Positions 1-64,000 of a stretch of DNA of 64,000 bases are shown here, piece by piece; positions within the stretch are counted from its first letter, which is position 1, and each line of letters starts with the position of its first letter. The notes under the pieces were generated by a model. The model worked only from the letters and a program-made list of their open reading frames with translations. It was not told where the DNA came from and made no database searches. The translations under genes were made by a program, and so were the position numbers. Location of the stretch: NCBI GenBank assembly GCA_036874045.1, contig JAZBRI010000010.1, positions 4,732,001-4,796,000 on the forward strand. The letters run 5' to 3'. The DNA comes from Cymodocea nodosa. Taxonomy: Eukaryota; Streptophyta; Magnoliopsida; Alismatales; Cymodoceaceae.

Positions 1-294
1 ATGATCTGCTACTACATTCTCACAACCTTTTTTATCTTTAATTTCTAGATCAAATTCTTAGAATAACAATATCCATTGGATCAATCTAGGTTTAGTCTCT
101 TTCTTTGCTATAAGGTGTTTTAAAGCTGAATGATCCATGTACACTATCACTTTAGCTCCAATCAGATATGATCTAAACTTTTCTAAGGCAAACACAATGG
201 CTAACAGCTCTTTTTTAGTAGTTGTGTAATTAACTTGAGCATCATTTAAGGTTTTGCTTGTATAATGAATCACTCTAGGAGATTTTCCTATCTT
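1..294 (-). pseudogene. gypsy RNase H, 5' part (G1)
   Basis: Start of the RNase H domain that removes the RNA strand during reverse transcription. The stretch [20 protein letters not shown] is the standard Ty3/gypsy RNase H opening, followed by a DHSALKHL block. It continues left out of the window. A TAG separates it from the RT frame at a position where related elements normally have Gln; the same TAG is present in copy G3 near 51,531. G3 supplies the closest full-length comparison. Confidence 0.85.
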
Positions 295-1470
295 CTATCC
301 CAGCACTGCTCCTATAGCAAAATCAGATCCATCGCACATTAATTCAAATGGATGGCTCCAATGAGGTGCTTCTATTATAGGAGTTGAAATTAAGCTAGTT
401 TTAAGCTTGAAAAATGCTTCTTTGCAATTTTTATCAAAGTTAAATGGGACATCTTTTAATAGATTAGTTAAAGGTCTAGCTATTTTGCTAAAATCTTTAA
501 TAAATCTTCTATAAAATCCAGCATGTCCTAGAAATGATCTAATATCTTTTACTGATTTAGGTTCTGGTAGATTAGAAATTACTTCTATTTTAGCTTTATC
601 TACTTCCAACCCCTTCTTTGAAACAACATGTCCCAAGACAATTCCTTGATTAACCATGAAGTGACATTTTTCCCAATTTAGAACCAGATTTTTTTCCACA
701 GAATGTTTTAATACTTGGTCTAAATTTTTTAAACACACTTCATATAAAGTTCCATAAACAGTAAAATCATCCATGAATATTTCTAGAAAATATTCAGTCA
801 TTCTAGTGAATATGCCCTGCATACACCTTTGAAAGGTGGCTGGTGCATTGCATAATTTGAATGACATTCTCTTAAAAGCATAAGTTCCATTAAGACAGGT
901 GAAAGTTGTTTTCTCTTGATCCTCTAATGCTATTGGAACTTGGTTATATCCTAAATACCCGTCTAGGAAATAAAAATATTCTTGTCCTACTAATTTCTCT
1001 AGCATTTGATCTATAAAAGGTAAGGAAAAATGATCTTTCCTAATTACACCATTCAGCTTTCTATAGTCTATACACACTCTCCAGCCTGATTGAATTCTAG
1101 TAGGGATCAAGTCCTGACTTTCATTCCTAATTACTGTTAATCCTGATTTCTTGGGAACTACATGAATTGGACTAACCCATGAGCTATCAGAAATCAGATA
1201 AATTATATCATTATCTAACCATTTCACTATTTCCTTCCTGACTACTTCTTTTAGGTTTGGATTTAATCTACTCTCAGGAATTCTTACTAGTTTGGCATTC
1301 TCTTCTAAATATATGTGGTTATAGCATAAAGTTGTACTTAACCCTTTTATATCAATCATAGTCCATCCTATTGCTTCTTTATAAGTTTTTACTACATATT
1401 TTAATTTAGCAATTTGATCCTCTTTTAAATCTGAAGTAATAATGATTAGACATGTTCGTTTTTCTTCCAA
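295..1470 (-). CDS. gypsy reverse transcriptase (G1)
   Basis: An open stretch of 391 codons covering nearly the whole Ty3/gypsy reverse transcriptase. YRKLN lies near residues 136-140, FLDGYLGYNQ near 168-177 and the catalytic FMDD near 232-235, so the active-site Asp residues are present. The thumb/connection motif FLGHAGFYRRFIKDFSK follows near residue 315. It is part of a polyprotein: protease precedes it in the same direction after a TAG, RNase H follows after another TAG. It is the best preserved RT of the G family here. Confidence 0.93.
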   Translation of the reverse strand: MEEKRTCLIIITSDLKEDQIAKLKYVVKTYKEAIGWTMIDIKGLSTTLCYNHIYLEENAKLVRIPESRLNPNLKEVVRKEIVKWLDNDIIYLISDSSWVSPIHVVPKKSGLTVIRNESQDLIPTRIQSGWRVCIDYRKLNGVIRKDHFSLPFIDQMLEKLVGQEYFYFLDGYLGYNQVPIALEDQEKTTFTCLNGTYAFKRMSFKLCNAPATFQRCMQGIFTRMTEYFLEIFMDDFTVYGTLYEVCLKNLDQVLKHSVEKNLVLNWEKCHFMVNQGIVLGHVVSKKGLEVDKAKIEVISNLPEPKSVKDIRSFLGHAGFYRRFIKDFSKIARPLTNLLKDVPFNFDKNCKEAFFKLKTSLISTPIIEAPHWSHPFELMCDGSDFAIGAVLG

Positions 1471-1512
1471 AAATATATAGGTTAAATCAGGAGGTAAAGG
1501 TTTTAATTCTAA

Positions 1513-2250
1513 CTATTGTCCATCAAAAGCTAGAGCTCCTAATTGAACATCATTAATTTCTTCTTGATCTCCTTCTACATTTACGCTTTCACTTTCTTCT
1601 AAAATCTCAAAATTAAGTTGCCTATTTAATTCTTCTTGAATCACATCATCTAGCACATCTCCTTCATCCTCCAAAAAGTCTATAGTATGTAAGGACATTT
1701 CTAGCTCTTCAAACTTTTCTAGTTTAAAAAGGTTTAATTGAGTATCCTCATTACCATATGCTAACTTCATAATTCCAATTTTACAATTTATAACAGCCCC
1801 TAATGTTGCTAAAAATGGTCTTCCCAAAGTTAAAGATGTATCACTATTTTTATGCTTAATTTGTTGGGAATCCAAAATTACAATATCAATAGGATATATG
1901 AAGTTTTTGATTTTAATTAAGACATCCTCTATTTTTCCTCTAGGGTATCTTATACTTCTATCTGCTAATTGAATAACAGTCCTAGTAAGGATTAAGCCTT
2001 CTAATCCTAAGGATGCCAATATATCACTTGGCATAACATTTATACTTGCACCTAGGTCTATTAAGGTTCTTTCTAGAATGATATTTCCTATGGTACATGA
2101 TATAATAAGGATTCCAGGATCAGATAACTTTTTAGGAATTTGTAGCAGAAATAGGGAACTACTTTGCTTAGCTAAAAAGACTTTCCTAAGAACTTTTCTC
2201 TCTCTTTTCTTAGTACACCAATCCTTAAGAAATTTAGCACAAGGTGGCAT
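1513..2250 (-). CDS. gypsy aspartic protease region (G1)
   Basis: Retropepsin-like protease domain within 245 open codons. The active-site motif is DLGAS (residues 65-69) followed by INVMPS. Leu instead of Thr/Ser in D-x-G is usual in plant Athila/Tat elements. LGRPFLAT near residue 142 is the second conserved protease block. An acidic tail leads toward RT. The ORF opens at MPPCAKFLKDW, a block normally continuous with gag. A TAG just upstream (2,251-2,253) interrupts that continuity and is shared with G3. Confidence 0.88.
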   Translation of the reverse strand: MPPCAKFLKDWCTKKRERKVLRKVFLAKQSSSLFLLQIPKKLSDPGILIISCTIGNIILERTLIDLGASINVMPSDILASLGLEGLILTRTVIQLADRSIRYPRGKIEDVLIKIKNFIYPIDIVILDSQQIKHKNSDTSLTLGRPFLATLGAVINCKIGIMKLAYGNEDTQLNLFKLEKFEELEMSLHTIDFLEDEGDVLDDVIQEELNRQLNFEILEESESVNVEGDQEEINDVQLGALAFDGQ

Positions 2251-2253
2251 TTT

Positions 2254-2853
2254 CTACAATAGATCTAACAAAGGAATGTTAACTTGTACTCTTTCAAAAA
2301 TTTCTCTAATTTTTTCTTGCTTATTAGGTATTGTTTGTTGTAATCTTTCAGGATAGGGTGCTAACGATTGTGATTTAAAAGATTCTTTTTCTTTCTTTTG
2401 ATTTGTTTGATCATTTTTAGTCTCATTTTTAGATTCAGATTTTTCTTCATTGATTTCTATATTTTCGGATATTACATTCTCATTATCATTTTGATTTTTT
2501 CTCTTATCCACCTTCATATTATTTTCATTTTGAATTCTTGGTGGTATATCAGTTCCAGATCTTAATGTTATACATACATCTTCCAAATTTTCGTTACTCT
2601 CATGATGTTCTTGTATATCATTTTCGTGATTATGATCTTCAATTGTTTTTAGTTTTAAAGTGCATTCTTTAAATTCTCCTACATTAGTATTTTCTTTTGT
2701 CTGTATATTTTGCAAATTATGTAGATCTATAACATTATAATTATCATTGTCCTGTTGCATAACTTGTATTTTCATTGTATATTCATCTAATGCTTTTAGT
2801 TTTCTTTCCAAATCATCTAATCTCATTGCATTCAATTTTTGATCAATTTTCAT
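2254..2853 (-). CDS. gag C-terminal linker, charged (G1)
   Basis: About 200 codons rich in Asn, Glu and Lys, ending in the block APYPERLQQ...VNIPLLDLL that joins gag to protease in plant gypsy elements. ITLRSG near its middle is the hallmark after which Athila-type gag normally passes toward protease. It starts after a stop that replaces a Tyr codon of G3, so the zinc-knuckle ORF and this linker were originally one frame. No capsid domain precedes it; that domain sits downstream of integrase in copies G2 and G3. Confidence 0.8.
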   Translation of the reverse strand: MKIDQKLNAMRLDDLERKLKALDEYTMKIQVMQQDNDNYNVIDLHNLQNIQTKENTNVGEFKECTLKLKTIEDHNHENDIQEHHESNENLEDVCITLRSGTDIPPRIQNENNMKVDKRKNQNDNENVISENIEINEEKSESKNETKNDQTNQKKEKESFKSQSLAPYPERLQQTIPNKQEKIREIFERVQVNIPLLDLL

Positions 2854-2871
2854 TACGGCTTTTTCAGTTTC

Positions 2872-3246
2872 TTATATAATATCAATTTTTGGTTCTGCAT
2901 ATGCTTCCTTATAGTTTAATTGATTGACTTCTTGTTGCTGACACATATATTGTTCTAGTTTGTCCATGTTTTGTTCTAAACTATGCTCCAGTCTGTCATA
3001 CCTATCCCAAACTTCATTGTCTCTCAACATATTACACCTTCTAAGCTGACCATCAGTTTGGTAAATTATAGGATTCTCATATTCAGCTCTATTATAATGA
3101 ATATAATTCATCTGTAGTTCATGTGCTCTAACCATCTGCAACCGTCTCAATTTCAAACAATCAAAGATGTCGTGACCTTCCAATTTGCAGAATTCACGTA
3201 TGCTAACTACAAGTTTCAAAAATCTTTGAGCATAAGCATATGCCAT
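2872..3246 (-). CDS. zinc-knuckle ORF at the 5' end of the element (G1)
   Basis: A small ORF that starts MAYAYAQRFLK about 80 nt after the primer site, with ATG at 3,244-3,246. Upstream in-frame codons exist but no earlier ATG. It carries a knuckle-like FCKLEGHDIFDC; the first Cys of the CCHC motif seen in G3 (CEFCNLEGHNISDC) is Arg here. The rest is a Gln/Glu-rich coiled stretch with WDRYDRLE repeats. In ordinary gypsy elements the capsid domain would precede the knuckle; here the ORF begins directly with the knuckle. Confidence 0.75.
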   Translation of the reverse strand: MAYAYAQRFLKLVVSIREFCKLEGHDIFDCLKLRRLQMVRAHELQMNYIHYNRAEYENPIIYQTDGQLRRCNMLRDNEVWDRYDRLEHSLEQNMDKLEQYMCQQQEVNQLNYKEAYAEPKIDII

Positions 3247-3324
3247 ATTCTCAATTAGAAAATATAACACACAACACTCCTCAGCTATTAAAACAGAATA
3301 GCACTCATAATTGTTTAGCTACTC

Positions 3325-3345
3325 AATTCCCCGACAACAGCGCTA
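3325..3345 (-). promoter_or_regulatory. primer binding site, tRNA-Asp type (G1)
   Basis: On the minus strand the sequence TAGCGCTGTTGTCGGGGAAT follows the LTR end. It matches, with a few transitions, TGGCGCCGTTGCCGGGGA, the complement of the 3' end of plant tRNA-Asp used by Athila-type elements. It fixes the orientation of G1 and the LTR boundary. Confidence 0.88.
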
Positions 3346-3352
3346 GAAAACT

Positions 3353-5097
3353 TGTTTGGGTTTGTTAACTTCCTTTTTTAACCTTGTTAATTTATCTTTA
3401 TGCTTATCAATAATTCCTTTTTAGAAGTCAACAAATAATCTTTCACACAAATTAGATATTAATTTCAATTTGTATTTTTAACTGCAAGTGCACAGTGTAC
3501 ATTGTATTTGTGTGCAAGTACAGGTCGATCCCACAGAGAATTGAGGTAGAATTGTGTACTGTTCCGTTTTTAATAATGAAATTTATTTATTCAGTAAGCA
3601 CTCCATTGAGTTATAGCTAACTCAACGGACTAACCTCGTGGAATTGAAGTAACTCAACAAAGCTATCTATCCAGCTTAATACTGCTATTTATAGAGGGCC
3701 AACCAATGGGCGGTTCCACAGATTGTAAATAACATCAATTAAGCTCTATAATGCTAGTTAATATTAGATTTATCATTCAACAACACTAACATTCAGATAT
3801 TTCAAACAGTAACCATTAAAATCTTTAAGTATTAGGAACGATTCAATTCAGTAAACTATAAAACTATTTTCTATTTTCTAAATTAAACAAACATGAAATA
3901 TTCAAAACTCTAACAACGATAACATTAATCATGATACAAAACAAACAATACAATACTCAAATACTAATTATAAACATAGATAAGTTGTTTTTGGTATTTT
4001 TGTTTTGATATGATCAAGGAAATGGGCGAAAGGTGAAATGTAAAAGTAATCTCTATTGAAAGTAAAAACTTTTGTCACTACATGCGACGCGATTACACCA
4101 TTAAAAACTTAATCACTTACAATTCTACCTCCTCTCCCCATAGAATCACGAGTCTAGAATTGCAAGATGATCTCCTCTTCAGCATACTGACATCAACCCG
4201 AAACCAAGGCTAGAAGCTTTACGATCTCCTAAAATATGAGTCGGTGCTTAGTGAAAACAGCTTCCCTTCCTGCGACGCGATCACTCCTCACAGTGGTTGT
4301 CAAGCACTATGTTTGGCTCGAAATCGACCCGACATCAAGAAAGTATCCTCACAGACCTAAGATGGTTGGTGATTATGGTGTGATGGTTGTGGTTGTGGTA
4401 CTTTAGAGAACTTCCTACGCTACCTACAGATAACTTGGTTTTTTCTCCTCCGCACACACTAACCACCCCTTCTTCTTCTTTTTTCTTTTTCTTTTATATT
4501 TCTTTAGTGGTAACTGCTTCTGCTTAGATGATCAGTTGGATTTCCTTCATTCATATCAACGATGGTGATTTCTTCTCCCTTCCATGAGTGAATTCCTACG
4601 TGATACGTGCAATTGTGGTTTTCCTTCGAATGTCCTATTTCTATAACCGCTATAGTGGCATATTCGAAAATAAATGGTCTGAGGAGTTACAGATAACTCA
4701 ATGGACTTACTTCGTTGATTTAACTATAACACACGTGCATCTCACGTGACATAATAAAATATTTAAATTCAACACGTGCATAAATCTAACTTAACGAGTT
4801 GTTACTGTTCACCTAAATATTCTTTTAGCATTTAAAACATAACTGTCCGGTACATGCAATATAACTCTCTGAAATAACAAAAATTTTGGATACTAAAGAA
4901 TTAAAAACTAGTAACTTACCGATAGTTCAGAAATGTTTTAAATTAACGCTAATTCCTTGAAATTATGCAGATTCTTTCATTAAAGTATATAATAGTGCAA
5001 TTATAACATAATGACTTAATTTTCATATGATAAGCTAAATATTATGCAATTAACCATCATTTAACCGTTAATATTATGCACTTTTTCATTCTAAACA
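3353..5097 (-). repeat. LTR A, 5' LTR of gypsy G1 (1,745 bp)
   Basis: On the minus strand it starts TGTTTAGAATG at 5,097 and ends ...AAACA next to the primer site. It is homologous along its length to solo LTR C (16,251-18,225), and over its R-U5 part to LTR B (11,395-12,496). U3 contains ACGTG motifs and AGTTA/TAACT dyads; a TATAAAAG box lies at 4,491-4,498. R-U5 contains the block that reads on the plus strand AACTGCAAGTGCACAGTG...GGTCGATCCCACA, typical of Athila LTR ends. No coding sequence. Confidence 0.9.
4491..4498 (-). promoter_or_regulatory. TATA box of LTR A
   Basis: TATAAAAG on the minus strand, aligned with the same box at 17,066-17,073 in LTR C. The stretch shared with LTR B begins just downstream, as expected for the R region. 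Confidence 0.6.
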
Positions 5098-6417
5098 ACC
5101 ATCAAAACAATGCCTTGCTATGCAAACATAGTAAATTACTTAGTTACTGGTTTAACACCTAAAGATTGGAATAGATAGGATAAGAAATTGTTCTTTTCAA
5201 GAGTAAAATATTACTATTGGGAAGACCCATACTTATTTAAGAAATGTCCTGATCTGGTTTTAAGGAGGTGTGTTCTAGAAACTGAATATCAAAGCATATT
5301 GTCTTTCTACCATGACCAAGCATGTGGAGGGAATTTTGGTTCAGGGAAAACTGTTGCTAAAATTCTACAATGTGGATTGTATTGGCCAACACTATTCGAA
5401 GATGCTCATAAATACTACTTAAGTTGTTTAAAGTGTCAACAAATAGGAAGAATATCAAAGAGGAATATGTTGCCTCTTAATCATATTGTTGAGGTTGAAA
5501 TCTTTGATGCGTGGGGAATAGATTTTATGGGTCCATTTTCTATGTCTAATCAATTTAATTACATATTGTTGGGGGTGGATTATGTATCTAAATGAATAGA
5601 AGCTATTCCTACAAGAACTAATGACAACAAAGTGGTAATACATTTTATAAGAACCAATATAATTGCTAGATTTGGAATACCTAAAGCTATTATCAGTGAT
5701 AGAGGAACTTATTTCTGTAATAGAAGTTTTGAAGCCTTAATGAAGAAATATGAAGTAAACCACAAAATTGCAACATCATATCATCCGCAAACCAGTGGAC
5801 AAGTAGAAAGTGCAAACAAACAAATTAAGTTAATTTTAAAAAAAGTAGTGAATCCTATTATAGCAGATTGGGCTAATAGATTGATAGATGCACTTTGGGC
5901 TTATAGAACTACTTATAAGACAAGCTTAGGTATGTCACCTTTTAGGCTAGTATATGGAAAAAGTTGTCATTTACCAGCTGAAATTGAACATAAAGCTTAT
6001 TGGGCATTAAAAACTCTGAACACTAATTTGAATCAAGCTGCTTAAAATAGGAAATTACAATTGATTGAATTAGAAGAATTTAGGAATGAAGCTTATTCGA
6101 AAACTGTAAGAGAAAAAGTGAAAATGAAGTTCTGGCATGATAAGAAAATTATTCCAAAAACCTTTGAAATAGGACAAGAAGTATATCTTTACTTGACTAG
6201 ACTCCATAACCATCTAGGGAAATTAAGATGTAGATGGGCAGGACCTTATATAGTTCGAAATATTTATCCCTATGGAGCTATTGAAATTGAAAATCCTAAA
6301 AATCAGAACATATTTAAAGTAAATGGACAAAGACTTAGACCTATTTTGAAGATACCAAAAAGTTCCTTTGGAATTATAGAAGAAGTAAGAGTGAAAGACT
6401 ACTCGAGCTTTACTTAG
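5098..6417 (+). pseudogene. gypsy integrase (G2)
   Basis: Integrase joins the cDNA to target DNA. The zinc-binding N-terminus is damaged: the second His of the HHCC motif is Asn (GGNFG; G3 has GGHFG), while CLKCQQIG is intact. The catalytic triad is visible: Asp in GIDFMGPF, Asp in IISDRGTYF, Glu in GQVESANKQ. The C-terminal chromatin-side part (FEIGQEVYLYLTRLH...LRCRWAGPYIV) follows. Breaks are TGA at 5,593 (Trp in G3) and TAA near 6,043. The first about 30 codons align with G3 from about 51,900. Integrase ends 90 nt before an A-rich spacer. Confidence 0.9.
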
Positions 6418-6469
6418 TAAGAAATTTTCTAAGTTAAAAAAAAAATAAAAAATTATTTATACATAGTTA

Positions 6470-6770
6470 CGGTTAAATCGAAAGGAGTTATCAATTTTAC
6501 CAAAGCACAAAAAAAAAAAAAATCGTTGCAGTTCAACCGACAGGATCCATTTGTCTGATCGAAACATAAAAACATAAAAAAATCTATATATTATTAAGTG
6601 AAAATGTCAGTTTTATTGAAGCATAGTATTGGTTCAACTGGTAAAAAACAAAAATGAGGAAAGAAAGAAAATATTTAATTTCGGTTCAATCGAGGAATAT
6701 AACGATTTGACGGAATAAATTTTAAATGTTGGAAAAGTAAGAGCGGTTAAATCGGAGCTCTTCGGTCTTG
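6470..6770 (+). repeat. array of CGGTT-N-AACCG half-dyads (G2 post-integrase spacer)
   Basis: The spacer after integrase contains repeated variants of GGTTCAACCGA and CGGTTAAATCG at about 50-70 nt spacing, in both orientations. G3 has the corresponding array at 53,278-53,575 with other members better preserved. A-rich runs separate the units. No coding sequence. Confidence 0.65.
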
Positions 6771-6828
6771 ACCAAAGAAAAAAATTATTATCTTAAGTAT
6801 TTTTTATTAGATATAACTTTACGAGAAG

Positions 6829-6977
6829 TCCGTTGAGTTACGCTTAACACAATGAACTTACTCCGTTGAGTCTAGGATAAGTTAACGAACTTACCCCGTT
6901 GAGTTAACTGTAACTCAACGGAGTACTGTAGTTAAGTCCACGAACTTAGTCTGTGGAGTTAACCGTAATTCCACGGA
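6829..6977 (+). repeat. cluster of GTTGAGTTA/TAACTCAAC dyads before ORF-X (G2)
   Basis: Several short inverted repeats lie just ahead of ORF-X. The clearest, 6,896-6,921, is CCGTTGAGTTA, a 4-nt spacer (ACTG) and the exact reverse complement. A second (about 6,955-6,976) has GTGGAGTTA paired with TAATTCCAC. The cluster corresponds to 53,625-53,780 in G3. Confidence 0.85.
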
Positions 6978-7138
6978 TGAGAGAGCGAGAGTTAGTGTGG
7001 GAAATGACCCGATTATTTGCCTAAACTTAGGGCTTATTTATCTTAAACTTAGGGTTTTTGGGGGCATTATCCGCAGAATCATTTAGAACTTAGAACAATA
7101 GAGATCAGAGTGACTCTATGCCATTGCATAACTCCACG

Positions 7139-7494
7139 ATGATGAAGATGATGCTCGAGTTCTGGGAAGATGCTGTTGACACATCAGAATTTCTGAAAGA
7201 GTTAGAGGAATGGCACACACGATAGAAAATCAAGAATACCACAAGGGAAAAAGAGCTACAGAAGGTAGAATCCAAACTTTTCAAATTGAGAAGAGTTTTA
7301 GTAGATTTGGGTATACAAATACCCCAAATAATGGAAACAAGAATCAGACTAGCAACGAAAATTGTTGTTAGTAAAGAAAGAAAAATCAGGCCAAATAACG
7401 AAGTAGCCCTAGAGCAAATCCAGTGCAAGGCCAGATTAGGGTTCAAAAGGCACATTGCTGGTCGTGCAAGGGGTGAAATGTGGCGGCAACAATA
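7139..7494 (+). pseudogene. ORF-X N-terminal remnant (G2)
   Basis: Begins MMKMMLEFWED and reads through ELEEWHTR, a TAG near 7,224, then KIKNTTREKELQKVE and ERKIRPNNEVALEQIQ to TAA at 7,492. It matches the N-terminal part of G3 ORF-X (53,943 onward). Basic and coiled in character, with no enzyme motif. The rest of ORF-X is deleted in G2. I do not recognise a family for this part. Confidence 0.65.
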
Positions 7495-7559
7495 AGCAGA
7501 AGAAGAATAGGAGGAACCGACTACTGAAAGAGTTGTCCCTAAGGAACAACAGTCAAGAC

Positions 7560-8697
7560 CATTATTTCCAAACTTTGAGGGAGATAGGTTTGAATTGAAA
7601 TCTAATTATATTAGTCAATTGCCACATTTTCATGGATTAGAAATAGAGGATGCCTATTATTTCCTTAGAGAATTTAACGAAGTTTGTCAAATGATGAAAA
7701 TGCCGAACATGAGTATAGATGCTATTAAACTTAGATATATCCCTTTTGCTTTAAAAGACACAGCTAAGAGATGGTTATATACTCTGTCGCTTGATTCAAT
7801 TTCTACATGGACTGAATTTTGCTCTGTTTTTCTGGAAAAATATTATCCAACACATCAAACAATTAAAAAGAAAAAGGAAATATTAATGTGTAGCCAGAAA
7901 CAAGGAGAATCATTTTGGAAATATTTTGAAAGATTTATTTTGAAAGATTTAAAGATTTACTAACTCAATGTCCACATCATGTAATGAGTAAAGCAGAATT
8001 GATAGGTATAATTTATGAAGGCATAGATGTTTCAACAAAATCTTTATTAGAATCTACTTGTTAGAATGGATTTTTAAAATTGTGTAGTGAAAAAGCATGG
8101 GCATACTTAGAAAACTTTGCAAAAAGAACTACACAGTGGGAGAATTCAGCTAAAGTTATTGCAGATAAAAGAATATTGCCAAGGGGAATGTATGAAATAG
8201 ATTCAAGCACTATGCTTGAAGTTAAATTAACTGAACTAACAAAGAAAATAGAAGAGTTATCATTAAATCAGAAACTAGCAGAAAAAAGTGCAAACGCTAA
8301 TGACTTAGATATTATTTATGCTAGAAATCAGAAAGATAACTTTGGAAATTCATATAACCCTAATTGGAGAAATCACCCAAATTTATCTTGGAGAAATAAC
8401 AATTTCCAGGTAGGAGAAAATATAAATGACAAGAATATAAATTATGAAGCATTAATTGAATAAGGATCTAGAATAGAGAAGTTAGAAAAGATAATTCAAC
8501 AATTAAACAATCGTCTAGATTTTGTATTTGGAAATGTTGCAATTCAAAATCAAAATATAAATAGAAATATACCCCCTAGACAGAAAGAATCAATAGAAGT
8601 TAGACCTAATAGAGGATTGCCAATGCAAGTAGTACCTAACCCTATTAACAAAACTATTAATGAAATTGATACCTCCTTTGGGAGGGTAACTGAATGA
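7560..8697 (+). pseudogene. gag capsid domain located 3' of integrase (G2)
   Basis: Retrotransposon gag (capsid) domain of Athila/Tat type. Diagnostic blocks are SNYISQLPHFHGLE, KLRYIPFALKDTAKRWL and SFWKYFERF, then SYNPNWRNHPNLSWR, the usual plant gypsy gag signature. No zinc knuckle lies between them. The frame ends with TGA after GLPMQVVPNP, without continuing to the ITLRSG/protease block. Breaks are a frameshift near 7,961, TAG near 8,062 and TAA at 8,461 (CAA in G3). The 5' end is fused by deletion to ORF-X. It lies about 1.1 kb downstream of integrase and just upstream of the F-box-like gene. Confidence 0.88.
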
Positions 8698-8794
8698 AAC
8701 ATCATAACTGAATTAACTATGTATAATATAGTAAGTAGAAAAAAAAATATATAAAAAAATGTAAGTTTACTTATAGTTAATAGTATTGTAGAGT

Positions 8795-8903
8795 TATTAC
8801 TTAATTCAACGAACTTAGTTCGTTAAGTTATGGCCTAACTCCACGAGGATGTGTAGTAGCTATGTTAATTTTGTCTTTATTAATTTTTGTTTATGTCATA
8901 CAG
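8795..8903 (+). promoter_or_regulatory. dyad cluster and splice-acceptor-like site before F-box gene (G2)
   Basis: Dyads AACGAACTTAGTTCGTT and CTAACTCCACGAG lie at about 8,800-8,846. A T-rich run ending TCATACAG (8,896-8,903) precedes the F-box ATG by 11 nt. The acceptor-like CAG is conserved in G3 (62,541-62,543). The GTATGT donor seen in G3 is GATGTG here. Confidence 0.5.
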
Positions 8904-8914
8904 AATCACAACAG

Positions 8915-10051
8915 ATGGAATTGATGAAATTACTGCAGGATGTACTAAGGGAAGTACTGAGTAACTTGTCAGCTAAAGATCTGTGCAGATTGTGTTGTGT
9001 ATCAAAAGATATTAAAGACTGTGTTAGAAAAAAATATTTTCATGGACTACAAGCTGCAAAAATGACTAAGATTAGAGATGGATTTTTATGGAAGTCATTT
9101 AATCGTAGTTCAATTAGCTATGAATATCTGAATATGAAAGAAACTACTGGAATTCCACCCAATACATTAGAAGGAATAGATCATATTATTGGGATGGATG
9201 AAGGATTAATTATATATAGAACCAAACTAACGTATGCAATTTTGTTACCAGATATTTTAATTAGAAATCCTCTCACAAGAGAAGAATGCAATATAGGAAG
9301 GCCTAATAGATATGAAGTACCAACTAAAAATTGTGGGTCAGCTTTAATATTTTTTGATAAAAATTCGACCATTCCTGAAAAATTATATTATTGGAGACCT
9401 ACTAGAAATTGGGATGAAGATTTATGCTTAAGTGCGTATAATTTTTTGGATAGATCTTGGACTGAAAACAATATGATATATCTAGGATAGAAATCATTAA
9501 TTAACAACATGCATGTCATACTTGATGGATATATATATTTAGTCACAGATATATCAGTTGCATTTAGATCTGATTTGTACATAGTAAGCATAGACAGTTA
9601 TGATGATTTTATAGAAATATTACCTATACCAAGTGATATAGCTAAACCACCATCTGCAGAATATGATAAAATTCAATTAGGAATGTGGTATAATGAATAT
9701 GATGATCCTACTTTATGTCTGATAAGATGGTGGGATGAATTGAAGAAATTTCAAATATGGATTATAAAAGACCTAAATGAATGGAAGTGGGAAGAGGAAT
9801 ATATTGAAATAGATGTAGAAATAGAAACAGCTACACTATATTGGAACAAAAGAGGATCTCTTTCTGCATTTCATTTCATTAATGGAAATACACTTGTATT
9901 TAGTATTGACAACATACTGCAAGTTTACAAATTAAGAAGGAACATGAAATGCATTAAAACAGAATTAATAGCAAGAAGAATTATGCCAAAAAAGCTTGCT
10001 TGGACTGACACGTTTATTCCATTTGTTACTACTTTTCAATCATGTTCTTAA
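8915..10051 (+). pseudogene. F-box-like protein gene carried by G2
   Basis: A 379-codon frame from ATG 8,915 to TAA 10,049-10,051 with one internal TAG (9,488; CAA in G3). Residues 5-45 (LLQDVLREVLSNLSAKDLC, RLCCVSKDIKDCV) fit the F-box fold that binds SKP1 in SCF ubiquitin ligases. The rest resembles F-box-associated domains: ILLPDILIRNPLTREE, YYWRPTRN, then Trp-rich strands (LIRWWDELKKFQIWI). No retroelement function is known for it. A near-identical gene occupies the same place in G3, so it travels with the element. An earlier in-frame ATG (8,849) has no counterpart I can support. Substrate unknown. Confidence 0.82.
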
Positions 10052-10134
10052 AGTATGATTCTGTGTTTTTAATGTTGTGTGTAGTCTGCATTTATTTTTA
10101 GAAAAAAAAAGGAAAACAAAAATATCAATCCAGT

Positions 10135-10205
10135 TTGTTGGTATCTATTCTGGGAAACCAACTAGCTTGCTTGTGAGCCACCAAAGGCATAGGAGCTTGG
10201 GTTCC
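10135..10205 (+). other. conserved noncoding block after F-box gene (G2)
   Basis: A block of about 65 nt is nearly identical to 63,825-63,900 in G3. GTTGGT pairs with ACCAAC around a loop, and GAGCC with GGTTCC further on, so it could fold. It is flanked by A-rich, length-variable sequence that is not conserved. Confidence 0.6.
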
Positions 10206-11394
10206 ACACAAGACACTGGTTAAAAAGTTATGTTTTGTTGTTATATATTCTGCTTTTAATTGTGAATGAAAAGTTTTTCAGAGAAAAAAAAAGAAGGCAC
10301 GGAAGATTTTGAAGGAGATACAAAAGAACAAGGTATGTGATTAATTATTTATCCTAAATTTACATTTAAACTCAGTTCGTGGAGTTATTCATTAACTCAA
10401 CGAACTTAATTCGTTGAGTTAGGTGTTAAGTCAACGAAACAATATTCATGCCTGCTGCAATTACTGTATTTACTGAAAAATCTTTTATATTGAGGACAAT
10501 ACAAAATGTAGGTATGGGGGGGAGGTAATTAAAGTAACAGCCATGTAAATTTTGTTAGTAGAAGAATTAAAATAGAACTGCAAAATTTTTATAGAACTGT
10601 AATGGCTGAAATGTTATATTTATAATCTAATATAAGATGCTACCAATTTTACTACTCATACAAATCTAGATATAGCATCTTATGTTTTTGTTGAAATTTA
10701 TGAGTTTAACAATTTCACGATTTAAAAAAAAAGAAATCAGAATGTTTAACTGAAACTTAGTAAATTATTTGAAATCTTGAAATAGCTGAAATGTTGATTT
10801 TTGGATTAAAGGAAATACATATGATCAATGATACATTTAATTTGATTGATTAAACTTGTAGAATGATTTATGTGTAGATCTTATTAAATTATAGAAAAAG
10901 TATGAGCTTATTGATATAGATTCATATTTTTAGTAAATAATAAGAGCAGGAATATACGAGATTTGTGTTTTATTACATCTGTATTAATGAAATACATTCA
11001 TATACTGTGTAGAAAGAAAAAAAAAAAAAAGAGAAAAATTTTGAGAGTTTATTGACTTGTTTGATCACGAGCCTTTTGTACTTGAGCAAATAGGTATGTA
11101 AGGATTATTGACCTGAAAAAGGACTTTTTAAATCTGGCAACCTAAGATCCTGATCAGATCTGGGATTGTTGATTGAAAGCTCGATACATGGGTACACTAG
11201 AAAGCTCTTGTATGATTCAAGCTTGTCAAATTAACTTTTGAAAGTACAAATATGCATATACTATTTTGAAAAGATACAAGTGTTTTGTGAAATACAGATA
11301 TCTTTTGAATTGAGTATATTTTCTGTTATCTAAAATTGTTGAAGTATGAATTTCGATTTGACTTTTGAAGTTGTTTATTTGAGATACAATTCTT
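10206..11394 (+). other. 3' noncoding region of G2
   Basis: AT-rich with no credible ORF. It contains a dyad cluster at 10,374-10,440 (TAACTCAACGAACTTAATTCG and GTTGAGTTA members), the polypurine tract at 10,511-10,525 and then about 870 bp unlike the U3 of LTRs A and C. If the tract primes plus-strand synthesis, the LTR of G2 would begin shortly after 10,525 and this segment would be its U3. Confidence 0.55.
10511..10525 (+). promoter_or_regulatory. polypurine tract (G2)
   Basis: GGTATGGGGGGGAGG, preceded by TTGAGGACAATACAAAATGTA. This AGGACAAT...GGTATGGGGG arrangement is the usual 3' internal signature of plant Athila-type elements and also occurs on the minus strand near 32,105 and 22,396. 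Confidence 0.75.
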
Positions 11395-12496
11395 TATTCT
11401 ATCTGCAGGCAACGTAGGAAGTTCCTTGAAGTACCACACCAACTACCACAACCACAACCATCACACCATAATCACCAACCATCTGAGGTCTGTGAGGATA
11501 CTTTCTTGATATCGGATCGATTCCAAGCCAAACACAGTGCCTGACAACCATTGTGAGGAGTGATCGCATCGTGAGAAGGGAAGCTGTTTTAACCAAGAAC
11601 TGACTCATATCTCAGGAGATCGTAAAGCTTCTTACCTTGGTTTCAGGTTGATGCCAGTATGCTGAAGAGGAGATCATCTTGCAATTCTAGACTTGCGATT
11701 CTATAGGGAGAGGAGGCAGAATTGTAAGTGATTAAGTTTTCAGTGGTGTAATCGCATCGCATGTAGTGACGAAAGTTTTCACTATCAATAGAGATTACTT
11801 TTACATTTCACATTTCACACATTTCCATGATCATATCAAAACAAAAATACCAAAAACAACTTATCTGTGTTTATAGTTAGTATTTGAGTGTTGTATTGTT
11901 TATTTTGTATCATGATTGATGTTATCATTGTTAGAGTTTTGAATGTTTCATGTTTGTTTAATTTAGAAAATAGAAAATAGTTTTATAGTTTATTGAATTG
12001 AATCATTCCTGATACTTAAAGATTTTAATGGTTACTGCTTGAAATATCTGAATGTTAGTGTTGTTGAATGATAAATCTAATATTAACTAGCATCATAGAG
12101 CTTAATTGATGCTATTTACAATCTGTGGAACCACCCAATGGTTGGCCGAATTCCTCTGTAAATAGTAGTATTAAACTAGATAGATAGCTTCGTTGAGTTA
12201 CTTCAATTCTACGAGGTTAGTCCGTTGAGTTAGCTATAACTCAACGGAGTGTTTACTGAATATATAAATTTCATTATTAAAAATGGTACAGTACACAATT
12301 CTACCTCAATTCTATGTGGGATCGACTTGTACTTGCACACAAATATAATGTACACTGTGCACTTGCAGTTAAAATACAAATTGGAATTAATATCTAATTT
12401 GTGTGAAAGATTGTTTGTTGACTTCTAAAAAGGAATTACTGATAAGCATAAAGATAAATTAACTAACTTACAAATGGAAGTTAACAAGCCCAAATA
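11395..12496 (+). repeat. LTR B, R-U5 part of G2 3' LTR
   Basis: Homologous to the downstream parts of LTR A (reverse complement of about 3,353-4,430) and LTR C (about 17,115-18,197). It includes the CACACCAACTACCACAACC block, the GAGGAGATCATCTTGCAATTC block, a dyad cluster at 12,185-12,262 and the CACTGTGCACTTGCAGTT signature. It ends ...CCCAAATA, a decayed CA. Homology starts abruptly near 11,395. Confidence 0.75.
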
Positions 12497-12618
12497 GAAC
12501 TTAAGTCAACAAACTTGTTTGTTGAATTAAAAGTTAACCCAACAAAGGTGCTTTGTTGAGTTAAATATATTTCATAATTGATTTAATATGATTTTGTCAT
12601 CATCAAAATGGGGGAGAT
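12497..12618 (+). other. copia D 3' UTR remnant with polypurine tract
   Basis: Contains AACTTAAGTCAACAAACTTG-type dyads and ends in AAAATGGGGGAGAT at 12,605-12,618, a typical SIRE/Maximus polypurine tract directly abutting LTR D. The body of copia D must lie to the left, beyond G2. Confidence 0.7.
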
Positions 12619-14304
12619 TGTCGAGTATTTTGTTTTGATGATGTGTGTTAAATGAAAAATAATCATATTTGCTCAATTACTATTGCTTGTGAAAAGAAAT
12701 TAAAATTATCAATTAATACAAAAAAAGCTTACTAAGATAAATACTTGTCTATATTGGATTTAAAATTATACTAAGTTAATAACTAGTTGTTTCGTTGCTA
12801 TAATTTCTCATTTAACTAAACGTTAAGTTAACATGTGTTTTTATTGAAAAGCATGATATGTTTTAAAGTTATATTTTCTATATCATGAACAGTGCACGTT
12901 TAGACAACTCGTTAAGTTAGAGTTTTGTTCATATAGAGATCACGTGAGAACTCGTTAAGTTAGAGGCTTAAAGGTTAAAATAGGTCATGTGAAAACTCAT
13001 TAAGTTAGTAAGTAAGAGAAGAGACGAACTCGTTAAGTTAGTGTTATGCACGTGGTGAAATTATAAGTTACGAATGTTATATTGTATCACGTGAGGTGCA
13101 TATGTTTAACTCGTTAAGTTAACATAACTAAACGCATTGAGTTGCTATACTGAACACTAAGGTAACGCTTTAGGTTAGCATTATAAACTTAAGTTGTTAT
13201 TTTTGCAAGTGGTAAAATTCTTATTATAAAAACATTTATTTATTACTAGTTTGTTGAGTTATCTATAACACAATGGAGTTGGTTCGTTGAGTTATCATAA
13301 CACTATGAAGCTGGTTCATTGAGTTATCTGTAATACCACAGAGATAGTTCATTGAGATAGTTACAATACTTGTCATGCGAGTTGGCACATGAGGAACTCG
13401 TTAAGTTAGAAACGTTAAGTTAATATCTACTTATGTTACTTGTTTAGTTAACATTAAAGTAACGACTTATTATTACACTTGATGAAAAATTTTGGAAGAG
13501 AAAGTTTATTTTGTAAGAAATTTTTCAAAGATCTAGGATTGATAATTAAAGAAAATTTGAAATGTAAACATGGGTTAGAACATGTGTATTTTGATGAAGG
13601 AAAAAGAAAAGACATGAAGAAGTGGAAAACTAGTAGTGATTAAACATGGAGGATATGCATGAAATGAAGATACAGTATAAAAGGCATAGAATTCTTGTTG
13701 ATCAGCTGTCCCTGGACATCAAATAAAAATCTTTTCAGGGATTAAACTATCCCTTCACATCAAAAGAAAAATCTTTTTAGGGATCAAAAACACCTCTTTG
13801 GGGAAAATCTCTTAGGTGAAAGAAAGTTCAATGAAGTAGAAAAAGGTAAGATATATCTCACTAAAGATTTGAAGTCTCAGGTGGAAGAAGATTCAGTGAA
13901 GCATAAAAAGGTAAGATATACGTCACTGAAGATTTAAAGTATCAAAAGAAAGCAAATTCGATGAAGCAGAGAAAGACAAGATGTTCACCACTGAAGAATT
14001 GTTGAAGAAGAAAGAGAAAGAGAAGAAGAAAGATCTTAAATAGGGAGAAATGTTTTAAATTCCGTAAATTAGTTTTCTCTGTTTGTAGTTATGAAATTAT
14101 ATAGATGAAACATGGTATCAATATATAATTGCATCTACAATTTCTGAGGAGAATTGAATTGTATATTGTAATTGAAACCTTGAATAAAAATGATTTTATG
14201 ACAATAGTGTCTCAACTTGCTTTTAAGTTTTAAAGTTTCAATTATATTCAAAAATGTTGAAAAACACAATTCACCCCCCTCTTGTGTAGCCATACGATCT
14301 TACA
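12619..14304 (+). repeat. LTR D, 3' LTR of copia D (1,686 bp)
   Basis: Starts TGTCGAGTATTTTG after a polypurine tract and ends AATTCACCCCCCTCTTG...CTTACA, the usual SIRE/Maximus LTR end. The first 800 bp hold repeated modules combining CACGTG/ATGTG with AACTCGTTAAGTTAG, plus GTTGAGTTA dyads at 13,236-13,430. The segment about 13,084-13,165 aligns with U3 of gypsy LTR C. It abuts copia-1 gag sequence with no primer site, so it is a 3' LTR inserted into copia-1. No coding sequence. Confidence 0.85.
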
Positions 14305-15471
14305 AAAAAACTAACTAGTAACCCTATGGTGTCATATAAATTTGGCTTAGGATTTGATTATCCTAAATACCTTGAATCTCAAGCCAACAAAGGATTTATT
14401 AGTTACAATTCAAGTAAATCTAAGACTAAAATTCCTTATATCATGAAATAAGGTAATAAATATGTAGAAGTAGGTACTTCAAGGGATGAATCATGCAACA
14501 ATAACATAAACCAATGTGATTTATCTAAATGTACTTCTAGCATGACTATCAATGTTTCTAAAAAATCTTGTTTCTTATTCTAGAAATTCAGTTACTAATG
14601 TTTTTAAAATTTCAAACAATTGTAGTAAACTGGAAATTCAAAAACCTGAGCATGAAATTCAAAACACTAGTATTAGACCAATTATTGGTTCTACATGTTC
14701 TTTATTTGAAAATTCATGTGTAGAAAAAGATTTTGTATGTATTGAAAATTTAAATACAAGTACAAAATCTTAGTATGAACTTACTGAAATGTATGAGCAT
14801 GACCAAAATAAATTAACATCTGATAAAAATTGGTTTGGTCTTGGTTATACTACATCAGAAAATGAAAAGAATGTTTATAAGAGCAATAATTCTGTGAGTA
14901 TGAAGCTAATGATAAATCAGTAGTACTTACAACTAATAAGAATGTAAATGATAATATTAAGCTATTTTTAAACAAAAAGAAGAAATATGCTTTTAATGAA
15001 CTTAGTCTTCAAAGACATTGGGTACCAAGAAACAGTTCTTCTTAATTTGTTTTTTAGGAGGAAACAACATCAAAATGGATTTTGGATAGTGGAGCATCAA
15101 GTCACATGACCAGACAGAAAAGCCTACTAAAAAATTTTACAAATACCAAGAAAGGAAGTGTAATATTTGGAAACAAAAGCAAGGATAAAATCATAGGTAT
15201 GGGCAATGTTCAAATAACTCCTACTTGTGTTATTTCAAATGTACTATGTGTAGAAAACCTAGGATTTAATTTGCTGAGTGTTATAAAACTAATTGATAAT
15301 GGATACTATGTATTGTTTGAAGATAATGTATGCAAAATTATTGATAAAATTACAAATGAACTTAAGTCTATTGCTAAAAGAAAAGGTTATGTATGTATTT
15401 TATCATTACCTTCTGGTGTAGTTGATATAAATTCATGTTTGCTAGCTAAAACTAGTGATGCATATCTTTAG
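14305..15471 (+). pseudogene. copia-1 gag end and protease
   Basis: The gag-side part (14,305-15,050) has many stops and matches the low-complexity region before protease in element K. The protease carries WILDSGASSHMT near 15,080 (active-site DSG) and NLLSVIKLIDNGYYVLFED, the usual copia protease to GAG-pre-integrase transition. The frame is open from 15,082 to 15,471 and ends at TAG where LWHRR normally continues. Confidence 0.8.
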
Positions 15472-16250
15472 CATAGAAGGATTAGGCATATAAATATGAA
15501 ACTGTTGCATAAATTGTTTAGAAAAAATTTAGTGAGAAGTTTACCTAAGATTAAATACTCAAAGGATTTAATGTGTGATGCATGTGAGTTAGGCAAACTT
15601 CATAAAAACTCTTTTAAATCCAAAACTAATATTTCAAGTAAGAGAGTCTTAGAACTTATACATATGGATTTATTTAGATGGACCAACAAGAATCATAAGT
15701 CTTGGTGGTAAACAATATGTATTTGTTTTAGTAGATGACTTCTCTAGATACACTTGGGTATATTTTCTAGCAACTAAGACAAAAGTTTTTGAAATGTTTA
15801 AAATGTATTGCAATTTTGTTCAAAATGAACAAAGTGTCTTTGTTCAAAAACTTAGGAGTGATCATGATACTGAATTTGAAAATGATCAAATGGATAACTA
15901 CTGTAAAGATCATGGCATTCATCACAAATATTCTTTTCTAAGAGCACCTTCTCAAAATGGTGTTGTTGAGAAAAAGAATCGATCACTTTAGGAAATGGTC
16001 AGAACTATGTTAAATGAACATAATTTACCTCAAAATCTTTGGGCTGAAGCAATGAATATAGCTTGTTATATTATTAACAGAAGTCACCTAAGACCTCTTG
16101 TTAGTAAAACTCCATTTGAAATTATGTTTGATAGGGTTCCAAAAATTTTCTATATGATACTATTTGGCTATAAGTGTTTTATCCTTAACACTAAAGATCA
16201 AATGGATAAATTTCAAGCCAAAGCAGATGAAGGGATTTTTGTAGGTTACT
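15472..16250 (+). pseudogene. copia-1 GAG-pre-integrase and integrase core
   Basis: HRRIRHINMKLL and CDACELGKLHK give the zinc-binding region. MDLFRWTNK holds the first catalytic Asp with a frameshift right after. LRSDHDTEFEND and QNGVVEKKNRSL give the second Asp and the Glu. One TAG lies at 15,990 before EMVRTML. The frame runs to GIFVGYL, where solo LTR C interrupts it; it resumes at 18,231. Confidence 0.85.
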
Positions 16251-18225
16251 TGTTTAGAATGTAAAAGTGCATAATATTAATGGTTAATAGCATAATATTT
16301 AGCTTATCATATGAGAATGAAGCCATTATATTATAATTGCACTATTATATGCCTTAATGAAAGAATCTACATAATTTCAAGGAATTAGCATTAATTAAGT
16401 ATATTTCTGAACTGTCGGTGAATTACAGGTTTTTAATTCCTAAGTATCTAAATTGACTGTTATTTCAACGAGTTATATTGCATGTATGGAACAGTTATGT
16501 TTTAAATGCTTAAAGAATATTTTTTTATTTCCTAGAGTATACGTGTTGTAACCTTAAAATACGACTTAAGTGGATTTTTGATAAGTTATCTACTAACTAT
16601 CTGAAATGCATCGAGCATTGGATAGTTTGGTTTGTAAGTATCGGAAATATCTAAACTCGTTAAGTTAGAATTACGCACGTGTTGAATTTAAATGCTTTAT
16701 TATGTCATGTGAGCTACACATGTATAACTTGTTAAGTTAGCATAACTATACACGTTGAGTTATTTGAATATACACTAAGGTAACATGTTGTGCTTGTGTT
16801 ATAAGCTTATAAGTTATTTTTTATTACACGTGTTTTATAGTTAAATCAACAAAGTAAGTTCGTTGAGTTACACTAACTCCAAAAACCATTTATTTTCTAA
16901 CATACCACTGTAGTAGTTGCAAAAACAGGAAATTTGAAGAAAAACCACGATTGCATGTATCACGTAGGAATTCACTCATGGAATGAAGAAGAAATCACCA
17001 TCGTTGAAATGAAGGAAGGAAATCCAACCGATCATTTAGGCAGAAGTAGTTACTACTGAAAGAAATATAAAAGATGAAGAAAAAGTGTAGGAGAGGGTGG
17101 TGGGGAACTACGCTAACTATAGGAAGCATCGGAAGTTCCCTGAAGCTCCACACCACACCACCAAAATCACCAACCATCGGAGGTCAGTGAGGATACTTTT
17201 CGGATGTTGGGTTGATTCTGAACCAAACACGGTGATTGACAACCACTGTGAAGAGTAATTGCATCGTAGGAAGGGAAGCCATTTTCACCAAGCACTAACT
17301 CATATCTTAGGAGATCGTAAAGATTCTAGCCTTAGTTTTGGGTTGATGCCAGTATGCTAAAGAGGAGATCATCTTACAATTCTTGGTTTGCAATTCTATA
17401 GGGAGAGGAGGCAAGATTATAAGTGATTAAGTTTTTAGTGGTGTAATTGCATCGCATGTAGTGACAGAAGTTTTACTATCGATAGAGATTTTTACATTTC
17501 ACCTTTCGCTCATCTTTAGGAACATATCAAAACAAAAATACCAAAAACAACTAATTATCTGTGTTTACATTTAGTATTAAAGTGTTGTATTGTTTGTTTT
17601 GTATTGTGATTAATGTTATCATTGTCAGTATTGTAAATGTTTTATGTTTGTTTGATTCAGAAGATAGAAATAGTTTTATTGTTTACTGAAAATGATTTGT
17701 TCTAGATACTTAAAGATTTTAATGGTTACTGTTTGAAATATCTGAATTCTAGTGTTGCTTAATGACAAATCTAATATTAACTAACATTAAAGTGCTTAAT
17801 TGATGTTATTTACATTCTATGGAATTACCCAATGGTTGACCGAATTCATCTGTAAATAGCAATATTTAACTGAAAGGTGGGCTCGTAGAGTTAACTTAAG
17901 TACACAAGGTTAGTCTGTTGAGTTAACCATAACTCCACAAACTAAGTCCGTTGAGTTAATTGTAACTCAATAAAGTACTTAACTAAACACATATAAACTC
18001 CAATATAAAAATAAGAATAGTACATAATTCTTACTCAATCTCTATGAGATTGACCTGTACTTGCACACAAATATAATATACACTATGCACTTGTAGTAAA
18101 AATACAAATTGAACTTAATATCTAATTTGTGTGAAAGGTTGTTTGTTTACTTCTAAAAGAATTTATTAATATAAGTATAAAAACAAATCAAACAAGTTTC
18201 TGATTTAACTTTTCACAATAATACA
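16251..18225 (+). repeat. LTR C, solo gypsy LTR (1,975 bp), TSD TTACT
   Basis: Begins TGTTTAGAATG, ends AATAATACA, and is flanked by TTACT on both sides (16,246-16,250 and 18,226-18,230), exactly inside the copia-1 integrase reading frame. It is homologous to LTR A over its whole length. U3 (16,251 to about 17,060) holds ACGTG motifs and AACTCGTTAAGTTAG repeats; TATAAAAG lies at 17,066-17,073. R-U5 holds a dyad cluster at 17,878-17,985 and the GCACTTGTAGT signature. Its last about 28 bp differ from LTR A. No coding sequence. Confidence 0.92.
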
Positions 18226-18230
18226 TTACT

Positions 18231-18822
18231 CTACTAGAAGTAAAGCCTATAGAGTTTATAATAAGACTTCTAGAACCATTGAAGAAATCCTTCATGTAAG
18301 CTTCAATGAAAATTCTTTTAGAGAATCTCAATCTAAAGCTGATAATGATGATATGATCAATTTCCCAAAAGAATTAGAGATCAATAGAGAGATTGAAGAT
18401 TTATCTAAGAAAATTAAAAATATGAACTTAAATGATCAAAGTGATGTACCTTCAGATGTTGGTGAGAATATTGAGGAGAATCATAGAAATTGGCGTTATT
18501 CTTCATCACATCTCATCACTTATGTCATTGGTAATATTAATGAGGGAGTTAAAACCAGAGCTTCAATAAATTTAAATAGTATGTGTATGTTTATTTCTAT
18601 GGTGGAACCAAAGAATATAGAAGAAGCATTATTTGATGAAAATTGGATAATGGCAATGCAAAATGAACTAAATCAATTCATAGAAATGATGTTTGGGAGT
18701 TAGTCTCTCCACCAAAAAATCAGTCTATAATAGGTACAAAGTGGATCTTTAGAAACAAAACTAATGAGACTGGTCAAGTTATAAGAAACAAAGCTAGATT
18801 AGTTGCATAAGGGTATACACAA
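18231..18822 (+). pseudogene. copia-1 integrase C-terminus and RT start
   Basis: Continues the interrupted frame with TRSKAYRVYNK, then a variable linker, HRNWRYSSSHL and VWELVSPPKNQSIIGTKWIF, the conserved start of copia RT, up to RLVA-stop-GYTQ. The stop is TAA where K has CAA. The sequence breaks at 18,822 into LTR E. Confidence 0.85.
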
Positions 18823-19730
18823 TGTAGGATCATCTGTATCACAAGAGGGGGAGTGAATTGTGTCTTTAGTAATTAAACTAGCGGATAAAACAAGAGCACA
18901 AAACACTCGTAAATGAAATTCTATTCTTTTATTTCAAGACAAAATTTACAATATCTTTTCAGCTCAATTCCCTTCTTGACGGTTTTGATACAGTAATTTT
19001 TTGATATACAATTCAAATAGGAAAACAAAGCTCTTTTTCAAAACTAATTTTGAATTGTATAAAGCCTGATCTTTATGCACGCAGCTCTTTTCTTTCTCTT
19101 TGCTCAGCTTCTGTATCTCTTCTTCTCCAGTTGTCGAATTTCCAGACTTCTTGCGTTTGTAGCTCCTTTTCTAAAATTGCTTGGAATTTTGAACTTCTTC
19201 TGATGTTGGAGAACTTTTCAGAATATGAATATTCAAACTTAACTTTTTAGTTAGGGATCCAAATTGAATATTCATACTTGGTTTTTGAGATTAGGATCCT
19301 CTGTTGTAATGTAGCTCGTACTCTCTATTAGTAGTCGAACTTTGTTGTCTTTCACGTTCAGCATGTTCATTCACTTGATCCACAATCCATAATCCATAAT
19401 CCACGTACTAATTTTCTCTTTAATCCAAATTACTTTCTATTTAAATTTCCACTTTCTTCACTAACAATTTGAGTTTCCATGATCTCCACTCGTAGATTCA
19501 CCGAAACTTTATCTTCCTGGAGTCTTGTAGAATATCTTCTAAGTCTTCGATTTAGTCAAACATTTATCCTTTAACTCCTGTCAAAACTCGAACACTTATC
19601 CTTTAACTCTTCAAGTTTTTGCACCTGCAAAACACGTGACTAAACAAGGAAACTTATCTGTTCGCTAGTCCTTTTATAAAACTCGAACAGTTATCTATCC
19701 ATGCATACAAAACTCGAACAGTTATCTAAC
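18823..19730 (-). repeat. LTR E, truncated copia K-family LTR
   Basis: Starts TGTAGGATCATCTG and follows the LTRs of element K (32,419-33,626 and 45,808-46,965) for about 900 bp, then stops within the AACTCGAACAGTTATCTAACT dyad region. Copia-1 RT resumes immediately, with most of its palm deleted. It carries dyads with AGTTATCTAACT cores. An ORF of 66 codons inside it also occurs in the K LTRs and is not supported as a gene. Confidence 0.8.
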
Positions 19731-20245
19731 TATAAAGGTATATTTTTAAATCAGGAAAAATATACAATTGAAATGCTTAAGAATTTTAATTTTAATGATA
19801 CAAGGATTCGAGGAATTCCTATGAGTACTTCCTTAAAGCTAGATATTGATGACATAAGAAAATCAATAGATCAAAGAAAATATAGAAGTATGATTGGTTT
19901 TTACTTTATTTGACAACTAGTAGACTTGATATTTTGTTTGTTGTGTATGCTTGTGCTAGATTTCTATCTAATCCTAAAGAATCACACTCAATTGTTGTTA
20001 AAAGAATATTTAGATATATACAAGGAACTAAAAATTTTGGATTGTATTATTCTAAGGATATTTCAATAGATCTTATAGGATATACTAATGCTGATTACGC
20101 AGGATCTAAATCTGATAGAAAGAGTACTAGTGGCACATGTCAATTATTGGGAAATAATTTGGTGTCATGGTTTAGTAAAAAGCAAAACTGTGTAGCACTT
20201 TCAACCACTAAAGCTGAATATGTTGCTACTAGTAACGTTTTTATG
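19731..20245 (+). pseudogene. copia-1 RT end and RNase H
   Basis: GIFLNQEKYTIEMLKNF and YRSMIGF belong to the RT end; a frame change near 19,910 leads into SRLDILFVVYACARFLSNPK. RNase H shows GYTNADYAGSKSDRKSTSG and TTKAEYVATSN. It ends abruptly at the LTR of gypsy J. Catalytic Asp and Glu of RNase H are visible. Confidence 0.85.
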
Positions 20246-22394
20246 TGTTGTTAAATTAACGGCAAAAGCACAAATTTTACATTTATAACTGCAAGCGTAC
20301 GGTGGCCATTGTAATAAGCATGTGTAGGTACGGGTCCAATCCACAAAGAGTTTGTTTAAATTAATTTTATTGAAATGATTATCTGATAAAATACCCACAC
20401 TAAATTAACTCATAATTAAACTCTAATTACTTGATATTAATATACAAAATTCATAGCACAATTAAGGTTTATAAGATTACCCCAAAATCTAATTAATTCT
20501 TAAGTTATCATAAGATATTCAAGAAATCAATGAGTATCAATCCTAAAATCATAGAAGTTATGCTCAATTTTTAACTCTAATAACTTCTAACCTGAACGTT
20601 TAAAAATCTAGAATAAATAACGTTTGGAAAGATCCTCGAAATATCTTTAAAATGGCAGTAATTTTGTGGATTAACTCAACTTAAAATGCTGGCAATATCT
20701 TATTTAAGAAAGGGGTGTAGACAATTATTGAAACTTTCCATAAACGCACCTTTAGTGCAAAAATCAGATCTTCGTCAAATCTTCATGAAACACTATGAAA
20801 TAAATGTTCCTTGAAAGTAGATAAATTACACTAACAAGGAAAATTTATAGAACCAAATTTCACAAAACATACAATGCAAACATTGCATAGGCGTCGAGCT
20901 CAAAACTGGCACTAGACAGAGATTCAAAACCGCTGAGATCTTTAGAAAATAAAATTGAAAACCTTCGAAAAATATTCTAAAAAAGATCTAAAACTTTGCA
21001 AACATATTCTACACTTATAATACTTAAAAAATGAAACAAAAAATGAGATTTAGAGGTGACGAACAAGTAGATACAATAAGAACAAAAGCTACAAACATTT
21101 TGGAAATCTGAGAAACGGAAAATTGCATTCACAAATTATACAATCACATTCATTCACACTATACACATGATATGAACCATTCTTTATATCAATTAACATC
21201 AAAACAGTATATGAAATTTAATTTAAAACATTTAAAACAAACATATATGCATAAAATTTCATTCTTCAACACATTCAAACCATACTCATACATATAAATT
21301 TCAAAATATGAAAACCTAGTATGAGGATCTCTCCTTTCCATCATACCTTTAAGTCTTCCACTTTTCTTCAAGCAAGAACTCCCCAAAGTCCTTGAAACCA
21401 ATGCTCCACAGGGCTGTCACCACCTGTAGCACGTCCAAGTGAAGCTTCTAGGGTTGCATTGAAGAAGATGGGTGCACGTTCTCAAGATCTAGCCTCCAAG
21501 ACCCACAACTTTGGCTTCCACGTCCAAGGATGATGCTTCCTATTACTCAACCTTGAAAATCATAACCTTTTCCTCCACTCCAAAATCAGTCACACGAGCC
21601 TCCCAATCCACCAAGAGCAACACATAAGGGAGATCCTAACGTATGGCCATCTGAATTGAAGAGAAGGTGTCTTTTAGGAAGAGAGGAAGACGCCAAGGCT
21701 CACCATTCTTGAAGGGAGCTTGTTCAAGATCAAGGAGAAGATGGAACTTGCCAAATGGAGCTGCTGGAATGGTTGGAACCACTGGGTGCAATTTGTTTGG
21801 GAGAGGAGGAGATAGCCTAGGATTGAGTGGTTAAACACTTTAAATAGTCTAGGCTATTGTTGCTTGATCTCCAATAAGTTGCATCCAATGGCCCATGTTT
21901 TTTTTTTCTCTTTGATCCACCTTGATTTCATGATTTATTGACCTTTACAACTCAAAACCAAGTTAGATGCACATATACATTGAATATAAATCATATGATG
22001 CAAATATAGTATACATGCATGCATGAGTTGCCATATATGGAAAGTTGCCAAATTAGGAAGGTTTTGGTCCACAACTTCTTCACATGTGCATACATGAATT
22101 ACTTAAAGTTCTTTATTTTAACATCATATTTAAGTGATTTGGCAATTATACAATGTATATAGAGTCATACATTGAAGAATTATAAGAATTATGTCTAATA
22201 CAAGGGTTATTGACTAGGTGTTTAATTGATAAAGGATAAATTTATACATTATCAACTATTTAATCCCTAATTCATGCATATGTCTAAAAATATGATTTTC
22301 ATGTAATCCTTTATAAGAACATATATAATGATGACTTATAATCCTTAATATGCATGAATTAACATATATAAAATATACAAATTGATACTTTACA
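20246..22394 (-). repeat. LTR F, 3' LTR of gypsy J (about 2.15 kb)
   Basis: On the minus strand it starts TGTAAAGTATC after a polypurine tract and ends ...AACAACA. It bears the Athila LTR signature, read on the plus strand as AACTGCAAGCGTACGGTG and GGGTCCAATCCACAAAGAG. It resembles LTR L (39,145-41,237) in layout, including the GC-richer middle part with short ORFs. The exact low end is uncertain by a few bases. No gene. Confidence 0.75.
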
Positions 22395-22970
22395 CACCCC
22401 CATACCTAGTCTTTGCTAGTACCTTAGCAAAGGACTAAAGCCAATAATAAAAACACAAGCCCATATAAAAGCACATTCATTAAAATAAAAAAAAACTAAT
22501 AAATAAATAACAAAAATAAAACTAACCTCAACCACTTTCATAAGGATCACGACTACACTTAGCATGTGTAGCAAGCCTTTAAACCCCTAGGTCACCCTAG
22601 TGGTGGAGTTGTGTCTCCGGAGGGTTTTCAGCAGATATACCCATGAAATCCATAATGAAACATGAAACAACACAAGTAGAAGACAAAAACAACAAAAATA
22701 TTCTCTTGGTTTCCTAAGCATGGATAAAGTTGCTCTTAAGTAGTTTTGTCCTATTAGCTTCACCTTTATTCAAACACCCTCTTAACTTTCTAGATTGGAT
22801 TCTAATAATCATTCAATTTCCATCCTAAAAAAAAAGTAGAGTACTATATAAATAAGTGTATGTGAAAATGGCCAAGACTAAGAAATAACTTACTCAACTC
22901 CCTTCAAGTAACCTAGGCAATTCCAAAGGTCTATCCTTGAGTCCATTGTCCCTTTATTTTTGTAAGGATC
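22395..22970 (-). other. gypsy J 3' internal noncoding region with polypurine tract
   Basis: On the minus strand ACTAGGTATGGGGGTG ends at LTR F, a polypurine tract of Athila type. The region is A-rich with no ORF. It includes a CTAGGTCACCCTAGTGGTGG segment (a palindrome, CCTAGGTCACCCTAG) near 22,590. It is interrupted at 22,970 by copia H and resumes at 31,535. Confidence 0.65.
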
Positions 22971-24750
22971 GATAGGCTCACCAGAGGAGGGGTGAATGGT
23001 GAAAGTGTGTAGTTTTAAAATTCTTTTTATGTTGAATCGAATGATTTAATAGAAATGAAATGAGATGAAACTAATATAATGCAAATCAATAGAGATAAGA
23101 AACACACAGCAAAATTTTTTAGGTGGTTCACCAATTTGGTTAGTCCACCCCCAAGATTTACTTGGGCTTCACTAAGTGTTTCAACACTTGCACACTTGCT
23201 TTCAGGACAAAGTAAGAACCAACTACATAGAAGTTTTTAGGTTGAAACTTCAGTAAACCAACCTCTAGAGTTTTCAGGGAGAAACTCAAACCAACACTGT
23301 ATGATGCTTTCAGGTTAAAGCCACGAACCAACAACTTTAAACCTTCAATCAGAGTTTTGGTGCAAGAGCTTTTTCTGCAGAAGATCTTCTGAATATTCTT
23401 CACTGTTTGCAGACTTGAGTGTAAATGGAATTTGGAGTGTAGCTCTCCTATCTCCGTTGTCTGTATTTTGTATATATACCTGATATGTACAACGATCATA
23501 TTTTCCTCCAACGGATGTATTCTACTGTATTTGATTAGCCTCAAGTCCCAATATGGCAAGTGACCGTTCAGAAAATCGTTTCAAGATATCTTACCGATTT
23601 TCCTATTCTTTCAGATAGTTAGTTATGCAACTCTCCAAAGAGTATCTGTAACTCACCAAAAGATCACTTAACCTTTACTACCAAGTAGGATTCTAGAATA
23701 TTTAAATGTGAGCTGACATCCGATCGGATACTTGTAACTGTAACTCACCAAACAATTATATACTTGTCGGATAGTTTGACTCTGTCAACTTTCCAATTGC
23801 TTTAATTTAGCACGTGCATAAAGGGCTGACTTAAGTTTCAGAAGGTTATCCTTGTAACTCACCGAAATGCTTCAGGATTTTGAATAATTATTTTTCTAAC
23901 TCTCCGAAAACTTATTTGAGCCACTCTCTAGAATTCTGCATGTGGGAAATTCAATAACTTAAGTTTCAAATGGTTAAACTATAACTCACCGAAACTCTTT
24001 TGAAATTTCGGATAGTTATCTTTCTAACTCTCCGAAAACCCATTTGAGCATCTGTCTGAAATTCTACATGTGGGAAATTCACTAACTTAAGTTTCGGATA
24101 GTTAAACTGTAACTTACCGAAACCCTCTTTGAAATTTCAGATAGTTATCTAACTCTCTGATTTTCCCTTTTAAGCTTTCAACTGCTGGCTTCTCTATTTT
24201 GCACGTGCGTAATAAAATGACTTAAGTTCTGGAAAGTTATGCCTGTAACTTACCGAAAAACTCGAATAGTTATCTAACTCTCCGAAAAGAAAACTCGGAT
24301 AGTTATCTAACTCTCCGACAAGTCCTTTAAGCTTCCGTTTTGTATTTTTGCACGTGGTTTATTGAATGACTTAACTTTCGGATAGTTATACCTGTAACTC
24401 TCCGAAAAGTCCTTCAAGCTTCCGAATAGTTAAGTCCTTAACTATTCGATCATTCAGTCTCCTTAACTGTCTGATTAAATAACTCTCCGAAGGCTTTGTA
24501 AAATTCGGATAGTTATCCTTCTAACTGTCCGATAGTCTTACTGCTGTTTTACTCTTTAGATACTTGAACTTGTAACTATTCGATTTTGCTGTATCTTGAA
24601 AGTATTATCATCTGGAACCTTCTTGATCTGTTCATCTGCTTGGAATTTGTTCTAATAGCCTTCTGATCTAATGTAGTACAGACTTAACTGTGAAATACAA
24701 TATGTTTTCTCACATAGGTTTTGCATTATCAAAATACTCAGGTTCTAACA
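22971..24750 (-). repeat. copia H 3' LTR (1,780 bp)
   Basis: TGTAAGGATCG...GGTTCTAACA. It has a dyad array at about 23,600-24,560 (U3, upstream on the minus strand), TATATATAC near 23,471-23,479, and an R-U5 part with short tandem units around TTTCAGGTTAAAG. An ORF of 133 codons lies in R-U5 of both LTRs, with no sign of being a gene. Confidence 0.93.
23600..24560. repeat. modular dyad array in copia H U3
   Basis: Repeating modules of roughly 100-170 bp combine a GCACGTG-type G-box, ACTTAAGTTTCGGA, a dyad TCGGATAGTTA..TAACTCTCCGA and its variants. Clean dyads lie at about 24,006-24,037, 24,262-24,285 and 24,296-24,320. The 5' LTR has the same array at about 30,370-31,330. Confidence 0.85.
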
Positions 24751-25130
24751 ATCTCCCCCTTTTTGATAATGACAAAAACCTTTACAATTATTTACATGTA
24801 TTTCACTCCCTAGTGTATTTCTATGCATTTAGTCACACAGAGAAACATAAAACAGGAATTTATCAAAACTATATTGACGAGGAGGGATTCCTCCCCCTAA
24901 CTTGGAGCAAACTTCTCCCCCTATCTGTGTGCTGAGTTTTTCTCTTTCAATTCTTGTTGGAAATATTGTAAGTGACCATATACTTGACAAATTTCCAAAT
25001 TCTTCTCCCCCTTTTTGTCATTATAAAAAGGTGAGGACTGTAAAACTGATATTGACTATATCCTGCACGAGTAGGTTAGCAGAAAACAAGCTCCCATATG
25101 GTGAGCTTGATGAAAAAAATATATATATAT
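24751..25130 (-). other. copia H 3' UTR and polypurine tract
   Basis: The tract AAAAAGGGGGAGAT (minus strand, 24,751-24,764) abuts the LTR. Two further CTCCCCCT motifs (about 24,892 and 25,006 on the plus strand) look like extra purine-rich runs. No ORF supported. Confidence 0.75.
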
Positions 25131-25418
25131 TTAAAGATCTTGTAAAGAACATATTCCTAGATTTCGTCTAATATGATTAAAGGTTGATTCATTTAAAGGA
25201 TTGGTGAAAATATCTACAAGTTGATTTTCTGTTGGCACAAACTTAAGTGAAATGTTCCCTTTCTCCACATGATCTCTTAGAAAATGATGTCTGATCTCGA
25301 TATGCTTGGCTCTGGAATGAAGTACTGTATTCTTAGATAGACTGATTGCACTGCTGTTATCACAAAATATGATTGAATTGTGAATTTTCAGTCTGTAATC
25401 TACTAGAGTTTGCTGCAT
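25131..25418 (-). CDS. copia H RNase H C-terminal part
   Basis: MQQTLVDYRLKIHN, IFCDNSSAISLSKN and HSRAKHIEIRHHFLRDHV are the standard end of the copia polyprotein, which closes with a stop at 25,131. It is separated from the RT/RNase H frame only by TGA at 25,416-25,418, where Trp is normal (ILWMQQ). Confidence 0.9.
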   Translation of the reverse strand: MQQTLVDYRLKIHNSIIFCDNSSAISLSKNTVLHSRAKHIEIRHHFLRDHVEKGNISLKFVPTENQLVDIFTNPLNESTFNHIRRNLGICSLQDL

Positions 25419-26408
25419 TCAAAGGATTTGTGCACAGCACAATCCAGCTGCAATATACTCGGCTTCAGTAGTAGTTAAAGCTATACAATTTTGTTTCCTA
25501 CTGAACCATGAGTTTAAAGAACATCCAAGTAATTGACAAGTACCACTAGTGCTTTTTCTATCAGATCTGCTACCTGCATAATCTGCATCACTATAGCTTG
25601 TTAAAATCAAACTACTGTCAACTGAGTAGAATAATCTGAAATCTTTTGTTCCTTGTAGATATCTGAAAATCCTTTTGATTGATTTCAAATGTGATTCCTT
25701 TGGTGATGCTTGAAATCTAGCACACAAGCATACACTGAACATAATATCTGGCCTGCTAGTTGAAAGGTATAGCAGGGATCCAATCATACCTCTATATTGC
25801 CTTTGATCCATTGCAACACTTGAATCATCCATTTCCATTTTAATGCTTGAACTCATTGGAGTATTTGCAGATTTGATGTTTTCATAACTAAATTTCTTCA
25901 ACATCTCTTTGTAGTATTTTTCTTGGTTGACAAAGATACCATTATGCACTTGATGAATTTGTAATCCCAAGAAAAACTTCAATTCTCCCATTATGCTCAT
26001 TTCGAATTTATTTTTCATCAAATTTTGAAATTCATGATAGAGATCTTCTGAAGTGGCTCCAAAGACTATATCATCAACATATATCTGTACAATCAACATA
26101 TGCACATCAAAAGTTTTGATAAACAAAGTGCTGTCCACTTTGCCTATAGAAAAATTGTTTCTAGTTAAAAACTTTTTCAATTTCTCATACCATGCTCTAG
26201 GTGCCTGTTTCATACCATAAAGAGCCTTTCTTAGTATGAAGACATGATTTGGCTTGAATTCATCTTCAAATCCAGGAGGTTGTTTGACAAACACTTCTTC
26301 CTGAATTTCTCCATTTAAGAAGGTACTTTTCACATCCATTTGAAACAATCTTATCTTCATACTACTTGCAAAAGCAAGCAACATTCTGATAGCTTCAATT
26401 CTGGCCAC
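25419..26408 (-). CDS. copia H reverse transcriptase and RNase H start
   Basis: An open stretch of 329 codons. QMDVKSTFLNGEIQEEV and KALYGMKQAPRAWYEKL are conserved copia RT blocks; the catalytic YVDD is at residues 110-113. LGLQIHQVHNGIFVNQEKY, YRGMIGSLLYLSTSRPDI, then RNase H blocks YSDADYAGSRSDRKSTSG and TTTEAEYIAAG follow. Active-site residues are intact. The natural frame begins further upstream, beyond stops in 26,409-26,600. Confidence 0.95.
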   Translation of the reverse strand: MARIEAIRMLLAFASSMKIRLFQMDVKSTFLNGEIQEEVFVKQPPGFEDEFKPNHVFILRKALYGMKQAPRAWYEKLKKFLTRNNFSIGKVDSTLFIKTFDVHMLIVQIYVDDIVFGATSEDLYHEFQNLMKNKFEMSIMGELKFFLGLQIHQVHNGIFVNQEKYYKEMLKKFSYENIKSANTPMSSSIKMEMDDSSVAMDQRQYRGMIGSLLYLSTSRPDIMFSVCLCARFQASPKESHLKSIKRIFRYLQGTKDFRLFYSVDSSLILTSYSDADYAGSRSDRKSTSGTCQLLGCSLNSWFSRKQNCIALTTTEAEYIAAGLCCAQIL

Positions 26409-27209
26409 GGGAGCAAAAGTTTCTTCATAGTCAATACCTTCCTACTAATTGTAGCCTTGAGCAACTAATCGAGCTTTATTTTTGAGAATATTACCTTCTT
26501 CATCTAATTTGTTTTTGAAAATCCATTTAGTTCCAATGATGGATTTTCCTGCAGGTTTTTCTACTAGTTCCCAAACATTATTTTTCTGAAACTAATTTAA
26601 TTCTTCCTACATAGTCATAGTCCAGTAGGTATCCTTACATGCTTCATCTACTTATTTTGGCTCTATTTCTGACACAAATGCACAAAAGTTGCAGATATCT
26701 TGTGCTTTGCTCCTAGTTTGTACACCTTTAGATATATTTCCAATAATTTGTTCCTCGGGATGATTAGATCTAAACATCCAACTATCAAGATTCTGAAATC
26801 TATTGTGGAGATTCTGGTCTGACACTTGTGATTTGAGTTTCTACTTGCAGTTATCATCTTCAAAGTATTCATTTTCACTGTCATATTTAATCTTCAACAT
26901 TTTGAAATTCTAGATCAGATCTTCATCAAACTAAACATTTATATTTTCCTCCACTCTTCTATCTTTAGCAAAATATACTCTGTAAGCTTTGCTTCTCAAG
27001 GAGTAACCAACAAGTATGGCAGGTTCAGACTTAGCATCAAACTTGTCTTTAGCATTTCCTGTATTTAAGACAAAACATTTGCATCCAAATGTCTTAAAAT
27101 AGCCAACATTTGGAGTTTTATCGAACCAAATTTCAAAGGGTGTCTTATTCAATGTGGATCTAATGTGAGTTCTATTGGAAATGTGACAAGTTGTTCCTAC
27201 AGCTTCTAC
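26409..27209 (-). pseudogene. copia H integrase C-terminus and RT start
   Basis: TPFEIWFDKTPNVGYFKTFG and CFVLNTGNAKDKFDAKS (26,931-27,152) are the integrase C-terminal block; SLRSKAYRVYFAKD follows. The linker 26,663-26,884 is variable. The RT start near 26,450-26,560 carries stops at TAG/TAA codons. The original frame is continuous with the flanking open stretches. Confidence 0.8.
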
Positions 27210-28208
27210 CTAGAGAAATTTAGGTAGATCCGTGGCATTTAACATAGTTCTAGCCATTTCTTGTAATGTCCTATTTTTCCTTTCCACAACACCATTTTGA
27301 GCAGGAGTTCTAGGACAAGAGAATTCATGCAGAATTCCAAATGAATTGCAGAGGTTTTCAAATTCATAGTTTTCAAATTCCCCTCCATGATCACTTCTAA
27401 TCTTCTTCACTGTTAGTTCCTTCTGATTCTGAACTCTTATGTAGAAATTCCTGAACTCATTACAAGTTTCATTTTTATGTGACAAAAATATTACCCAAGT
27501 TAATCTGGAGAAATCATCAACAATAACAAAGGTATATTTTTGACCCTCAAGACTTGATACTTGAGAAGGACCAAACAAATCTAGATGTAGCAGTTCTAAT
27601 GGCCTTTTGGTGGACACAACATTTTTGCTGTGAAGAGCAGTTCTCTTTTGCTTCCCTAGCATATACTCACTGCATACTCTATCCTTCTTAAAAGTGAGTT
27701 TAGGCAGACCCCTGACAAGATCACCCATGGATAGCTTTCTGATATTCTTCATACTGATGTCACCAAGTCTTCTATGCCACACCCAATCGTCTTCACCAGT
27801 TGCTACCAAATAGGAATTGCTTGCAGAATTTTCACATGGAAAGTTTAATGTATATATTCTGCAATTTCTAATACTAGTAAATTTTGTTTCATTTGTGGCA
27901 AAATCAATAATGTAGCAGTTTTTAGCATTAAAAGAAATAGTATAGCCTTTATCACATAATTGTCCTACACTTAACAAATTTTGTTTTAAACCATTTACAT
28001 GCAAGACATTCTCAATTATACCATTTTCAGATGTAATATTTCCTATTGCAGTTATTTTACACTTTTCATTATTTCCAAACTTAACAGATCCTGAACTTAA
28101 GTTTTTAACTGAGTTAAGAAAGCTTTTCTTACCTCTCATGTGCTTTGAGCATCCACTGTCCACAATCCATTTAGTTGAACGTGCTTGAAACTCTTTGTCA
28201 CCCTGCAA
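27210..28208 (-). CDS. copia H protease and integrase
   Basis: 332 open codons. Protease active site is WIVDSGCSKHM near residue 14. VWHRRLGDISMKNI gives the zinc-binding histidines; the distal CxxC is CSEYM, so its second Cys is lost. Integrase core: LDLFGPSQ (Asp), VIVDDFSRLTWV, IRSDHGGEFEN (Asp) and QNGVVERKNRTL (Glu), a complete triad. ATG at 28,208 is internal to the polyprotein rather than a true start. Confidence 0.93.
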   Translation of the reverse strand: MQGDKEFQARSTKWIVDSGCSKHMRGKKSFLNSVKNLSSGSVKFGNNEKCKITAIGNITSENGIIENVLHVNGLKQNLLSVGQLCDKGYTISFNAKNCYIIDFATNETKFTSIRNCRIYTLNFPCENSASNSYLVATGEDDWVWHRRLGDISMKNIRKLSMGDLVRGLPKLTFKKDRVCSEYMLGKQKRTALHSKNVVSTKRPLELLHLDLFGPSQVSSLEGQKYTFVIVDDFSRLTWVIFLSHKNETCNEFRNFYIRVQNQKELTVKKIRSDHGGEFENYEFENLCNSFGILHEFSCPRTPAQNGVVERKNRTLQEMARTMLNATDLPKFL

Positions 28209-28428
28209 ATCATACTGAAATTAAAGCTTTTGGTACCCAAATCTTCTTGGGTCTAGTAGAGTTAGTCCTTAAAATATTAAATCTATTACCTCTTGGCAGC
28301 CACATATGACGTGATCTTCGTTTGATGGCAAACACAGTGGTGTCATCTCTATAAGATCGAATCACTCTACCACAATAAGGTATTTCCTGTGGTGTAACAT
28401 ACCCTAGGCCAAATTTATTCCCATTTGA

Positions 28429-29696
28429 TCATTGAGATCCTATTATTTTATTTAATCTTTTTTGTCCTTGAGTGAATTTACATATAGTATCTTTCAAATC
28501 TGATATAGTAGTTAATAGATTTTTATTTTCATCTTTTAATCCATAGTTATCACAACTATACTTATCTAAATTTGATTTTAGATTTCTATTTTCAACTATA
28601 GTTGATTCTAATTCAGCAAATGAATTTTCTAAGAAATGATTTAATCTTTTAATTTCTTTCTTAAAATCTCTACATTTCACATATAAATTATCTACAGTAG
28701 ATAGAAGACTGTTTATGTCTAACTCATCATGCTCATTTTCTGAACTAGAGGAAGTAGAGCATACCTCTTGTGCTGCAAAACAAACATTGGCTGCTGCTTC
28801 TTCTTCAGAATCTGATGAACAGCCTGAAGAGCTACTGTCATCCCACGTAGCTTTGAGAGCCATCTTCTTTTTGTCCTTCAATCTCTTCTTCTTATCTCCT
28901 TGATCCTCTTTTGTCTGAAATAGATAGAAGGTCTGTATGTGCCATTGCCTTTTACATTTGAAACATGTAGGGACCGTACTTTTAGAAGAGCTGGACTTAT
29001 TCTTTTTCTTCATAAACTTTCTGAAGTTCCTTGCCAACAACATGATTTCATCATTGTCTGAGCTTAGAGCTTCCTCTATAGATGGAAATGCCATTTCCTT
29101 TTTCTTTTCAGCTTTCTTTTCAGCAGCTCCTTCTTGCTCTTTCTAGTCCTTCATCTGAGCTTTGTGGGCTAGAAGATTGCCTAACAGTTCTTCAATTGTG
29201 TAATTGTTGAGATCCTTGGAATCTTGAATAGATGTGGACTTTTGTTTCCACTCAACAGTTAAGCTCCTCAGGATCTTCTGTACCTGTTCACGTGAAGAGA
29301 ACTCCTTTCCCAAGCCTTTCAGACTGTTAATAATTTCAGTAAATCTAGAAAACATGTCAATTATATTTTCATTATCATTCATTCTAAACAGTTCTAGTTT
29401 TCTCAAAAGAATACTGATTTTTGTATCCTTAACTTGGCTTGTACCTTCATGAGTAACTTGAAGGATTTTCCAAGCCTCATGAGCCCTCTAGCATCCAACT
29501 AGATGATTTTCTCATCCTCCTCAGACTAGTTCGAAATATCACTGGTTGAAAGTGTAGTTCCAAGAACAACAGTCTTCCAGTGTTTAACATCTGAACTCCT
29601 AAGGAAGCACTCCATTCTATTCTTCCAATAGTTATAATTGGAACCATCGAATAGAGGAGGTCTGTGGATGTTTTGTCCCTCAGCAAATTGAGCCAT
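28429..29696 (-). pseudogene. copia H gag
   Basis: Starts MAQFAEGQNIHRPPLFDGSN at 29,696, about 40 nt after the primer site. LFDGSNYNYWKNRM is the standard copia gag opening. The middle (29,143-29,406) has LFRMNDNENIIDMFSRFTEI and the C-terminal part (28,429-29,094) a decayed zinc knuckle CFKCKRQWHIQTFY in which the last Cys is Tyr. Stops near 29,530, 29,495 and 29,142 and a frame change near 29,480 break it. A Ser-rich acidic stretch and a coiled coil follow. Confidence 0.88.
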
Positions 29697-29733
29697 AAAT
29701 CCAGATGGTTAAATCTTATGAAGGATTAGCCTT

Positions 29734-29745
29734 GCTCTGATACCA
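29734..29745 (-). promoter_or_regulatory. primer binding site, initiator tRNA-Met (copia H)
   Basis: TGGTATCAGAGC on the minus strand, complementary to the 3' end of plant initiator tRNA-Met, two bases after the 5' LTR end ...CCTAACA. Confidence 0.93.
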
Positions 29746-29747
29746 AC

Positions 29748-31534
29748 TGTTAGGATTGATAGGCTCATTAGAGGGGGAGTGAATGGTGAAAGTGTATAGT
29801 TTTAAAATTCTTTTTATGTTGAATCAAATGATTCAACAGAAATGAAATGAGATGAAACTAATATAATGCAAAACAGAGATAAGAAACACACAGCAAAATT
29901 TTTTAGGTGGTTCACCAATTTGGTTAGTCCACCCCCAAGATTTACTTGGGCTTCACTAAGTGTTTCAACACTTGCACACTTGCTTTCAAGTCAAAGCAAT
30001 AACCAACTACATAGAATTTTTTAGGTCGAAACTTCAGTAAACCAACCTCTAGAGTTTTCAAGGCGAAACTCAAACCAACACTATATGTAGCTTTCAGGTT
30101 AAAGCCACGAACCAACAACTTTAAACCTTCAATCAGAGTTTTGGTGCAAGAGCTTTTTCTACAGAAGATCTTCTGAATATTCTTCACTGTTTGCAGACTT
30201 GAGTATAAATGGAATTTGGAGTGTAGCTCTCCTATCTCCATTGTCTGTATTTTGTATATATACCTAATATGTACAACGATCATATTTTCCTCCAACGGAT
30301 GTATTCTACTGTACTTGATTAGCCTCAAGTCCCAATACAGCAAGTGACCATTCAGAAAATCATTTCAAGATATCTTACCGATTTTCCTATTCTTTCGGAT
30401 AGTTAGCTATGCAACTCTCCGAAGAGTATCTGTAACTCACCAAAAGATCACTTAACCTTTACTGCCAAGTAGGATTCTAGAATATTTAAATGTGAGCTAT
30501 CATCCGATCGGATACTTGTAACTGTAACTCACCGAATAATTATATACTTGTCGAATAGTTTGACTCTGTCAACTTTACGATTGCTTTAATTTAGCACGTG
30601 CATAAAGGGCTGACTTAAGTTTCGGAAGGTTATCCCTATAACTCACCGAAATGCTTCAGGATTTCGGATAGTTATTTTTCTAACTCTCTGAAAACTTATT
30701 TAAGCCACTCTTTGGAATTTTGCACGTGGGAAATTCAATAACTTAAGTTTCAGATGATTAAACTATAACTCACCGAAACTCTTTTGAAATTTCGGATAGT
30801 TATCTTTCTAACTCTCCGAAAACCCATTTAAGCATCTGTCTAGAATTCTGCACGTGGGAAATTCACTGACTTAAGTTTCAGATAGTTAAACTGTAACTTA
30901 CCGAAACCCTCTTTGAAATTTCGGATAGTTATCTAACTCTCCGATTTTCCCTTTTAAGCTTTCAACTACTGGCTTCTCCATTTTGCACGTGCGTAATAAA
31001 ATGACTTAAGTTCCGGAAAGTTATGCCTGTAACTTACCGAAAAACTCGAATAGTTATCTAACTCTCCGAAAAGAAAACTTGGATAGTTATCTAACTCTCC
31101 GACAAGTCCTTTAAGCTTCCGTTCTATATTTCTGCACGTGGTTTATTGAATGACTTAACTTTCGGATAGTTATACCTGTAACTCTCCGAAAAGTCCTTTA
31201 AGCTTCCGGATAGTTAACTTCTTAACTATCCGATCATTCAATCTCCTTAATTGTTTGATTAAATAACTCTCTGAATGCTTTGTAAAATTCAGATAGTTAT
31301 CCTTCTAATTGTTTGATAGTCTTGCTGCTGTTTTACTCTTTGGATACTTGAACCTGTAATTGTCCGATTTTGCTGTATCTTGAAAGTATTATCATCTGGA
31401 ACCTTCTCGATCTATTCATCTGCTTGGAATTTGTTCTAACAGCCTTCTGATCTAATGCAATACAGACTTAATTGTGAAATACAATATGTTTCCTCACATA
31501 GGTTTTGCATTATCAAAATACTCGGGTTCTAACA
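29748..31534 (-). repeat. copia H 5' LTR (1,787 bp)
   Basis: TGTTAGGATTG...GGTTCTAACA, collinear with the 3' LTR. The dyad/G-box array lies at about 30,370-31,330 and the TATA-like TATATATAC near 30,254. Several members keep cleaner dyad arms than the 3' copy (for example TTTCGGATAGTTA at about 30,793). Confidence 0.93.
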
Positions 31535-32418
31535 ATTTTAACTTTTTTTTTTCTCTTTTTCTTTTTTTAGATTACCTCCTACTCTAGCACCTTTTTACGT
31601 GATCAAAATCCCTTGCTTAGGGAAAAGTTAACCGGTTACTTAGTAGCCTTTGTAAGAATAGGTAATCAATCTCTCTTCTTCTTTTTTTCCTTATTTTTTT
31701 TCATCATTTTTCTTCTCAATTTTTTTTTTCCCTAGCCCTCTACCCTTAAGAGTGCCTCCCACATCATTGTGTGGGAACGGGCAATTTTACCTTAGTCTTT
31801 TTATTCCACTCTTCTCATAGGACAACCCCAAGGTATATTCCTAAGTTTTTACCTAACTTTCCCTTCAAGAAGGGTGGTTCCTTCCTAATCAAGGCCTCAT
31901 GTAAGTGCAATACTACATATATACTCAAAAATATGGATGGTTTTGAATTTTATTCTTCTCCTCCCCTCAAGGTTCAAGGGTTGTTTCCTAAAAGATTCAC
32001 TTCTAGGTCCCAACTATACCTAAGAGAATTCTATCCATTAGGGCCTAAGAGCATTTATAAAACAAAATAAACAAGAAAAAGCCCGAAATCAAAAAAAACT
32101 ATCGCCAAATGCCTCCCCCCCATACCTAAACTTTGCATTGTCTCCAATGTAAAAGAAAGCATTTAGGCAACAAGATAAAAAGCATGAAGACGACAAAAAC
32201 AAAAGAAACAAACTATGACAAGCAAGGAAAGATTACACCCCCATACCTAGCATGCAATCCATATGCACTTGCATTAATTTAACTTGCATTGTTCCTAAAA
32301 CAAATAATGGAGATTGAGTAGTATGCTAAAGAAATAATGCTTAATATAAGTATCATTCAGGTGCATTATAAAGAATTAAGGTTAAAAGTGCGTACCTTGC
32401 TTGATGAAGAAAAGAAAT
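31535..32418 (-). other. gypsy J 3' internal noncoding region, continued
   Basis: T-rich on the plus strand. On the minus strand CATTGGAGACAATGCAAAG then TTTAGGTATGGGGGGG (about 32,105-32,145) is the Athila 3' signature. A second ACCCCCATACCTAGC lies near 32,235. The segment 31,580-31,670 has a clear homologue inside copia K (37,880-37,972). A 99-codon plus-strand ORF here is antisense to the element and not supported as a gene. Confidence 0.65.
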
Positions 32419-33626
32419 TGTAGGATCGTCTATATCACAAGAGGGGGGGGTGAATTGTGTCTTTAGTAATTAAATACTAGTAGATAAAACAAGAGCACAA
32501 AATACTCGTGAATGAAAATCTATTCTTTATTTAAAGATAGAATTTACAATATCTTTTTAGCTCAATTCCTTTCTTGACGATTTTGATACAATAATGTTCA
32601 ATATACAATTCAAATAGAAAAATAAAGCTCTTATTCAAAACTAATTTCGAATTGTATAAAACCTGATCTTTATGCACACAGCTTCTTTCCTTCTCTTTGC
32701 TCAGCTTCTATATCTCTTCTTCTCCAGTTGTCGAATTTTCAAACTTCTTACGTTTGCAGCTCCTTTTTTGAAATTGCTTGGAATTTCGAACTTCTTCTAA
32801 TGTTGGAGAATTTTTCAAAATATGAATATTCAAACTTAACTTTTCAGTTAGGGATTCAGATTGAATATTCAGACTTGGTTTTTGAGATTGGGATCCTTTG
32901 TTGTAATGTAGCTCGTACTCTCTATTAGTAGTCATACTCTGTTATCTTCAACGTTCAGCATGTTCATCTACTTAATCCATAATCCAAGTACTAATTTTTT
33001 CTTTAATCCAAATTACTATCTTTTTGTGTTTCCACTTTCTCCACTATAATTTTGAATTTCCACGATCTCCACTCGTAGATTCACCGAAACTTTATCTTCC
33101 TGGAGTCTTGTAGAATATCTTCTAAGTCTTTAATTTAGTCGAACACTTATCATTTAAGTCCTGTAAAAACTCGAACACTTATCTATAACTCTTTGAGTTT
33201 TTGCACCTGCAAAACACGTGACTGAACAAGGAAAACTTATATGTTCGTTAGTCATTTTATAAAACTCGAACAATTATCTATCCATGCGTATAAAAACTTG
33301 AATAGTTATCTAACTATTCGATTTTCATTACCAAACGCACATGGAAAACATGTGACAACTTAAAACATTAAAAAGCACACGTGTAGATAACTTAACTATA
33401 CGAGTTTTTAACATAAACTATTCGACAAAAACGAAACGTTAATTATCCGAAAGTTTAACTATCAAAAATCTAACTCTTCGAAAATCTTTAACTTATTTGA
33501 CATAAAAATGAAACTTTCCGATAATCTGTTAACTATTATACTTAGAGAAATATACTTAGAGAATATTATTTAGATTTATTTAAAAACTTTAATAAAGCAT
33601 ATATCATCAAAACAAAATTCTTAACA
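32419..33626 (-). repeat. copia K 3' LTR (1,208 bp)
   Basis: TGTAGGATCG...TTCTTAACA. It holds dyads with GAATAGTTA-TC-TAACTATTC (33,300-33,319, perfect arms), and ACACGTG motifs near 33,212 and 33,376. Longer than the 5' LTR by about 50 bp. Confidence 0.92.
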
Positions 33627-33919
33627 ATCTCCCCCTTTTTGATGATGTCAAAACTTAATAAGTCAAAAATAATCTATCTCTTCTCCCCCTTTTTTCCATT
33701 ATAAAAAGTAAATAAAATGTAAGGAAGAAAAAGATTCTAAGTACATATCGTTCAAAAAGATATTTTTAAACATGCATAGTTGTCATGGATTAAGCATAAA
33801 CTGTTTAAATATGAATTGTGAAAAATAATCACATGAGTATTAAATGTAGTAAATAGTTTACATAATATTTTTGGTTACAAATTACAAGAAATAAATCATG
33901 TAATACATTATTTATATAA

Positions 33920-36505
33920 TCACAAGTCTCTTTGTCTTCGAAAAATAGTGATCAGAGTGTTTGAAATTTGCTTTGCAATTTCTGTACTAACTCTGTTTAT
34001 CTGATCAATTACTACTTGATTTAAATCATTTTGTGAAACCTATGATGGTTACTGTAAAAATTCAGAATGGATGTCTGTATTTATACCTGTATTTGTATCT
34101 ATTTGTATACCTGTATTTATATCTGTATGTTGCTGTTGTGCTGAAAATTGTGTTGATTGTTGATGTTGCTATTGGGACTATGTTTGCCGATCCTGTTGTT
34201 GTTGTTGTCGGACTATAGATGTATCTGCTACCTGGTATTTTTGGAGTTCCTTTGTAGAGAAAGATCTTGACTTTAATCTTTTTTGTGGACAAGGTGTAAT
34301 ATCTGTTTGACTTGCCACAATTCTCAAAATCGTATTACCATAAAATAATTTACTCTACAAATGTAAGATATGGGAAATAAAAATATCATACCAATTCACC
34401 TGTATATGGTTAATTAATGCATATATAGCATAAAGACAACATCTGCCAACTTTTGCACCATGACCAAACCTCTGAAATAATGAAGCATGCAATATTTTTG
34501 CAATAAAATGTGCTTGGCCATTTAAGTCATTTAGTAATCTCAATGGTTTGTTGGCAGTTGGATCTTTGGCTAAACCTTTAATGTCCCATCCCAATTGATA
34601 AACCTATTTTCTTTCTGATAATTTAACTCCATTTTTTAGACCAAGTACTTGATAAAGTAAATCTGGAGTTAAATATATGTCATTGTCTTGTATATTAGAA
34701 ACAGGGATACCTTCTTCCACTATTAAGTTTGAGTAAAAACAACTAATAAGTTCTAGTATAACAAGATGGCCTAGCTGTTGTGGAAGTAGAGTCAACAAGC
34801 CTTGAAATTCAAACATTTTCTGTATATGTGCCATCCCTTCAGACTTAACTAGTCTTGAATATAAAACTGTAAAAGTTTTATACATTTGAAATTTGTCATA
34901 ACAGGAACTATTTCTGAACCATAATAATGTATTTTCGTCTAAACTCTATTTAGGATTAGGTATTTTCCTATCATGATGTTCTGATCTGGGACTTGATCCA
35001 ACATTATCAGCAACATTTGAATTTTCAGATCTTTTAGAACTGGTGGAATTTCCATCAAAACTAGTATAAATGTTTGAAATATCTGTTATTGTCATATCAA
35101 TAATCTGCTGAAATTCTTCTGTTTGATCTTCTGGAAACATTTCAGTAGCAACAGTATCTGTAGTAATTTGTCTATCAGCAACATGTATGTCTATAATTGA
35201 TCTATATAGCAACTGTCTTTGTATGAAAGAATGTTCTATATCCGTCTATGTAATAGAATCATCTTATATTTCTGAAATTTCTATTCTTGAGACATAGGAA
35301 GTGTGATATTCAATTTGTAACTATGTATGTTGTTGATTATATACATTTATCAACAAGTATATTATATACTGTAACAGACATAATCATATGTATAAACTGT
35401 AATATAAGCAACTATACCAAAAATCAAAATTTTATATCCGAGATACAATTAGAGGAAAAATATTTATACATTCCTCTTCATATGAAATATCGTCTATATT
35501 CATAGACTCAGAGTCTATATCATCAAAATTGATATCATCTGTATATGTATCATCAAAATTTCCTACATGTTCTTTGTCCATAGGAAAAGAATGTGTACTT
35601 GCAGCATGATGTGAAAAACTGTCCATTGTATTAAAAGATACATTATGCACTAATGTGACACAATACCTTAGAGTATATGCTTGTAATCCAATATTAGTCA
35701 CATCTACCGGGATTCCTAACACAAATGTCTGTCTAGCTTCTACAATGGAACATAGTTTTCCATTTTTCAATGATTCTTCTTTTTGTTGCATTATTCCTTC
35801 TACACCTATAGTTAGTCCAAAATATTCTAATGTCTTTTTCTTTTTCCGACTATATGTCTATAGTGTTTCTGGTTGTTTAGGAGGTTCTAAAATTTTCTTA
35901 ATTTCTCCTGTTAAAGGCACCTAGGGTCTTGATGGTCATTCACCATGATGCCTAGGTTGTAATAATGAAATATAGAGTTTTAAGCTCTCAACCTCTGCCA
36001 TTTTTAGTTGATAAACTCTTTGTCCTTCACTTCGAAGGCCCATTTTCTTAATGGTAGTTTTCTGTTCATCTATACACTATTGAATGTCATCTAAAACAGC
36101 CGGGAGAAAATAGTATTGGGAATACAAAGATTCTAATTCCCTGTTTGCATTTTCTATCATTAGTCCTCATTTCTTTCCATAGTAAGTGATAGATTATACC
36201 GATTTTTCTAGTACATGTCTAGAACTTGTAACAACTGCAGGGTTAGGTTGTAAAGTTCTTTTCCATAATTGTAATGCGAAAAGTTTAGTCTGTTTTAGTC
36301 TAAACTATGTTTCAGCAAAATTGTGAATAAACTTCCAACAGAAATTTTTCTCGTCTTGAACAGATTTTCTAATTTCATGTAGTACTTCATTTGTAAAAGT
36401 ATACCTTGAGTAGATATCGTTGATTTCACTTTCTATTTTCTAAAGTTCCAACTCTCTTTTCTGCACTTTTGTCATTCTACCACATCCTCTTCCACATCCT
36501 AACAT
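33920..36505 (-). pseudogene. copia K accessory ORF downstream of pol
   Basis: About 860 codons from ATG 36,505 (MLGCGRGCGRMTKVQKRELEL) to TGA 33,920, broken by stops mostly at Gln-like positions. The N-terminal third is basic and coiled. The middle has an acidic run (SESMNIDDISYEEE). The C-terminal part holds FEFQGLL, ISCFYSNLIVEEG, LLNDLNGQAHFIAKIL and CCLYAIYALINHIQVNW, resembling the domain annotated as 'putative plant transposon protein' in many plant retroelements. A Gln-rich tail has a short TDINTGI-type repeat. SIRE-type elements can carry an env-like ORF in this place, but I see no clear membrane segment. The same domain occurs in gypsy G3 ORF-X. Confidence 0.7.
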
Positions 36506-37390
36506 TGTCAATTAATTTGCACTATAGAACTTAGTGGAAGTAAAGATTGTGAAGCTAGGGTTTTACCAAGGTAGAAACACGAAAGGTTGTTAGTAAAACA
36601 TTTATAACTCTTCGAGTTTATAAATGGATAAACGGATTCAATCATTGAAATCATAAATATAAGATCCGTTTCTGATAAATAACTCGAGTGCTTACAATAA
36701 TTGTACGAGTTTTATAACCAATAAAAGTAGAATACTTAGCGTAACTATTCGTGTAAAGAAAATAACTTCGGGCTAAGTGAAAAGTGAGAAAACTCAAAGA
36801 CTTATGATAACTATTCGAGTTTTGTGAGCAGTAAAGCACATAATTATACAACAAACGAGAATAGTTATTGTTAGAGATTAAGTCTTTCAGAAAAATATAA
36901 GAATATTAATTTAACCATTCGAGTTTTTTGAATGGATAGGTGTGAAAGTCGAAGAGTTAAACATAACTGTTCGAGTTTCAACTAAGACATAATAAAACAA
37001 TGAAATTCAACACGTGCATAATTCTAACTTAAGGTATTCAGATATTTTCGGATACTTATAAACCTAACTATCCGATGCTTAGATGCATTTTAGAGAGTTA
37101 CTAGATAACTTACCGAACATTCACTTAAGATATGCATTTAGGCTTTGACACGTGTACTTTAGGAAATAATAAAATATTCTATTGAACGTTTAAAACATAA
37201 CTGTCCAATATACATATAATATAGTCTTCCAAAATCATAGAAAATTTGGATACTTAAGAATTAAAAAAAATTGTATTTCACGGATAGTTTAGAAATGTAT
37301 TGAATTAATGTTAATTTCTTGAAATTATGTAGATTCTTTTATGAAAACATATAATAGTTCTAAAGAGTAGAATTATTATATGAGAAATTG
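36506..37390 (-). promoter_or_regulatory. gypsy-U3-like region upstream of K accessory ORF
   Basis: Noncoding. The part 36,985-37,365 aligns clearly with U3 of gypsy LTRs A (about 4,760-5,025) and C (about 16,335-16,690) in the same orientation relative to coding strand: shared blocks include AGAATCTACATAATTTCAAG and GGACAGTTATGTTTTAAA. A purine run TAGGGGGAG lies at its upstream edge (about 37,391). Dyads with cores AGTTAT/ATAACT and a TTTATAAAC motif near 36,625 precede the accessory ATG. Confidence 0.7.
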
Positions 37391-38530
37391 CTCCCCCTAC
37401 ATAAATGTAGTCTAAAGAATCTATGGCGTACTTAAACTGGGTTGCCAAGCCTTAAGTAGATTTGGCCTTAAAAGGTCAAATAGCTTACTTAAAAAGGATA
37501 TTAAGCCTTAAATAGATTTGAGTCTCTCTCTCTCTATATATATTTTTTAAATATGAATTAAATACAGAAATAAATAGTAGATTTAACAATTTAGACTTTT
37601 TGGCTTTTATCTTATTCAGTTTACAAAAGATAATTCATAAAGATATACCTTCAGGAACTTAAAAGAATTCAATAATGAGTACACGAACTTAAGACAATAA
37701 ATACAGTACATTATGTGTAAATAGTAGATAATAACAAAGAAAAATAACAAAGATTATATGCATAGATTATGGCAGGATTGTTATAACACCTAGAAAATAA
37801 ATTAAGCTTGAGTACATTGCCCCTTTTTTTTTTGTTTTTTTTTGTTTTTATATTCATATATATATATACTTTATGTATTACCTCCCACAATATCATCTTT
37901 TTACATGATCACAATCCCTTGCTTAGGGAAAAGATAACCAGTTACTCAATGACAAGTGAGAATAGGTAATTTTTTTTTTTTAGTATAATTTGAATTACTT
38001 GCAAAAATGAGTTTTCAATCAGCACATCCCAAACTAGTTGGTTTAAGTGACTAGGGTTTAAGATCCCCCAACGGACTTAATTACTCAAGTAATTGCAGAC
38101 AAAAAAAGAAATAAAATAAGACAGTAAATTAAATTAGAGGCAACCGCAAGACTTAATTTTTCTAAGAGAATGTTAATAACTTTCCTTTAATAAAAAGTGC
38201 ATACTGTCTATGTATTTTCCTGTTAAAATCTCTGTAATAGCATATACATAAGTAACAAAAATACAGTTGGCACTCACATTGAAGCAATTTAACTTTCCTT
38301 AAGTAATCTTTTTTGAATTTTTCTTAAATAAATTGACTTCAATAAAACTCAGAATTTCATAAATTCTTAACTACTAGAAAACTGTAATTCGAAAATAGAT
38401 ATTTTGTTTGGTTTTTTTTTTTTAAATAATACAGACATTAAATTCTAAAACTACCTTTATAACAAATCAAAATGCAATGAACAAAACAATTTAAACATCA
38501 GATAACCTACAAATACCAAGTTCTAATCAT
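37391..38530 (-). other. copia K noncoding region after pol, mosaic
   Basis: No credible ORF. A (CT)n/(TA)n tract lies at about 37,524-37,545 and another TA run near 37,857-37,869. The segment 37,880-37,972 matches the 3' noncoding region of gypsy J (31,580-31,670), including the shared block CAATCCCTTGCTTAGGGAA. Origin of the remainder unknown. Confidence 0.6.
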
Positions 38531-39144
38531 AATTTTGAAAATGTATTTTCATCTAAGGGTTTTGTAAATAGATCTGCTAATTATTCTGTGGTAGGAACAA
38601 AATTTAATACTATTTTTCCTTTTATAACATTATCCCTTAGAAAATGATGTCGAACTTCTATATGTTTTGCTCGTGAATGTAAGACAGGATTTTTAGACAA
38701 ACTTATTGTAAAACTACTATCATAGAAAATCTTAGTTGGTTCATAGTCTAAATTAAAATCTTTTAAAGTTTGTCTAATCCATAGGATTTGAGCACAGCAA
38801 AGTGCAGCAGCTATATATTCAGCTTTAGTTGTAGATAATGCTACACAATTTTACTTTTTGCTAAACCATGACACTAAAGAATTTCCTAATAATTGACAAG
38901 TGCCACTAGTGCTTTTTCTTTCAGACTTACATCCTACGAAATTAGCATCACTATAACCTACTAAGTTTAAAGAACTGTGTTTAAAGTAAAACAGTCTGAA
39001 ATTGATGTTTACTAGTAGATATTTAAAAATTTGTTTAACAGCAAGTAGGTGTGATTCCTTAGGATTAGATTGATATCTAGCACAAGTACACACATTAAAC
39101 ACAATATCTAGTCAGCTAGCTGTTAAATAAAGTAATGAACCTAT
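38531..39144 (-). pseudogene. copia K RT end and RNase H
   Basis: FNVCTCARYQSNPKESH, then GYSDANFVGCKSERKSTSG and GNSLVSWFSKK are copia RNase H blocks; the following TTKAEYIAA and ENVIKGKI-like end is readable to about 38,535. Stops include TAA at about 38,850. It was continuous with the RT before solo LTR L inserted. Confidence 0.85.
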
Positions 39145-41237
39145 TGAGGTTTTTGTTGTCCCCAAAATAAGATCTTAAAACTCACAAAGGGACCAAAATG
39201 ATAAAACATTAAACTCAAAACTCATTTTAAAATAACCGCAAGCACACGGTGCAATTGTAATATACTCCAGCGAGTACGGGTCGAATCCACAAGGATTTGG
39301 CTTTTAAAAAATACTTCTAAGGTGCAAAAACAATAATAATTACATGTGATTCAAAGTTTATCAAAAATTCACTCAATAGAGTATAAATTTCTCATTTTCA
39401 TTCATAAAACACTAAACCACTACAGCACAGAATCTCGAAATTCAGTCAAGTTCACACATATCCTCCTCTCAGTATCTCAACGGTAAAATGCAGTAAAAAT
39501 ATCATACTGAGTGCTCATTGGATTAACTTTACAACTCCACTGATTTTGTTAAAAGATATGAAATAGTCAAGCATCGGCAATGCTTTTCCTACAAACGCGC
39601 AGACTGGCAATTAACATCCCTAAATTGCGCACAGTTACTAAAAATGATATAAGATTTTCAAATCTGCACGAAAATCTGCAAAGTCAGTGTGTTTAGAAAC
39701 TTAACTCATTCATCTAACAGATAAAATTTACAGAAATTGATTTCGTGCTGTAGATAAAAGGAAATCGAGTTCGGCACTGAAGCAAAAATTGGGCGAAAAA
39801 CGCCAGGATGCGCCAGAAGCGACATCAACGAAATAAATTAGAAAACCTATACAAATCGATTGGAAAAATTCTAAAAACTATACAGGAGTAAAGTAGACTT
39901 GAAGCTCTACAAAATAGAATCAAAAAATAAAGAAAAACATCACTGGATCAGTGAGTTACGACCTAAACAAAATCGTCAAATTTACAGGATTCTAAACCGA
40001 CGATCAACATCCACAAATTAGCTTTGTTAGCATACAAATATTCACATATGCACAAGATTCAAACCAAATTCGTTTCCATTCATTCAAACTAAACATAATA
40101 GACTACTGAAATGAAAGTTCTATGATTAAACTACAATGTAACATTACAACTAAACCTAAAACTACACTACCCTACTGAAATTACAAAGAACACAACTTTA
40201 AACAAGAAAATGAAAACCTAAAGAGCTAAACCAATACAACCCTTTTTACCTTGAAGAGCAAACTTGTTTTGGAGAAAAATGGTGCATGAGATGTGCTCCT
40301 AGCCGTCCTCCTAGCCAAGAATTTCGTGGCTGTCACCACACGAGTTCTCTTCCGGAAGCGGGAGGTCTTCAAACACCACCAAACACCAAGAAACAAGTAG
40401 TCATCTACCTAAAGTCCACAACCCTTGCCTTTCTTCTACTAGGACTGATCCACGGAAGAGGGGAGACAGTTGCACGGCTTCAGATGTGCTCCAAACAGCA
40501 CCCACAAGGTCTGGAAAAGATGCCCTAGCCGTCCTCCTACTAGCAACCACCAAGAGGAGAAGAGAAGAGGTTGGCCGAACCTTGTCTTCTACCTTGGAGC
40601 TCCACGAGAGGGGGGAGGAACACCACCTTCCACGAGTTCTTGAGGGGGGAAGAGGGGCTGACGACCACAAGGGTTGGAAATGGGTGTAAGCTTGTCCAAG
40701 ATAGGGGAATTGGTAGCCTTGCCTCTCCTTTTATAGAGGCTTCAAGTGGTGGAACTTGATCTCCACCTTTGATCTTCAATCCAAGGGCCAAAATTCCTCC
40801 TATCTTGATTTGCTTCACTTTTCTTATTCTTCAACCTATAAAACACAAACAAATACATTAAAACACTCAAGAAATAAGATAAGATATATTCCTAAACATG
40901 GATACTTCAAAAGGGCCAAAAATCAAATTTTTCATTGAATTCCAGAAATACCCATGTACTTATTTAAATACTTAATCCTAAGTACTAAAGTAAATTTAAT
41001 CTACGTAATAAAATGAAATTATGTTGCCACCAAGATGTAAATGTGTTTACATGAGATGCTAAATAACAAATAGAGTCTCATTTATGCATTACTTTCTTCA
41101 TTTAAGCCCATAACTACATTATTTGCCCAAAATGCATTATAACTTAAATCTTCATTAAACACTTAAGAGTATATGACTTTAAACACATAAAATGCATCAC
41201 TTAACTATATAAAATATGCATAAATTATGACTCTACA
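39145..41237 (-). repeat. LTR L, solo Athila-type LTR (about 2.09 kb) in copia K
   Basis: On the minus strand it starts TGTAGAGTC and ends near CCTCA; AACC is present at both junctions with K, an imperfect target duplication. It carries the signature ACCGCAAGCACACGGTGC / GGGTCGAATCCACAAGG and resembles LTR F. The TATA box CTATAAAAGG is at 40,727-40,736. A GC-richer part (40,280-40,690) holds short overlapping ORFs on both strands, unlikely to be genes. Confidence 0.82.
40727..40736 (-). promoter_or_regulatory. TATA box of LTR L
   Basis: CTATAAAAGG on the minus strand, about 0.5 kb into the LTR, followed by GC-richer leader-like sequence, as expected for the U3/R border. Confidence 0.6.
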
Positions 41238-42060
41238 AAACCAATCATACTTCTATATTGTTTTACCTCTATAGTTTTTCCAGAGTCATCTTTATCCAAC
41301 TTAGTGATAGTACTCATTGGTATATTCTTTGTTTTAGTGTTGTCTAAACCAAACCTCTTTAATAAATCTTGAGTATATTTTTCTTGTGAAATAAAAGTAC
41401 CCTGATCTAATTGCTTAATTTGTAAGCCTAGGAAAAATGATAGTTCACCCATCATACACATTTCAAATTGATTAGTCATGTCTTTCGAAAAGGACTCAAC
41501 TAATTTATCATTTGTTGCTCCAAATATGATGTCATCTACATAGATTTGAACTACCAATATATCTTTTTCGATCTTCTTGATAAAAAGAGTGTGATCTGCC
41601 TTTCCCATAGAATACCCTTTTCCCATAAGAAATTTAGATAATCTTTCAAACCAAGACCTAGGGTCTTGTTTAAGGTCATATAGTGCCTTCTTAAGCTTAT
41701 AAACATATTCAGAATGTTTTGAATCTTCAAAACCTAGAGGTTGTTTTACATACACTTCTTCTTTTATATATCCATTTAAAAAAGCAGTCTTAACATCCAT
41801 CTGATATAATTTGAAATCCATATAACAAGCATATGCTAACAAAATTCGTATTGATTCTAGTCTAGCAACAGGAGCAAATGTTTCATCATAGTCAATTCCT
41901 TCCTCTTGCTTGTAACCTTGAGCAACTAATCTAGCTTTATTTTTAACTATATGTCTATCTTGATCTACTTTGTTTCTAAATACCCACCTTGTTCCTATTA
42001 TGGACTGATTTTCAAGTGGTGGAACTAGATCCCATACCTCATTTCTTATAAATTGATTTA
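41238..42060 (-). CDS. copia K reverse transcriptase
   Basis: Copia [21 protein letters not shown], the catalytic [10 protein letters not shown] (about 41,535) and [19 protein letters not shown] are intact. Open from 41,842 down to the L junction; upstream readable blocks include VFRNKVDQD and [12 protein letters not shown]. The frame ends artificially in LTR L after YRSMIG. Confidence 0.92.
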
Positions 42061-42067
42061 GCTCATC

Positions 42068-43510
42068 TTACATAGCTAAATACCAAAATTCATCTTCTAA
42101 GGCATCTTCAATTTTCTTAGGTTCTAGTAAAGAAACAAATGAAGAAGCACTACAAATGTTGACTACTGATGACCTAGTCCTAACTCCTTGATTAGGATCG
42201 CCTATTATCTGATCGATAGGATGAGATAAAGCATAACGCCAATTTCTATGTTGTTCCATATTTTCTATAGGTATGACATTATTTTCTTCTAAATTTTCAT
42301 CATTTAAGTTTATATTTCTTATTCCGTCAGATAACCTCTCAATTTCTCTATCAACATCATTTGATACCATTTCTGGGAGAATTTTTAAATCAAAGTTTTC
42401 AACATGTCTTAAATCCAAATGAGAATTTTCATGAAATTTCACATGTAGGGTTTCCTCAATGGTTTTTGTTAATTTATTATAAACTCTATATGCTTTACTT
42501 CTAATGGAATAACAAACAAAAATACCCTCATCTAATTTGGCTCTAAATTTGTCTCTTCGTTCCTTAGTGTTTAAAATAAAACACTTACAACTAAAAGGTT
42601 TTAAATAACTTATTTTGGGAACCCTGTTATACCATATCTCATAAGGAGTTTTATCTAAAATTGGTCTTAGATGTACTCTATTTATAACATAGCATGCTGT
42701 ATGAACTGCTTCTGCCCAAAGAAATAGTGGTAACTTATTCTCATTTAACATGATTCTGGACATTTCCTAAAGTGATCTATTTTTACGTTCTACTATCCCA
42801 TTTTGTGAAGGAGCTCTTGGAAATGAGTACCTATGATCTATGCCTAATTCTTCACAAAAGGTGTCCATTTGATCATTATCAAATTCTATACCATGATCAC
42901 TCCTAAGTTTTTGAATTTTAACATTTTGTTCATTCTGAACTTTATTACAGAATATTTTAAATATTTCAAAAACTTCAGTTTTATTAGCTAGAAAATATAC
43001 CCAAGTAAATCTAGAATAGTCATCAACTAGTACAAAAGTATAATGTTTACCTCCTATACTGGTTGTCCTAGTAGGTCCAAATAAATCCATATGCACTGGT
43101 TCTAATACTCTTTTGCTTGTTATTTCATTTAAACTTTTAAAGGATGTTTTATGTAATTTACCTAGTTGACATGCATCACACATAAACTCTTTTGAGTACT
43201 TAATACTAGGTAAACCTCTAACTAGATTCTTTTTAGACAGCTTTTGTAACAATTTTAAGTTTGAGTATCCTAGCCTTCTATGCCATAAAATAACTTCATC
43301 TGATTTTGCAATTAAGCAAGCATTATCTTTAATAATATCAGAAGGAAAATTCAGAATACAAACAGATCTTTTCTTGTATGCAGTAAATAAAACTTCATTT
43401 GTAGACATGTCAATAATTTTATAGGAATCTTTTTCAAAAATTACTCTATAAAACTTCATTAAAACAGGAACACTCAATAAATTAAAACCTAAGTTTTCCA
43501 CTAATAAGAC
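42068..43510 (-). CDS. copia K GAG-pre-integrase and integrase
   Basis: Two open stretches (43,501-42,767 and 42,763-42,068) separated by one TAA. LWHRRLGYSNLKLL and CDACQLGKLHK form the zinc-binding region. Catalytic residues: Asp in MDLFGPTR, Asp in LRSDHGIEFDND, Glu in QNGIVERKNRSL. LDKTPYEIWYNRVP and IRSKAYRVYNK follow. The last part is a variable linker into RT. All three catalytic residues are present. Confidence 0.93.
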
Positions 43511-45712
43511 ATCATTTATAAAGCATTTCTCAGTTACCTGAACCTTGCCAGACCCAAGGATATTTGTTTTGCTTTTATTTCCAAAGGTAACTTATCCATT
43601 CTTGGTCTTTATTATTTCTGTAAGTAATCGCATATCTCCAGTCATGTGGTTGGATGCTCCATTATCCATTATCCATTTTGATTTGTGTACCTACAAAATA
43701 GTCAAAAAGAGATTTTATCTCTTGGAACCCATTTTTGAGTGGGTCCAAGAATTTTAGAAAGAGTCATATCAAAATTATCAATATTTTTAAACTTCAACTT
43801 ATCTATTTTCTGATAATTATTTTTGTGTTTCTTTCTCTTAGTGTTATAATTATCAAAACATTTATCTCTATGTAAACCAGAGTTGAAATTTTCATTTCTG
43901 ACATTATTTGATTTCCAATATCCGATATTCTTTAAATATGAAGAAAATTTATCAAGAATATTAAGATTCTAAAATGACTTAGCTTGATTTTTCTGAAAAT
44001 TTCTTTTGTCATTCTTGCATCGTGTGCTATCATTTATATGCTGCATTTTATCAACTTGCACATATTTTTCTCCCTTTTTAATCACACATGGAATAGTTTG
44101 TCTTTTACTATTCTTAGTACTGGAAATAAAAACATTATTTTTAGTAGTACCATCATGCAATATATAATTTTCAGAAGATGCATCGTGTAAACCAATACCA
44201 TGTTTTTCTACATTTGATATTTTATTACTAAGTTCATTTGTTATAGTTTGACTATTATTCCATTTACTTAATATAGCCTTTTGATCATAGACCTTAATCT
44301 TTAACATATCAATTTCTAAATTTAAATCAGTAATAGTCAGTTCTAGTTTTTCAATTTCACAGATCATTTTCTTCTTATCAGCAATTAAATTTTCACAATT
44401 AGCATGCAATTTTCTTTCTATAGCAGTGAACTTTAAAATTTCCTATGCATGCCTTTGATTTTCTTCTTTAAATTTATTCAACATAGAGTTTAGAAAATCA
44501 ATCTTATTTTCAGATTCATCTAGCATTTCCTAGTGTTCTTTCTTTCTATTTTGACTTTCTTATATTTTCTGGCTAGTCTATTGTATTCAACAAGTAATCC
44601 ATCAAAACTATCAAAGTTAGCATTTTGATTAGTGGATACCTCACTGGAATTTGCCATAAAGCATACGTTTGCCAAATTTTCTTCTAAATTTGATGTTGAT
44701 GAGGATTCATTGTTTGATGTTGAATCCTTTCTTTCTTCACTTTGTGAAGCTGAAGAGTCATCCCATGTCACTTTAAGTGCCCTTCTCTTTCTGAATTTCT
44801 TACTCCTAAAATTCCTCCTCGAATTCTTCTTATCTTTGTTGAGTGGACAATCAATTTGAAAGTGACCCGGTCTATTGCACTTGTAGCATATGATTTTGTC
44901 TTTCGTGAATGACTTCTTCTCCATATCTCCAAATGTCTTTGCTAACTTGAAGTTCCTGCATTTCTTCAAAAGATTTCTAAATTTTCTAGTCAATAATAGT
45001 AAATCATCGTTAAAATCACTAGTGACTTCTAAGACTTTATCAGCCTCAAAAGCCAGATTCCTTCTAGGATTTTTCTCTTTTGGATCTAAATGTTGTACTT
45101 CATAGGCTGTCAGATTTCCTATGAGATCATCGAGAGTATATGTATTTAAATCTTTGGACTCTTCAATAGATGTTGTCTTTTGAGCCCAAATTTTAGTTAA
45201 AGATCTAAGGATCTTTCTTACCAAGTCTTTTTCCTCGAATTTCTTGCCTAAAGATTTAATGAATTTACAATCTCAAGAAAATAGGAAAACATGTCAGAGA
45301 TACATTCATTTTCGTGCATTTTAAAAAGCTCATATTTATGTACTAACATATTAATCTTAGATTCCTTGACCTGGTTAGTACCTTCGTTGGTAACTTCTAA
45401 TGCATGCCATATCTCATATGTAGTTTGATATGCAGAAACTTTATTAAATTGATCATGAGATAAAGCACAAAACAAGATGTTTAAACCTTTAGCATTTAGT
45501 GACATTCACTCCTTTTCATCAAAAGTCTAAGTATCATATGGAGTCGTAACTAACACTATAGGATTGCTAATTACATGCCATAGTTTGAAATCGATTGACT
45601 GAAAGAATACTTTCATCCTATATTTCCAATAGCCATAATTGCTACCTTCGAACATAGGAGGACGATTAGTGGTCTGTCCCTCAATCATAACTAAGATTTC
45701 AGTATTATCCAT
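43511..45712 (-). pseudogene. copia K gag and protease
   Basis: Gag starts at ATG 45,712; PPMFEGSNYGYWKYRMKVFF is the typical opening. The middle reads LFKMHENECISDMFSYFLE. The zinc knuckle CYKCNRPGHFQIDCP (about 44,840-44,885) is intact. A long coiled region follows (44,409-43,969). Protease carries WIMDNGASNHMTG near 43,640-43,680, with Asn in place of Ser in DSG. A frame change near 45,230 and several stops break it. Confidence 0.88.
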
Positions 45713-45793
45713 TTTAAACAGATGATCATGAGTAAATGATAGGAAAAATCAATTCCTAAATATAGAAATAAAAGCTCTTAATAAAGATAATAT

Positions 45794-45805
45794 GCTCTGA
45801 TACCA
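45794..45805 (-). promoter_or_regulatory. primer binding site, initiator tRNA-Met (copia K)
   Basis: TGGTATCAGAGC on the minus strand, two bases from the LTR end ...ATCCTACA. Confidence 0.93.
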
Positions 45806-45807
45806 GT

Positions 45808-46965
45808 TGTAGGATCGTCTGTATCACAAGAGGGGGGTGAATTGTGTCTTTAGTAATTAAAATAGTAGCGGATATAACAAGAGCACAAAACACTCGTAAA
45901 TGAAATTCTATTCTTTATGTAAAGACAGAATTTATAATATCTTTTCAGCTCAATTCCCTTCTTGACAGTTTTGATACAGTAATGTTCGATATACAATTCA
46001 AATAGAAAAATAAAGCTCTTATTCAAAACTAATTTTGAATTGTATAAAACCCGATCTTTATGCACACAGCTTCTTTCCTTCTCTTTGCTCAACCTCTGTA
46101 TCTCTTCTTCTCCAGTTGTCGAATTTCCAGACTTCTTACGTTTGCAGCTCCTTTTCTGAAATTGCTTGGAATTTCGAACTTCTTCTAATGTTGGAGAATT
46201 TTTCAGAATATGAATATTCAAACTTAACTTTTCAATTAGGGATCCAGATTGAATATTCAGACTTGGTTTTTGAGATTGGGATCCTCTATTGTAATGTAGG
46301 TCATACTCTCTATTAGTAGTCGAACTTTGTTGTCTTTCACGTTTAGCATGTTCATCCACTTAATCCATAATCCACTTTCTCCACTATAATTTTGAATTTC
46401 CACGATCTCCACTCGTAGATTCATCGAAACTTTATCCTCCTAGAGTCTTGTAGAATATCTTCTAAGTCTTCGATTTAGTCGAACACTTATCCGTTAAGTC
46501 CTATAAAAACTCGAACACTTATCTATAACTCTTTGAGTTTTTGCACCTACAAAACACGTGACTGAACAAGGAAAACTTATATGTTCGTTAGTCATTTTAT
46601 AAAACTCGAACAATTATCTATCCATGCGTATAAAAACTCAAACAGTTATCTAACTATTTGATTTTCATTATCGAATGCACATGGAAAACACGTGACAACT
46701 TAAAACATTAAAAACACACGTGCAAATAACTTAACTATACGAGTTTTTAACATAAACTATTCAACAAAAATGAAACGTTAACTCTCCAAAAGTTTAACTA
46801 TCGAAAATCTAACTCTTCGGAAATCTTTAGCTTATCCGACATAAAAATGAAACTTTCCGATAATCTGTTAACTATTATACTTAGAGAAATATACTTAGAG
46901 AATATTATTTAGACTTATTTAAAAACTTTAATAAAGTATATATCATCAAAACAAAATTCTTAACA
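45808..46965 (-). repeat. copia K 5' LTR (1,158 bp)
   Basis: TGTAGGATCG...TTCTTAACA. Collinear with the 3' LTR and with truncated LTR E. AGTTATCTAACT dyads at about 46,630-46,660 and CACGTG motifs near 46,554 and 46,690. A 93-codon plus-strand ORF is antisense and unsupported. Confidence 0.92.
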
Positions 46966-48420
46966 TAAATAACTACAAAACTAACAACCATATCAAAACA
47001 GAAAGAATTTACAAAAAAAGAACTATAACATGCGATTAAGAATAAAAATATTAACAAAAAGAAATATTTGTTTATTTATTTATTTAGTTTATTTTATTAT
47101 TCACTCATATGGATGGTGAAGGGTTGGTTCCTGAAGTCTCTCCTTGTGCCAAGTGCACACCTACCATGCAGGGATTTGGTATAGTGTTACTAGGTAATTC
47201 TCCCCATGCTCTACCTCTAGATGAAGTAGATAACCTATCAAACTTTGCTTCTAATCCCTTAATGATTTGGTCATGGCTAGCTAAAATGGGATTTACTTGT
47301 CTACTAACTTGAATTAGGGATTGAATCCCTTTCTCCATTTTAGTAAATCTTTTCTCTAGAGCAGACATTCTATCACTTAAAATTGGTTGAGCAGGTCCAT
47401 GATGCTTAGTATGGTTTCCAAGTGCTTTCGGTTGTTGCCACGAAAAATTAGGATGGTTTCTCCATCCTGGGGAATAATGTGATGACGGTTGGAATGACCT
47501 TTGTCCCATACCAATGGCATTCACTTCCTTAGACTATTGTCCTTGCAATGCAGGGCATTCTTCCATGATGTGCCTAGGAATTCCACATGCTATACACTTG
47601 ACTTCAACTACCTTATCCTTTTCTTTCTGTTGGCTTATAATTAAGTCTTCTACCTTCTTAACCATGGATGACATCCTAGCTTCCATGCCTACCATGGGGT
47701 CTATTGTGTGCATGCCCCTTGCTAAAGTTCTGTCAAATGTTCTATCTGATGAACTTTCCATTTCCATTGTCCTCTTAGCAAGGTCCACAAGTCTATTCCA
47801 TGCACTAACTTCATCAAAGGCATCTAGACATTCTTTAGAGAATCCAAATTTATTATCCTTTGATAATAAACTAGTTAAAGGACAGGCAATCTTACTAAAA
47901 TCTTTAATAAACCGTCTATAAAACCCAGCATGACCCAAAAATGCTCTTATATCCTTAATAGATTTAGGGGGTGGTAGGTTGGCTATCAAGTCTACTTTGG
48001 CCTTATCTACTTCCAACCCATTCTTAGAAACATGGCTCAACACAATTCCATATTGTACCATGAAGTGGCATTTCTCCCAATTTAAAACCAAATTTTTCTC
48101 TATACATCTTTTTAAAACCAATTTTAAATTCTTAAGAAACATATCAAAGGAAGATCCTACTATAGAAAAGTCATCTATAAAAATCTCTAAGAAATTATCA
48201 ATCATGTCCGAAAAGATTCCAGTCATACACCTTTGAAAAGTTGTAAGAGCATTACACAAACCAAAACGCATGCATTGGAATGCAAAAGTACCAAAAGGAC
48301 ATGTGAATGTGGTCTTCTCTTGGTCACAAGGTGCTATAGGAATTTGGTTATATCCAAAATAACTATCTAGAAAACAATAATATTCTTGCCCAGCTAACTT
48401 CTTTAACATTTGATCTATAA
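46966..48420 (-). pseudogene. gypsy J RT fused to gag
   Basis: On the minus strand the reading frame begins in gypsy RT (FIDQMLKKLAGQEYYCFLDS, catalytic FIDD, SFLGHAGFYRRFIKDFSK-like block) and, near 47,809, continues in the same frame into gag (AWNRLVDLAKRT, zinc knuckle CIACGIPRHIMEEC, HYSPGWRNHPNFSW). Gag ends at TGA 47,105 after ELPSNTIPNP. RNase H and integrase are missing. One TAG interrupts gag at about 47,534. The remaining 140 bp to copia K are AT-rich and noncoding. The RT side stops at 48,420, where G3 begins. Confidence 0.85.
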
Positions 48421-48480
48421 ATAGAGGTTTAAAAATTAAACAAGTTAAAAATAGAAGTTAGCAAATCAATACAAGTTTTC

Positions 48481-48501
48481 TAGCGCTGTTGCTGGGGATT
48501 G
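48481..48501 (+). promoter_or_regulatory. primer binding site, tRNA-Asp type (G3)
   Basis: TAGCGCTGTTGCTGGGGATTG, the complement of the plant tRNA-Asp 3' end with a few transitions, 6 bases after the LTR remnant. Confidence 0.88.
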
Positions 48502-48579
48502 AGATGCTAAGCAATTGTGAGTGCTATTTTGTTTTAATAGTAGGAGGAGTGTTGTGTGTTTTATTTTATAATTGAGAAT

Positions 48580-49610
48580 ATGGCATATGCTTATGCTCAA
48601 AGATTTCTAAAACCTATAGTTAGCATATGTGAATTCTGCAATTTGGAAGGTCACAACATCTCTGATTGTTTGAAACTAAGATGGTTGTAGATGGTTAGAT
48701 CACATCAACTACAAATGAATTATAATCAATATAATAGAGCTGAGTACGAGAATCCTATAGTTTACCCAACTAATGGTTAGTTTAGAATGTGTAATATGTT
48801 GAGAGACAAGGAAGTTTGGGATAGGTATGACAGACTAGAGCGTAGCTTAGAGCAAAACATGGAAAAGCTAGAACAACACAAGTTTTCTAGCGCCGTTGCC
48901 GTCCAATACATGTGTCAGCAACAAGAAGTCAACCAATTAAATTATAGGGAAGAATATACAGAACCTAAAATTGATGTTATTTATGAAACTGAAAAAATCA
49001 TAATGAAAATCGATCAAAAATTGAATGCAATGAGATTAGATGATTTGGAAAGAAAATTAAAAGCATTGAACGAATTTACAATGAAATTACAAGTTACGCA
49101 ACAGGAAAACACAAATGAAAAATTTAATGTTACAGATTTGCATAATTTGCAAGACATATAGAAAAGAGAAAATACCAATGCAATAGAATTTAAAGAATGT
49201 AATTTAAAACTAAAAATAGTTGAAGATCAAAATCACGAAAATGAAATACAAGAACATCATGAAAGTAATGAAAATCTGGAAGATGTATGTATAACATTAA
49301 GATCTAGAACTAATATACCACCAAGAATTCAAAAAGATAGTAACATGAAGGTGGATAAGAACAAAAATCAAAATGATAATGAAAATGTAATATTTGAAAA
49401 TTTAGAAATCAATGAAGAAAAATCTAAATCTGAAAATGAGACTAAAAATGATCAAATGAATGAAATGAAAGCAAAAGAAGCTTGTAAATTACAATCATTA
49501 GCACCCTATCCTGAAAGATTACAACAAACATTTCCTAAAAAATAAGAAAAAATTAGAGAAATTTTTGAAAAAGTACAAGTTAACATTCCTTTGTTAGACT
49601 TATTGTAGAA
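48580..49610 (+). pseudogene. zinc-knuckle ORF and gag linker (G3)
   Basis: Starts MAYAYAQRFLK at ATG 48,580. CEFCNLEGHNISDC is a complete CX2CX4HX4C knuckle. The coiled middle contains a 10-residue insertion relative to G1, encoded by a copy of the primer site (48,877-48,902). ITLRSRTNIPP near 49,300 matches the post-gag ITLRSG hallmark. Stops at about 48,690, 48,780, 49,159 and 49,543 break the frame. A TAG at about 49,607, before MPPCAKF, is shared with G1. Confidence 0.82.
48877..48902 (+). repeat. second, internal copy of the primer-site region
   Basis: ACACAAGTTTTCTAGCGCCG followed by TTGCC repeats the LTR-end/primer-site junction (48,472-48,492) and is closer to the canonical tRNA-Asp complement than the real site. 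It is in frame within the gag-like ORF and absent from G1. Confidence 0.8.
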
Positions 49611-50415
49611 AATGCCACCTTGTGCTAAATTTCTTAAGGATTGGTGTACTAAGAAAGGAGAGCGAAAAGTTTTAAGGAAAGTCTTTTTAGCTGAGCAAAG
49701 TAGTTCCCTATTTCTACCACAAATTCCTAAAAAGTTATTTGATCCTGGAATCCCTGTTATATCATGCACCATAGGAAATACCATTCTAGAAAGAACCTTA
49801 ATAGACCTAGGTGGAAGTATAAATGTTATGCCGAGTGATATATTTGCATCCTTAGGATTAGAAGGCTTAATCCCTACTAGAACTGTTATTCAATTAGCTG
49901 ATAAAAGTATAAGATACCCTAGAGGAAAAATATAGGATGTAATTAAAATCAAAAATTTCATATATCCTATTGATATTGTGATTTTGGATTCCCAACAAAT
50001 TAAGTATAAAAATCATGATACATCTTTAATTTTGGGAAGACCATTCTTAGCAACATCAGGGCTATTATAAATTGTAAAACTGGAGTAATGAAGTTAGCAT
50101 ATGGTAATGAGGATACTCAATTAAACATTTTCAAACTAGAAAAGTTTGAGGAATTAGAAATGTCCTTACATACTATAGACTTTTTAGAGGATGAAGGAGA
50201 TATGCTAGATGATGTGATTCAAGAAGAATTAAATAGGCAACTAAATTCTGAAACTTTAGAAGAAAGTGAAAGCATAAATGTAGAAGGAGATTAAGAAGAG
50301 ATTAACATAGTAAATGAAAATGTTCAATTAGGAGCTCTAGCTTTTGATGGTCAAAATTTAGATTTAAAGCCTTTACCTCCTGAATTAACCTATATATTTC
50401 TGAAAGAAAAATGAA
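49611..50415 (+). pseudogene. gypsy aspartic protease region (G3)
   Basis: MPPCAKFLKDWCTKKGE opens the block. The active site reads DLGGSINVMPS, with Gly in place of Ala at the fourth position of DLGAS. TAG at 49,935 replaces Glu of G1. One frame change occurs near 50,060 (LATSG), then LAYGNEDTQLN continues. An acidic tail leads to RT. Confidence 0.85.
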
Positions 50416-51530
50416 CATGTCCACTCATTATTACTTTAGATTTAAAAGAGGATCAAATTTCTAAATTAAAAGATGTAGTGAAAACTTATAAAGAGGCAAT
50501 AGGATGGACTATGACTAATATAAAAGGGCTAAGTGCAACATTATGCTATCACCACATATATTTAGAAGAGAATGCTAAACTAGTTAGAATTCCTGAGAGG
50601 AAATAGTGAAATGGTTAGATAATGACATAATTTATCCGATTTCTGATAGCTCATGGGTTAGTCCAATCCATGTAGTTCCCAAGAAATCAAGATTAACAGT
50701 TATTAAGAATGAAAGTTAGGACTTGATACCTACTAGAATTCAATTAGGTTGGAGAGTGTATATAGACTATAGAAAACTGAATGTTGTGACTAAGAAAGAT
50801 CAATTTCCCTTACCTTTCATAGATTAAATGCTAGAAAAATTAGTAGGACAAGAATATTTTTATTTCCTAGATGGGTATTCAGGATATAACCAAGTTCTAG
50901 TAGCATTAGAGGATCAAGAGAAAACAACTTTCACCTGTCCTAATGGAACTTATGCTTTTAAGAGAATGCCATTCAAATTATGTAATGCACTAGCCACCTT
51001 TCAAAGGTGTATGTAGGGCATATTCACTGGAATGACTGAAGATTTTTTAGAAATATTTATGAGTGATTTTACTATTGATGGAACTTCATATGAAGTGTGT
51101 TTAAACAATTTAGACCAAGTATTAAAATGCTGTGTGGAAAAAAGTTTGGTTCTAAATTGGGAGAAATGTCACTTCATGGTTAAACAAGGAATAGTCTTGG
51201 GACATGTTGTTTCAAAGAAAGGGTTAGAAGTAGATAGAGCTAAAATAGAAGTAATTTCTAATCTACCAGAACCTAAATCAGTAAAAGATATTAGATCATT
51301 TCTAGGACATGCTGGATTTTATAGAAGAATTATTAAAGATTTTAGCAAAATAACTAAACTTTTAACTAATCTATTAAAAGATGTCCCATTTAACTTTGAT
51401 AAAAATTGCAAAGAAGCATTTTTCAAGCTTAAAACTAGCTTAATTTCAACTCCTATAACACAAGCACCTGATTGGAGCCATCTATTTGAATTAATGTATG
51501 ATGTATCTGATTTTGTGTAGGAGTAGTGTT
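50416..51530 (+). pseudogene. gypsy reverse transcriptase (G3)
   Basis: Same protein as in G1 but more damaged. A deletion near 50,600 removes about 20 residues before WLDNDIIYPISD, and stops lie at 50,718, 50,826 and 51,013 (CAA/CAG in G1). FLDGYSGYNQ is intact, but the catalytic block is FMSDF rather than FMDDF, so one active-site Asp is lost. SFLGHAGFYRR is present. Confidence 0.88.
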
Positions 51531-51930
51531 GGGATAGAAGATAGAAAAATCTCCTAGAGTGATTCATTATGCAAGCAAAACATTAAATGATACTCAAGTT
51601 AATTATACAACTACTAAAAAAGAGTTGTTAGCTGTTGTGTTTGCCTTAGAAAAGTTTAGATCATATTTGATAGGAGCTAAAGTGATAGTATACACGAATC
51701 ATTCAGCTTTAAAACACCTAATAGCAAAGAAAGAGATTAAACCTAGATTGATTCGATGGATATTATTATTACAAAAATATGAACTAGAAATTAAATATAA
51801 AAAAGGTTGTGAGAATGTAGTAGCAGATCATTTATCAAGATTACAAATAGAAAAATCAAATATTGAAATTAAGGATAATTTTCCTAATGAACAATTATTG
51901 ACCATCAACACAATACCTTGGTATGCAGAC
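51531..51930 (+). CDS. gypsy RNase H (G3)
   Basis: [30 protein letters not shown], then [14 protein letters not shown], a near-complete Ty3/gypsy RNase H opening in the frame that continues into the integrase N-terminus. The Asp of the TDH motif is Asn here (TNHSAL). TAG just upstream (about 51,531) is shared with G1. Confidence 0.85.
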
Positions 51931-53213
51931 ATAGTTAATTACTTAGATACTAGTTTAAGACCTAAGAATTGGAATAGACTCGATAAGAAATTATTCTTTT
52001 CAAGAGTAAAATATTACTATTGGGAAGACCCATACTTATTTAAGAAATGTCCTGATCTAGTTTTAAGGAGGTGTGTTCCAAAAACTGAATATTAGAGCAT
52101 ATTGTCATTTTGCCATGACCAAGCATGTGGAGGGCATTTTGGTTCAGGGAAAACTACTACCAAAATTCTACAATGTGGATTTTATTGGCCAACATTATTC
52201 AAAGATGCTCATAAATATTGCTTAAGTTGTTTAAGATGTCAACAAATAGGAAGAATATCAAAGAGGAATATGATGCCTCTTAAGCCTATTGTTGAGGTTG
52301 AAATCTATGATGTGTGGGGTATTATGGGTCCATTTCCTATGTCTAATCAATTTAATTATATATTGTTGGGGGTGGATTATGTATCTAAATGGATAGAAGC
52401 TATTCCTACAAAAACTAATGACAACAAAGTGGTAATACATTTTATAAGAACTAATATAATTGCCAGATTTGGAATACCTAAAGCTATTATCAGTGATAGA
52501 GGAACTCATTTCTGTAATAGAAGTTTTGAAGCCTTAATGAAGAAATATCGAGTAAATCACAAAATTGCAACATCATATTATCTGCAAATAAGTGGACAAG
52601 TAGAAAGTGCAAACAAACCAATTAAGTTAATCTTAGAAAAAGTAGTAAATCCTACTAGAAAAGATTGGGCTAATAGATTAATAGATGCACTTTGGGCTTA
52701 TAGAACTACTTATAAGACAAGCTTAGGTATGATACCTTTTAGGCTAGTATATGGAAAAAGTTGTCATTTACTAGTTGAAATTGAACCTAAAGCTTATTGG
52801 GCATTAAAAACTCTGAACACTAATTTAAATCAAGTTGTTGAAAACAAGAAAATGTAATTGATTGAATTAGAAGAATTTAGGAATGAAGCTTATTCAAAAA
52901 TTGTAAGAGAAAAAGAGAAAATGAAGTTCTGGCATGACAAGAAAATTATTCCAAAAACCTTTGAAATAGGACAAGAAGTATATCTTTACATGACTGGACT
53001 CCATAACCATCTAGGAAAATTAAGATCTAGATGGGCAGGACCTTACATAATTCAAAATATTTATTCCTATGGAGCTATTGAAATTGAAATCCTAAAAATC
53101 AGAATATATTTAAAGTAAATTGACAAAGACTTAGACCTATTTTGAAAATACCAAAAAGTTCCTTTGGAATTATAGAAGAAGTAAGAGTAAAGGACTACTC
53201 GAGCTTTACTTAG
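51931..53213 (+). pseudogene. gypsy integrase (G3)
   Basis: The HHCC domain is intact (CHDQACGGHFGSGKT, CLRCQQIG). The first catalytic Asp is deleted: DVWGIMGPF replaces the GIDFMGPF of G2, a loss of 6 nt. Asp in IISDRGTHF and Glu in GQVESANKP remain. Stops lie at about 52,096 and 52,855; a frameshift near 53,090 ruins the last residues. Spacing to the next spacer is as in G2. Confidence 0.9.
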
Positions 53214-53277
53214 TAAGAAATTACCTAAGTGTGTGTTATATATGTAAAAAAAAAAAAAAAACATATTTAAGCATAGT

Positions 53278-53575
53278 CACGATTAAACCGAAAGGAATTA
53301 TCAGTTTTATTGAAACATATTTTAAAAGAAAAAAATCATTGCAGTTCAACCGATAGGATCCATCGATCTGATTGAAACATAAAAATATAAAAAAAAATTA
53401 TATATTATATTAAGTATAAATGTCAGTTTTACCGAAGCATAGTATCGATTCAACCAATAGAAGAAAAAAAGAGTATTTAATTTTGGTTCAACCGAGGAAT
53501 ATAACGATTTGACCGAAATGCTAAAATGTTGAAAAATTAAGAGTCGGTTAGACCGAAAATTCTTTGGTCTAGACT
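53278..53575 (+). repeat. array of CGGTT-N-AACCG half-dyads (G3)
   Basis: Members include GATTAAACCGAAAGG, GTTCAACCGATAGG, GGTTCAACCGAGG and CGGTTAGACCGAAA, collinear with 6,470-6,770 in G2. No ORF. Confidence 0.65.
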
Positions 53576-53624
53576 AAAGTAAAAATTATTATTATAAGTA
53601 TTTTTATTAGTAATAACTTTACAA

Positions 53625-53780
53625 GAAGTCTGTTGAGTTACACTTAACTCAACAAACTTACTCCGTTGAGTCTAGGATAAGTTAACGAACTTACCCCATT
53701 GAGTTAACTATAACTCAACGGAGTACTATAGTTAAGTCTACAGACTTAGTTCGTGGAGTTAACTGTAACTCCACAGAGAA
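53625..53780 (+). repeat. dyad cluster before ORF-X (G3)
   Basis: Includes ATTGAGTTA-ACTA-TAACTCAAC (about 53,699) and GTGGAGTTA-ACTG-TAACTCCAC (53,753-53,774, perfect arms). Followed by a TTATTTATAC stretch and, about 170 nt later, the ORF-X ATG. Confidence 0.85.
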
Positions 53781-54597
53781 GTAAATAAGAGAGCGAGAGT
53801 TTGCCTGGGAAAATGATCCGATTACCCTCCTAAAACTTAGGGTTTATTTATACTAAAACTTAGGATTTGGGGGCATTATCTGCAGACTCATTTAGAACTT
53901 AGAACAGTAGAGATCAGAGCGATTCCGTTCCATTCCATCTCCATGATGACAACGATGACGCCAGAGTTCTAGGAGGAAGCAGTTACATGACTAGATTTCT
54001 CAAAGAATTTGAAGAATGGCATACAAGGCAGAAGATCAAAAATACAACACGGGAAAAAGAACTACAAAAAGTAGAATCTAACATTTTCTACTAGAGGAAA
54101 GTTTTAGTAAATTTAGGTATAAAAATACCTTAGATTATAGAAACAAGAATCAAAGTAGCTATAGAAGTTGCATTAAATAGAGAGAGAAAAATTAGACCAA
54201 ATAATGAAGTTGCCCTAGAATTGATCCAACGTAAGTCCCGACTATGGTTCAAAAGACGTATTGGTGGACATGCCTGGTGGGCAATCTGGGAACAATAGAG
54301 GAAAGCATATGAAGAACATGCAACTGAAGAATAAGAGGAACCGACTATTGAAAGACTATTTCTGAGGAACAGTAGTTAGGACCATCCATTCCACTACTAA
54401 GGCCGTTAGGAAGAGCAACATTTTTGGGGCCATCTATGCCAAAGGAATGGAAAGAATTTGTAGAGCTAGTTAAAGTTGCCAAGAGCCAAGGAAATTCTGA
54501 GGATATGATTATGGCAAAAATGCATTTACTATATGATGCACTCTATAGGAAAAGGGCTGAAGAAAAGTTGAAGGTCCAATATAAAATTAAAATAGAG

Positions 54598-54899
54598 TGT
54601 TATGCGAAGAAAAGCACGGAAAGGGAGAAGCTTGGACTCGTGGAGAAGAAAAAAGACAAATGGGAAAGACGTGTGAAGCAAATGTAAAAACACCAAGGTT
54701 TTACGTGGTTCCCCAATTGGGTACGTCCACAGATGGAGCTCAACTGAATGATTCTCTAGGTGATCACAAAGGGATACAAGATTCAACATCATCTCTAAGC
54801 ACACGTTGGGGGTCTATTTATAACATTTGTGTACCCCCAAGTGGCTAAGGACAAAACTACCCCTATGTGTAACAAACTAATTCAAGACACATAATAACA
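54598..54899 (-). repeat. copia M 3' LTR (302 bp)
   Basis: TG...CA, with TATAAATAG on the minus strand at 54,814-54,822. Differs from the other LTR by only a handful of bases and a 3-bp indel. Confidence 0.95.
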
Positions 54900-54973
54900 A
54901 TCTCCACCTTGCCTTGAATTTACAAACTTCACCTAGAACCAAACAAATTTCCATCTTCAAAAGACCCGAAGGG

Positions 54974-55282
54974 TCAACTATAAGCAAACACATTAAGTAA
55001 GTCTAAGCAATGCTTAAACTTGCTTTCAAGAACACCTTTCGTAAACATATCGGCTGGATTGTCATGTGTGTTGATCTTCAAAATCTTCACGCGATCTTCT
55101 GTTCTAAGAAAGTGATAACGAACATCAATGTGCTTTGTCCTGTCATGAAACACATTGTCCTTCGTTAAGCTGATGGCATTGAGACTATCACAGAAAATTT
55201 CTACTTTATCATATCGCAGACCAAAGTCTCCAAGTAACCCCTTCAGCTTCAGCCATGATTCACATGGTAATACGCAGGACAT
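54974..55282 (-). pseudogene. copia M RNase H end
   Basis: WLKLKGLLGDFGL, IFCDSLNAISLTKDN, HIDVRYHFLR and NPADMFTKG are the end of a Tork/Tnt1-type copia RNase H. Upstream it is joined at about 55,275 directly to the integrase block NYSKLKVFGCPAYYHV, so the intervening RT and early RNase H are deleted. Confidence 0.85.
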
Positions 55283-56014
55283 CCAAATACTTTCAATTTG
55301 GAATAGTTAGCCGCTTTATCCATACTTCATAAGGGATCTTGTCGCCAATTGCATTGGATGGCGACCTATTCACCAAATAGGAGGCTGTGTTAACAGCTTC
55401 AGCCTTAAAACATTTTTCCAGCTCAACATGAGAGAGTATACACTAGCTCTCTCCAACAACGTCCTATTAAGACGTTCTGCAACTCCATTCTGTTGTGGAG
55501 TTCCCCTGATAGTATAATGCCTAGTTATGCCTGCATTTGCTAAAGAGAGTTGTTGAGACGGTCCCCAACAATCTGCATGGACATAATCCAACTTTCCCTT
55601 GGTAGAATGTTCTTCTCTTCTAAAGGAAACACGTTTCTGTTTCCCATAGATACAATGCCTGCATAAATCAATATCTGTAAAGATATGACCATCTAACCTG
55701 CCAAGCGTACTAAGCTTCTACATTCCCTTTAGACCCAAATGTCCTAACCTAGAATGCCAAATAGCTGACATAGACTGTTGATCACTTATTGTCGTAGCTA
55801 TCGATCCAATGATAGGTTTGCCCTGAAGAATGTATAAAGGTCCATTCTTGATTCCCTTCATTACCATTAGGGAACCTTTCAAAATGTGAAGTTTACCTCC
55901 TCCACCTAAAAAACTGAAACCTTTCTGATCAAGAGCCATTAGCGAAATAAGGCTCTTGCCTAACCTTGGCACATGCCAAACATTCTCCAAGACTTTGATC
56001 GTCCCATCATGCAT
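55283..56014 (-). pseudogene. copia M GAG-pre-integrase and partial integrase
   Basis: IWHSRLGHLGLKGM and CRHCIYGKQKR form the zinc region. MDYVHADCWGPSQ holds the first Asp. Then an internal deletion leads straight to TRHYTIRGTPQQNGVAERLN, which holds the catalytic Glu, so the second Asp block is missing. The end reads into NYSKLKVFGCPA. Confidence 0.85.
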
Positions 56015-56998
56015 CCTAAATCTGACAGATCCAACACCTGTTCTGTCACAAACATCATTATCTGCTAAAGTGACCTATCCACCATCTACCTCCTCATATG
56101 TATGGAAATATTCTTTGTTGGGAGTCATATGATTTGATGCACTAGAATCCATAATCCAACTCTGATCAGAGTAGACACTACAGCATACAGTAAGGGAGAA
56201 ATCACAGTCAGACCCTAAGTCTCCATTTTCAGCGACTGTTGCATTTCCCTTAATCTTCAATTTAGGGCAGTTTACCTTCCAATGCCCCTTTTCCTTGCAA
56301 TAATTGCAAGTGTCCTTGGAAATTCTACCTCTGAACTTACTTCTGCCTCTGCGCTTGTTGTCTCTTCTACTCTGCCATCCTTTAGACTCTGAATGATGCA
56401 CTGTCAAACCTGATCCGCTAGCATCATTGCTACCATGTGTAGCCAAATGTCTCAATTCTCAAGAATGAAGACTCAATCTTACCTCCTCCAAAGTAATAGA
56501 ATCTTTGCCAACCACAAAAGATTGCACAAAATTCTCAAAGGAGAGAGGAAGAGATACCAATAAGATGAGAGCAGCATCCTCATCTTCCACAGTAACACCA
56601 ATGTTCCTCAACTCCATGAGAATGGTGTTGAGCTGATCCAAATGTTGCTTCAATGGTGTACCTTCCTTCATTCTTAGAGAGAACAGCCTTTACTTCAACA
56701 ACAGCTTATTCGTAAGAGACTTAGTCATATACAGAGATTCTAACTTATTCCAAAGACCCAAAGCTGTATTTTCATCTGCTACCTCAATGATTATCTCATC
56801 TGATAAACATAGCAGAATAGTCGAATGTGCCTTCTCCTCTTGCTGTTCAAATTTGGCAGACTTCTTATCTAGGGTTGTCTCCACATTTAATGGAGTCCAA
56901 ATACCCTACTGTTTCAAAAGTTCTTTCATCTTAATCTACCACAAACTAAAGTTGTTCTTGGCATTGAACTTTTCAACTTTCAAGGCTGAAGATGCCAT
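56015..56998 (-). pseudogene. copia M gag and protease
   Basis: Starts MASSALKVEKFNAKNNFSLW at 56,998, the common Tork-type gag opening. NKLLLKxRLFSLRMKEGTPL and SFENFVQSFV follow; the zinc knuckle is CNYCKEKGHWKVNCP. Protease reads WIMDSSASNHMTPNKEYF: the Gly of DSG is Ser. Stops at several Trp/Gln positions break the frame. Confidence 0.88.
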
Positions 56999-57204
56999 GA
57001 CAGTAGAACAACACAAACACAGCAAGCAAATACCAAATAATTCGGACAACAAATAAGCACAAAATTTGTTATCCCAAAGTTGCAGATGAATCTTTCATTC
57101 AAAATATCCCAACTAACAAATGCAGCTACCAAATTCAAAAGATCACTCGCGAAGAATCCAAAACAAACGAAGATGAGCCAAGATCACACGTATTGTCTCA
57201 AAAT

Positions 57205-57320
57205 TCCCAAAGAACTTCAAAGAATTCCAAAGAACTTCAAAGAATTCCAAAGAATTGCTAAAGAATTCTAAAGAACTTCAAAGAATTCCAAAGAACAACT
57301 AAAGAATTCCAAAGAACTGG
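57205..57320. repeat. tandem repeat of CAAAGAATTC-type units
   Basis: About a dozen tandem 10-12-bp units alternating CAAAGAACTT, CAAAGAATTC and CTAAAGAATT in the leader of copia M, between gag and the GC-rich tract. Confidence 0.85.
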
Positions 57321-57539
57321 CCACACTTGATCTACCAAAAAAGACCAAAAAAGAATTCCGCAAAATCACAACAACAAACTTCAAAAGTTATGATAGAAAT
57401 TCTTACTACTCGTTTCACCAACGTGGAAACGACAGATGACCAAGTGCACGTTGTCAACTTCAAGATCGCAGACGTCGAACAAGAATTCCAACCACGGATG
57501 CTTTGTCACAAACACAGGTCGCGAACAAAGATCGCGTGA

Positions 57540-58070
57540 GCAAACCGCAAGCGCTGGTGTCAAACAAAGAACGCAAGCATTGATACGTGAATGCTGGTGT
57601 CCTGCAGAACGCAAGCAATCAGGCACAGGCGCTGGCACAAGCAATGACGCAGACAAATGAACGCAGGCGCTAGCGTCGGGCGAGGATGCGAGCGGTTGCG
57701 TGCGGGCGCTGGCGCAGACGAAGACGCGGGTGAATACGCGCGGGTGCAGGCGTGGGTAGAGACGCAGACGTTCACGCGAGCAAGAACGTGGGCGAATGCA
57801 CGTGGACGCTGGCACGGGCGGAGACGTAGACGATCGTGCGAGCAAGAATGCGAGTGAATGCACGCGGACGCTGGCGCGGGCAAGAACGTAGGCAAATGTG
57901 CGCGTTAGGTGTGGGCATCGAGCGTTGGGCGCGGGCATCGGGCGCGGGCATTGGGCGCGGGTGTCAGGCGTTAGGTGCGGGTGTCAGGCACAGGCGGTGG
58001 GCGTTGGGTGCGGGCGTCGGGCACGGGCGTTGGGCGCAAGTGTGGGCGTTCGCTTGTGCGTTGGCTAAGA
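57540..58070. repeat. GC-rich degenerate minisatellite in the copia M leader
   Basis: Dense GC-rich units such as GGCGCGGGCATC, GGCGCTGGCGC and GCGGGTGTCAGGC at about 12-36 bp periods, in sharp contrast to AT-rich surroundings. Overlapping ORFs on both strands here are Arg/Gly/Ala-rich consequences of the repeat, not genes. Confidence 0.85.
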
Positions 58071-58120
58071 TCTTTCTTTTCTTCTTTCAAGCCTAATCCA
58101 CGGCCAACTCCTCAAGCTTC

Positions 58121-58132
58121 GCTTTGATACCA
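58121..58132 (-). promoter_or_regulatory. primer binding site, initiator tRNA-Met type (copia M)
   Basis: TGGTATCAAAGC on the minus strand, two bases from the LTR end. One transition from TGGTATCAGAGC. Confidence 0.9.
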
Positions 58133-58134
58133 CT

Positions 58135-58439
58135 TGTTATGCGAAGAGAAGCGCGGAAAGGGAGAAGCTTGGACTCGTGGAGAAGAAAGAAGAAGACAAA
58201 TGGGAAAGACGTGTGAAGCAAATGCAAAAACACCAAGGTTTAACGTGGTTCCCCAATTGGGTACGTCCACAGATGGAGCTCAACTGAATGATTCTCTAGG
58301 TGATCACAAAGGGATACAAGATTCAACATCATCTCTAAGCACACGTTGGGGGTCTATTTATAATATTTGTGTACCCCCAAGTGGCTAAGGACAAAACTAC
58401 CCCTATGTGTAACAAACTAATTCAAGACACATAATAACA
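58135..58439 (-). repeat. copia M 5' LTR (305 bp)
   Basis: TG...CA. TATAAATAG lies on the minus strand at 58,354-58,362. Next to the primer site and the TAGAG duplication. Confidence 0.95.
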
Positions 58440-60023
58440 TAGAGCAACATCAAGAAGCAGCTAGATCAATGGCTGCAAAAGAAACTAAAGCTGGTCCTTT
58501 GAGACTAGTAATTATAGAAAAAGTAAAATAGGAAGAGCCAGTACTTGTGGCTCGAGAGCCTGTAGTGCCTATTTTTGTAGATTTAATCTTAGAAGAAGAA
58601 GAAGAAGATCAAGCACAGTTAATTAGAAGAAGGAAAGGAAAATAGATAGTGCCTGAGCATCAAGAAGAGATTAAACCTGAGCCAGCAATATCAGTAGGAC
58701 CTGTAGAGCTAATTTTTGTAAACCTGCTATCTGAATTTGTGGAGCAGGAACAGCAGCAGCAAGAGCAAAGAGAAGAAGAAAAATAGGCTGAAACTAATCT
58801 GTAGCCTATACCAACAGAAGATACTAAAATTAGGGCAGAAGTTGATTTACCCGTGACTCCATCCCAATCTGCCACAGAATCAGAAAGAATAGTGACAATG
58901 CAGATTAGTAGTTAGGAGGAAGAAGAAAGAGAAGAAACTAAACAAGAAGCTGAACAAGAGCATATGGAACAAAAAGGAAATATCTCGATAGATTCCACTA
59001 AAGAGCAAGAGACTCTTTAGCAAATTTTGAAAAGAATTCAAGAAAGAAGAGTGGAGAGTTCTGTCGGCTTACCACCACAGACAGAAGTAGAAGCAAAAAG
59101 ACTGGAATCTCCGGATCATTTCTAACAAAGTCAAGTTTAGCACATGGAAGAGGAAATTCAAGAACAAACCCCTCTAAAGCAACAAATTCAAATTCCTGAC
59201 CCAACTAAAGCAACAATTTTGAATGAAGTATACTTTTGGAGTCAGGAAGCATATAATAAATATCAAGAGATTAGGGGTTATGATATTATTTACAGTAGAC
59301 CAGTAAACTAGGATAGTATGTAGGAAATCAAAGAATTATTTGAGTTCTAGGGTCTACTGCAATTTATTTCTCAACAGAAAGGGTATGCAGTATACGAAAA
59401 TCTAGTGTCCTATTTCTATGCAAATTTAAGAGAAGAAGAAGGACAATCAATTTCCAACGTGGAGCAAGCTGATGTACAGATAACACCAGAGCTTTAGGAT
59501 TGAAAAATGAAGGGAAAGAAATTTTGGAAAGCACAACTACCATTGAGTGGACAGAATAGGAAATCAAGGATAGTTTAGCTATCAATCCTAGTGTGCCATT
59601 ATTAAATAGACTAAAGCACTTAAATGGTAAAGCACACATGGTAGCTAACATTTTGATTATAAATGTCTACCAACGACAAGGCCATGATATTGACTAGTGG
59701 GCCACATATGCAGTTGTGAATAAAATCCAAATTAACTAGTGTCAAGTCTTCCTGTCCAAGATAAAATCTGCAAAGAAGAAATTATTTTATGGAGATTTGA
59801 TACCTATATTGATGGTGGACTATATTGACTTCACAAAATGGACATCTAAAAGGATAAAATCAAGAGCCATTTTAGTGAAGGAATATAAAAACTACAATGC
59901 TGCAGCTGTTGAAGTACTTGTACCTTCTAGAGACATTATTGGAGGTGTAGATCGGATAAATCAATTAGAGCAACAACTAGAAAAACTTTAGAAGGAAGTA
60001 GATGAACATACGAGAAAGGACTA

Positions 60024-61157
60024 ATTGTATTATTCGTCTACTTATATTTGTATTGAAAAATATCTAACTGAATGTAAATGTAACTATTCATATAAATGAA
60101 TGTTTGAATTTCAGATGTTTTTACATTCGTGTTTGAGAATGAATGATATAATTGATGAACTATATTGAATATTATATAACTATTTGAACAATGTGCAAGA
60201 CTATTTAAAAGATTTACAAATTTTCTAAATGACATGGTCAAATGCAGGATAATTAGTTAATGCTGAAAATATCTGCATGCTGAAAAGTAAAATGTAAATT
60301 CTACACAACAAGAAATGAACTGTAAGTTAAATATGCATATAATGTTTAGATTTAAATGAGTTAAATTAGAAACTGCATTAATGACATGCATTTAACTTTA
60401 TTTAAGTTAACAAAATGCAGAAGAAAAAAAAAATATATAGAAGTTAATATGAGGAGTAAGTTTTAGAAATTTACTAAGTGTTAACTCAACAGAGTAATTC
60501 TGTTGAGTTAACCTTAACTCCATGAGGTCAATAATAAAATATAAGGTCACTCTATTGAGTTAACTGTAACTCAATGAGGTTAGTCTGTGGAGTTAGCAAA
60601 CTAGTAACCGAAGCTAGTCCGTTGAGTTAACTATAACTCAACGAGGTTAGTTAGTGGATTAAGCTAAATAGTTATTATTTTATCCACAAACGAAACTTCG
60701 TGGGTTCAGAAATTATTGAAATTTGAAAGTAGAAGTGGAACACGTATCCATAAAAATAGGAACCACATTGCATGTTACAAGACACGTTCTTGTAATGAGA
60801 TTCATTTGCTTAATGGACGTGCATTATAAATATAGAACAGAATGTTATTTACAAGTTACCAACACTTTTGAAAGAAAAGAAAATTTGTTGGGGAACTGGA
60901 AGGAGAAGCAGCTAATTCAACTTCATCCGTCAACAACTATTTACTGAAAACAAAGCTTCAAACTATTAATCTTCTACTATTTTACTTTATGTTAAGAGTT
61001 TATGAGCACATGAACTCGTTCTCTTAGCACTAAACGATTAGTAAGAACACTTACACATGATTATTCAACATAGAGGCATACTGAAATATTTTCTGAATTG
61101 GACTTTAACGAAATCCTTAGGGGTGTAGCTAACCTTTCTTTAAAAGAGAACGAAGAT
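60024..61157 (+). promoter_or_regulatory. spacer before capsid gag with dyads and TATA-like box (G3)
   Basis: Noncoding. A dyad cluster at 60,475-60,665 includes CCGTTGAGTTA-ACTA-TAACTCAACG (about 60,619). ACACGT and GGACGTGC motifs follow, then TATAAATA at 60,825-60,832, about 330 nt before the first ATG of gag (61,158). The combination resembles a plant promoter. The 74-codon ORF across it is not supported. Confidence 0.5.
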
Positions 61158-62334
61158 ATGACTGCTCTAGTAGAAAAATCATTAGGGGAAATTCTGTATC
61201 CTAAATTAGTTGATGAACCTTCATGTATTCGATTGCCAAACTTTGAGGGAGATAGGTTTGAACTAAAATCTAATTATATTAGTCAATTGCCACACTTTCA
61301 TGGATTAGAAAGAGAGGATACCTATTATTTCCTTAGAGAATTTAACAAAGTTTGTCAAATGATGAAAATGTCGAACATGAGTATTGATGCTATTAAACTT
61401 AGATATATCCCCTTTGCTTTAAAAGACACAGCTAAGAGATGGTTATATACTTTATCGCCTGATTCAATTTCTGCATGGACTAAATTTTGCTCTATTTTTT
61501 TGGAAAAATATTATCTAACACATCAAACGATTAAAAAGGAAAAAGGTGTAGCCAAAAATAGGGAGAATCATTTTGGAAATATTTTGAAAGATTTAAAGAT
61601 TTAATAACTCAATGTCCACATCATGCAATGAGTAAAACACAATTAATAGTATAATTTATGAAGGCATAGATGTTTCAGCGAAATTTTTATTAGAATCTAC
61701 TTGTCATAATGGACTTTTAAAACTATGTTGTGAAGAAGCATGGGCATATTTAGAAAACTTTGCAAAAAGAACTACATAGTGGGAAAACTCGACGGAAGCT
61801 ATTACAGATAAAAGAATATTGCCAAGAGGAATGCATGAAATAGATTCAAGCACTATGCTTGAAGTTAAATTAACTAAATTAACAAAGAAAATAGAAGAGT
61901 TATTAAATCAAAAGCTAGCAGAAAAGAATGCAAATGTTAATGACTTAGATATTATTTATGCTAGAAACCAAAAAGATAACTTTGGAAATTCTTATAACCC
62001 TAATTGGAGAAATCACCCGAATCTATCTTGGAGAAACAACAATTTCCAGGGAGGAGAAAATATAAATGACAAAAATATAAGTTATGAAGCATTAATTGAA
62101 CAAGGATCTAGAATAGAGAAGTTAGAAAAGATAATTCAACAATTAAACAATCATCTAGATCTTGTATTTGGAAATGCTACCATTCAAAATCAAAATATAA
62201 ATAGAATACCCCCTAGATAGAAGGAATCAATAGAAGTTAGACCTATGGGAGGATTGCCAATGCAAGCAATACCTAACCCTGTCAATAGAGTTGTTAATGA
62301 AATTGATACCTCCTAAGGGAGGGAAGTTGAATGA
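61158..62334 (+). pseudogene. gag capsid domain located 3' of integrase (G3)
   Basis: First ATG is 61,158 (MTALVEKSLGEILYPK); the open frame extends a little upstream without ATG. RLPNFEGDRFELKSNYISQL, KLRYIPFALKDTAKRWL and SYNPNWRNHPNLSWR identify Athila/Tat-type capsid. There is no zinc knuckle. The frame is lost near 61,550, recovers by 61,819 and ends at TGA 62,332 soon after IPNP. One TAG at 62,218 is CAG in G2. The zinc knuckle and ITLRSG blocks that should follow are at the other end of the element (48,580-49,610). Confidence 0.9.
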
Positions 62335-62429
62335 AGTAGTATAACTAAAGTAACTATGTATAATATAGTAAGTAGAAAAATATAAAAGAAAAAAAAATGT
62401 AATTTTAATTGTAGTTAGTAATATCGTAG

Positions 62430-62543
62430 AGTTATTACTTAACTCAATGAACTTAGTTTGTTGAGTTATGACCTAACTCCACGAGGGTATGTAAATAGCT
62501 ATGTTAATTTTGTCTCTGTTAAATTTTTGTTTATGTTATACAG
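62430..62543 (+). promoter_or_regulatory. dyads and possible 57-nt intron before F-box gene (G3)
   Basis: Dyads at about 62,435-62,486, then G|GTATGT at 62,487 and TTATACAG at 62,536-62,543. If spliced this would be an unusually short plant intron; alternatively the acceptor serves a distant donor to make a subgenomic F-box mRNA. The acceptor is conserved in G2, the donor is not. Confidence 0.35.
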
Positions 62544-62554
62544 AATCACAATAG

Positions 62555-63695
62555 ATGGAATTGATGAAATTACCACTAGATGCACTGAGGGAAGTACTAA
62601 GTAACCTGTCAACTAAAGATCTGTGCAAATTGTGTTGTGTATCAAAGGAAATCAAAGACTGTGTTAGAGAAAAATATTTTCATGGACTACAAGCTGCAAA
62701 ATGACTAAGATTAGAGATGGATTTTTATGGAAGTCATTTAATCGTAGTTCAATTAGCTATGAATATCTGAATATGGAAGAAAATGCTGGAATTCCACCCA
62801 ACACATTAGAAGGAATAGATCATATTATGGGGATAGATGAAGGATTAATTATTTACAGAACCAAACCAAGGTATGCAATTCTGTTACCTGACATTTTGAT
62901 TAGAAATCCTATCACAAGAGAAGAATGGAATATACGAAGGCCTAATAGATTTGAAGTACCAACTAAAAATTGTGGGTTAGCTTTAACATTTTCTGATAAA
63001 AATTCAACCATTCCTGAAAGATTGTATTACTGGAGACCAACTAGAAATTCGGATGACGATTTATGCTTAAGTGCGTATGATTTTCTGCATAGATCTTGGA
63101 TTGAAAATACTATGATATATCTAGGACAAAAAGCATTAATTAACAACATACATGTCATACTTGATGGATATATATATATCTACTCACAGATATATCAATT
63201 GCATTTAGATCTGATTTATACATAGTAAGCATAGACGGTTATCATGATGACTTTATAGAAATATTGCTTATACCTAGTGATATAACTAAACCACCGTTTG
63301 TAGAATATGATAAAATTCAATTAGGAATGTGGTATAATGAATATGATGATCCTACTTTATGTTTGATAAGATGGTAGGATGAATGGAGGAAATTTTAAAT
63401 ATGGATTATGAAAGACCTAAATGAATAGAAGTGGGAAGAGGAATATATTGAATTAGATGTAGAAATAGAAACAGCTACATTATCTTGGAGTAGAAAAGGA
63501 TCCCTTTCTGCATTTCATTTCATTAATGGAAATACACTTATATTTAGTATTGATAACATACTACAAGTTTGCAAGTTAAAAAGGAAAACGGGCTGCATTA
63601 AAACAGAATTAATAGCAAGAATAATTATGCCTAAAAAGTTTGCTTGGACTAACACGTTTATTCCATTTGTTACTACTTTTCAATCATGTTCTTAA
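62555..63695 (+). pseudogene. F-box-like protein gene carried by G3
   Basis: Same gene as at 8,915 in G2, same distance behind gag. F-box: LREVLSNLSTKDLCKLCCVSK. A one-base deletion at about 62,700 shifts the frame before MTKIRDGFLWKSF; a further break lies near 63,185, and stops lie at 63,376, 63,397 and 63,427 (Trp/Gln codons in G2). Apart from these breaks it is collinear with G2 to the terminal TFQSCS and TAA 63,693-63,695. Confidence 0.82.
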
Positions 63696-63824
63696 ACTGT
63701 GATTTTATGCTGTTAATGTTGTGTGTATTCTGCATTTTTTTAAAAAAAAGAGAAAAAAGAAAAATTTTAGTTTTAGTTTTATTTTATAAAAAGAAAAAGA
63801 AAAGAAAAATAAAATATCAATCTA

Positions 63825-63900
63825 GTTTGTTGGTATCTATTCTAGGAAACCAACTAGCTTGCTTGCGAGCCACCAAAGGCATAGGAGCTTGGGTTCCACA
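63825..63900 (+). other. conserved noncoding block after F-box gene (G3)
   Basis: Nearly identical to 10,135-10,205 in G2; GTTGGT/ACCAAC arms are conserved. The A-rich runs before it differ in length. Confidence 0.6.
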
Positions 63901-64000
63901 AGACATTGATTTAACAATTTATGTTTTGTTGTTAAATGTTATTTTGTTATATATTTTGCTTTTATGTGTGAATGAAAAGTTTTTCAGAATCAAAAGTTGG

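Follow-up and report, generated by a model that had tools for sequence, protein, structure and literature searches.

Athila-like LTR retrotransposons of Cymodocea nodosa in which the capsid gene lies behind integrase and, in one family, apparently within an intron

LTR retrotransposons have been described as sharing the order LTR-gag-pol-LTR (PMC7264820, in excerpt), and the part of a plant LTR survey available to us defines Ty3/gypsy elements by the domain order GAG-PROT-RT-RH-INT (PMC6317226). A 64,000 nt window of the Cymodocea nodosa genome (assembly GCA_036874045.1, contig JAZBRI010000010.1, positions 4,732,001-4,796,000 of the forward strand) contains an element, G3 (window positions 48481-63695), in which the integrase is 5' of the capsid domain (PF03732) and an F-box gene follows the capsid. 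This locus raises the question of whether such an order is an accident of one copy or, as the first-pass annotation proposed, the permuted, split gag of an entire family. The reading that we favor, with a probability of about 0.86, is an Athila-like Ty3/gypsy lineage whose gag was relocated behind integrase and whose capsid is made separately, from an RNA that keeps an intron.

G3 lies on the plus strand and begins with the last ~40 bases of a truncated 5' LTR (48433-48473), which match the end of the G1 LTR; the exact LTR end in G3 was deduced from where copies B, C and D end. A PBS-like sequence, TAGCGCTGTTGCTGGGGA, follows directly (48481-48498), and behind it ORF1 (48580-53210) encodes a zinc knuckle, a linker and a TLRS motif ahead of protease, RT, RNase H and integrase, in a frame broken by stops and frameshifts. 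Read from the DNA, ORF1 has its ATG at 48580, then a CX2CX4HX4C knuckle and then a stop, and the protease, RT, RNase H and integrase reach ~53.2 kb. A spacer and ORF-X region (approximately 53246-61000) separates these from the 3' gag, which runs from the capsid to a WRNHPN block and a ..PNP end (61232-62331; PF03732 at 22.5 bits, slightly under the 24.1 cut-off). The F-box gene (62457-63692) has its ATG at 62555, with an ACAG acceptor ending upstream at 62543; a Pfam search of two of its pieces (62668-63222 and 63429-63692) gave no match, and PF00646 was found in the F-box of G2 and of another copy, L037. The order first proposed for G3 was confirmed. ORF-X does lie between integrase and capsid as annotated, but that interval also holds a nested insert of ~3.5 kb, flanked by two repeats of 97% identity (54598-54899 and 58135-58439).

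The same layout of integrase, spacer, capsid and F-box is repeated in G2 (5098-12494, plus strand), with 85-88% DNA identity to G3. Its integrase (5179-6414; PF00665; 93% identity to G3) precedes a 3' gag, again from capsid to WRNHPN and PNP (7564-8694; PF03732, E value 3e-12), an F-box gene with its ATG at 8915 (8915-10048; PF00646, E value 6e-9; FBA_1 under cut-off), a 3' non-coding region (10049-11400) and a 3' LTR (11400-12494) whose first part is deleted at a CTA microhomology. The order in G2 was read correctly, but its short spacer proved to be a deletion with a CCA microhomology; in fuller copies this spacer is 2.3-3.2 kb and encodes ORF-X. G1, on the minus strand from 5097 down to 1, consists of a 5' LTR starting TGTTTAGAATG (3353-5097), a primer binding site (3328-3345) and, right behind it as annotated, an ORF1 without capsid (1-3246), which encodes a mutated knuckle, protease, RT and RNase H and continues into the sequence L010 with integrase. 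The zinc knuckle is likewise mutated in copy C and is intact in G3 and, by script match, in copy A. A fragment of a related permuted element, its RT fused to capsid through an internal deletion, lies at 47534-48421 (minus strand).

What is new here is that the capsid ORF of family G lies between conserved splice sites, a strong donor, CTG/GTATGT, after ORF-X and a T-rich acceptor, ACAG/, before the F-box ATG. Both are conserved in uncut copies, and GTATGT is retained in 12 of the 14 capsid-bearing copies read. At 209 places in the genome the sequence matches the spliced junction exactly, against 0 for its control. Intact ORF-X/capsid donor sequence was found at 3,244 places, against 0 for a reversed-pattern control, so the arrangement is not due to chance. 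These genomic traces strongly support the view that the G capsid ORF lies in an intron, and that copies of spliced RNA were made by reverse transcription and integrated into the genome. The junctions might instead derive from an ordinary deletion amplified as a non-autonomous subfamily, given that one event followed by amplification could yield 209 copies and that other gaps, in G2, in copy D and in a family H derivative, have no GT..AG borders; splicing was accordingly rejected as the source of both G2 gaps and of the 874-bp gap in copy D. We regard such a deletion as unlikely, since the breakpoints fall exactly on the strong donor and acceptor. All eight combinations of three variable flanking bases are also present among the junction places listed, which suggests, without proving, that the spliced-junction copies have several origins.

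The relationship of the 3' gag to the 5' ORF was examined against five gag proteins of other plants, which have the usual order and match both halves of the permuted gag. In the canonical protein P0005, residues 13-434 align to the 3' gag and 449-666 to ORF1 of copy A, with the LRSG motif at 454. The split point first proposed, at which the capsid half ends and the 5' ORF resumes, was therefore about right. G1 ORF1 aligns to P0005 from residue 365, an overlap of 70 residues with the gag half that counts against the favored reading. Because the 5' ORF carries its own zinc knuckle at the N-terminus, gag was moved and partly re-made, not merely cut. The median dN/dS was 0.22 for capsid, 0.26 for the rest of gag, 0.30 for protease, 0.31 for RT and 0.32 for integrase; the 3' capsid is constrained like RT or more.

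This constraint bears on a two-component arrangement, in which capsid would be supplied in trans by canonical relatives and the 3' gag would be a relic or an accessory protein. Capsid-less copies have been mobilized (copy B and the 209 junctions), implying that capsid can act in trans, and stops and frameshifts interrupt most of the copies read. Against this, in addition to the constraint on the 3' capsid, a 454-codon frame is open in two copies (L034 and L037), and no canonical locus was present among 16 PF03732 loci read, a small, best-scoring sample of 4,640 candidates. The eight top-scoring loci, of families H and K, all have integrase upstream, and the eight sampled at lower rank are all family G by their capsid-F-box arrangement, with protease absent from the stretch read. 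We consider this arrangement improbable.

In the 294 kb around the window, integrase precedes capsid in all five copies that have both parts. PBS, ORF1 and protease are contiguous and without capsid in 9/9 local 5' ends and in 40/40 scored family G copies, the latter being the best-scoring of 5,572 candidates; as the genome-wide copy lists hold best-scoring copies only, they are a non-random sample. None of them has capsid right behind the primer site, an arrangement that would have spoken for a local accident. Among the matches listed for G, ten pairs of capsid and pol lie on the same strand within 15 kb, and capsid is upstream in two (at 9.4 and 11.0 kb), which may be neighboring copies.

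The order is also common to families H and K, whose capsid proteins and that of G are 54-64% alike, and it is therefore older than family G. In family H, integrase and gag lie end to end in 20 of the 40 best-scoring rows, and the 3' gag retains both capsid and knuckle. Protease is upstream on the same strand in 14 of these 20 copies, 11 of them with the whole PBS-ORF1-PR stretch; five have no partner among the matches listed, and in one (C21:6921858) nothing but the leader lies upstream, and a fragment of protease sits alongside on the opposite strand. No protease was found downstream of gag within 6 kb in the 20 copies. The evidence for family K comes from five loci of 3.3 kb, with the 5' end outside the stretch. 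In a capsid tree with plant proteins as references, from which the badly cut rows P0014, P0015 and P0017 were left out, the permuted rows form one clade (support 100/97), and a common origin of G, H and K is thus supported by a tree. That a capsid-F-box fragment of another element was inserted behind integrase in a few copies might be supposed from the nested elements and broken copies in which the region is rich. We think this very improbable, since three families with about 36-46% capsid protein difference share the order, the ORF-X/capsid donor sequence occurs at thousands of places, and family H and two copies bounded by LTRs and target duplications (C and D) contradict it. The reading of the permuted split gag as a family trait is supported.

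The ends of the elements are those of LTR retrotransposons. The bounding repeat starts with TGTTT and ends with AAACA or GAACA, followed by the PBS, and a purine-rich tract is found 5' of the 3' LTR in copies A, C and D and in G3. At the position of the G3 PBS, family H has the 18-mer TGGCGCCGTTGCCGGGGA (L032:1629), which may pair with tRNA-Asp. In each of the three copies that have both outer LTR ends, 5-bp target duplications flank the element (CTGGC in B, ATATT in C and GTACT in D). Copy B lacks the first part of its 3' LTR, yet has both outer ends; C and D have both LTRs, PPT and PBS, keep integrase before capsid and contain no LTR match between the two. A circular permutation with the true termini between integrase and capsid, which tandem copies could mimic and with which the short CCGTTGAGTTA-type repeats common to LTR and spacer might agree, is very improbable in view of these termini, primer sites, purine tracts and duplications.

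In the lineage with relocated gag the genomic order is LTR, tRNA-Asp-type PBS, ORF1, ORF-X, gag (capsid), F-box gene, PPT and LTR, with ORF-X and the F-box seen in family G. The move of gag from before protease to behind integrase probably happened once. Full-length RNA would serve as genome and as mRNA for a pol-first polyprotein, and capsid would be a separate protein translated from RNA that retains the intron, probably a shorter transcript produced through upstream splicing or an internal start. Removal of the capsid by splicing would yield an F-box mRNA, and the ratio of capsid to pol would then be governed by RNA processing instead of Gag-Pol frameshift or readthrough. We would give about an even chance to the broader idea that a whole clade does without the Gag-Pol fusion plan. 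Pol would then be the first product of the genomic RNA, gag would be an env-like 3' gene expressed from processed RNA, and in the dominant family this gene would occupy a regulated intron of a captured F-box gene. If so, one splice decision would switch RNA between shells and an F-box factor, and this factor, from a captured gene, may redirect the host protein-degradation machinery. The intron traces make this RNA logic open to direct test. The excess of Gag over Pol is usually explained by the gag-pol order; here that order is broken, yet there are thousands of copies, which means that Gag:Pol must have been set by some other route.

As in other Ty3/gypsy elements, the order RT, RNase H, integrase is present, but in G and H copies capsid does not precede protease. 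Pfam found one RNase H, and no additional one, in the RH-to-IN pieces of G3 and H, followed by Integrase_H2C2 in the same piece in H and in the next piece in G3. The capsid is presumably akin to the WRNHPN-type gag of Athila. As far as the available part of the plant LTR survey goes, Athila is told apart from Tat by having no additional RNase H. Excerpts on the Athila clade (OTA superclade; Athila4, Calypso, Cyclops, Diaspora) describe the CX2CX4HX4C knuckle and single RNase H found here, a tRNA-Asp PBS a few bases after an LTR of 1.5-2.5 kb, and an extra ORF behind integrase. Diaspora has a single ORF that runs from gag through protease and RT to integrase, a layout which the excerpted Diaspora paper also gives for Athila and Calypso, whereas here capsid is separate and behind integrase. 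Retand/Ogre and further plant elements in which extra ORFs separate pol from the 3' LTR have a similarly long gene-bearing region, but these ORFs are not capsid in the portions available (PMC11963269, PMC7264820). Splicing favors Gag in the Ty1/copia element BARE1, whose Gag is 5' and comes from spliced RNA, and BARE is argued to keep spliced RNA from replication, unlike the integrated junction here (PMC3735527, in excerpt). Bagy2 and env-like elements express a 3' gene from spliced subgenomic RNA, but according to excerpts it is env-like, not capsid (PMC3735527, PMC7264820). A literature search, with subscription journals mostly outside its scope, recognized no paper on a pol-first, gag-last LTR element. 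In the part available, the plant survey states that elements whose domains stood in an unexpected order were "in every case removed" as probable mispredictions (PMC6317226), so a pol-first type could be common and unseen.

For a leader donor conserved across G LTRs, a hand-made weight matrix applied to six copies gave several candidates, none of them decisive. In family H, eight rows ending at query base 1090 raised the possibility of a leader splice, and three of the eight junctions were read. It was rejected for L043 and L044, in which the leader is joined, within an AT-rich run, to the stretch after the gag stop, and which are a non-autonomous derivative with an internal deletion; the third, L042, has G-type F-box sequence at that place. 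Athila ORF-1 (pfam03078), present in 16% of Athila elements and non-defining in the available part of the survey (PMC6317226), had no match in three ORF-X pieces of copy B at an E value threshold of 0.1; the ORF-X of copy B had a weak hit to PF20167 (E value 9e-5, 22.8 bits against a cut-off of 45).

Family G, in which capsid lies behind integrase, was mapped with 12 DNA probes and then with protein probes across 294 kb, consisting of the window (G000:C10:4732001-4796000; genome 374.6 Mb) and 230 kb around it. The first-pass annotation had proposed, from the window copies G1, G2 and G3, that integrase precedes capsid and that a capsid-less 5' ORF follows the primer site, and both proposals hold locally: integrase came before capsid in all five copies carrying both in the same orientation (A, C, D, G2 and G3), and a capsid-less ORF1, encoding zinc knuckle, protease, RT, RNase H and integrase, followed the primer-site region at every one of the nine 5' ends (those of A, B, C, D, F, G1, G3 and G4, and a further one at 4693980), with the probe match at B and G4 starting 50-60 bases in. 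A diverged local copy (minus strand, 4844516-4840565) also had the order RT-RH-IN-capsid. Both outer LTR ends, starting TGTTTAGAATG and finishing AAACA or GAACA, were kept in B, C and D, and a search of copies with LTRs for target duplications found 5-bp duplications at these three (CTGGC, ATATT and GTACT, respectively). Over the longest pieces that could be aligned, their LTR pairs were 94.1%, 92.7% and 93.5% alike; the 3' LTR of B is without its first part. A purine tract of the GTATGGGGGAAG type stands in front of the 3' LTR of A, C and D and is changed in G3. In A, B, C and D, the stretch from integrase up to the following gene encodes ORF-X; that of B had a weak match to PF20167, 'putative plant transposon protein'.

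Comparison of the window with itself placed G1, G2 and G3 in one family, G1 (minus strand) matching the 5' half of G3 at 89%, and G2 matching G3 at 85% over the integrase-spacer region and 88% over capsid-F-box. Using Pfam, we found the capsid domain PF03732 in G2 and, slightly under the cut-off, in G3; the F-box domain PF00646 in G2; integrase as rve in G2 and as rve plus H2C2 in G3; RT above the cut-off in G1; RNase H; and aspartic protease matches under the cut-off. The short spacer and shortened 3' LTR of G2 are microhomology deletions. A Ty1/copia copy in the window kept the conventional order on the minus strand: a knuckle plus weak gag match (44520-45224), then integrase (42767-43501) and RT (41225-41842).

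Across the genome we looked for capsid directly after the primer site and found none: in all 40 scored copies (of 5,572 first-look candidates) the primer binding site (PBS), ORF1 and most of protease were colinear with the query, which ran from the G1 LTR end through protease. A capsid DNA query gave 40 scored rows (of 4,717 candidates), all 92-100% identical. When the capsid, pol and 5' lists were compared, the matches listed contained at least 10 same-strand capsid-pol pairs within 15 kb; among these matches, capsid was downstream in 8 of 10 pairs, with a spacing of 6.8-7.2 kb in four of the five downstream pairs that involve protease, and upstream in two, at 9.4 and 11.0 kb.

The best eight PF03732 loci came from two families other than G, namely H (L002, L007, L008) and K (L001, L003-L006), and integrase was upstream of capsid in all eight (3.3 kb read each). 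Eight further loci, picked stepwise down a list of 150, were all family G, with capsid then F-box; no protease match was seen in the 3.4 kb read of each, integrase lying beyond that stretch. Of 40 scored rows for a family H integrase-to-gag query, 20 matched over its full length: 18 were 92-100% identical (the query itself included) and two 73-74%. The PBS-ORF1-protease stretch was searched apart and the two lists paired; among the matches listed, 14 of the 20 copies had the protease part upstream in the same orientation (13 at 2.42-2.46 kb, one at 4.3 kb), 11 of these 14 with the whole stretch, five had no partner, and no reversed same-strand pair was found within 6 kb. The copy at C21:6921858 had the leader alone, 4.5 kb upstream; next to this leader, on the opposite strand, lay a piece of protease. 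ORF1 of family H starts with a zinc knuckle (CTKCMLFDHENDEC) and its 3' gag retains its own (CEGCGLDNHSIDQC); the gag of K (L001) and that of G showed no knuckle pattern. In eight rows the family H leader match stops at one point (e.g. C5:4944867, C1:5934716), and two of three junctions read run straight into the stretch behind gag, without ORF1 to gag; these rows are probable non-autonomous derivatives.

Selection was estimated from local copy pairs with dS >0.12, with stop codons set aside and the pairs non-independent. Within gag, median dN/dS came to 0.22 (capsid) and 0.26 (remainder); the enzyme domains gave 0.30 (protease), 0.31 (RT) and 0.32 (integrase). ORF1 upstream of protease, measured in two parts, had 0.31 and 0.46; two parts of ORF-X had 0.52 and 0.23, and the F-box gene 0.34 and 0.46. 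Hence the moved capsid was under selection as a protein during spread of the family. L034 and L037 have a 454-codon open gag frame. At L038 (1231-3261), a deletion has left the 3' gag and the F-box gene in one continuous open frame of 677 residues.

The capsid ORF of family G appears to lie within an intron. The donor GTATGT was found some 30-45 bases upstream of the capsid ATG in 12 of 14 capsid-bearing copies (A, C, D, E and L034-L041), being absent from G2 and G3, and a T-rich run ending ACAG or ATAG stood 9-11 bases before the F-box ATG in 10 of 13 (altered in L035, C and E; L038, with a deletion at the site, is left out). The implied intron, 1,426-1,594 nt in the eight copies with both sites placed, contains the entire capsid ORF. 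Copy B, which has a target duplication, reads AAGCTTCAAACTG directly into AATTGACAAAT, the exact product of excising this intron, and the 32-base spliced junction occurred at 209 genomic places (≤3 mismatches; reversed-pattern control 0). The junction of copy B and these 209 places indicate at least one insertion of reverse-transcribed spliced RNA, and probably several. The unspliced donor occurred at 3,244 places (control 0). Stretches resembling an acceptor (TTTTTCTTAGCAG and CTTGGTATTTCAG, each followed by G) were seen by eye in the eight H and K loci, downstream of the integrase stop and ahead of the gag ATG; those of L002 and L003 are altered.

Gag relatives elsewhere in plants gave 21 matches, including Tasmannia, Prunus and Cannabis proteins, and the part like the 3' gag preceded the part like ORF1 in all five proteins compared (P0004, P0005, P0009, P0010, P0011). 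Since residues 13-434 of P0005 align to the 3' gag of G and 449-666 to ORF1 of copy A, with LRSG at 454, gag was cut about where the first-pass annotation had placed the split; ORF1 of G1 aligns from 365, a 70-residue overlap with the gag half. In the capsid tree the 15 permuted rows of the source genome formed one clade (100/97), adjoining the Tasmannia protein at 93/85. As the tree has few rows (24, three badly cut rows left out) and includes near-copies, a single origin of the permuted order is favoured by these sequences, but not proven.

A plant survey (PMC6317226) gives the Ty3/gypsy order as GAG-PROT-RT-RH-INT and states that elements whose domains came in an unexpected order were removed 'in every case'. 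We recognised no pol-first, gag-last LTR element in the literature searched. Diaspora is described as a relative of Athila with a tRNA-Asp PBS and a single gag-first ORF, whereas the permuted element has capsid behind integrase. The permuted element has a single RNase H by Pfam, and its WRNHPN and TLRSG blocks are of Athila type; by these features and its presumed tRNA-Asp-type PBS, it would work like Athila and probably descends from it. Because it lacks the defining gag-first order, it is classed here as Athila-like and not among the standard members. The order, its boundaries, its constancy among scored copies, the selection and the exact intron-loss junctions can be read from the DNA; we infer that the genomic RNA would be pol-first, with capsid made separately and the F-box gene expressed after splicing.

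Several further features of the window were recorded. The PBS neighbourhood is duplicated (acaagttttctagcgccgttgccg) at about 48878-48901, within the ORF1 coding sequence of G3 but absent from G1, and may stem from an accident of reverse transcription at the primer site. Direct repeats of about 300 bp (54598-54899 and 58135-58439), 97% alike and 3.5 kb apart, flank an insert inside the ORF-X region of G3. Palindromic stretches (CCGTTGAGTTA and TAACTCAACGG) recur in family G LTRs, spacers and gene leaders (window 6830-6980, F-box leader). Finally, G3 and the adjoining minus-strand RT fragment (47534-53100) recur 64 kb away at C10:4842400-4848500; with 99% identity across 2.5 kb and an RT/LTR-tail junction of the same kind, the two look like a segmental duplication.
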